Translations under genes and position numbers: made by a program
The notes under the pieces: model-generated
The model's input: the letters and a program-made list of their open reading frames with translations, nothing else
Told to the model about the DNA's origin: nothing
Database searches by the model: none
IMG/VR virus record: IMGVR_UViG_3300021406_000036
Span: 1 to 29,036 of that record
Strand: one strand, 5' to 3'
Source: a virus
DNA length: 29,036 nt
Shown here: positions 1-29,036 of the stretch, piece after piece
How the letters are laid out: every line of letters starts with the position of its first letter
How positions within the stretch are numbered: position 1 is the first letter of the stretch

Positions 1-1190
1 AGCGTGGTTCCAGGGCCCGACACGAAACCCGCGCCCGCGACCGCCTCCGGGTTTGTGTCGTAGATCGGCGAACCGGGCCCCACCTGCGTTTGCATCTGCT
101 GTTTGATGCCCTCGATAGCCTGTTGGCCACCCTTTGTGGTCACCACCGTGGCCCACTGTGCCAGCGATTGCGCCACTGATGCGCACGACTCCAGATAGTG
201 GCGCGATTCTTTGGCCCAGTCGATCATGGGGTACATTGGCGGGCATCCGAACAGCCACTTGCCGACCGTGCCAATCTTGCGATGGTAGACAGGCGAACCC
301 CACTTAACCGGGTGTCCGTTGATTGTCGCGGGCTTTGCGGGCGGGTCGTAATTGATTGCCGGGTACCACGCCTGCAATGTGACGCTCGCCTGCGATCCGC
401 TCGCCGCGTCGTGTGCCCGCTGCGTCCAGATGCGCTGATAGTACTGCGGCACGTCGGCGTCTTCGGGGTCCGTCCAGATGTCTTGGATTTCGGTCGCGTC
501 GATCAGCCTCTCTTCGCACTCGCCAGTGCCAGGGTCGGTGAAATAGACCCAGAACAGATTGCCGTCAGTAACCTTGGATCGCTGCTGCGCAGTGAGAGCC
601 ACGTGCCCGAATGTCTTCGCGTTGTTTTGGAGTATCTGTTTGATTACGTCGTTGGCGTCCTCATCGTCCGTCGTGACGTCGAACCCGCGGGCGAACGTGT
701 ATTGCGCGATCACATCCACGAGCCGCCGCGGAATCGGATTCTTGATGTAGTACAGGCGGCAGATGAGAATGATTTGCTGGATTCCCCAACGCGTGAATTC
801 GAGCCATGAGTAATTTATCTCGCGCTGCCACTGGACGTTTTGTAAGATCAACTCGTACATGCCGTACGCGCCGATTGGGTTCACATCGCCAATCGGGCCG
901 GCCTCTTGCAGCCCCAGAGATTCAGCCACGCGCACGGGTAGCCGTACCTGGGGCACGTCGCGGGCGCCGAGGTTCTGCGCTTGCCACGGGCCAATCCCGC
1001 ACATGCTCTGCGCCTCGACGATCTCCGCGAGAAACTGGCGAGCCTTTTCCATCTGCTCGTCTTGGCGCGACTGGCGGGAGGCGAGGGCTTGCGAGAGTGC
1101 GCGATTCTCCGCGACAAGTGCGGGTACAGGATTGCGCGGGTTAAGCTTGCGCCAGGCGGCGGCAAGCCAGCGGTTCAGCGTGGCCTTCAT
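1..1190 (-). CDS. Phage portal protein (C-terminus cut by window edge)
   Basis: The frame opens with ATG at 1190 and stays open to base 1, giving 396 codons without a stop. The translation has the usual portal layout: a basic, coiled N-terminus, then a segment reading NPIPRRLVDVIAQYTFARG near residues 150-170, followed by a mixed alpha/beta region with DGNLFWVYF and LIDATEIQDIW. Such text is typical of the stem/clip region of portal proteins, the dodecameric ring through which DNA enters the capsid. The ATG overlaps the TGA of the small upstream gene as ATGA, so translation is probably coupled. In most phages the portal gene directly follows terL; here 7 kb of glycan-type genes separate them. 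The assignment rests on general similarity and position. The 3' end lies outside the window. Confidence 0.8.
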   Translation of the reverse strand, partial: MKATLNRWLAAAWRKLNPRNPVPALVAENRALSQALASRQSRQDEQMEKARQFLAEIVEAQSMCGIGPWQAQNLGARDVPQVRLPVRVAESLGLQEAGPIGDVNPIGAYGMYELILQNVQWQREINYSWLEFTRWGIQQIILICRLYYIKNPIPRRLVDVIAQYTFARGFDVTTDDEDANDVIKQILQNNAKTFGHVALTAQQRSKVTDGNLFWVYFTDPGTGECEERLIDATEIQDIWTDPEDADVPQYYQRIWTQRAHDAASGSQASVTLQAWYPAINYDPPAKPATINGHPVKWGSPVYHRKIGTVGKWLFGCPPMYPMIDWAKESRHYLESCASVAQSLAQWATVVTTKGGQQAIEGIKQQMQTQVGPGSPIYDTNPEAVAGAGFVSGPGTT

Positions 1191-1438
1191 GTGGCTGAGT
1201 TTAGCGCAATTTTGAGCGCTTCGAACGCGGACGGATGGCAGAAGTAAGCGCCGTTGAGCTTAACTATCGAAGGCTGAGTGTAGTTTTTTGGATCTGATGC
1301 CAGCCGTTTTTCTCGGCGCTTGAAGTATGGTCCTCGTGTCGCGTGCTTGATTTGCCGTGGCCCTGGAAGGTTGGCGTCTACGAACACCTGCACGCCGGTA
1401 ATCGCCACCCCAAAACAGGTCAGATGATACTGCGTCAC
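1187..1438 (-). CDS. Small hypothetical protein, 83 aa
   Basis: This gene is nested tightly between a glycosyltransferase and the portal gene. It starts with GTG at 1438, which overlaps the glycosyltransferase stop as GTGA, and ends with TGA overlapping the portal ATG as ATGA. The product begins VTQYHLTCFGVAITG, has a basic middle (KRREKRLASDPK) and ends FEALKIALNSAT. I recognise no family. A longer frame upstream of the GTG exists, but it only shadows the glycosyltransferase gene. The two four-base overlaps are the main evidence that this is a real gene and set its start. Confidence 0.7.
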   Translation of the reverse strand: MTQYHLTCFGVAITGVQVFVDANLPGPRQIKHATRGPYFKRREKRLASDPKNYTQPSIVKLNGAYFCHPSAFEALKIALNSAT

Positions 1439-2196
1439 GGCAGCGGCGACCTCGCGTCTTTCCAGTACAGCAGCTTCGCCGGGTCCCAGGTGAAGTCGAA
1501 CCCAGGCGGGTATTGATCGTAATGAACGCCCCAGCCTTTGGCGTGCTCCTCCATCCGGCGACGTGCAAGCCGCGTCTCGATCTTGCGCCGAGCCTGCTCG
1601 GGCGTGCGGAACGGGTAGTGTTTCATCGTGAATTTCTGCGGGTAGACGCGCATGCCGGGGAAGGTGACCTCGTGCCCTCCGCCGGCGAGCTGCACGCGAC
1701 CCACGTTCTTCCAGAGCTTGCGGTTGGGGATTCGCGAGATGCAGTCGGCCTCGTCGTAGTAGCGAAAGTAACGCTCTGGGTTTTCTGAATCCGCGCGTCC
1801 ATCCCACATTGGACCGACGCAGTAGAACTGGAACACGCGGAAGTCGATGGCGTTGAAACCTGAAGATTGCACGCGTGCGACGGCTTGCCCGAGAGTCTCC
1901 CAGTCAAAGTAACTGCGCCGCCACTCATCCGCGTCTGTGTAGAGAATCCAATCGGCGTCGGACTCCGCGGCCAGATCCTCAATGCGCTTCAGGATCGCGG
2001 TGCAGTTTTGGATTGGATCGGGCACGGACGCGGGGAAGCGCTCGACGGTGCCGAATTGCATCGCTATTTCGTAGCTGTTATCTGTGCTCCACCCGTCGAT
2101 CACGTGCACCGCGCAGCCCTGCTGATGCAGGTGTCGCAGCGCGTGCGGGAGGATGTCGGCTTCCTGGTAGCAGGGAAGAAACGCTTGTATCTTCAC
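1435..2196 (-). CDS. Family 2 glycosyltransferase (GT-A fold)
   Basis: The 253-aa product opens MKIQAFLPCYQEADILPHAL, a standard GT2 first strand and nucleotide-sugar pocket, followed by IDGWSTDN (the DDGS-like step) and an acidic metal-binding motif YTDADEW at about residues 86-92, the DxD site. It should transfer a sugar from an activated nucleotide donor; the donor and acceptor cannot be read from the sequence. No signal peptide or membrane segment is visible, so it probably acts in the cytosol. It starts with ATG at 2196, overlapping the upstream TGA, and its stop overlaps the next GTG. It is one of three different GT2 genes in the TerL-portal cluster, together with an epimerase and methyltransferases, which supports a role in glycan assembly. 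Confidence 0.88.
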   Translation of the reverse strand: MKIQAFLPCYQEADILPHALRHLHQQGCAVHVIDGWSTDNSYEIAMQFGTVERFPASVPDPIQNCTAILKRIEDLAAESDADWILYTDADEWRRSYFDWETLGQAVARVQSSGFNAIDFRVFQFYCVGPMWDGRADSENPERYFRYYDEADCISRIPNRKLWKNVGRVQLAGGGHEVTFPGMRVYPQKFTMKHYPFRTPEQARRKIETRLARRRMEEHAKGWGVHYDQYPPGFDFTWDPAKLLYWKDARSPLP

Positions 2197-2456
2197 TGCG
2201 GCACTCCATCACAACGGATCTCATCAATAGCACTGGCATCCATCGCGAGCACCGCGTATCCGGTCGGATTGCACACGCCGCCGTCTGCGCGCTCTGTGAC
2301 CCCAATGAATGCCCCAACAGCCCACCAAGACGGAGACCATTCGCCCATGCCTGCGGAGTTTCGGTAATCGATCAACGTGACGCCGCACCGCGCGCATTTC
2401 TGAATAGGCCCTGTGGGCTGTCCCGCCAAGTGTACTCTGGTCTGAAATTCCGTCAC
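2193..2456 (-). CDS. Hypothetical protein with CxxC knuckle, 87 aa
   Basis: The start is GTG at 2456, overlapping the epimerase stop as GTGA; its own stop overlaps the following glycosyltransferase ATG. The protein has a CARCG knuckle near residue 20, one further cysteine in GGVCNPTGY and another in EIRCDG, so a structural zinc site is possible. The centre is aromatic and hydrophobic (EWSPSWWAVGAFIGV). I do not recognise the family. It sits inside the glycan cluster and is translationally coupled to both neighbours, but its role there is unknown. Confidence 0.7.
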   Translation of the reverse strand: MTEFQTRVHLAGQPTGPIQKCARCGVTLIDYRNSAGMGEWSPSWWAVGAFIGVTERADGGVCNPTGYAVLAMDASAIDEIRCDGVPQ

Positions 2457-3328
2457 AGCGCCAAGCCCTCCTCAATGCTCTTGAACTCGTACGGCCCGAT
2501 GATCGACAGCAGCCGCGTGCAGTCCGCTCGCGTGAAATGCTGATAACTCGCCGGGTCTGGGATCGGGCGATATTCAATATTCCCGGCCATCTCCGCGATA
2601 TCAGTGCTCGGCCACCTGCCGACAATGCGCGCCAGATCGTTGAAACTCGTCGCCGCGCCCGTGCCCACGTTGACGATGCCGGTAGCGTCCGACTCGATCA
2701 GCCGCATGATGCACTCGACCACATCCGACACGTGGATAAAGTCCTTGGCCTGCGTGCCGTCGCCGTAGATCACGATTGGCTCGCCGCGCTCTTTCGCGAT
2801 GCGCATCCATGTGGGCGGCGCTTGCTTACCGGGCGGTTTGAGTTCGTCGCCGGGGCCGTACGCGTTGAAGATGCGCAGCCCGAGGGTGTTCGTGAAGCTC
2901 GCCGCCATTAGTTCGGTCATGAGTTTCGATCTTCCGTAATGGCTGGCGCTAGGCCACAATCCTTGGCCTTCCCACTGCACAGGAGAGTTCATTGCGTCTC
3001 TTCCCATTGCACAAGTCCCGTACACCGAGCTGCTGCTGGCGTACACCAGGCGGGCACCGGACTGCGCGGCGAGTCGCAGCACGTTCCACGTGCCCATCAC
3101 GTTGCACGCGTAGTTGTCGGCCAGCGTCCAGGCGAAGCCCGCGTTGCTGCTGTACGCCGCGAGGTGCAGCACCACGTCGCATTCCATGCGGGTCAACAGC
3201 CGCACGTCGGCGTTGCGCGGCGGTCGTGCGCGGATGTCCAGGGAGTCGACTTCCCACCCGCGCGCCATTGCTGCCTTGACCGCGTACGAACCAATGAATC
3301 CGGCTGAGCCGGTGATTAGGAGTTTCAT
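2453..3328 (-). CDS. NAD-dependent sugar epimerase/dehydratase (extended SDR)
   Basis: The 291-aa product is an extended short-chain dehydrogenase. The Rossmann nucleotide loop TGSAGFIGS is at residues 6-14, the catalytic pair YxxxK is Tyr131 and Lys135 in HYGRSKL, and the upstream serine run of the active site is in YASSSSVYG. Downstream are NAYGPGD and GDGTQAKDFIHVSDV, typical of UDP/GDP/dTDP-sugar epimerases, reductases and 4,6-dehydratases. It would convert one nucleotide sugar into another, supplying the neighbouring glycosyltransferases. The exact substrate is not deducible. ATG at 3328 overlaps the preceding stop as ATGA, and its own TGA overlaps the next GTG. All expected catalytic residues are present, so the enzyme is probably active. 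Confidence 0.9.
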   Translation of the reverse strand: MKLLITGSAGFIGSYAVKAAMARGWEVDSLDIRARPPRNADVRLLTRMECDVVLHLAAYSSNAGFAWTLADNYACNVMGTWNVLRLAAQSGARLVYASSSSVYGTCAMGRDAMNSPVQWEGQGLWPSASHYGRSKLMTELMAASFTNTLGLRIFNAYGPGDELKPPGKQAPPTWMRIAKERGEPIVIYGDGTQAKDFIHVSDVVECIMRLIESDATGIVNVGTGAATSFNDLARIVGRWPSTDIAEMAGNIEYRPIPDPASYQHFTRADCTRLLSIIGPYEFKSIEEGLAL

Positions 3329-3561
3329 GTCTCAATCATCCTATCTGAATAGTAAGTACTACCACCCATCGCGTGAATGCATTGCCAAAACCAAAACGGA
3401 ATGTTGAACAGCTCGCCATGGGGGGAATAATTGAAAACCTGTTCCGGTGTCATTCTAATGCCGCTCTCCCCGGTCAGTTTGTTGCGGAACTCCATGTTCG
3501 CGGCTATAACTTGGCACATTTCGCGGTATGTGACGGGATTGGAGATCATCAGGAGTTTCAT
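3325..3561 (-). CDS. Hypothetical protein, 78 aa
   Basis: I chose ATG at 3561 because it overlaps the upstream methyltransferase stop as ATGA; an in-frame start 15 bases further upstream lies inside that gene. The product begins MKLLMISNPVTYREMCQ, carries an aromatic stretch FNIPFWFWQCIHAMGG and ends SDRMIET. I see no recognised motif. The pattern of short strand, helix, then aromatic C-terminus is compatible with a small soluble accessory protein. It is co-translated with the epimerase gene that follows. Confidence 0.65.
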   Translation of the reverse strand: MKLLMISNPVTYREMCQVIAANMEFRNKLTGESGIRMTPEQVFNYSPHGELFNIPFWFWQCIHAMGGSTYYSDRMIET

Positions 3562-4097
3562 TTTTCTAGGTACCAAAACCTTCCGTGCGTCTGCCTACCA
3601 GGCACGCACTCGTCGACCGCGCGTATCACACCAGCCACGCTCGGCAGTTCGACGTCGTAGTCATCGCCGCACAACAACTTGCGCGCGAACTGGCCGTACA
3701 TTTCGATGTCTTTCTTCGCGCCTTCGTAAGTGTGGTCGCCGTCGAGGTACACCAGATCCACTTCGTCCACCATCTCCAGCAACTCTTGCGCATGCGAGTC
3801 GCCCTTAATGGCGCAAATCTTGCGCTGCACACCAGCGCGCACTACGTTGTCCGCGAAGGCATCATATATGCCGATCAGTCCGTGCTCTGGTATGTCGCCC
3901 CACGTGTCGATGCACGTCACGCTCTCAACGCGCTGCGCAAACCAGATCGCCGAGCAGCCGTAGCACGTGCCGATCTCCAGCACCGTGCGGATGTCGTGCT
4001 TACGGATCAACTCTTCGAGCTTTTCGGCCACGTGCGGGTACAGCCACGCGTCCATCGGCTCGCCGTAGTGCCACGGCGTGAGCGGTAAGTGTTTCAA
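3558..4097 (-). CDS. Class I SAM-dependent methyltransferase (Methyltransf_24-like), copy B
   Basis: The product has the SAM-binding motif VLEIGTCYGCSAIWFA and the acidic motif LVYLDGDHTYEGAKKDIE, the signature of the Methyltransf_24 group, often found in glycan and natural-product clusters. The likely start is TTG at 4097, overlapping the preceding stop as TTGA, in line with the overlaps at neighbouring junctions; TTG at 4115 and a downstream ATG are alternatives. It is a paralogue of the next gene upstream: the same order of motifs, the same CIDTW/CVDTW strand, the same GDSH segment and a shared FWY C-terminus. Methylation of a sugar hydroxyl is a reasonable inference from the company it keeps but is not shown by the sequence. 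Confidence 0.85.
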   Translation of the reverse strand: MKHLPLTPWHYGEPMDAWLYPHVAEKLEELIRKHDIRTVLEIGTCYGCSAIWFAQRVESVTCIDTWGDIPEHGLIGIYDAFADNVVRAGVQRKICAIKGDSHAQELLEMVDEVDLVYLDGDHTYEGAKKDIEMYGQFARKLLCGDDYDVELPSVAGVIRAVDECVPGRQTHGRFWYLEK

Positions 4098-4699
4098 GGC
4101 CGCACCCAGTACCAAAACGGCCCGACGTGCTGCGCTTCCGGCAGCAGTTTGTTGACAGCCTCGATGACACCAAACGCCGGCGTCTTCCCGTCGGACTCAT
4201 AGCGCACGGAGTAGTCGTCGCCGCACAGGACGACGCGCGCCTTGTCCTGGTAAATCTCGATGTCGCGGCACACCGACGCGTAATCGTGGCGCGCATCCAG
4301 ATACACCAGGTCCGCCACTGGCACCTCACCGTGTACATAGTGCGAGTCGCCCTTGATAGGCGTGATCTTGTGCCACACTCCGCTGCGCATCACGTTGTCG
4401 CGGAATAGCGGAAAGAAATCGCGCGGCAGGTCCCAGCGACGTAGTGTGCCGACGAGGTTGTTCTCGCTCTCGTAAGTCGCGCCTTCGAACCATGTGTCAA
4501 CGCAGTGAACCTGTTTGATTGATTCGAACTGCGCGAACCAGACGGCAGAGAGGCCAAGGAAAGAACCCACCTCGACGACCGAACTTATTCCGCGTTCGCA
4601 GATTAGATGGGTAAGCGTAAGCCGATTAGCTTGGTCAAACCAGCCTGGGATTAGAGGACTGGCCACATTCGGAAAGACATCGAATATTGTCTTGCTCAC
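4094..4699 (-). CDS. Class I SAM-dependent methyltransferase (Methyltransf_24-like), copy A
   Basis: This 201-aa protein shares its architecture with the gene just downstream: motif I VVEVGSFLGLSAVWFA, then CVDTW, IKGDSHY, and the acidic motif LVYLDARHDYASVCRDIE, ending GPFWYWVRP. The downstream paralogue has DGDH where this one has DARH, so the metal or substrate site may differ. The start is GTG at 4699, overlapping the previous TGA as GTGA. The pair probably arose by tandem duplication and then diverged. Likely role: methylation of a sugar or glycan intermediate made by the neighbouring glycosyltransferases; this is inferred from context. Confidence 0.85.
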   Translation of the reverse strand: MSKTIFDVFPNVASPLIPGWFDQANRLTLTHLICERGISSVVEVGSFLGLSAVWFAQFESIKQVHCVDTWFEGATYESENNLVGTLRRWDLPRDFFPLFRDNVMRSGVWHKITPIKGDSHYVHGEVPVADLVYLDARHDYASVCRDIEIYQDKARVVLCGDDYSVRYESDGKTPAFGVIEAVNKLLPEAQHVGPFWYWVRP

Positions 4700-5475
4700 T
4701 TCGGCAACCTCGACTTTCCTGGCGCAAATCCGTGCCCTTCCGGCCAGTGGCCGTGAATCTTGGTAAACAGATCTTCGTGCGCCCTCACGTCGTGCGGGTG
4801 CTCGGGATCGTGCCGGAACGTGGACTTGAGCCCCGTGGACTCTGGCAGGTGGTCGACCAGCACGCCATCGTACACGCCTAGCTTCAGGCCAGCCTGGCGG
4901 ATGCGCAGCGAGTAGTCGTCGTCTTCGAGCCCGTAGCCGCGGGCACCGGGACCACCAGCGTTAATGCCAAACCGCTCGTCGAGCAGTCCAACGTAATCGA
5001 TCGTGCTGCGCGGGATATAGACACACGCGAACACGAGCATGGTGCGCTCTTCGCGGATTTCGTTCGGCCAACCCCGGCGCTGAACTAAATTGATCGTGCC
5101 CACCGAGCCGTGCGTGAAACTTGGACATACCGCGCCGTAGTCAAGATGCGCTCGCAAGGTGCGCTGAAGTAACTCGAAGCCGCGCGGCTTCCTCAGCAGC
5201 GCGTCGTCATTCATCAGCACCACGTCGTCAGTGCCCGTCTCGCGGATGCCGTCGTTGCAAGCACGAGAGAAAACGAAGGGCTTTTGTCCGATCAAAATTC
5301 GCAGAGTGTCATCGGCAATCGAGTCGGGGCCAAAGATAACCTCGCGGAGGTTTTCGCAAGAGTCGCCGTCCCACACCACAATCACCCGGCACGTCTCGCC
5401 CATCGCGCGGATCTGCCGCACACACGCGGTCAGGTTGGCGATATTGCGACTGGGGATGATTACGCTGTAACTCAT
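4696..5475 (-). CDS. Family 2 glycosyltransferase
   Basis: The 259-aa product starts MSYSVIIPSRNIANLTACV, the classic GT2 first strand, continues with VVWDGDS and reaches the divalent-metal motif MNDDALL near residue 108. The region reading GLLDERFGINAGGPGARGYGLEDDDYSLRIRQAG (given here only as its key parts: DERF, GYGLEDDD and LRIRQAG) is the acceptor-side motif common in rhamnosyl- and galactosyl-type GT2 enzymes, where the ED pair is the usual catalytic base. No membrane segment is visible. ATG at 5475 overlaps the stop of a small membrane protein. It is a different subfamily from the other two GT2 genes in this cluster. Confidence 0.88.
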   Translation of the reverse strand: MSYSVIIPSRNIANLTACVRQIRAMGETCRVIVVWDGDSCENLREVIFGPDSIADDTLRILIGQKPFVFSRACNDGIRETGTDDVVLMNDDALLRKPRGFELLQRTLRAHLDYGAVCPSFTHGSVGTINLVQRRGWPNEIREERTMLVFACVYIPRSTIDYVGLLDERFGINAGGPGARGYGLEDDDYSLRIRQAGLKLGVYDGVLVDHLPESTGLKSTFRHDPEHPHDVRAHEDLFTKIHGHWPEGHGFAPGKSRLPK

Positions 5476-5630
5476 TTATTTGCTCCGAACGGCCAAAAGA
5501 ATTCCACCACGGCACCGAATACCTCGCTTGCTACTGCCAGCATGAGCGCCAGCCACCAATACAGAGTCGTGGCGGCGCGCTTCTTCGATGCCTTGTGAAT
5601 GCGCCAGAAGTAAACCTCGAGAGCCATCAT
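5472..5630 (-). CDS. Small membrane protein, 52 aa
   Basis: Reading from ATG at 5630 gives MMALEVYFWRIHKASKK, then one hydrophobic segment (LYWWLALMLAVASEVFGAVV) at about residues 23-42, and an aromatic tail ending FGANK. The basic residues before the segment predict an N-in orientation. The stop overlaps the following glycosyltransferase ATG as ATGA. The start lies four bases after the stop of the preceding short gene. It may anchor or assist the glycan enzymes at the membrane, or be a superinfection-type moron; neither can be decided from sequence. Confidence 0.65.
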   Translation of the reverse strand: MMALEVYFWRIHKASKKRAATTLYWWLALMLAVASEVFGAVVEFFWPFGANK

Positions 5631-5633
5631 TAG

Positions 5634-5753
5634 CTAGCGCTTCCTTTCGCGCCGCTCCATCTCCGACATGAATTGCTCTCTCCTGTCCTTCGGGTAGTCA
5701 GACCACAGCCAGAGCACCACCAAGACAATCACGAAACCGATAATGTAGATCAT
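5634..5753 (-). CDS. Short membrane protein, 39 aa
   Basis: ATG at 5753 follows the stop of the cysteine-rich gene by one base. The protein is one membrane segment right at the N-terminus (IYIIGFVIVLVVLWLW), then a charged tail SDYPKDRREQFMSEMERRERKR given in part: it is rich in Arg and Glu and probably helical. This layout is like many one-span phage peptides. A longer in-frame start exists upstream but falls inside the preceding gene and would bury the membrane segment. Confidence 0.6.
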   Translation of the reverse strand: MIYIIGFVIVLVVLWLWSDYPKDRREQFMSEMERRERKR

Positions 5754-5754
5754 G

Positions 5755-6003
5755 TTACTTTGCTCCCCTCTCTTCGAAAAGAACACACCGCTTCGCTGAT
5801 AGCACGCAGTCGCGGTATTCGTCTTCTGTTGCGCCGTGCCAGTAATCCCAGACATCCTTTGCGCACTCCATCGAGAAGTTTTCGCCGGGAGTGGATTCTG
5901 AGTAACCAGGGATGGCTACGCTTATCGCCATGTGAACGCACTCCACGCAGCATTTATCAGGGTGGATCACAGGCAGAGACTTATCGATCGAATACGTGAT
6001 CAC
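5755..6003 (-). CDS. Cysteine-rich small protein, 82 aa
   Basis: GTG at 6003 overlaps the methyltransferase stop as GTGA. The product has paired cysteines CCVECVH near residues 18-24, then MECAK, DCVLSAKRC and a terminal FEERGAK. The spacing of a CxxCxH knuckle followed by scattered single cysteines is common in small phage proteins that may bind zinc, whose function is not established. The long in-frame extension upstream merely shadows the methyltransferase gene. Confidence 0.65.
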   Translation of the reverse strand: MITYSIDKSLPVIHPDKCCVECVHMAISVAIPGYSESTPGENFSMECAKDVWDYWHGATEDEYRDCVLSAKRCVLFEERGAK

Positions 6004-6620
6004 GATTTCACCGCCTCCAGGACAGCCGTGAATTTCCAAACATCGCACACCACATAACGAGATCGCGAGTTGCCAGCGAACTCGGTATACATACGCTCCG
6101 TCACTCCGAGCATCTTGAACCGTGCCGTGATGCCGTACGCCTCGGCGAACCGCTTGTGTGCCGGCGAGCCGTCGGTGTAATACTGGAGCGCGTTCGGCGT
6201 CCACGGCGTCACATGTGTCGGGTCTTGGAAGTGCCCCGCTCCCTTCGCCGCGTCGGGGCACTCCATTGTCAGGATGCCGCCAAGCTTGAGCACGCGGTGC
6301 GCCTCGTTCATTACGTGGATTCGGCCAGACCAGTGACGCTCTTTCCTGCCAGACCCGTACGGGTAAGCGCCCTTTGGAATACACCGTGCGCACTCCTGTG
6401 GCATCACGTGCACGCAATCTGAAATGTGCTCGAAGATATCCGCAGCGTAGATCTCCTCAACGCTGGAGTCTTCCCACGGCCACGGTAGCGCGAGGTCGGC
6501 GCGCTCGAACTTGGCGGTAGCGATGGGGACTCTGGAAGTGCTCTGTGTCGGCGCAACGAGATCAACGTTGACCCAATCGCCGCCGCGCAGATCCGTCGAA
6601 CAGCCAAGATTCAATCGCAT
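6000..6620 (-). CDS. SAM-dependent methyltransferase (Methyltransf_11 type)
   Basis: The 206-aa protein opens MRLNLGCSTDLRGGDWVNVD, the glycine-rich SAM loop plus the acidic ribose-binding residue, followed by DIFEHISD, NEAHRVLKLGGILTMECPD and a C-terminal beta region. This is the pattern of the COG4627-like methyltransferases frequent in phages and in surface-polysaccharide clusters. It belongs to a different branch from the two Methyltransf_24-like genes nearby. ATG at 6620 lies 10 bases inside the end of the preceding small gene. The substrate is unknown; context suggests a glycan. Confidence 0.85.
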   Translation of the reverse strand: MRLNLGCSTDLRGGDWVNVDLVAPTQSTSRVPIATAKFERADLALPWPWEDSSVEEIYAADIFEHISDCVHVMPQECARCIPKGAYPYGSGRKERHWSGRIHVMNEAHRVLKLGGILTMECPDAAKGAGHFQDPTHVTPWTPNALQYYTDGSPAHKRFAEAYGITARFKMLGVTERMYTEFAGNSRSRYVVCDVWKFTAVLEAVKS

Positions 6621-6760
6621 TCCAACACCACCTGCTCCCGGTCGTCAAAGCGATAGCGCACGCTGGTCAGCGGCACACAATCCCCGCTTTGATGCCAGAC
6701 AACAGCCTCCGCGCTTCCCTCAAGCCTTTCTAACTCCGCTATTAGTTGGCTAACTGTCAC
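6611..6760 (-). CDS. Small hypothetical protein, 49 aa
   Basis: The frame from GTG at 6760 reads [20 protein letters not shown] and ends VVLECD. The start overlaps the glycosyltransferase stop as GTGA, and the end overlaps the next gene by 10 bases. The opening helix (SQLIAELER) followed by a beta-rich half containing a VWHQ segment matches a widespread class of very small phage proteins with an N-terminal SQLI-L helix; no function is established for them. It was found by reading the gap between the two flanking genes. Confidence 0.65.
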   Translation of the reverse strand: MTVSQLIAELERLEGSAEAVVWHQSGDCVPLTSVRYRFDDREQVVLECD

Positions 6761-7476
6761 AGTCTCATCGCCCTTTCACAGTACGCGTCAAACTCGGGTG
6801 CCCGTCGCCACACGTCCGGGTTGCGCAGCATCACCGCGCGGTCGTAGCCCTCGGTGTTGCTAGCGTGGATACCGCACACTATGCGGGGTTCTGCTGGCCT
6901 CGGGTGCGGATCGGGCTCCCTTCCGAATTCGCTGCCTGCCAGCAGGGGAATGTGCGTGCCGACGCTCAGACACTCGCGACTCACCAGCGGCGTGCGCATC
7001 CACCGCATGTCCTCGTGCGGCGCGTCGTCGAATGGCTGCCTTTCCCAGAGCTCTCGCCTGTAGAGCAGGCTCGCTCCCGCGGCCCAGTTCGCCTGGTGGT
7101 TGCGGTAGAGCCACGCTTCATTCGCTGGCATTCCGCCGATGGTGGACTTGGGGAACTTGTTGCGCGTGTCCCAGAAAAGCAGCTCGCGGTAGCCGACGCA
7201 CTGTTTGCCGGACGCGAGCAAAAGTGCAGCCTGCTCTTCAATTCTGCGAGGATGACTAATGTCATCGTCATCAGCATGCGCGATCATTTCTCCAGTGGCG
7301 TATGCGTTCGCAACATTACGGATGTAGCCGATTGTGTGACCAACGTACGGCGCGGTGTCCAACGCGACAAGTTCCAGATTGGGGTAAGTCTGCGCCTGTA
7401 TGGAGTTTCTTGCCCTAACTTGCATCGCATCGCGGCCCGATGATAACAGCATTACGACCGATACCTTAGGATGCAC
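6757..7476 (-). CDS. Family 2 glycosyltransferase with HADDDD motif
   Basis: The product (about 239 aa) begins [16 protein letters not shown], has the GT2 helix [20 protein letters not shown] and a strong metal-binding motif [10 protein letters not shown] near residue 92. Later motifs include [12 protein letters not shown], typical of GT2 proteins related to hyaluronan- and LPS-type transferases. Start choice: GTG at 7476 has AGAGG five bases upstream, while the GTG at 7482 has no room for a ribosome site, so the downstream start is favoured. The gene overlaps the end of the HNH-like gene by 11 bases. It is the first and most upstream transferase of the cluster in transcription order. Confidence 0.88.
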
Positions 7477-8011
7477 TGGCACCTCTCATCCTTGCCCACA
7501 CCGCTTTCATGGAGGCGCTTCTGAGCGCGCGATCCACTGGCCTTTGGTTGGCGCGCTGCTCTTTGCGAGTGGCCCATCGGCAATTATCCGGCGAGTACGG
7601 CCCGTCATTATCGATTCGCTCCAGCGTCATCCCATCCGGTCGTGGAGCCATGTCTTCGAGGAAGTTATCGAACAAGAGCCACCGCTCACAGACCTTGATT
7701 CCGCGGCCTCCATAGTGCTGATACCCGCCAGATTTTGGATTTCTGCATCGCTGCACCATTGATCCCCAAACGTGATACAAGCGAGTATCGGACATTCCGT
7801 GGCGACGTTTAAGGATGCTATGAAAGGCCCTAGAAACACACCCACAGCTAGATGAGTGTCCATTCTTGAGAGAGCCCCCAGCAATCAATCTTATCGCGCC
7901 ACACACACATGCACAGCGGCACGCAGCTTCTCTGCCTTTTCTGGGGATTCGCTCTAATACCAGCCACGCCCCGAACATGCGTCCAGATAAATCTTGGTGG
8001 GTTACACTCAT
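7466..8011 (-). CDS. HNH-like / zinc-binding phage protein, 181 aa
   Basis: ATG at 8011 overlaps the preceding stop as ATGA and has GGAAGG just upstream. The N-terminal part carries cysteines CRCACVCG and SCGC that look like a zinc ribbon. Then come [24 protein letters not shown] and, near residues 133-152, a block containing [19 protein letters not shown]. The last block resembles the HNH core of homing-type endonucleases, with Asn residues kept but the first His position occupied by Arg. Families like this are common in phages as free-standing HNH or AP2-type genes. It may be a homing endonuclease that inserted here, or a degenerate DNA-binding relative. Nuclease activity is uncertain because of the missing His. 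Confidence 0.65.
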
Positions 8012-8187
8012 CGCGCCTTCCACCTCTCGCGGTAGATCGCGTACGCGTCCTGCAATCCCTCGCCGTGCAGTTGCAGCGCCTGGCCGGCCATCTCGATCAG
8101 TCGCCCGATCATCTGCGCGCCGGCGGGCACGATCAGCGTGGCGACCAGGAAGGCGAACAGCGCGCAGTAGAATGCGAACGGCATCAC
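8008..8187 (-). CDS. Small membrane protein, 58-59 aa
   Basis: A GTG at 8187 overlaps the previous stop as GTGA and is followed at once by ATG at 8184; either can start the gene. The product is one hydrophobic segment ([20 protein letters not shown]) and then an amphipathic helix with the ending YRERWKAR. The stop overlaps the next ATG. It resembles the other two single-span proteins in this cluster in size and topology, although not in sequence. Confidence 0.6.
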
Positions 8188-8351
8188 TTCGCCGCCTTTC
8201 GCTCGACGTGCTTGCGGTCATGCTCCTCAACGCCAGCTTGCGTCTCGACGGCGCGCTCCACCCACAGCCGCAACAACAGGCCTGATTTGGCTGTCGCCAC
8301 CTTGGCCGCCATGTACGCGTCGTCGGAAATCATGACGCTCAGTAATTTCAT
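8184..8351 (-). CDS. Small ribbon-helix-helix-like protein, 55 aa
   Basis: Reading from ATG at 8351 gives [20 protein letters not shown] and then a helix with [12 protein letters not shown], ending [10 protein letters not shown] short N-terminal strand followed by two helices of this length is the layout of ribbon-helix-helix DNA-binding proteins, but the similarity is weak. No clear Shine-Dalgarno is present; a hexamer like CATTAT lies seven bases before the ATG, so a leaderless or very short-leader mRNA is conceivable. It is the first gene of the glycan cluster, where a local regulator would be expected. Confidence 0.5.
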
Positions 8352-8568
8352 GAGTCCAATAATGCCCTAAACACTCACAAGATTGCAATGGCCACATCTC
8401 TGGAAAAGTACCACCCGTTATATGGCTATAAGTTTTTGTGATTTGACGGTCGCGCCAGCACGCCGATATAATCGCGGGTTCGCGCGCATCAACCTTGGAG
8501 ATTTAATACTCTTGTGTTCTTCTCCGGCGCACACCGCCGACGCGACCAGCTAGCTGTGCTTCGTGCCG
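8352..8568. other. Intergenic region between terL and the glycan cluster
   Basis: About 217 bases without a convincing gene, the largest gap in the left half. It holds the plus-strand promoter described separately. Minus-strand signals for the genes at 8351 are weak: TTGCAA, an 18-base spacer and CATTAT lie right before the ATG, and TATAAC occurs further upstream. A short inverted repeat CGGCG/CGCCG lies just after the terL stop but has no T tract. One tiny plus-strand frame (GTG, 22 codons) follows the promoter; I would not call it a gene. Confidence 0.6.
8443..8472 (+). promoter_or_regulatory. Near-consensus sigma70 promoter, antisense to terL
   Basis: TTGACG at 8443-8448 matches the -35 consensus at 5 of 6 positions, and TATAAT at 8467-8472 is a perfect -10, with an 18-base spacer. 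Transcription would begin near 8479 and run rightward, opposite to every gene within 10 kb, into the 3' end of terL. No plus-strand gene follows it. It could give an antisense or small RNA. The match is better than any minus-strand promoter I found. Confidence 0.55.
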
Positions 8569-9813
8569 TTAGATCGGGCTGATGGTGTAGCGTTGAGGTG
8601 CGGCGCTCATCGCGCCGGATCGCGGATCAATATAGCGCGTCTCCTCTCGCGGACCAGTGAGCGCCTGCCAGGCAATCGCCAGAGCCATCACAGTGTCATC
8701 GTGCAAGCCAGCCGGCGCGCTGTATCGCATATTGCCGGATGGCGACCGCGTGCCCTCGAATGCCTGAAGCTCGCCGATCAGAACCGGGTCATTCGGAATG
8801 CGGATCGTGCCGCGCTCGAAAGCCAGGGCTAGGCCCTGAATGATCGATGCCTTGCTCGGGCCGGTGGTCAGAAATCCGGCTACTGGCAATCGATCCGCCT
8901 GGAGTTGCTCCACCACGGGACCACCCATCGAGTTGGTTTCGGCCACGATCCAACAGCGGGCGCCGTTGCGCTTCCAGAATTCGATCAGCCGCGCGCGCTG
9001 CGCTCCGTACTCGATGCCGCGGAATCGATCGATGTCCACCACCTGTCCAGTCGGACCCAGCGCGACGAACACCGTGTAATCTCCCGTGCGCCCCCAATCG
9101 ACGCCGATCATCGCCGCCGGTGCGCGCGAGATTTCGCCAACGCAATCGGTGATGCGACGGAAGACGGCGCCGGCCCAGACTACGAATTGCGCGAGGTACT
9201 CTTGAGCGAACGCCAGATCCGTCAGATCCGCCTGGGCGTCCGCAATCTCTTGCGCATCGATAAACGGATTTGTTGCCGTCGGCATCTGCCAACTCGCCCA
9301 TCCCGGTTCGTGCGCTTGGCCTCTCTGGTAGAGTGTGTGGAAGTAACTCGCGGTTCCTTTCGGCGTGCTGAGAAACCACGCTTCGCCGCGATAGTCGGAA
9401 AGCTGCGCGCGAACGGATTGCTCCCAAGCGGCCTCGAAGTTCGGCACGATAGCAGCCTCATCGATGATGATGCCGGCATACGCGCGGCCGCGTCCGGCGT
9501 CGGGCTTGTCGAGCGACCAGCATTCCAGCGATCCACCGCCGATCACCTCGAGCCGCTCGGCCTCTAGGCTGCGCTCTGTGACGGGCTCCAGGGTTTGCTT
9601 GATCTGTGCCCAGGCATCTTTCAGCAGGCGGTAGGTTGGAGCGAACCAGGCCGCAGGCTTGCCCTCCAGCAGCAGTCTGACGATCACCTCCATAGCGATG
9701 GTGGTCTTGCCCCACCGGCGCCCGCAACAGAGCGCGTTGAAGCGCCGGCGGTTGGCCAGCACTTCACTCTGCGCGGGGTGTGGTCGCGGTAGCCTTAGCT
9801 GGACGGTCTTCAT
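8569..9813 (-). CDS. terL: Terminase large subunit
   Basis: The 414-aa product is the DNA-packaging motor. The ATPase domain has Walker A as CGRRWGKT at residues 30-37, Walker B as GIIIDEA with Asp118 and Glu119, and the coupling motif FLSTPKGT soon after. The C-terminal RNase H-like nuclease domain begins IGVDWGRTGDYTV, giving the first metal-binding Asp, and ends with HDDTVMALAIA carrying the late acidic residues. All key residues are present. I chose ATG at 9813 rather than TTG at 9822; the first 50 bases overlap the terS gene. Length fits the family. In most phages the portal would come next; here a non-structural cluster intervenes. Confidence 0.96.
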   Translation of the reverse strand: MKTVQLRLPRPHPAQSEVLANRRRFNALCCGRRWGKTTIAMEVIVRLLLEGKPAAWFAPTYRLLKDAWAQIKQTLEPVTERSLEAERLEVIGGGSLECWSLDKPDAGRGRAYAGIIIDEAAIVPNFEAAWEQSVRAQLSDYRGEAWFLSTPKGTASYFHTLYQRGQAHEPGWASWQMPTATNPFIDAQEIADAQADLTDLAFAQEYLAQFVVWAGAVFRRITDCVGEISRAPAAMIGVDWGRTGDYTVFVALGPTGQVVDIDRFRGIEYGAQRARLIEFWKRNGARCWIVAETNSMGGPVVEQLQADRLPVAGFLTTGPSKASIIQGLALAFERGTIRIPNDPVLIGELQAFEGTRSPSGNMRYSAPAGLHDDTVMALAIAWQALTGPREETRYIDPRSGAMSAAPQRYTISPI

Positions 9814-10210
9814 ACTCGACAATGATCTTTACTGGCGCGCCGCCTTCGGAAGCACCTTCGTGCTGAATCCGCTGGGCAGGCCGGAACTTTGCGCTGTTGG
9901 CCCGCAGTACCTCGATCAGCAGTGAGTCGCTGAATTCGGTCTCATATCCGACTATCTTGCCTTTGTAGCGTACAGGCTTTCTAAGGCCCTCGTGGGCGCG
10001 CCGTACGGCTTCATCCTCCAGCGTTCGGGACGCCGCTTCCGTGGCGTCCTTGAAGCGCTGTGGGTAGGTCGGATCTTCTCTCAGCCAGTTGTAGTGGCAC
10101 TGGCGGTTGATCTTCGCCCATCGCGCCGCCTGGATGACCGAGGCACACGCGCTAAATGCGGCGAGGAATCGCTTTTGGTGCCTACTACTGTCAATGATTG
10201 TTGGTGGCAA
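9764..10210 (-). CDS. terS: Terminase small subunit
   Basis: This 148-aa protein directly precedes and overlaps terL. Residues 10-50 form a helix-turn-helix region (FLAAFSACASVIQAARWAK, then QCHYNWLREDPTYPQRF), the DNA-recognition fold of the phage terminase small subunits that select the packaging site. The middle is helical (DATEAASRTLEDEAVRRA) and would drive ring assembly; the C-terminus is charged. The start is TTG at 10210, five bases after the methyltransferase stop, without a strong ribosome site. Position and HTH together make the assignment secure. Confidence 0.88.
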   Translation of the reverse strand: MPPTIIDSSRHQKRFLAAFSACASVIQAARWAKINRQCHYNWLREDPTYPQRFKDATEAASRTLEDEAVRRAHEGLRKPVRYKGKIVGYETEFSDSLLIEVLRANSAKFRPAQRIQHEGASEGGAPVKIIVEYEDRPAKATATTPRAE

Positions 10211-10215
10211 AGGGT

Positions 10216-10884
10216 TTACTCTGCGCCCATCCTACCGCAAACCGCGTCATTTGCGAAGAGCACACCCTGACGCAGCCGATTCGCGGCGATCTCGCAGTAG
10301 CGCTCCTCGATCTCGATTCCGATGGCCGGAATATTCCACATGCGCGCAGCGGCCAGTGTGGGACCGCAGCCGCAATAGGGATCAACAATCGACCCAACTT
10401 TGCCGAGTTGCTGGATTGAGAAACTCATCAACGAAACGGGCTTCTGAGTCGGGTGGTAGAACATCTCGCCGCCTCGCGCCTCGCCGCCCCATTGCAACTC
10501 AAACATGCGGGTCGATTGACGAACGTTTGTCCAAGCCATGTCGCAATCGGAAGCGAAAAACCCTTCCTTGCGCCCGTTCGGAATCTTGTTCCACACGAGC
10601 CAACCGCCCGAAGCCGGAAGCTTGTCCGCATACCAGTGCGCGCCCCACAGAATACACGGCCAATCGCCCAGCAAGTGTGCGGGGTCAAACGCCTTCTCAT
10701 CTCCCTGGACCCGGCGCGTTAGCCGATCGCTCCAACGCTTCGAGCCGTCCGACCCACGGAGAGGCACGTAAGCCATTCCGTACGGCGGGTCGGAGACGAT
10801 GGCCTTGACAGACAGTGTTGGTAGGATCTCCCGACAGTCGCCGTGATAGATCGTGATTCCATCTTGCTCGAAATACGGCTTCAC
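10216..10884 (-). CDS. DNA N6-adenine/N4-cytosine methyltransferase, class beta
   Basis: The 222-aa enzyme has the catalytic motif SDPPY at residues 31-35, HPTQKP at 144-149 and the SAM-binding motif VDPYCGCGPTLAAA at about 167-180. Catalytic motif first and SAM motif last is the beta order of the N6_N4_Mtase family. DPPY occurs with N6-adenine enzymes and also in some N4-cytosine ones, so the target base is not certain. GTG at 10884 overlaps the preceding stop as GTGA. No restriction endonuclease is next to it, so it is a solitary enzyme, perhaps protecting phage DNA from host restriction or affecting packaging, as it sits right before terS. Confidence 0.9.
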   Translation of the reverse strand: MKPYFEQDGITIYHGDCREILPTLSVKAIVSDPPYGMAYVPLRGSDGSKRWSDRLTRRVQGDEKAFDPAHLLGDWPCILWGAHWYADKLPASGGWLVWNKIPNGRKEGFFASDCDMAWTNVRQSTRMFELQWGGEARGGEMFYHPTQKPVSLMSFSIQQLGKVGSIVDPYCGCGPTLAAARMWNIPAIGIEIEERYCEIAANRLRQGVLFANDAVCGRMGAE

Positions 10885-11120
10885 GCGCGCTCCCTCGCTT
10901 GGCGCTCTGCCGCGGCGATCGCGGCGCGCTCGATCATCTCAGCCGCTCGTTTCCACGTCAACCTTGACGGCGCCCCGGTAAACAGCCCAGACTCGCGAAC
11001 GCGGATTACGTCAGAGTCTACCCACACTCCCTGCAGTTCGCCGGACTTACGGAGAGTGATCAAACCGTGAATAATCTCAGACCGCCGCGGCTCTCGCGGC
11101 ACTGGGTCAGTCACGATCAT
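10881..11120 (-). CDS. Hypothetical protein, 79 aa
   Basis: ATG at 11120 overlaps the upstream stop as ATGA; its stop overlaps the methyltransferase GTG. The product begins MIVTDPVPREPRRSEIIHGL, has a short beta-rich centre (LQGVWVDSDVIRVRESGLF) and ends in an alanine- and arginine-rich helix. The layout could suit a small DNA-binding protein, but I see no diagnostic motif. The longer in-frame extension covers the preceding gene and is not used. Confidence 0.65.
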   Translation of the reverse strand: MIVTDPVPREPRRSEIIHGLITLRKSGELQGVWVDSDVIRVRESGLFTGAPSRLTWKRAAEMIERAAIAAAERQARERA

Positions 11121-11350
11121 AATTTTCCGTCCGATCCGCTGGAGTATCCGCGATACGATTTCCGTCCCTGCGAGATCTTCCGCACTTGGCCCGGGCCTCC
11201 GTGGTCGACCCCAGACACGTGGTAATCGCAGCCGCGCTGCATGTGGACCTTGTTGCCCCACCGGCCGGCAACGTCAACGCCGCCGGGGCCCCAGTAGCCC
11301 TCGTCATGCGGTTCGCAGCCGTGCAGCGCGACATACTCGGCGCGCGTCAT
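11117..11350 (-). CDS. Hypothetical protein, 77 aa
   Basis: ATG at 11350 overlaps the stop of the zinc-knuckle gene as ATGA, and its own TGA overlaps the next ATG. The protein is rich in Gly, His and Tyr (GCEPHDEGYWGPGG, GCDYHVSGVDHGGPG) and ends SSGSDGKL. Several His and two Cys could bind a metal. I recognise no family. It is one of four consecutive small genes joined by four-base overlaps. Confidence 0.65.
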   Translation of the reverse strand: MTRAEYVALHGCEPHDEGYWGPGGVDVAGRWGNKVHMQRGCDYHVSGVDHGGPGQVRKISQGRKSYRGYSSGSDGKL

Positions 11351-11481
11351 TCGCCAACCTTCGCTTTCCCGCACTCGCGCTCATGCTCCTCGGTCGCCTT
11401 GAGCGATTCGGCCAGCGTCCGGCGCTCGAAACGCGCCAGACATCGCCGGCAGAACGTCTCGTAGGTTTCGGTGGTTCTCAT
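11347..11481 (-). CDS. Tiny zinc-knuckle protein, 44 aa
   Basis: The frame from ATG at 11481 reads MRTTETYETFCRRCLARF and ends HERECGKAKVGE. Cys11, Cys14, His34 and Cys39 make a CxxC...HxxxxC zinc-finger-like pattern around a predicted helix. Both ends overlap their neighbours as ATGA, which is the best evidence that it is translated. Such tiny zinc fingers are frequent in phage early regions and may bind nucleic acid; no role can be assigned. Confidence 0.65.
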   Translation of the reverse strand: MRTTETYETFCRRCLARFERRTLAESLKATEEHERECGKAKVGE

Positions 11482-11966
11482 TCGTAGCCCTCCAGTTGGC
11501 GCAACCAACGCGGCGCCGTGCGAATCTCCTCAGGAGTTGCGGGACCGCCCAAGTTGTTCATGAGCTTGTTTGCTTTGGCCAAGATGTGAACGCCAGCTTC
11601 GATTCTTTCATCGGCACTCGCGACTTTTCCTTCAGGCAGAGGCAGTAACTTTTGGTCGCCCGGGCCGATGGCGAGAATTGCTTCTCTACTCGCCGGGATC
11701 CCGTCTAGGTAGACGGTCGAGTATGCGTTTATGCCATCCTTCGGCCGAAATCGCGAACACAACACGGCGCGCATCTCTTGCGGTCCCGGCCACTCAGCGT
11801 ACAGCCCGCTGATCATGCGCTTGACCAGCCATTCCACTTGCACCTCGTTGCTGCACATCTCGCTTACGAGATCGAGCAAACCTTCGAGCACGGCTTCATT
11901 GTTCGCCGGGAAGTATTTGAGCATCGCCAATCTCCCGAGTAAATCGAGCACACGTTTCGGATTCAT
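11478..11966 (-). CDS. Conserved hypothetical protein next to replisome organiser, 162 aa
   Basis: ATG at 11966 overlaps the replisome organiser stop as ATGA. The protein begins MNPKRVLDLLGRLAMLKYFP, is helical over its first 60 residues, and contains EWPGPQEMRAVLCSRFRPKDG before a more extended part with DGIPAS and a C-terminal helical region (RIEAGVHILAKANKLM). I know of similar short helical genes that follow replisome organisers in phages, where helicase loaders often lie, so a loader or accessory replication role is possible. This is inferred from position only; no Walker motif is present. Confidence 0.7.
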   Translation of the reverse strand: MNPKRVLDLLGRLAMLKYFPANNEAVLEGLLDLVSEMCSNEVQVEWLVKRMISGLYAEWPGPQEMRAVLCSRFRPKDGINAYSTVYLDGIPASREAILAIGPGDQKLLPLPEGKVASADERIEAGVHILAKANKLMNNLGGPATPEEIRTAPRWLRQLEGYE

Positions 11967-12700
11967 AGGGGTTTTTCTCCGTTCGCAATCCGTTGCACCA
12001 TTTTCGCCAGCACGCGGTCGCCTGTGCTCGCTTTGCCGTTCGGTGCTCTCGCTACCGCTGCAGGCCACTTACCGCCCCACTTCGCGGACTTCTGGTCCTG
12101 CAACCACTTCGCCGGGTCGCCGACCACTCCACGCGCAACCTCATCGCTAGCCAGGTATCTGTCGCGCGCGAGAAATGCGAGATCCTCATCCGCCGGGGTG
12201 TCGATTACCGAGAGCCACATGCGCGCGGCTTGATCGGGCTTTGCAACGCGCGGCCACGGAGCAATGAACTCCGCGAAGCGGTCGGCGCGCACGCGCACAG
12301 TCGGCGCGACAGCGCCGGTTTCTGTGTCTGCTCTGCTCTGTTTCTGCTCTCTCTGCTCTGAGGGCGTTTCAGTAACGTTACCTCTTCGTTTCTCGCGGTG
12401 TTTCGCGACACGCTGCGCAACGTCATCTGAAACGCGTTGGTGTTCGTTCCAGTCGTGCATATAAAACGTTCCATCTTCGTTCCTATCTATGAGATTGCAG
12501 GATTCCAGGGAGAGCACTAAGTTCTGAGCTTTGGATTCACTAACGCGCAGGCGAAAGGCGATTTCTTTGAATGGCGGCAAGGGGCCGTCGTGGACTCGCG
12601 CCAGACAGCAGAGGTTGAACCAGCCCTTAAAAAGCTCCAAAGGTAATCCCTGGACCTTCGCTGAGTCCAGGGTGCGAGTGTAGCAACGGAACCATTCCAT
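11963..12700 (-). CDS. Phage replisome organiser / replication initiation protein
   Basis: The 245-aa product starts MEWFRCYTRTLDSAKVQGLP and has a winged-helix domain over about residues 10-90 (FKEIAFRLRVSESKAQNLVLSLESC), the N-terminal fold of DnaD/gp38-type replisome organisers that bind the phage origin. A polar linker rich in Glu, Gln and Arg follows, then a C-terminal domain with PWPRVAKPDQAARMW and WLQDQKSAKWGGKWP, similar to the tail region of phage replication proteins that contact the helicase loader. AGGA lies seven bases before ATG 12700. The linker is encoded by repeated DNA that may be the replication origin, as in lambda O. Confidence 0.75.
   Translation of the reverse strand: MEWFRCYTRTLDSAKVQGLPLELFKGWFNLCCLARVHDGPLPPFKEIAFRLRVSESKAQNLVLSLESCNLIDRNEDGTFYMHDWNEHQRVSDDVAQRVAKHREKRRGNVTETPSEQREQKQSRADTETGAVAPTVRVRADRFAEFIAPWPRVAKPDQAARMWLSVIDTPADEDLAFLARDRYLASDEVARGVVGDPAKWLQDQKSAKWGGKWPAAVARAPNGKASTGDRVLAKMVQRIANGEKPL
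12327..12381. repeat. Iteron-like repeats and palindrome, candidate origin
   Basis: Four copies of TCTGCTCT(G/C) begin at 12327, 12332, 12343 and 12352, followed by the perfect 10-base palindrome GTAACGTTAC at 12372-12381. They lie in the linker-coding part of the replisome organiser gene. Many phages place origin iterons inside the gene of their initiator protein, so this is a candidate origin. The repeats could also just reflect a low-complexity Gln/Glu/Arg linker. Confidence 0.4.
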
Positions 12701-12709
12701 CGTGGAATC

Positions 12710-13036
12710 CTACACCATTTCGGCGCTCATCAGTGCGTGCTTGAAGATCACAACTCGCCGACCGAGGGCGGTCTCGACGGCGATGGAGAATCGTCCGAAT
12801 TCGTAGACCACCCCGTCAATCTCCTGCCCCGTCAAGAGAGTAAACCTGGTGGTTCTCCTTGAGTGCTTGGCGTCATTCCAGAGATGACGGTCCGGCTCGT
12901 GCCTGTCCGGGTCCGAATAAGTCGGCTTTTCTGCCGCAGGTTCAGGCGTTTTGGTTGTGATTGGTGCTGGTGTTGGCTTGGGAGCCGTTGTTAGTGAGGC
13001 GATAAGAGGGGGCCTAACTGGCGTTGAGTTAGTCAT
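12710..13036 (-). CDS. Hfq/Sm-like protein with proline-rich N-terminal extension
   Basis: Residues 1-50 are a proline- and threonine-rich, probably disordered tail. Residues about 53-108 fit the Hfq fold: a helix (LWNDAKHSRRTTRF), the Sm1 part LLTGQEIDGVVYEFGRFSIAV, which parallels the Hfq pattern of NG-I-L-G-I-FD-F-I, and the Sm2 end VVIFKHAL, matching the YKHAIS motif of bacterial Hfq with its Lys-His pair at residues 99-100. Hfq forms hexamers that bind small RNAs and mRNA. If correct, this is a phage-encoded RNA chaperone or Sm-fold regulator. ATG at 13036 has AAAGGA upstream and a promoter at 13057-13085. It is the first gene of the replication-terminase group. The match was judged by eye. 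Confidence 0.7.
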   Translation of the reverse strand: MTNSTPVRPPLIASLTTAPKPTPAPITTKTPEPAAEKPTYSDPDRHEPDRHLWNDAKHSRRTTRFTLLTGQEIDGVVYEFGRFSIAVETALGRRVVIFKHALMSAEMV

Positions 13037-13056
13037 TGTCCTTTGTCTTTCTGCGG

Positions 13057-13085
13057 ATTTTACACCGTCGATGGGCGGCGGACAA
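13057..13085 (-). promoter_or_regulatory. Sigma70-like promoter for the Hfq-like gene group
   Basis: On the minus strand, TTGTCC (13085-13080) and TAAAAT (13062-13057) are separated by 17 bases; the -10 matches at 5 of 6 positions and the -35 at 4 of 6. The start of transcription would fall near 13050, giving a leader of about 14 bases with AAAGGA before the ATG at 13036. The remainder of the gap 13086-13153 shows nothing else apart from a short GAGCG/CGCTC inverted repeat. Confidence 0.5.
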
Positions 13086-13153
13086 GGAAAACGCCCCCAT
13101 CGAGCGGTGCAGCGCTCAGGAGCTACCCGAGCGAAATATCTCGCACATCCATT

Positions 13154-13300
13154 TTACCGCGCTCTCGCCGCGGCATCAAGGGATTTCAGCGCCGCGCGGT
13201 ACGCCTCTGCCGGGCTGGCGCCGGCGTAGATTAGCGGAATCGCGATGCGGTCGAGCGCGCGTGCGGTCTTGATTATCGCTTCCTTTTCGGCGTTGCTCAC
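13154..13300 (-). CDS. Small hypothetical protein, 48 aa
   Basis: GTG at 13300 overlaps the stop of the ImmA-like gene as GTGA. The product, VSNAEKEAIIKTARALDR... ending LDAAARAR, is helical throughout. Its first residues (SNAEKE) echo those of the next gene upstream (TNAEKE), as noted in the findings. I recognise no family. It is the last gene before the promoter of the Hfq-like group. Confidence 0.6.
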   Translation of the reverse strand: MSNAEKEAIIKTARALDRIAIPLIYAGASPAEAYRAALKSLDAAARAR

Positions 13301-13572
13301 TCCAGATCACCATGACCGTGGCGCTTGACGGGCCTCCCGATTATCCCTAGATCGGCCAGCCTCCATGCCGCTACGCCATCGGAAACCGCGAAAGCCTTGG
13401 CGAAATTCTTCAGTTGACGGTCATCGGTCAAATCAAATCCGTCCGGCCAATTTTCTCTAATCCACTTACGGACGAACTTCTCTGGCATGAGTAGGCACAT
13501 AGCGAATAAGTTAGCCTCGGAGTCTTCCTCTCTCGCCAGCGCGCAGGTTCGCTCTTTCTCGGCGTTCGTCAT
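13297..13572 (-). CDS. ImmA/IrrE-like fragment lacking the HExxH zinc motif, 91 aa
   Basis: The product reads like the C-terminal half of an ImmA/IrrE (M78) metallopeptidase: EEDSEANLFAMCLLMPEKFV holds the third zinc ligand region (EANxFAxxLLMP), and AKAFAVSDGVAAWRLADLGII matches the family's helix-turn-helix-like end. The upstream HExxH motif, which supplies the catalytic Glu and two His ligands, is absent, because the ATG at 13572 lies just 11 residues before that segment and overlaps the C5 methyltransferase stop as ATGA. It therefore cannot be a normal protease. Family members cleave phage repressors; a truncated form could bind a repressor without cutting it. That is inference. Confidence 0.65.
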   Translation of the reverse strand: MTNAEKERTCALAREEDSEANLFAMCLLMPEKFVRKWIRENWPDGFDLTDDRQLKNFAKAFAVSDGVAAWRLADLGIIGRPVKRHGHGDLE

Positions 13573-14651
13573 GGCTTGAAAACCCGCGCGATGTAACTCG
13601 CCAGAGGAAAGGGAATCTTCGCGATTTGGGCGCTTGCTGCCTTGCGGGAGTCGGAACGGGAGGAATGCTTGGCGATTCCGTTATCGAACCACTCTGGTCC
13701 GCTGCCTTCCTGTTTGGTGCCGTTCTCTCCCCGGTACCGCTGCGCTGCTGTCACGTTAAACCCTTGCGGCTTGTATCCCGGCTCTCCATATCCGCTGAAG
13801 CTGATACCGGGAACTTTCAGCGCGTCCGATTCTCGCTGATTCGTCAGGTGGCGAGTGTGCGAGTGTCCGTCTCTGATGTTGGCGTGGCCTTCCGTTTTCG
13901 CGCCGTTCACGGGGTTCTGTCCCGTGCCTGATTCCGTGTTGTGCGCCACATCGAACCAGGAGCCCCCGCTATTCTTCGAGCCTGCGATCTGGAGGGCGGC
14001 CGCCACGCTCTCTTCGTGCTCGGCCCCGTGGAAGCTTGGCGAGGGAATGCCGTACTTTTCGGGGAAGTGGAAATTCCGGCCGGCCTGTTTCCGCGTTCGG
14101 CGCGCCGCCTTTACCGTCTGCCCGAACTGCGGACGCCCTGCGACTACCTGCCCACCCACCATGGCCACGTCGCCCCAGAAATAGAAGCTTCCGAAGTTCG
14201 CGTTCGCTCTACCGACCCACGGTTGGGCGCCCTTCACATTCTCGACTACCATCGGGATGTAGCGGCCGACAGCTTCGCACGCCTCCCGCTGTATGCGAAA
14301 GCAGGCGTCAAATAGGGCCGTCAGTTCAGGGATGGTGCGCGAGCCTGCATACTCTTCTGGAAACGCGCCGTGCCCCCTCAACGCCGCCGCAATCTGCTTT
14401 GCTCGACTCCAGGGCATCGCCATGTAGGAGTACTCTTGGCAGGGTGGGGAAGCTACAATGCAATCGGCATTGCGGAATTGCCGACCGTTCAATGTGAGCA
14501 CGTCCTGGATTACGAGTTGCGCGGGGTAGTGCTGTTCGCCGTACACGTGGCGCTCAATGTCAAATCCCACCACGTCCCAACCTTCCGCGAGGAAGCCTTC
14601 CGACCAACCCCCGAGCCCGCAAAAGAGATCGATGCACAGCGGCTTACCCAC
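13569..14651 (-). CDS. C5-cytosine DNA methyltransferase
   Basis: The 360-aa enzyme has motif I DLFCGLGGWSEGF (residues 8-20), motif II around FDIERH, motif IV SPPCQEYSY with the catalytic Cys71, motif VI ENVKGAQPW (ENV at 137-139) and a motif X-like end PFPLASYIARVFKP. It would methylate C5 of cytosine in DNA. Residues about 215-335 form an unusually polar, low-complexity stretch where the target-recognition domain is expected, so the recognition sequence cannot be guessed. The start is GTG at 14651, overlapping the upstream stop by 8 bases. No cognate restriction gene is adjacent, which suggests protection against host restriction. Confidence 0.93.
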   Translation of the reverse strand: MGKPLCIDLFCGLGGWSEGFLAEGWDVVGFDIERHVYGEQHYPAQLVIQDVLTLNGRQFRNADCIVASPPCQEYSYMAMPWSRAKQIAAALRGHGAFPEEYAGSRTIPELTALFDACFRIQREACEAVGRYIPMVVENVKGAQPWVGRANANFGSFYFWGDVAMVGGQVVAGRPQFGQTVKAARRTRKQAGRNFHFPEKYGIPSPSFHGAEHEESVAAALQIAGSKNSGGSWFDVAHNTESGTGQNPVNGAKTEGHANIRDGHSHTRHLTNQRESDALKVPGISFSGYGEPGYKPQGFNVTAAQRYRGENGTKQEGSGPEWFDNGIAKHSSRSDSRKAASAQIAKIPFPLASYIARVFKP

Positions 14652-14934
14652 CGATCACCCCCGCGACCCGCGCCGCGAAACGCTCGTTCAGCCAGACGAA
14701 CATAGCCTCCTGACGTTGCCGCGATATCACCGCATCCCATCCGCCGTGGTTGTTCAACGCGTGCTCGATCACTCCATCGCCTTTCACCCGCCGCGGTCCC
14801 GTGCGAGGGCCGACGTATGGCACGCCAGTGCGCTTTCCCTCCGCGACCCTGCGCCGGGCCTTGCGACTGCGGCACAGGTTACACAGTCCACATAGGCACT
14901 TGAGGCGACTGTCGGGTAAGTTGCTCTTGCTCAT
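14644..14934 (-). CDS. Zinc-ribbon-like phage protein, 96 aa
   Basis: Near the N-terminus is a dense cysteine block, CLCGLCNLCRSRKARRR, at residues 13-29, a CxCxxCxxC pattern followed by a basic stretch. This resembles many small phage proteins whose single zinc knuckle is followed by Arg-rich residues and which probably bind nucleic acid. The C-terminal half is helical (DAVISRQRQEAMFVWLNERFAARV). ATG at 14934 overlaps the preceding stop as ATGA. Function is not known. Confidence 0.7.
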   Translation of the reverse strand: MSKSNLPDSRLKCLCGLCNLCRSRKARRRVAEGKRTGVPYVGPRTGPRRVKGDGVIEHALNNHGGWDAVISRQRQEAMFVWLNERFAARVAGVIGG

Positions 14935-15197
14935 TCAGCGACCACGCGATAGTATGCCACAACTCCCTCATACGGCTCGCCCTCGTACGGGGGGCCGTAC
15001 CTGGCATGCTGCGCCAACCACTCCGCACAATCCGTCTCAGCAATAACGACAGCGCTACCTGGCTCCGCGAAGCGCGGCCCATCTACTGTGTAAGCAAGTG
15101 CCACCGGCACCGGGCTGCCTATGTCTATCCTGAAAGGTGACGGGAACACGAGGTATCCCTGCTCGTCTAAGATGCGCTGCTCAATCGGTTGTTGCAA
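14931..15197 (-). CDS. Hypothetical protein, 88 aa
   Basis: I chose TTG at 15197 because AGGAGA stands six bases before it; an ATG at 15260 gives a longer frame but has no such site and overlaps RusA by 80 bases. The product begins LQQPIEQRILDEQGYLVFPS and is beta-rich, with IDIGSPVPVALAYTVDGP and a C-terminal EGVVAYYRVVAE. I recognise no family. It overlaps the end of the RusA gene by 17 bases. Confidence 0.65.
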   Translation of the reverse strand: MQQPIEQRILDEQGYLVFPSPFRIDIGSPVPVALAYTVDGPRFAEPGSAVVIAETDCAEWLAQHARYGPPYEGEPYEGVVAYYRVVAE

Positions 15198-15672
15198 GTA
15201 AGTTCTCCTGTATGGGGATCGTTTCCAGTATCGTAATGTAGATCTCCACGCGTGGTTCACCTAGTAACCTACGGCTGCCGTCCCAGTCGGAAATCTGTCG
15301 ATCATTCTTGATGATACCAGCCTCCTGTAACATGTCGCCTACCGCTTCGAGTAAGTTTGATAAGTCTGGGCAGTCGAGGCGCATAAGTCCCTCTTTGGTC
15401 GGCGATAAGTAGAATACCGCCTCGATGCCGATGGGATGCACGATGGGAAGCTCGACGCCGGCCGCGATCAGTTTCGGTTTGATCGCCATGCACTGGCGGA
15501 TGGCGTCGGCTTCCCACTTCTCGTACGCTTCGGACGGCAACAACTTCGGGAACCCTGGCTTGTGACCGCAGCAGCGACACGCGGGCTTGCGGTTGGGGAT
15601 CGTGATGATCCGGCCGTGACCTTTCTTGGTGCGCGGAGCGGATCGAATCACGAACCCAGGCACTTCGACCAA
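15181..15672 (-). CDS. rusA: RusA-family Holliday junction resolvase
   Basis: The 163-aa product has the RusA signature: RLDCPDLSNLLEAVGDML at residues 99-115 followed by GIIKNDRQI at 119-127. The Asp residues (100, 103, 113 and 124) supply the metal-binding active site that cuts four-way junctions. A cysteine cluster CRCCG at residues 32-36 is an extra, probably zinc-binding, insertion near the N-terminus. The start is TTG at 15672, with a poor ribosome site; the frame is open upstream back to about 15796 but without another ATG, GTG or TTG. RusA enzymes resolve recombination intermediates made by ERF/YqaJ-type systems, both of which lie further upstream. Confidence 0.88.
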   Translation of the reverse strand: MVEVPGFVIRSAPRTKKGHGRIITIPNRKPACRCCGHKPGFPKLLPSEAYEKWEADAIRQCMAIKPKLIAAGVELPIVHPIGIEAVFYLSPTKEGLMRLDCPDLSNLLEAVGDMLQEAGIIKNDRQISDWDGSRRLLGEPRVEIYITILETIPIQENLLATTD

Positions 15673-15677
15673 TTCAG

Positions 15678-15872
15678 TTAACCGTGCCCGATCCAGCGCG
15701 GGGCTTGCGCTTCTGATGCGTTCCGCCCATCGTGACAGCGGCCGCCAGCGGGATATCTTTGATCGCCGAAGGAGGCTGTAAAGTTGATCTTGACGTACTT
15801 AGCTTTGGCCTTTTCGTCGTATCGTAAGTCCACATAGCGGATGAGTGCTGCGCGGAATATGAGTTTCGGCAT
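15678..15872 (-). CDS. Hypothetical protein, 64 aa, possibly truncated
   Basis: ATG at 15872 follows AAGGAG by four bases, a strong site. The first 38 residues (starting MPKLIFRAALIRYVDLRYDE and including YVKINFTASF) look like an ordinary beta-rich phage protein. After residue 40 the text changes to RYPAGGRCHDGRNASEAQ and ends soon after, which reads like a frame change or truncation. The other two minus frames are also open across this part, so a frameshift cannot be excluded. Confidence 0.6.
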   Translation of the reverse strand: MPKLIFRAALIRYVDLRYDEKAKAKYVKINFTASFGDQRYPAGGRCHDGRNASEAQAPRWIGHG

Positions 15873-15873
15873 G

Positions 15874-16086
15874 TTACTCCTTGACTTCGATTTTTTGGGT
15901 AAGTTCGCTGCGCGCGGCCTGTCGGTGGATCACGCCGAGGATCTCCAGCACGCCGCGCTGCTGTGCTGGAGTCAGATCGGCGAACGTGTCGTACATGGCG
16001 TCGAGTGTGGATCGGCGCGGGATACCGGCGTCTTTGCGCTTGCGGCGGGCGATGCCGGATAGCGGTGGCGGGGTTGGATCGGCCAT
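15874..16086 (-). CDS. Hypothetical protein, 70 aa
   Basis: ATG at 16086 shares one base with the preceding stop (TGATG). The product begins MADPTPPPLSGIARRKRKDA, a basic proline-rich start, and continues as helices (STLDAMYDTFADLTPAQQRGVLEILGVIH, in part). The end of the gene carries the AAGGAG ribosome site for the next gene. No family recognised. Confidence 0.65.
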   Translation of the reverse strand: MADPTPPPLSGIARRKRKDAGIPRRSTLDAMYDTFADLTPAQQRGVLEILGVIHRQAARSELTQKIEVKE

Positions 16087-16343
16087 CAGAAACACCCCCT
16101 CACGTTATAGCGCCGCTCATCCTTGCCGGACTTCCGCGCGTTCTCTCGTCGAATACCAACGCACACCGCCATATCCTCTTTGCTTGCTCCTGTTGCCATG
16201 CAGGTTGTGCAGGCGTTGAATTCATAATTGCAAATGAATGATGGCTTGCCAGTCAATTCATCGATTCCGCAACAGGCGTCCGTGTGTACATGAGAGAGCG
16301 TCAGATAGGGGAAGGCGCTCTGGTAATGGTGAATTAGTGCCAC
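16086..16343 (-). CDS. Cysteine-rich hypothetical protein, 85 aa
   Basis: GTG at 16343 shares a base with the previous TAG stop (TAGTG) and has AAGGTGG seven bases upstream. The product carries DACCG at about residue 22, CNYEFNACTTC at 38-48, and single cysteines at VCVG and RGCF. The spacing CxxC with two more Cys suggests a zinc ribbon. It ends with a strongly basic stretch. Unknown family; probable nucleic-acid or zinc-binding role by composition only. Confidence 0.6.
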   Translation of the reverse strand: MALIHHYQSAFPYLTLSHVHTDACCGIDELTGKPSFICNYEFNACTTCMATGASKEDMAVCVGIRRENARKSGKDERRYNVRGCF

Positions 16344-16540
16344 TAGTTGACCACCTTGCCGTCGCTGAACGCCGCACGGCATTCGTGCTTGTTGCATCCG
16401 GCCGCCAACATCTCGCCGAGGCAATCTCCATCATCGATCGCTTGCGCAGCCATCGCGCGGACCACGAAGGCCTCTTCTTGCTCGGCCAAAATAACTGGGT
16501 GGTAATCACACCACGCGCGCATGGCGGCGTCGTCTATCAT
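16343..16540 (-). CDS. Hypothetical protein, 65 aa
   Basis: ATG at 16540 overlaps the preceding stop as ATGA. The sequence MIDDAAMRAWCDYHPVILAEQ continues as an acidic helical protein with DGDCLGEMLAAGCNKHECR. Three of its four cysteines and a His lie in the second half and could bind metal. No family recognised. Confidence 0.6.
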   Translation of the reverse strand: MIDDAAMRAWCDYHPVILAEQEEAFVVRAMAAQAIDDGDCLGEMLAAGCNKHECRAAFSDGKVVN

Positions 16541-16803
16541 CGGCACGGGAGCCTCTTTCCGATCTCAACGACGAGATCCTTGGCCATTTGCATCACATCT
16601 AGTTTCTGGCGCAACTCCCACTCAGGGCAAGTGCACACAGTGTACCCGTGCGGATGCCCAGAGCGATCCCTTTCGCCGCGGTACTCCTTGCGCTCTAACG
16701 TACGGAGCATCCATATTTTCAGATCGGTCAATACGCGATCCAAATCCGACACCGGGTCAGGCTCCGTCCGTTCGACGATTTGCTCCACAGTCTCTATCGG
16801 CAT
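16537..16803 (-). CDS. Hypothetical protein, 88 aa
   Basis: ATG at 16803 has AAGGAG five bases upstream and overlaps the end of the previous gene by 10 bases. The product begins MPIETVEQIVERTEPDPVSD, contains a helical segment RVLTDLKIWMLRTLERKEYRG, a CTCPEW motif and a C-terminal helix ending GKRLPCR. It may be a coiled-coil protein. Function unknown. Confidence 0.65.
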   Translation of the reverse strand: MPIETVEQIVERTEPDPVSDLDRVLTDLKIWMLRTLERKEYRGERDRSGHPHGYTVCTCPEWELRQKLDVMQMAKDLVVEIGKRLPCR

Positions 16804-17018
16804 AATAGCTCCTTAGCCTGCTGCAAGGCTTCCATGGCCTCGCTGATGTGGCGCAATCGCAGGGCGTTCCGAAACTCGCCCGCGGCGTCCGGCACCGTGG
16901 TGGCGGTCATGGCACGCCGCGCCCGCGCGGAGGCCTCCTCAGCCTCGTACAGCCAATCTCGCCAGTCCCGCTTGTCTTCGCGGTCGGGGCCCGCATTGCT
17001 CGTTTGGTCTGGGATCAT
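16794..17018 (-). CDS. Hypothetical helical protein, 74 aa
   Basis: ATG at 17018 overlaps the previous stop as ATGA, with GAGGAGG seven bases upstream. The product begins MIPDQTSNAGPDREDKRDWR and is then almost entirely helical, with alanine-rich EEASARARRAMTATT and AMEALQQAKELLCR. No motif recognised. Confidence 0.65.
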   Translation of the reverse strand: MIPDQTSNAGPDREDKRDWRDWLYEAEEASARARRAMTATTVPDAAGEFRNALRLRHISEAMEALQQAKELLCR

Positions 17019-17182
17019 GCTTTTACCTCCTCTGCGTATTTGGCCAGCTTCCGCACGGCGCCGAGGAAACTGTAGATGTCGTCGCCCGAGCCGTTGTCAG
17101 CCAAGTCCGTGAGCGCCTCGGCCAGCTCGGGCTTGCCCTTCATGGCCCGCGCCACCTCGCTTATCATCTGCCTGAGCTTCAT
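17015..17182 (-). CDS. Small helical protein, 55 aa, first gene after the operator
   Basis: Reading from ATG at 17182 gives MKLRQMISEVARAMKGKPEL and ends KLAKYAEEVKA. The protein is all helical with a glycine turn (NGSGDD). It is the first gene downstream of the 17232-17249 inverted repeat, with AAGG seven bases before the ATG, so it heads a transcription unit running through the small genes toward RusA and the C5 methyltransferase. Its overlap with the next gene is ATGA. Confidence 0.65.
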   Translation of the reverse strand: MKLRQMISEVARAMKGKPELAEALTDLADNGSGDDIYSFLGAVRKLAKYAEEVKA

Positions 17183-17231
17183 AAGTTAACCTTGCTCCCT
17201 TCCGGCTCTCCTGTGCGGAAAATCTGTGAAA

Positions 17232-17249
17232 TGTTCCGAAAGCGGAACA
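17232..17249. promoter_or_regulatory. Inverted-repeat operator, copy 1
   Basis: TGTTCCGAAAGCGGAACA is an inverted repeat with 7-base arms and a 4-base centre, in the 94-base gap between the ASCH gene and the gene starting at 17182. A second copy occurs at 20630. In the minus direction both are followed by a similar stretch with ATTT and then ATTTTCC. A dimeric repressor or LexA-type protein is the natural reader. It could also fold as an RNA hairpin. Confidence 0.6.
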
Positions 17250-17276
17250 AGCTACTTTATCAACGCCCCCATGCCC

Positions 17277-17675
17277 TCACACACGGCCCGATCTTCCTTC
17301 GACGTACTCCCACAGTCCCAGCATTCCTTTGGCTGGGACTGGAACACACTCCGTGTGCTTAGTCAAAATCAATCCCCACGGGCCACAGAACCACGGGGAA
17401 TCAGATTTTGTCGTGATGTCTTCCAGGAAGGCTGAACCGATGATTGCTCCACGCGGCAAATCGGCCAAAGCGGGCACGATGAAATCGGCACCGATTACGT
17501 GGCGTATCCAGTCTATAGCATCCTCATACTCTACCTTCGTGCAGCCAGCAGAGGCATGAACCCATATTCGCGTTCCAACCGCTCGCGACCAGGGCGAAGC
17601 ATAGTCCCGATTCTCGACTGGTTTGCCGTGGAAGAGACAGTACGCCCACGGCTGCCTGACGGATATAGCCTTCAC
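17277..17675 (-). CDS. ASCH-domain protein, 132 aa
   Basis: The product starts VKAISVRQPWAYCLFHGKPVENRD, the typical ASCH entry (SIRQPWA...G.K.vEnR), continues with a beta strand IWVHAS and ends GMLGLWEYVEGRSGRV. ASCH folds are PUA-like and bind RNA or modified bases; many are found in phages and act as RNA-binding regulators. GTG at 17675 overlaps the exonuclease stop as GTGA; the longer in-frame extension only shadows that gene. It is the last gene of the recombination unit, before the operator. Confidence 0.82.
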   Translation of the reverse strand: MKAISVRQPWAYCLFHGKPVENRDYASPWSRAVGTRIWVHASAGCTKVEYEDAIDWIRHVIGADFIVPALADLPRGAIIGSAFLEDITTKSDSPWFCGPWGLILTKHTECVPVPAKGMLGLWEYVEGRSGRV

Positions 17676-18394
17676 ACCGCACCCCCGATCCCCGACTCCA
17701 TGAATTCTGCGAACGCCGCGTGACTCGCCGCGGTGCGCTGTTCGGCGGTTGTTCTCTCGCGCCGCAACTCGCCGTAACGCTGGACTAACGCGACCTGACA
17801 CGATTGCATGGTCGCGACGAAAGCCGGCACGTGGGTCGAGAGTGCTCTCTGCACTAACTCGTCGCGGTAGGTGCGCACGATTACCGCCGGGAACCCCGGA
17901 TAGTACGAAACCATGTCCACGTACTCCCGGTCGCTGCACACCCAGAGTTGGCCCTGGTGCTGGATCCGGTATTCCACGAGCAGGGACTGCGGATCGAGCA
18001 TGTAGCCCACGTGCGTTTCAAGCGCGGGACACTTAAACTCTACCAGCGCCACGTCGCCTACCAGCCGATCTGGCGAAGCGCCGGCCGTCCCGTCATCCAG
18101 CGTGACGAAACCGACGGCTTGAGTCTCTACATCCTTTTCCATCTCGTAATACCGCGCCGCTTCGGGTTCCAACTCTTTGCCGCGCTTTACCCACCCGCCG
18201 TCGAACGCTTCGAGCGGCGCGCCATACATCCACTCGGCCAGCAGCTTGTGCATGTAGGTCACGCTGGCAGTCTCGGCCAGTTGTAGTTTTTTTGGCGTGA
18301 CGATGCGGTCAAACTCCGATGCTGTCGGAATTCCCAGGCGCGCGGCCAGCCAGTCATCCGAACCCTGCGCGAAACCAAAATGGTACTCAGGCAC
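17672..18394 (-). CDS. YqaJ/lambda-exonuclease-family recombinase
   Basis: The 240-aa protein follows the YqaJ viral recombinase pattern: GSDDWLAARLGIPTASEF near the N-terminus, GKELEPEAARYYE (helix with conserved Glu), GASPDRLVGD with the active-site Asp, LVEFKCPA (the E-x-K motif) and HQGQLWVC. These form the PD-(D/E)xK nuclease site that digests one strand from a DNA end. It works with the ERF annealing protein encoded two genes upstream as a phage recombination pair. Start GTG at 18394 has AAGGAG seven bases upstream and lies 8 bases inside the previous gene. Confidence 0.9.
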   Translation of the reverse strand: MPEYHFGFAQGSDDWLAARLGIPTASEFDRIVTPKKLQLAETASVTYMHKLLAEWMYGAPLEAFDGGWVKRGKELEPEAARYYEMEKDVETQAVGFVTLDDGTAGASPDRLVGDVALVEFKCPALETHVGYMLDPQSLLVEYRIQHQGQLWVCSDREYVDMVSYYPGFPAVIVRTYRDELVQRALSTHVPAFVATMQSCQVALVQRYGELRRERTTAEQRTAASHAAFAEFMESGIGGAV

Positions 18395-18566
18395 TCTTGT
18401 GCTCCTTTACTGATGGCAGTTGTATCTCCTCGATCTCAATTTCCCCCGCGTTGACCAGCAAGTCAACGACAGCGTCGTTGACGGAATATCCCCAGCCGCG
18501 CTCATCGCCATTCCTATAGGCCATGTGATAGTTGCTCTCTGGGTTCACGCACACCACGTAAATCAT
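18387..18566 (-). CDS. Small acidic hypothetical protein, 59 aa
   Basis: Reading from ATG at 18566 gives MIYVVCVNPESNYHMAYRNG and ends PSVKEHKSA. It is acidic (GEIEIEEIQ) and beta-rich, with no cysteine pairs or hydrophobic segments. The start overlaps the preceding stop as ATGA with GGAGG just upstream. It lies between the exonuclease and the annealing-protein module, but no role is evident. Confidence 0.65.
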   Translation of the reverse strand: MIYVVCVNPESNYHMAYRNGDERGWGYSVNDAVVDLLVNAGEIEIEEIQLPSVKEHKSA

Positions 18567-18754
18567 CTTCCCTCCTTCGCCAACTCTGCCGCCTTTACCT
18601 CATCGCGCGTCCTCTCGACAAGCCATCGGCAGTATGGATAGATAGCGCGTGCGAATTCGATCTGCTCGTCGCCTGGAGGCATCACATATTGAGCCCACCG
18701 TAAAAATTCGGCGTGCAGTGTCAGGAGGATTTCGCGTTTGAGTCGATCTATCAC
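18563..18754 (-). CDS. Small hypothetical protein, 63 aa
   Basis: GTG at 18754 overlaps the ERF stop as GTGA. The product, starting VIDRLKREILLTLHAEFLRW, is mainly helical with the centre PPGDEQIEFARAIYP and a basic end. No family recognised. Its place directly after ERF suggests an accessory recombination role, which is only positional inference. Confidence 0.65.
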   Translation of the reverse strand: MIDRLKREILLTLHAEFLRWAQYVMPPGDEQIEFARAIYPYCRWLVERTRDEVKAAELAKEGR

Positions 18755-19512
18755 CTGCCACCTGCCTTGAGTTGCTTCGCCAGCTCCGCGTGGATCCGGT
18801 CGTAGTTGCGCCGCTGGATATTCTCTGGGCTCGTGGCCTCAGCCCACGCCCAGAACTTCGCTAGGCGCTTGGGTTCCATCGCCAGCGTGTCGAGCATGTC
18901 GCGGATGCCCCAGGCTTGCTGCTCACTGATCGGATCCGCGCTGTTTCCGTCGTCGTCCTCGTTTATTAACTGGATGTTGAATACCATCATCGTGAGGTAC
19001 CGCTTGAGATACGACACAGATGACCCGAGCCCTTGAATCGGCGTTTTGTTGGGCTTCCCAGCAGGGCCTGCGGTGTCGAGGCCGCCGGCTAACGTGTAGG
19101 TCTTGGAATGCCCCTCTGAGTGGAGGGCTACACATTCCACAGTCACTCCGCCGGCATCTGTTCGCGGCGAAGTAAATGTGAGAGCGAACCCGTGCCGAGT
19201 GTAAATCGGTCGAATCGACTCGTCGATCGTCTCAAGACGTGCGTAACGGCTCTTGTTGGACTCGTTTGTGGCGTCACGCACGACCGGGCGCATCTCGGCT
19301 TGCGCGTCTCGCATGGCCTGATTGAAGGCCGTCTCGGCATTCCATAGCTGGACTTGCCGCTGTAGCCCCATGACGGCTTGCAACCGCTCAATCGGGATGC
19401 TCGGGTCTCGCGCGATCGCGGCGATCATCTCCATGGGGGTCGGCGCGTGTGGCGAGATCACGTCGCAACTTGCGACAGTGCTTGGGGCGCTGCGCACGAG
19501 GTCACTGGGCAT
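18751..19512 (-). CDS. erf: ERF-family single-strand annealing protein
   Basis: From ATG at 19512 the product is about 253 aa. It shows the ERF family core: ETAFNQAMRDAQAEMRPVVRD, then SRYARLETIDESIRPIYTRHGFALTF, and the GLGSSVSYLKRYLTMMVFNI block that contains the conserved SYxKRY. ERF proteins promote annealing of complementary strands and, with a 5'-3' exonuclease, phage recombination or genome circularisation. The start has GGGAGG seven bases upstream; a longer frame reaching 19602 lies inside the preceding gene. The C-terminal part is charged and helical. Confidence 0.9.
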   Translation of the reverse strand: MPSDLVRSAPSTVASCDVISPHAPTPMEMIAAIARDPSIPIERLQAVMGLQRQVQLWNAETAFNQAMRDAQAEMRPVVRDATNESNKSRYARLETIDESIRPIYTRHGFALTFTSPRTDAGGVTVECVALHSEGHSKTYTLAGGLDTAGPAGKPNKTPIQGLGSSVSYLKRYLTMMVFNIQLINEDDDGNSADPISEQQAWGIRDMLDTLAMEPKRLAKFWAWAEATSPENIQRRNYDRIHAELAKQLKAGGR

Positions 19513-19702
19513 TGGTTTGCCTCCCGCACATGCGTACGCCAGCAGGCTGCTCGTCATACGCCCGCATAGCGCCGTGCCCGTTGGAAGTGACGAAAGCACC
19601 ATCTTTCCACGGGCAACTGTTGGCCTTCGCCAGTTTGGCTCCGCACTTCATGCAGAATTGCCCTGTAGCTGTCATTTTCCCTACGTGATGGCACTTATCC
19701 AC
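19502..19702 (-). CDS. Small zinc-ribbon protein, 66 aa
   Basis: The reading from GTG at 19702 gives VDKCHHVGKMTATGQFCMKC, where CxH and CxxC make a four-ligand zinc ribbon, then GAKLAKANSCPWKDG and a basic end. An alternative ATG at 19675 would lose the first ligand pair, so I prefer the GTG even though its ribosome site is weaker. It overlaps the previous gene by 8 bases. It precedes ERF; the role is unknown. Confidence 0.55.
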   Translation of the reverse strand: MDKCHHVGKMTATGQFCMKCGAKLAKANSCPWKDGAFVTSNGHGAMRAYDEQPAGVRMCGRQTNAQ

Positions 19703-19976
19703 GCAACACCTCGCAATCGCCCTGTCCGATCGCGTACGCGCTGTCCTCGCGCTCGGCATCGATCTGCGCGTCGGACTTCGGCAGCGGTGGCGCGCTCGCT
19801 AGGCAGTCGAGAATCTGCCGCCGGTGCGCGTCGGTGATGACCACGCGCACGCCCGCCAGATCGATGCGGTAGTAAGCCGGCATGCCGCTGTGTGCCTCGA
19901 CGGCCTCGATAGTGATCGGAAATTGATCGGGACCGTACGAATGCACGGTGTGGATGGAAACGTCTAGTAGTGCCAT
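19695..19976 (-). CDS. Hypothetical protein, 93 aa
   Basis: ATG at 19976 follows AGGAGA by five bases, a clear ribosome site. The product begins MALLDVSIHTVHSYGPDQFP, is beta-rich (YYRIDLAGVRVVITDAHRR) and ends with an acidic helix and GDCEVLRG. No known family. The 96-base gap upstream (19977-20072) contains a CTCCG/CGGAG inverted repeat but no clear promoter, so it is probably co-transcribed from the operator-promoter region at 20630. Confidence 0.7.
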   Translation of the reverse strand: MALLDVSIHTVHSYGPDQFPITIEAVEAHSGMPAYYRIDLAGVRVVITDAHRRQILDCLASAPPLPKSDAQIDAEREDSAYAIGQGDCEVLRG

Positions 19977-20072
19977 GTGAATCTCCTATGATTTTATCGG
20001 GCGTTGCGTAGCCCGTCCCGAGTACCACCCCGGACGCTCCGCTGATCACGGAGGGCTGAGTTGCCGAGGCAA

Positions 20073-20549
20073 TCAGCGGAGCCCAAGAACTGCTTTTCCT
20101 TCTTCGCGGGCGCGGCGCTCTGCGATCTTGCGGGCCATCCTCGCTAGGCACCCGGAAACTGTTGTCAACTCGTCCCGGTAATCGATCCAGTATTTGGCAT
20201 CGTCGCGCTTGAGCATTGTGAGCGCTTGATCGATCATCTCCTGCTCAGTGGGGACTTGCCCTTTGTAGCCGCCAACGGCGAGCTCGATGCAGCCTTTGGC
20301 GGTGGCCCTGATGCGCTCAGCCCATGCGACTTGAGCAATGGACCCCTTGAGCGCCGGAAGGTCGGCGTTCGCCTCCATGGCCTTCGCGGTGGCCTCCAGG
20401 CGCTCGCGGTCGCGCTCTTTTTGATAGCAGTCCGGGCACATTTTGTTGCGTTCGGCCCATGCGATGCGCGATTGGCGATCTGATGTTTTTCCGTACAGTT
20501 GCTCGCTGCCAGTGTGCCCGCAAACGTAATTGATTGTGTACCAAGCCAT
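20073..20549 (-). CDS. Zinc-finger-like protein, 158 aa, first early gene
   Basis: The product starts MAWYTINYVCGHTGSEQLYG, with CGH near residue 10 and MCPDC near residue 37, giving a zinc ribbon of Cys-His plus Cys-Cys. The rest is long helices (RERLEATAKAMEANADL and ARMARKIAERRAREEGKAVLG). The type, a CGH ribbon followed by a helical body, is common in phage early regions. It has AGGAGA eight bases before ATG 20549 and lies 80 bases downstream of the second operator copy, so it heads the recombination unit. Function unknown. Confidence 0.7.
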   Translation of the reverse strand: MAWYTINYVCGHTGSEQLYGKTSDRQSRIAWAERNKMCPDCYQKERDRERLEATAKAMEANADLPALKGSIAQVAWAERIRATAKGCIELAVGGYKGQVPTEQEMIDQALTMLKRDDAKYWIDYRDELTTVSGCLARMARKIAERRAREEGKAVLGLR

Positions 20550-20629
20550 CTCTTTTTTCTCCTGTCAGTTGGTGGCTGACAAACACAGTATGCAGGAGAT
20601 CAATCGAGCGGTAGGAAAATTCCTGAAAA

Positions 20630-20647
20630 TGTTCTGAAATCAGAACA
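20630..20647. promoter_or_regulatory. Inverted-repeat operator, copy 2
   Basis: TGTTCTGAAATCAGAACA has the same arms and spacing as the copy at 17232, with matched changes in both arms (T/A in place of C/G at the sixth position), so the dyad symmetry is kept by compensating bases. It lies upstream of the gene starting at 20549. Following bases in the minus direction again include ATTTTC and AATTTTCC. No strong -35/-10 pair is visible next to it. Confidence 0.6.
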
Positions 20648-20675
20648 CGGCAACTCATAACTCCATGAAAACACG

Positions 20676-20714
20676 AAAGCCGCTCGCCCCTCCCCCGGAG
20701 TGACAAACGGCTTT
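20676..20714 (-). terminator. Candidate terminator after the lipoprotein gene
   Basis: AAAGCCG (20676-20682) and CGGCTTT (20708-20714) form a 7-base-pair stem with a 25-base loop. On the minus strand the stem is followed by a T-rich run (CGTGTTTTC). It lies after the stop of the lipoprotein gene and before the operator of the next unit, the right place to separate late tail genes from early genes. The long loop weakens the case. Confidence 0.45.
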
Positions 20715-20739
20715 GCGATTCAGGATTTTGACGATGGTA

Positions 20740-21261
20740 CTACTTGCCGCGCAGTTTGGCAAGGGCGACGGAGTTTGCGTTGGCCACGCTCAGCGCGTGC
20801 GCCAGGCGCGCCCGGTCGCGATCTGACCACTTGGTGGTTGGGTCGCCGTACTTGGCCGCGTTGGCCGCGCCCTGCGCCGACGGCAGCCCGGCCAGGAACT
20901 TGGCCACGTCGGCCGCGACCACGCTCACGAGCTGCGCGATGGCTTGGTACTGTGCGGGGATGGCTGGGGCCGCGATGCCGGCGAACGCCGCGATAATCAG
21001 CGCCGACTTTTCGGCATCCGTCCCACCGCCCGCCAGGATCGTGGATGCCTGCCCGAGCGCGGAGTTGGCCGCCGTCAGGTAGGTTTCTGCCGAGGTGACG
21101 ACATCGGCCGGGACGCTAGACACAGTGGCCAGGATCGGCAGACCCGCGCTGATGGCATCGAGCGCGATCTCCAGATTGGAAACGATCTGGCTGCTCGTGC
21201 AGGAGGAAAGGAGGATCAGGATTATCAGGACGGCTGCGATGTGGTGGGCGTGTCTGGCCAA
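20740..21261 (-). CDS. Lipoprotein, 173 aa
   Basis: The N-terminus is a lipoprotein signal: a basic/His-rich n-region (ARHAHH), a hydrophobic core IAAVLIILIL and the lipobox LLSSC, with Cys at about residue 21 as the lipid-attachment site. The mature part is alanine-rich and helical (AETYLTAANSALGQASTIL, then AGIAAPAIPAQYQAIAQLV) and ends KWSDRDRARLAHALSVANA. The start is TTG at 21261, inside the end of the preceding gene. A phage lipoprotein placed after tail genes could be a superinfection-exclusion lipoprotein or part of lysis (outer spanin-like), but it is too long and helical for a typical spanin. Its role is open. Confidence 0.75.
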   Translation of the reverse strand: MARHAHHIAAVLIILILLSSCTSSQIVSNLEIALDAISAGLPILATVSSVPADVVTSAETYLTAANSALGQASTILAGGGTDAEKSALIIAAFAGIAAPAIPAQYQAIAQLVSVVAADVAKFLAGLPSAQGAANAAKYGDPTTKWSDRDRARLAHALSVANANSVALAKLRGK

Positions 21262-21386
21262 GGTAGGATGTCCTCTGCTCGATTGATTTCGAGCGATTCC
21301 AGGGCCGCGATTGCGGCGTTGATGTGCGTTAGCCGGGCTCTGAGGTCAGTCAGAACCCGGCTGTAGGATGGATAGATCGAGTCCAC
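21225..21386 (-). CDS. Small hypothetical protein, 53 aa
   Basis: The frame from GTG at 21386 reads VDSIYPSYSRVLTDLRARLT and ends PWPDTPTTSQPS. It is a short helix-rich peptide (HINAAIAALESLEINRAED). AGGG stands four bases before the GTG, which is five bases after the stop of the Ig-like gene. It overlaps the start of the lipoprotein gene by 37 bases. No family recognised. Confidence 0.55.
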   Translation of the reverse strand: MDSIYPSYSRVLTDLRARLTHINAAIAALESLEINRAEDILPWPDTPTTSQPS

Positions 21387-21391
21387 TAGCC

Positions 21392-21949
21392 CTAACTCAG
21401 CGAGATGGAAGCGCCGGCCAGTGCGTCGGGATCGGCCACGAGGTCGATCGGCACAGTCACGGCCGTAAACGGGCCCTGCACGGTACCGTCGGGATTGGTG
21501 ACGGTGGTTACGGCGGTCACCGTTACGCCGGTCGGCAGCGGAGTCGGCGCCGGGTTGAGCGGCGTCAGTGTGACGATGAGCCCTGTGCTATCGAGACTCG
21601 GCACGATGCCGGGGTCGCTGGAGGTTGCGTTGGTCGCGACAGTCGCGCCAACAGGAGGGCCAGTCTGCGCGCCGACCTTGTCGATAAAACTGATCGTGCC
21701 GGTCGCGGTGCCGTCGTCGTTGATCGTGAAATCGGTGATCGCGGCCTTGACCGCGAGTTTGTGTGCGTGTGCGCTCATGTTTGGTGCTCCTTCGGTGAGG
21801 GTTATGGAAATGCCCGATAGCGTGGAGTCGGGCGACTCATTGAGAATTGCCAAGATCTGATCGAGCTTCGCGTTTGCGGACTCGATCTGAGATTTCAGCA
21901 CCGCGAATCCGTTGACGATTGCGGTGTAAATCAAGAGCAAGATGTTCAT
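21392..21949 (-). CDS. Coiled-coil plus Ig-like beta protein, 185 aa
   Basis: From ATG at 21949 the product has a hydrophobic/coiled N-terminus (MNILLLIYTAIVNGFAVLKS and ESANAKLDQILAIL), a short linker, then a beta-rich domain with DFTINDDGTATGTISFIDK, TVATNATSSDPGI and TVTAVTTVTNPDGTVQGP, resembling bacterial Ig-like domains found on virion surfaces. A second internal start (MSAHAHKLAV, about 21778) has AAGGAG nine bases upstream and could produce the Ig-like domain alone. A virion decoration or tail accessory role is likely from fold and position; not shown. Confidence 0.65.
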   Translation of the reverse strand: MNILLLIYTAIVNGFAVLKSQIESANAKLDQILAILNESPDSTLSGISITLTEGAPNMSAHAHKLAVKAAITDFTINDDGTATGTISFIDKVGAQTGPPVGATVATNATSSDPGIVPSLDSTGLIVTLTPLNPAPTPLPTGVTVTAVTTVTNPDGTVQGPFTAVTVPIDLVADPDALAGASISLS

Positions 21950-22001
21950 CTCGATGGTTATAGTACCACGCGGGAATGCGAAACGTGGGAAAATCTCACC
22001 C

Positions 22002-22223
22002 ATGCAACGATGTCACGCTGGACACCTGATGGCCGGCGACAACCTCTACTACCGGACCAACGGGCAACGCGAGTGCAAACAGTGCCGCCGGGACCGAGCG
22101 CGCAACAAGGCGCGGGAAAACGGCATTCCCGCGCGCCGAGTGCTCTATTGTGACGTTGAGAGTTCCCCTCCTTCGGAGGGGTACCACGTGAGCCAAGCTG
22201 TACATAACCAAAGAGAGCGTTGA
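22002..22223 (+). CDS. Zinc-finger protein on the opposite strand, 73 aa
   Basis: This plus-strand frame opens with ATG at 22002 and reads MQRCHAGHLMAGDNLYYRTN, then ECKQCRRDRARNKAR. The pattern C-x3-H ... C-x2-C followed by Arg residues is typical of small phage zinc proteins and of the first half of some HNH proteins, but no HNH core follows. The C-terminal part is basic and unstructured. No good ribosome site precedes it. It is one of only two plus-strand genes seen in the window. A hairpin with a CTTCG loop (stem CCCCTC/GAGGGG) lies inside it near 22164-22180. Confidence 0.6.
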   Translation: MQRCHAGHLMAGDNLYYRTNGQRECKQCRRDRARNKARENGIPARRVLYCDVESSPPSEGYHVSQAVHNQRER

Positions 22224-22264
22224 ATTTTATGCCGCGCCGACGCAAATTGTTAACCGGAGGCCAA

Positions 22265-22354
22265 ATGCGACTCTACGGACTTGCAATCACGATCTTCATT
22301 GCCTGGGCGACGTTCCACGCGCTCGGGATCAACCCGCTCGCGCTGGTGCGCTAG
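22265..22354 (+). CDS. Tiny membrane peptide on the opposite strand, 29 aa
   Basis: ATG at 22265 has a GGAGG ribosome site four bases upstream, the strongest in this region. The peptide is MRLYGLAITIFIAWATFHAL and then GINPLALVR, one membrane segment with a basic residue at each end. An in-frame ATG at 22229 would add twelve residues starting MPRRRKLL. Its TAG stop overlaps the TAG of the convergent tail gene in a shared CTAG, so the two genes end on the same bases. Confidence 0.5.
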   Translation: MRLYGLAITIFIAWATFHALGINPLALVR

Positions 22355-25300
22355 AGCCCGTATTTAGTTTTCAGATAATTGCTCACGGTCGAGATTTCCG
22401 CGGAGCTCAGCCCTCGGCTGTACATGAGCACCTCGGCTATATCGGCGTCGAGGATGCGGCTTCCGGCAGCCTGCGCACCGAGCAAATAATTTCCGTCCCA
22501 TGTAAAAGGCGTGTTTGTAAATGCGCCGCTGGCGTCGGCCGACAGCGCCGCTTGCGTAGCATACGCGACCGGTCCAACTACCATCGAGAGCACGACAAAC
22601 GCTCCCGTACTAAGCGTGGCACTCCCGGTTCCGTCGTATAGTCCGGCAGCCACATAGAGTGCGGTCTTACCGTTCGACTTGAGAAAGTAACCGCCCTGGT
22701 CAGCAGCCCAATCGAAGCCGAGCAGACCGCTGTACGCGTTGCTGAGAGCTGTCGGGCTGATGACCATAAACAGGGTCATTTCTCCAGGGATGTTGACTCG
22801 CCCGCGGAACCAGGCCGCACCGCCCAGGCGCACGACAGGCAACGAGTTGACGACGCCAGTCTGATATGTCGCTGGGCTCGTATACTGCGCCGCCACGCCT
22901 CGTGCGTTAGCCGGGTCAGCGAGGTTTGGCCACTCGTTGACAGTAGCGCCGCTAGACAATCCTGTGATCATATCTGCGGAGAGCCACACATCGAGGGCGG
23001 AGACGGTAAGAGGAGTGATTACGGCCGGCAAAACCGTGGTGGGACTGCCGCGGAAAAATGCGTCATTCGCCGACCCGTCAAAAACGAAGCTGTATCCGCA
23101 GTCTGTGCATATGTAAGCATCTCCAGCGTTTGACGGCACCCAACTTGACGCGCCAGCATAAGTGCCAAGAGTGGTGATGTTTCCGCTTCCCCCCCCGCCG
23201 CCCGGTGCCCACTTAGTGTCGCCATTGGCAGCGCTATTTTTGGTCAGCACTTGCCCAGTACCACCACCAGGTGGGACAAGTTGACCCGTGGTGCCAGCGC
23301 CAAGATCTCCGCTGGTTTGCCAGAGTGCCGGCGTCCCGTTCGCCCCCGCCCCGGACGAAGTAGCAAATTCCGTGGTAGCGCCAGTCTTGCTGCCTACAGT
23401 CACATCAGCGCCGCCATGGCCGATTACCGGCTCTCCGCTGGTCAGATTGCCCAGCGAGTTGGTGACTGTGCCAGTGGGGTTACCTTGTACGGTGATGGTC
23501 TGCGATGGAGGCGAAGTCGCGGGAGCGCGCTTGAACGCCACCGTCGCCCAAGCTGCCGGATCACTCGCCGATGCTGGCACGATGCTGCTGGCGAAACTCC
23601 CCGCGCTCGATTGGACCTCAAAAGAGAAAGCAGTCCCTCCTCCGTCTGCTGGAGGCGTCGAGTCGAGTAGAACCTCGGGGCTTGTGACGCCAGCGGTCCC
23701 CGTCAGTCCGCCGACAACAGTGACGATGATATCCGCGTCCTGAGTCGTGGTGATCGTCGGAGGCGTCGCCCCAATCGCGCCGCCAGTTGTGTCGACCGGA
23801 CTCGTTGGCGCGACTCCTGAAAATTCCGCCAGTCCCATCGTGATGGTTGTACCGCCGATGGCGTTGGTAAAGGTGACCGTGTTTGGACCACCGCCGATTG
23901 CTATAGTCCACAGAATCGCGACCTCGATAGGCACTATGCCCGTAGCCGACTGAAACTTTGCCAGCGCCCACGTGTTGCCCATCGTGTCGGATAAGATCGG
24001 CGGATTTGCAAGGAAAGCCTGCTGCTGGAGCACACACACGAGCAGATCGCCTTGCGTAACATTTCCAGGAAAGGCCAGCATGTTGGACCCTGGACCGTAT
24101 GTCATCACTGTGTTGTTGGCGTTTCCGGGAGTCGCCGCGCCAGTGATCGGCGTCACCGGCGTGACGATATTAAGAGTTCCCTGTCCGCGATTGATGAACT
24201 GAGTAAGCGCGGTGATCGCGTTGCCGATGTTCGCGCCGCCGAACGCGGTGTACTGCCAGACAATCACGTTATTTACCGTCGTCATCTGGATTGTCGCGAT
24301 CAGAAATGTGCCGCTGGGAATCCCGGCGTCCGGCAAAGCGATGGTCTGGAGTTGGCCCGTCGCGAGTCCCGGCCTCAGCGTGTAGAACTGACAGGTGGTT
24401 GCGGGCTCTCCGTACTCTGCCGCGTAGCCTTGCGCCAGCGCGAGTAAATCGTCCGGCAGAATCGGAGACGTGAGCGACGTCGAGTAATCATACTCCGCGC
24501 TGGTCCCCTCGATCGCCTGCAGTTGCTGAAGAGAACCCGCCACGGGTGCCTGCGCCACGCCTGGAGTCGCAGTGAGGTACGAGACTACCAGCGTGTCTGT
24601 GTTCGTTAGGATCGGTCCTGCCGCGTCCTGCGTAATCGCGGTAGACCCCTGGGACCAATACCAATCTTTACCGCTATCGACGCCCAGGATTCCAACCGTC
24701 TGCGCGGTGGAATTGAGGGTGATGGTCGGGGCGGCGCCGACGTCGAGAGGCGTGTTGAACACCGTTGTCGTGCCATCGCCAATGAAGGTCGCGTTCAGCG
24801 CGTTGAGCAGCGTTTCCTGGCCAATGAAATAGACCTGATTGGCCAGTTGATTGTGCGAAACCACGATGCTCTGCTGGTACGGTGTGTCGCCGGCAAATAG
24901 GTCACTGCCGTCCGAAACGTTCCACGGCGCGCTCGTCGCCGCGCGAGTGGCGAGAATGAACGTGCGCCACGCGTCCGTAGTCCAGTAGTACGCGGTGTCG
25001 GCGGTAGTGATGAGACTGACCACCTGATCGAGCAGTTGGCCGATGTTCGCGCCTACCGCCGCCGCCAGCGTGATGGTCGGCAGACCGCTCGGCGTCGTCA
25101 CGGCCACGCCATCATCGCTCAGATAGTCGAGCACGGTCGTGCGGAACACAACGTCGGCGTCGATCGCCGTGAACGTCTGCGGATTTGCCGGGGGTACCAC
25201 GCGCCGCTTGGCGAGTCCCTGCCACGATGCACACGTTGCCGACCAGCAGTACGGAGTTCCGGGCACACCCGGATAGCTCGACGTCGTGAGCGTGTCTATA

Positions 25301-25869
25301 TAACCGCCGAAAACATCGCCCGTCACGCTGCTGTACAGATACACCGGCTGCCCGTTTTTGAGCGCGCCGAACCGATCCACGTACGGATTGTCCGCGCCGA
25401 GTGGTCCGGCGAGATTGGAGTTGAGGACGCTGAATTGCAGCGTATCGGCTGTGCCCGGCGCGATCGACGAATTAAACTGAAACGCGGTCGGAACGTCGGC
25501 AACGTCCGATGCCATCGGGCACGGGCGGTAGAGAATCACCGTCGCAAAGCCGGTGTTGAAAATCGAGGTGTCTGGCGCGGCCGCCAGAGTAACTTCCGTC
25601 GGAGAAACGTACGCCGCGATCGTGGTGTGGAACAGCGCGCCCTGCACGAAGTATACCGGAGGCATGAGCGCGTCAACAGGACCACCGCCGACGATTGCAA
25701 TCGGCATGCCTTCGTCAGACGGTTCGAACGTGATGCCCGGCAGTGGATTGTAGACAGTTCCGAAGCTCACCATGTCGAGGGTTGTACTGCTCGCCGTGGC
25801 GCGGCCAGTCGCGCAGACTCCCAGATAAAGGGTCAAGGTATCGGCATTTACTGACGGCGTGTAACTCAT
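22351..25869 (-). CDS. Large tail protein with C-terminal LamG-like domain, 1172 aa
   Basis: ATG at 25869 overlaps the tape-measure stop as ATGA. The first 550 residues resemble a tail-tip/hub type protein (for example PYVDRFGALKNGQPVYLYSS, TGDVFGGYID and YYWTTDAWRTFILATR). Next comes a beta-rich module around residues 590-720 (GDLLVCVLQQQ, MGNTWALAKFQ, TVTFTNAIGGTTITMGLAEF). A glycine- and threonine-rich, collar-like linker follows with GQVLTKNSAANGDTKWAP at about 890. The last 200 residues are LamG/concanavalin-like (VWLSADMITGLSSGATVNEWPNL, VVRLGGAAWFRG and SAEISTVSNYLKTKYGL). Lectin-like ends on tail proteins normally bind host glycans, so this is the best candidate for the receptor-binding protein. 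The function is inferred from domain order. Confidence 0.75.
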   Translation of the reverse strand: MSYTPSVNADTLTLYLGVCATGRATASSTTLDMVSFGTVYNPLPGITFEPSDEGMPIAIVGGGPVDALMPPVYFVQGALFHTTIAAYVSPTEVTLAAAPDTSIFNTGFATVILYRPCPMASDVADVPTAFQFNSSIAPGTADTLQFSVLNSNLAGPLGADNPYVDRFGALKNGQPVYLYSSVTGDVFGGYIDTLTTSSYPGVPGTPYCWSATCASWQGLAKRRVVPPANPQTFTAIDADVVFRTTVLDYLSDDGVAVTTPSGLPTITLAAAVGANIGQLLDQVVSLITTADTAYYWTTDAWRTFILATRAATSAPWNVSDGSDLFAGDTPYQQSIVVSHNQLANQVYFIGQETLLNALNATFIGDGTTTVFNTPLDVGAAPTITLNSTAQTVGILGVDSGKDWYWSQGSTAITQDAAGPILTNTDTLVVSYLTATPGVAQAPVAGSLQQLQAIEGTSAEYDYSTSLTSPILPDDLLALAQGYAAEYGEPATTCQFYTLRPGLATGQLQTIALPDAGIPSGTFLIATIQMTTVNNVIVWQYTAFGGANIGNAITALTQFINRGQGTLNIVTPVTPITGAATPGNANNTVMTYGPGSNMLAFPGNVTQGDLLVCVLQQQAFLANPPILSDTMGNTWALAKFQSATGIVPIEVAILWTIAIGGGPNTVTFTNAIGGTTITMGLAEFSGVAPTSPVDTTGGAIGATPPTITTTQDADIIVTVVGGLTGTAGVTSPEVLLDSTPPADGGGTAFSFEVQSSAGSFASSIVPASASDPAAWATVAFKRAPATSPPSQTITVQGNPTGTVTNSLGNLTSGEPVIGHGGADVTVGSKTGATTEFATSSGAGANGTPALWQTSGDLGAGTTGQLVPPGGGTGQVLTKNSAANGDTKWAPGGGGGSGNITTLGTYAGASSWVPSNAGDAYICTDCGYSFVFDGSANDAFFRGSPTTVLPAVITPLTVSALDVWLSADMITGLSSGATVNEWPNLADPANARGVAAQYTSPATYQTGVVNSLPVVRLGGAAWFRGRVNIPGEMTLFMVISPTALSNAYSGLLGFDWAADQGGYFLKSNGKTALYVAAGLYDGTGSATLSTGAFVVLSMVVGPVAYATQAALSADASGAFTNTPFTWDGNYLLGAQAAGSRILDADIAEVLMYSRGLSSAEISTVSNYLKTKYGL

Positions 25870-28800
25870 TGAGTAAGACGGGCCCCATTCGTGAATAACT
25901 GCCGGACAAGCGCGGCTGTAACTGCGGTGGTAATCTGCGATTGCACCTGCGCAGTGTTGAGTCCGACCGAACCGCGCGCATCGATGGTCACATTGACCGT
26001 CGTGGTTCCACTGGTGCCACCCGTGGACGATGTAGGTCCGCCAACTGGGTTGTAGTTCGGAAGATTCACCGCCGGTTGGTACGGCAAGTTGGCCGACGTG
26101 GCAGCAGTGCCGTTCGGCGTAAGTCCGACCTCAGACAGCAACGATAGCAGTTCATTTTCTTGCGCTTGCGTCAGACCTCCTCCACCGCCCTTGATAAATG
26201 CATCCTCCAGACTCTTGATCTGTGCCGAGATTGCCGCATCGCTCGCGGGGAGCGTGGCCAGGGCCGCCTCGACAGCTTGAGCGGCGGATATAGATAAGGC
26301 GGTGCCTACCGAAGGGTCGGAAGGAAATAGGTTGGTGATGGCGCCGCCAGCGGCCGCCGTGCCACCTCCGCCAGTAGAATTTAGTGACGTGCCTTCTAGG
26401 CCAGTCCCAGAACTGGCGCTACCGGAAGTCCCACCTCCACCACTAGCGATAACTGCGCCAGCAGCCGCAGTTCCGCCCCCCCCTATAGAATTCAGCGACG
26501 TGCCTTGGAGAAGCGGTCCCAAGGTCGCGGCGACACTCAGAAGCGATCCAGCAGCAGAAGATAATTGGCCAGCCGCGCTCATGGTATCGCCCGCAGCATC
26601 GCTCGTTGCGTTGGCCGCATCCGTAGTCGCACCAGCGGCCGTCGTCAGTGAACTGCTGCTGTCGCTAGGTGCCGATACCGTACCCCCGCCAGATGATGCA
26701 ACGCCGCTTGCGTCCACCGCCCAAATCTCGCCGGACGCCTGGTGCGCGGTGACTGCTGGGTAAGATCCGCCATCGATGGCGCTCGTACCCGAGCCGCTGG
26801 AGCTCGATGCGACCGGCGTTGACGAACCTGCCGTACCGGTCGTGCTGCCACCGCTACCATTGTTCCACGTCCCGTTGGCCGACAATCCAGCTTGGCTGAG
26901 CAGCGTTTGGAGTTGCCCCGCTTGCGAGACAGTAAGTCCGCCGCCGTTCAGGATGATGTTTTCGAGCTGGTCTATCTGTTGAGCGAGCGCGCTTGTCGGT
27001 CCCCCACCAGATAAGGAATTGAGAGCGTTGACGACTGCCTGCGCGGCCGCTGTCGGGTCTGTGATCGCAGAGACTGCACTGGCGCTCGTCGAGCTGCTCC
27101 CGGAGTACGTGGAGTTGAGCGGCTGTGGAGTTGTACTCGTCGCGCCGCCGGCTGCCGCTGATCCACTTGTCAGCGCCGACAGTGCCGACTGTGCTGTAGT
27201 CACGGCCTGCTGCGCGGTCTGGATATCCTGAGCTGTCGGCGCACCCGAGAATGTCTGGCCGAAGTACTGCGTATCGACGTCCAGGACGGCTTGCGCCTGC
27301 GCCAGCGCGTCCTGTGCCAACGCCGTGGGACTGGTGCCTTTTGCAGGCATCAGCGCTTGCGCCGCAGCCAGCGCTTGCTTGTACGTGGTCCCTGGCAGCG
27401 GGATATAGCTGTAGTCAAAAGACTCGGTGCCGAAATCGCCAACGCCAGTCAGCAGAGGATTCTGCCCGATTGTGTATCCAGCTGGGGCGCCGACGCTTCC
27501 TCCGCTGGTCGCCGTGCTGCCGAAAGCAGCCTGCATGTCGGCCTGGACGCCCTGCACGGCTTGGGCTACATCGTTGAGCTGAGAGGTCGCGTTCTGTGCG
27601 GCGGTTCCTATCGCGTTGAGTCCGCCAACGACAGACGGCGCGCTGGCCGCGAGATTCTGATTCGCAGCCGTGGCCGCGTTCGTCGCTGTGGTCGTGGCGC
27701 CGGTGAGTTGGGCCAAGTGCGCCTGCGCTGTGGCTAGCGCGTTCTGGGCTTGAGTCACCTGTGGCGAAAGCGTAATGTTCGTTTGGACAGCTTGGTTCAG
27801 AGTGTCGAGCTTGGCCTGCGCCGCCGCCACCGCGATGGTCGCTAGAGAGTAGGCGTCCGTCGCACCCTGGAGTCCGGTCGCCTGTTCCGCAGTCGCGACA
27901 TTCAGGTTTATCAGATCCGTCAGTTGCTGACTGAGCGCCTTCTCGTACTGCGCGCCAACATTCTGCCCGGCCGCCATCTGCGCTTGGAACTTGGCTACCT
28001 TGTCCGTCGCCTCGGCATAGGCCGATTGCAGCCCGGCCAGCGGGCCCGTGCTGAGGGCGACCGTCTGGACGCCGAAGTTCGGCAGGTCCGAGCCGAACCG
28101 ATTGACCGCCGCATCCAGGCCCAGGAGAGCCGACAGAGCCGGCCCCAGCGCATCCTGGAAAGTCTCCAGTCCTTTGACCGCTGTCGTCTCACCTGCCGCC
28201 ATGTCCGGCAGCGTGGAGATGTAATTCTGCACCGTGGTGGTGTACGCGTCGCTCGCCTTTTGGCTAGCGGCGTAAGCCTTCTGCACGTTCTGCTCAGCCG
28301 TTACGACAGCCGCTACCGCGGTCGCCGATCCGTCGTTGGCCGTCTGCGCATCGTGCAACTGTGACACGTAGGCGTCGAGCGCGGCATCACTGGCGATGTA
28401 CGCCCGCTGTGCGAGATCCAGACTGGCGTTCGCCACGGCCTGCTCGTTCGCCTGTTCCTGGAGCGAGCTTACGACCGCTGTCCCGGAGTTGGCCAGCTTA
28501 TTCGCCATGTCCGAGATTGCTTGCATGGATCCTGGGATCGGAGCGAGCCCGATTCCAGCGGCGGCCGCGGCGGTCTGCATGTTGCTGAGAGCTTTGGCTA
28601 CCTCGTTGGCATTGGCAGCAGATCCGTTATAGATCGCCGTCCCGGTAGCCAGTGAGTTGCTCAGGACATCATACGCAGCCCTGGCCGTCTGATAGGCCGC
28701 CGTGGCCTTGTCTTGCGCAACAACAATATTTCCAATGGCCAACTGCACCGGCGTGAGTGCGTTGCCGCCGTCTTGTGCCGCCAGAGCCGCCGCTTGGAAG

Positions 28801-29036
28801 GATGCGGCCATTGCGTCAGTGGCGACTTTGCTAGTGGTGGCCGCCGTCTGAAGCTTGTTGATTTCAGCCGTCATGCCCGCTGTCATGGCGGTGGCACCGG
28901 GCACGATTCCGGTGAGCAAGTCCACAGCGTCTACGATTTCGTTGATGCCCTTCGCAACGAGCGAGTAAGTGTTGTAGTTCTCGAACGCCGTCAGCACGGT
29001 GTCCCATGCGCCCTTGAGATCGGTGGCGACCGTCCC
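25866..29036 (-). CDS. Tail tape-measure-like protein (N-terminus cut by window edge)
   Basis: The frame is open to the right edge of the window, giving at least 1056 residues; the apparent start at 28997 is not real, since the frame continues as GTVATDLKGAWDTV before it. The protein is alanine-rich and helical over hundreds of residues (QDKATAAYQTARAAYDVLS, and many similar parts), as expected of a tape-measure protein that sets tail length, and it lies directly before the tail-tip gene in transcription order. The C-terminal third is rich in Gly, Ser and Thr and holds two copies of a roughly 65-residue module. The final residues TVNVTIDARGSVGLNTAQVQ resemble typical tape-measure C-termini. 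Confidence 0.75.
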   Translation of the reverse strand, partial: GTVATDLKGAWDTVLTAFENYNTYSLVAKGINEIVDAVDLLTGIVPGATAMTAGMTAEINKLQTAATTSKVATDAMAASFQAAALAAQDGGNALTPVQLAIGNIVVAQDKATAAYQTARAAYDVLSNSLATGTAIYNGSAANANEVAKALSNMQTAAAAAGIGLAPIPGSMQAISDMANKLANSGTAVVSSLQEQANEQAVANASLDLAQRAYIASDAALDAYVSQLHDAQTANDGSATAVAAVVTAEQNVQKAYAASQKASDAYTTTVQNYISTLPDMAAGETTAVKGLETFQDALGPALSALLGLDAAVNRFGSDLPNFGVQTVALSTGPLAGLQSAYAEATDKVAKFQAQMAAGQNVGAQYEKALSQQLTDLINLNVATAEQATGLQGATDAYSLATIAVAAAQAKLDTLNQAVQTNITLSPQVTQAQNALATAQAHLAQLTGATTTATNAATAANQNLAASAPSVVGGLNAIGTAAQNATSQLNDVAQAVQGVQADMQAAFGSTATSGGSVGAPAGYTIGQNPLLTGVGDFGTESFDYSYIPLPGTTYKQALAAAQALMPAKGTSPTALAQDALAQAQAVLDVDTQYFGQTFSGAPTAQDIQTAQQAVTTAQSALSALTSGSAAAGGATSTTPQPLNSTYSGSSSTSASAVSAITDPTAAAQAVVNALNSLSGGGPTSALAQQIDQLENIILNGGGLTVSQAGQLQTLLSQAGLSANGTWNNGSGGSTTGTAGSSTPVASSSSGSGTSAIDGGSYPAVTAHQASGEIWAVDASGVASSGGGTVSAPSDSSSSLTTAAGATTDAANATSDAAGDTMSAAGQLSSAAGSLLSVAATLGPLLQGTSLNSIGGGGTAAAGAVIASGGGGTSGSASSGTGLEGTSLNSTGGGGTAAAGGAITNLFPSDPSVGTALSISAAQAVEAALATLPASDAAISAQIKSLEDAFIKGGGGGLTQAQENELLSLLSEVGLTPNGTAATSANLPYQPAVNLPNYNPVGGPTSSTGGTSGTTTVNVTIDARGSVGLNTAQVQSQITTAVTAALVRQLFTNGARLTQ
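26107..26320 (-). repeat. Duplicated module in tape-measure gene, C-proximal copy
   Basis: This part encodes DPSVGTALSISAAQAVEAAL, then QIKSLEDAFIKGGGGGLTQA and LLSLLSEVGLTPNGT. It matches the copy at 26863-27060 in order and spacing. The pattern is two helices, a glycine run, then another helix pair. The two copies are separated by a Gly/Ser-rich linker. Confidence 0.6.
26340..26397 (-). repeat. Short direct DNA repeat, copy 1
   Basis: Encodes EGTSLNSTGGGGTAAAGGAI. The same DNA with a few changes occurs at about 26456-26512 and encodes QGTSLNSIGGGGTAAAGAVI. The near identity at DNA level suggests a later, local duplication inside the linker between the two larger modules. Confidence 0.6.
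26456..26512 (-). repeat. Short direct DNA repeat, copy 2
   Basis: Partner of the repeat at 26340-26397; it encodes the GTSLNSIGGGGTAAAG version. A run of seven C on the plus strand (near 26477) sits inside it and is a possible slippage site. Confidence 0.55.
26863..27060 (-). repeat. Duplicated module in tape-measure gene, N-proximal copy
   Basis: This part encodes DPTAAAQAVVNALNSLSGG, then QIDQLENIILNGGGLTVSQA and LQTLLSQAGLSANGT. Identity with the other copy is partial, so the duplication is not recent. Confidence 0.6.

Follow-up and report, generated by a model that had tools for sequence, protein, structure and literature searches.

A glycosyltransferase and methyltransferase cassette between terL and portal in an uncultured phage lineage, with a putative role in virion glycosylation

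A cassette of glycan-type enzymes located between the genes for the terminase large subunit (terL) and the portal protein is a hallmark of the phage lineage represented by the DNA analysed here (IMG/VR record IMGVR_UViG_3300021406_000036, 29,036 nucleotides, hereafter called the window). Of 56 IMG/VR contigs that carry a related portal gene and at least 4 kb of sequence upstream of it, 51 have a Pfam match to a GT2 glycosyltransferase on the same strand and no more than 12 kb upstream of portal. We consider it likely that these enzymes act late in infection to assemble, in the cytoplasm, a methylated glycan on a virion protein, in a manner resembling that proposed for Corndog-type mycobacteriophages but with enzymes that have no detected relationship to theirs; both the acceptor and the sugar are putative. 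Late glycosylation and methylation of a virion protein was also the first choice of a first-pass annotation of the window, and it is still the best-supported prediction from sequence, given that the cassette resides with head genes and is not dispersed in relatives.

Enzymes and architecture of the terL-to-portal run

The whole run from terL to portal lies on one strand (Table 1). The portal gene is cut by the contig end, and a complete 665-aa portal is present in a 42,399-bp record (L046) whose terL and portal are 100% identical to those of the window. Relatives of the terL protein (L002-L013) exhibit 67-100% identity. Positions 1187 to 8351 had been described in the first-pass annotation as a glycan-type cluster with three distinct GT2 glycosyltransferases, three SAM-dependent methyltransferases, an epimerase/dehydratase with a full active site and three one-span membrane peptides. 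Pfam and PHROG matches and sequence motifs uphold the location and the enzymes, including the assignment of two methyltransferases to Methyltransf_24 and, weakly, of one to Methyltransf_11. However, only two clear one-span peptides are found, because no other protein of the run reaches a value of 1.6 when membrane spans are scored by the maximal 19-residue Kyte-Doolittle mean. Moreover, the HNH endonuclease, which probably starts near position 8011 as judged from its translation, and the 55-aa ORF upstream of it probably do not participate in glycan building. Several small ORFs without assigned function complete the block.

Table 1. Features encoded by the terL-to-portal run of the window
Feature	Position	Strand	Evidence or remarks
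Portal, cut by contig end	3..1190	-	phrog_10963, E 1.7e-41
83-aa small ORF	1187..1438	-	ATGA overlap with portal; GTG start at 1438 overlaps GT_C stop
GT_C, GT2 glycosyltransferase	1435..2196	-	PF00535 9.5e-06, 26.1 bits; PF13704 2.2e-05; invariant DADEW
87-aa small ORF	2193..2456	-	91% identical in L047, no match in L048
NAD-dependent nucleotide-sugar epimerase/dehydratase	2453..3328	-	PF01370 8.6e-39; phrog_540 3e-51
83-aa small ORF	3325..3576	-	phrog_16799 (unknown function) 2.5e-07
MT24a, class-I methyltransferase	3558..4115	-	PF13578 Methyltransf_24, 2.4e-13
MT24b, class-I methyltransferase	4094..4699	-	PF13578 Methyltransf_24, 1.2e-09
GT_B, GT2-type glycosyltransferase	4696..5475	-	PF00535 5.1e-07, 30.2 bits; NDD and EDDD motifs
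One-span membrane peptide	5472..5630	-	Kyte-Doolittle maximum 1.97
One-span membrane peptide	5634..5855	-	Kyte-Doolittle maximum 2.27
82-aa cysteine-containing small ORF, GTG start	5755..6003	-	4-nt overlap with MT11; no Pfam match (5755-6000)
MT11, SAM-dependent (class-I) methyltransferase, core cassette	6000..6620	-	PF08241 Methyltransf_11, weak: 22.2 vs cut-off 21.2 bits
49-aa small ORF	6611..6760	-	4-nt overlap with GT_A
GT_A, GT2 glycosyltransferase	6757..7482	-	PF00535 1.8e-05, 25.2 bits; invariant D71/D73/D74
HNH endonuclease	7466..8011	-	phrog_374 1.3e-57, residues 75-230 of 254-aa ORF 7466-8230
55-aa ORF, function unassigned, first of run	8184..8351	-	no Pfam match
terL, 5' flank of block	8569..9822	-	PF03237 Terminase_6N 6.6e-12

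All three glycosyltransferases exceed the curated PF00535 cut-off of 23.3 bits (25.2-30.2 bits), alignments of 9-11 sequences show their DxD-type motifs to be invariant, and none carries a hydrophobic span on the Kyte-Doolittle scale. The predicted structure of GT_A, which is the cassette member kept most widely across the lineage, is a GT-A fold (pLDDT 82.5) with SpsA and heparosan synthase as its nearest neighbours. The cell-surface glycan enzymes RmlT and TarP/TarS are also among the nearest folds. We considered this structure as a clue to the acceptor and set it aside, since its neighbours are ordinary GT-A/GT2 enzymes that are uninformative on this point. The GT_B profile weakly matches beta-4-galactosyltransferase 7 (E 0.0079), and GT_C has no sequence match in the PDB.

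MT24a and MT24b are paralogues with approximately 41% identity, and MT24a additionally resembles PF04989 (Rhamnosyl O-methyltransferase/CmcI) at 1e-4, which is below the cut-off. The weak MT11 assignment concerns a protein that can be aligned with its relatives. In the translation of the epimerase/dehydratase, GxxGxxG and YxxxK are visible, which we take to be the motifs expected of such an enzyme, and its nearest solved structures are MoeE5 (1.9e-25), then an unnamed epimerase/dehydratase, then UDP-glucuronate decarboxylases. Searches by tblastn of GT_A, GT_B, GT_C and MT24b against 50,697 phage records yielded no match, and MT11 gave a weak one in Synechococcus phage S-CRM01. Likewise, megablast of window positions 1-11000 against phage records returned nothing.

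The ATGA/GTGA overlaps that the earlier annotation saw as linking the cluster to portal are indeed present. With the ORFs as first called, 4-nt overlaps occur at seven of the 17 terL-to-portal junctions, and in-frame GTG starts at 1438 and 6003 raise this to nine, the last of which joins the portal gene. A gap of 217 nt separates terL from the block; a search for a minus-strand promoter-like site found none. Relative to L047 and L048, the seven enzymes have dN/dS values of 0.10-0.31, indicative of purifying selection, and because the gene group is also kept in many contigs, the block is not a chance assemblage. The periphery is less constant. The HNH body and the 83-aa ORF at 1187-1438 have no match in L047 or L048, and the latter ORF has a 58% identical copy in L050. 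The 55-aa ORF is 95% identical in L048, approximately 58% in L005-L007 and 38% in L047. Elsewhere in the window, two large proteins rich in Ser, Thr and Gly (22351-25869 and 25866-29036) were taken by eye as tail proteins.

Association of the cassette with portal and with other head types

Across all 74 contigs with a related portal, 112 of 119 GT2 matches are located within the same 12 kb upstream of portal and on its strand, and four of the other seven can be read as the wrap-round of circularly permuted contigs. Thus, when related phages were checked for the same enzymes scattered elsewhere, no such pattern was seen. GT2 matches surpass the Pfam cut-off in only 48 of the 74 records; at an E value of 1e-3, 62 of 74 have a match. 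One lineage member (L177) has no glycosyltransferase by either profile, and therefore the cassette may be dispensable. Among 77 ORFs sampled from the upstream regions of ten relatives, GT2 enzymes, Methyltransf_24, FkbM and TylF methyltransferases, epimerases, GDP-mannose dehydratase and GFO/IDH proteins are abundant, and a single GT11 is present.

Nine of ten portal-upstream ORFs tested in relatives are terL genes, with best matches to phrog_2 (five) or phrog_979 (four), whereas a terL of the window's type was matched in only three of 18 records. This suggests that the cassette remains linked to portal even where terL differs. The first-pass annotation had viewed the cluster as inserted between terL and portal; its position is as stated, but the cluster is a long-standing feature of the lineage and not a single 'insertion' event. 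In five named phage records, whose portals are 28-33% identical, no sugar-related gene is annotated in the terL-to-portal interval.

The GT_A, MT11 and GT_B families recur at 57 loci of phages that lack a window-type portal. At 44 of these loci the cassette has a recognised head or tail gene as a same-strand neighbour (13 gave none), and 31 of the 57 have a capsid gene upstream of the cassette. We tentatively propose, as a possibility with somewhat less than even prospects, that a large group of tailed phages, nearly all of them uncultured, is normally sugar-coated. Such phages would carry a modular core of GT_A, methyltransferase and GT_B, accompanied by interchangeable enzymes for sugar synthesis and capping, and this core would have moved between unrelated head operons while remaining beside structural genes.

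Candidate acceptors and competing explanations

If the cassette decorates virions, the epimerase/dehydratase would make or convert a nucleotide sugar, perhaps of the UDP-uronate or pentose type if the naming of the closest solved structures is a guide. Sugars would be added one by one by the three GT2 enzymes, which lack predicted membrane spans; GT_A may start or build the glycan core, and the methyltransferases may cap or modify the sugars. Because its genes form a single, tightly packed run on the 5' side of portal, the cassette would be translated together with the head proteins. The acceptor would be a late structural protein, with the major capsid protein or the tail tube as the first candidates by analogy with Corndog and Che8, and the phage might benefit from particle shielding or altered surface binding. 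Counted against a purely cytoplasmic pathway are the two membrane peptides in the block.

These peptides speak for remodelling of the host surface, wherein O-antigen, capsule or another host glycan would be altered during infection or lysogeny, blocking superinfection or the re-adsorption of progeny to debris. The gtr serotype-conversion cassettes of temperate phages are an example of phage-encoded sugar transfer. The relatedness of the GT_A fold to SpsA, RmlT and TarP/TarS, and the tyrosine integrase (PF00589) found in five of 31 large contigs, are also consistent with this explanation. However, the other 26 of these possibly incomplete contigs have no such integrase, none of the 31 has a GtrA flippase (PF04138; positive in 7 of 14 controls), the glycosyltransferases of the window's block have no hydrophobic spans, and the position of the cassette is fixed beside head genes. 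A portal profile search of genome contigs reduced 73 pattern matches to one relative, a 3.9-kb contig with a 49% identical portal in an 'uncultured Acidobacteriia' MAG, and in a set of 399 genomes from the same class this MAG alone has a portal match. We judge remodelling of the host surface to be improbable.

T4-type phages and others with hypermodified DNA encode glycosyltransferases as well. In the present case, the enzymes could glycosylate phage DNA bases, aided by the C5 methyltransferase encoded at 13569-14651. Phage glycosyltransferases acting on DNA are known (Pyle 2024, as cited in the excerpted text of PMC12619734), and the window encodes both a C5-type and an N6/N4-type DNA methyltransferase. 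Yet these two genes (10216-10884 and 13569-14651) are outside the block, and Pfam places the block's own methyltransferases in Methyltransf_24/11, although two of them weakly match phrog_2675, a family named DNA methyltransferase (approximately 1.5e-07). The cassette also travels with head genes, and a search of the 31 large, possibly incomplete contigs found no base hydroxymethylase of the thymidylate-synthase type (PF00303), whereas 9 of 14 controls gave a match. Tet_JBP (PF12851) was found in none of the 31 contigs, and control genomes were equally silent. We regard DNA hypermodification as very improbable. Both of these explanations had been offered in the first-pass annotation and lose weight through the lack of matches to PF00303 and GtrA in the 31 contigs and to a tyrosine integrase in 26 of them.

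A narrower form of virion glycosylation, overlapping with the one we favour, holds that only a tail or receptor-binding protein is modified, such that adsorption is tuned rather than the head shielded. The operon logic is identical, glycans also occur at the tail-tube C-terminus according to the excerpted text of PMC12619734, and the window has the large Ser/Thr/Gly-rich proteins mentioned above. Nevertheless, in this lineage the cassette occupies the head-gene end of the operon, and elsewhere it is often beside capsid or adaptor genes, and thus we consider restriction to the tail unlikely.

With virion glycosylation in mind, we examined 46 capsid sequences of at least 340 aa, from which look-alikes, shorter fragments and L086 had been dropped. 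A Pro/Ser/Thr-rich loop of 29-43 residues is present in 35 of 41 lineage capsids, and the corresponding segment is 18 residues long in the five named records and 19 residues long in the other six lineage members. This loop was rejected as proof of the acceptor because four of the six loop-less lineage members still have glycosyltransferase evidence (L184, L195 and L203 by Pfam; L176 by a weak GT_A match and a wrap-round match). The remaining two are L177, mentioned above, and L191, which has only 473 bp upstream and cannot be judged. The AlphaFold capsid model is of moderate quality (pLDDT 66, with part of the loop at 41-48), which suffices for its HK97-type matches but not for claims of exposure. 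Co-divergence of glycosyltransferases and capsid was likewise discarded as an acceptor clue, as no consistent pattern emerged. For example, L051 has a closer capsid yet more distant glycosyltransferases, four of the window's seven enzymes have no match there, and its GT_B dN/dS is 0.54, at high divergence.

Relation to known phage glycosylation systems

Phage-encoded virion glycosylation has already been reported, second-hand in our sources, for some mycobacteriophages. We recognised no description of the terL-portal glycan block of this lineage in the open-licence PMC literature. What is new here is that a similar layout, whose enzymes show no detected relationship to those of cluster O mycobacteriophages, occurs almost throughout one uncultured lineage and again next to head genes of other types. 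The general claim becomes testable on particles of one isolate. Excerpts of two soil studies list glycosyltransferase genes, including GT2, as auxiliary genes for carbon use: GT1, GT2 and glft1 represent almost 40% of total AMGs in one (PMC12501426), and GT4 is among the commonest in the other (PMC11222151). Our comparison covered other contigs than theirs, and in it the genome context of GT2 genes of this type points to particle decoration. If the sugar-coated state proposed above is real, many virome GT2 genes listed as 'auxiliary' to carbon metabolism would serve particle decoration instead, and phages would diversify in their capsid glycans much as they do in host-range modules.

Che8 and other F1-type mycobacteriophages (Freeman et al. 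2023, cited second-hand) resemble the window in having phage-encoded glycosyltransferases and are reported to carry a virion glycan. The excerpts of PMC11256854 and PMC12619734 mention virion glycans in Che8 and at the C-termini of capsid and tail-tube proteins. In the F1 phage Maravista, however, these genes are near the genome 3' end (excerpt of PMC11256854) rather than in the head operon.

The closest parallel is offered by the cluster O phages Corndog, Catdawg and Firecracker. The excerpted text of PMC4351075 describes an O-methyltransferase and three glycosyltransferases between the portal and protease genes of Corndog, notes that capsid peptides were unexpectedly scarce, and proposes that these enzymes modify the capsid. 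Alignment by hhalign of eight profiles (seven enzymes and one major capsid protein) with five Catdawg proteins gave a best probability of 2.8%, in a weak test with single-sequence targets and no positive control. The cluster O cassette follows portal and precedes the capsid protease, whereas that of the window lies between terL and portal, and the part of the cluster O stretch shown has no annotated epimerase, unlike the window. What the two have in common is the presence of glycosyltransferase genes with adjoining methyltransferase genes inside the structural operon, beside portal, in a tightly packed array that in cluster O includes overlaps of 4-8 nt.

Gene content between terL and portal

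All recognisable genes of the 29,036-base window lie on the minus strand, and the enzyme block that the first-pass annotation placed between terL and portal is confirmed in its gene content, order, and Pfam and PHROG matches, except that it encodes two one-span peptides rather than the three claimed. The enzymes run in the order GT_A, MT11 (Methyltransf_11), GT_B, MT24b and MT24a (Methyltransf_24 paralogues), an NAD epimerase/dehydratase and GT_C, where the three GTs are GT2 glycosyltransferases; the block also contains small unknowns and an HNH gene. Four-nucleotide overlaps are present at seven of the 17 terL-portal junctions with the first-called starts, or at nine once the in-frame GTG codons at 1438 and 6003 are taken as starts, and the single sizeable gap in the run (217 nt) lies directly 3' of terL. 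No minus-strand promoter-like site was found in positions 1-10500, compared with two plus-strand matches and a mean of 3.3 in shuffled sequence.

Coordinates of selected features of the window
Feature	Position	Strand	Remark
portal	3-1190	minus	incomplete (cut); downstream flank of block
GT_C	1435-2196	minus	GT2 glycosyltransferase
GT_B	4696-5475	minus	GT2 glycosyltransferase
GT_A	6757-7482	minus	GT2 glycosyltransferase
HNH endonuclease	7466-8230	minus	phrog_374
terL	8569-9822	minus	upstream flank of block
N6/N4-type DNA methyltransferase	10216-10884	minus	external to block
C5-type DNA methyltransferase	13569-14651	minus	external to block; Pfam match confined to residues 6-77

The HNH gene lies within this run, and the lack of a match to its body in the close relatives L047 and L048 suggests a mobile, homing-type insertion. 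A second HNH gene, at 8765-9376 of the 42,399-base relative L046 and 3' of a MuF-like gene, also has no match in L047 or L048.

Distribution and exchange of the block

The block is not a one-off, but is found across terL and portal relatives. Terminase and portal identical (100%) to those of the window occur in IMG/VR 3300050821_003356 (42,399 bases), which is circularly permuted with respect to the window. Close relatives share the order GT_A, MT11, GT_B, a variable stretch (MT24b, MT24a, epimerase), GT_C and portal, although this order varies: GT_B precedes MT11 and GT_C is absent in L051, and GT_C precedes GT_B in L149 and L165, for example. Among 74 portal-bearing records, 62 have a Pfam GT2 match at E 1e-3 (42 of 50 and 20 of 24) and 48 have one above the Pfam cut-off (34 and 14).

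A search of related phages, as the first-pass annotation had proposed, places a GT2 match upstream of portal in nearly all judged portal contigs: 51 of the 56 records whose sequence extends 4 kb or more beyond portal on the upstream side carry a same-strand GT2 match no more than 12 kb away, a limit of our own choice, and nine of the 18 with less than 4 kb have a match in the upstream zone. These counts are not independent events, given near-duplicate records such as L055/L056, L159/L161 and L165/L202. In total, 112 of 119 GT2 matches fall in this zone on the same strand; if matches were scattered at random over a 42-kb genome, approximately 29% would be expected there (hand arithmetic, strand ignored). 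Four of the seven outliers are readable as wrap-round of circularly permuted contigs, which is certain only for the window-bridged record; the others are one match 12.5 kb upstream and two on the opposite strand. The five records without a zone match comprise two wrap-round cases (L162, L176), two matched by a GT_A profile made in this analysis (L193, L198), and L177, the sole member of the 56 with no glycosyltransferase by either the Pfam GT2 or the GT_A profile search. L177 also has a short capsid loop and a tyrosine integrase (contig G052), and offers a natural control for the acceptor search. By eye, a large run of sugar-type genes (glycosyltransferase, methyltransferases, oxidoreductase) occupies L193:841-9961, upstream of portal, and this phage also has a tyrosine integrase (G066).

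Among named phages, all 36 INPHARED records matched by the portal query fall below 60% identity. Portal lies immediately 3' of terL in D_HF5_3 (source listed as saliva, and possibly not an isolate), Kukla, LuckyBarnes and Montesquieu, and two short hypothetical genes separate them in Methanoculleus virus L4768. No annotated sugar gene lies between terL and portal in the five of the 36 records inspected.

The window's own terL was matched in three of 18 records searched, and a different terL was shown in five of the 15 others (L048, L051, L058, L174, L203). Because the upstream terL differs in this way, block and portal travel together while terL is exchanged. Nine of ten large ORFs 5' of the block in ten relatives are terL genes (best match phrog_2 in five, phrog_979 in four), and the tenth (L192) is a sugar-epimerase-like protein. 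Compared with L046, L047 and L048 have a portal that is 96% identical, a major capsid protein that is 69% identical and no match to the window's terL, which represents strong mosaicism within a single head operon. We regard as a strong new point that the cassette is an exchangeable, lineage-defining component of the head operon.

The same enzymes also accompany other head types. A GT_B profile found 104 encoding stretches, from which 80 loci were retained; 57 of the 77 newly fetched loci had no window-type portal within the DNA examined. On labels taken from PHROG-named representatives, these 57 have a recognised head gene upstream on the same strand in 39 cases (a capsid gene in 31) and an adaptor, tape-measure or head gene downstream in 26. 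Head or tail genes flank 44 loci on at least one side (neither side in 13), and therefore the enzymes are tied to the virion operon across differing head types.

The upstream regions of ten relatives, at loci hand-picked out of 42, yielded 77 ORFs with lengths of 170 aa or more, with two of 79 listed ORFs omitted (L193:8532-9074, HNH-like by eye, and L165:1269-3590). Pfam families, which overlap as a single protein may match several, were PF00535 (11), PF13704 (10), Methyltransf_24 (10), FkbM (7), epimerase (5), TylF (4), GDP-mannose dehydratase (4), GFO/IDH (2) and GT11 (1); a PHROG scan of this ORF set also gave three HNH endonucleases and three terL. Single matches to sigma-70 region 4 (PF04545, 1.1e-13) and radical SAM (3.8e-07) were also seen among the relatives' ORFs.

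Likely acceptor and rival explanations

The scarcity or absence of rival markers, together with the location among head genes, favours a virion protein as the acceptor. If the block enzymes instead modified DNA bases, a base hydroxymethylase might accompany them, but PF00303 was absent from 31 large contigs, which may be incomplete (positive control 9/14); a Tet_JBP search gave no match in the 31, nor in its controls. Host-surface glycan change of the flippase or lysogeny type is likewise made less likely by the absence of GtrA from these contigs (control 7/14); five of them have a tyrosine integrase. Location and these tests support, as a probable reading, the glycosylation and methylation of a virion protein originally proposed.

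Among described systems, the Corndog group comes closest, with an O-methyltransferase and glycosyltransferases beside portal that resemble the block's content and setting. Corndog is reported to encode an O-methyltransferase and three glycosyltransferases between portal and protease (PMC4351075); the authors of that study noted that capsid peptides were scarce and suggested modification by methyl groups and glycans. The annotated records of Catdawg and Firecracker share this layout. Later articles that cite Freeman 2023 (PMC11256854, PMC12619734) report glycans on the capsid of Che8 and at the C-termini of capsid and tail-tube proteins. Profiles of the window enzymes and major capsid protein reached a best hhalign probability of 2.8% against five Catdawg proteins, as single-sequence targets and with no positive control. 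No relation was detected in this weak test, so the cassette, which probably works like that of Corndog, is not assignable to the same gene family.

The head module 3' of portal encodes a MuF-like protein, a protease and an HK97-type capsid protein, the last at 13026-14468 in L046. A Pro/Ser/Thr-rich loop of 29-43 residues is present in 35 of 41 lineage capsids, versus 18 residues in homologues from five named records. Since four of the six members with a short loop still show glycosyltransferase evidence, we consider the loop a candidate acceptor, not evidence.

A portal-profile scan of genome contigs gave one relative, on a 3.9-kb contig of an Acidobacteriia MAG, and among 399 genomes of that class the match was in that MAG alone. 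By eye, L062, a portal-bearing contig of an Acidobacteriia MAG, has repeat-like and collagen-like ORFs at 684-2157 and no evident glycosyltransferase in the 2.5 kb 5' of portal.

Enzyme families, folds and selection

All three glycosyltransferases exceed the Pfam GT2 cut-off of 23.3 bits (25.2-30.2 bits), and their DxD-type motifs are invariant in alignments of 9-11 sequences. Estimates of dN/dS, which are rough as several dS values are close to saturation, are 0.10-0.31 for the seven enzymes against L047 and L048 (portal, 0.05-0.06) and 0.29-0.54 for the three of seven with a match in the more distant L051.

The AlphaFold model of GT_A (pLDDT 82.5) has a GT-A fold, and its nearest structures include SpsA, heparosan synthase and RmlT; heparosan synthase B is nearest by sequence profile. 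GT_C has no match to PDB sequences at an E threshold of 0.01, and GT_B shows a weak likeness to beta-4-galactosyltransferase 7 (E 0.0079). The epimerase is nearest to MoeE5, followed by an unnamed epimerase/dehydratase and UDP-glucuronate decarboxylases.
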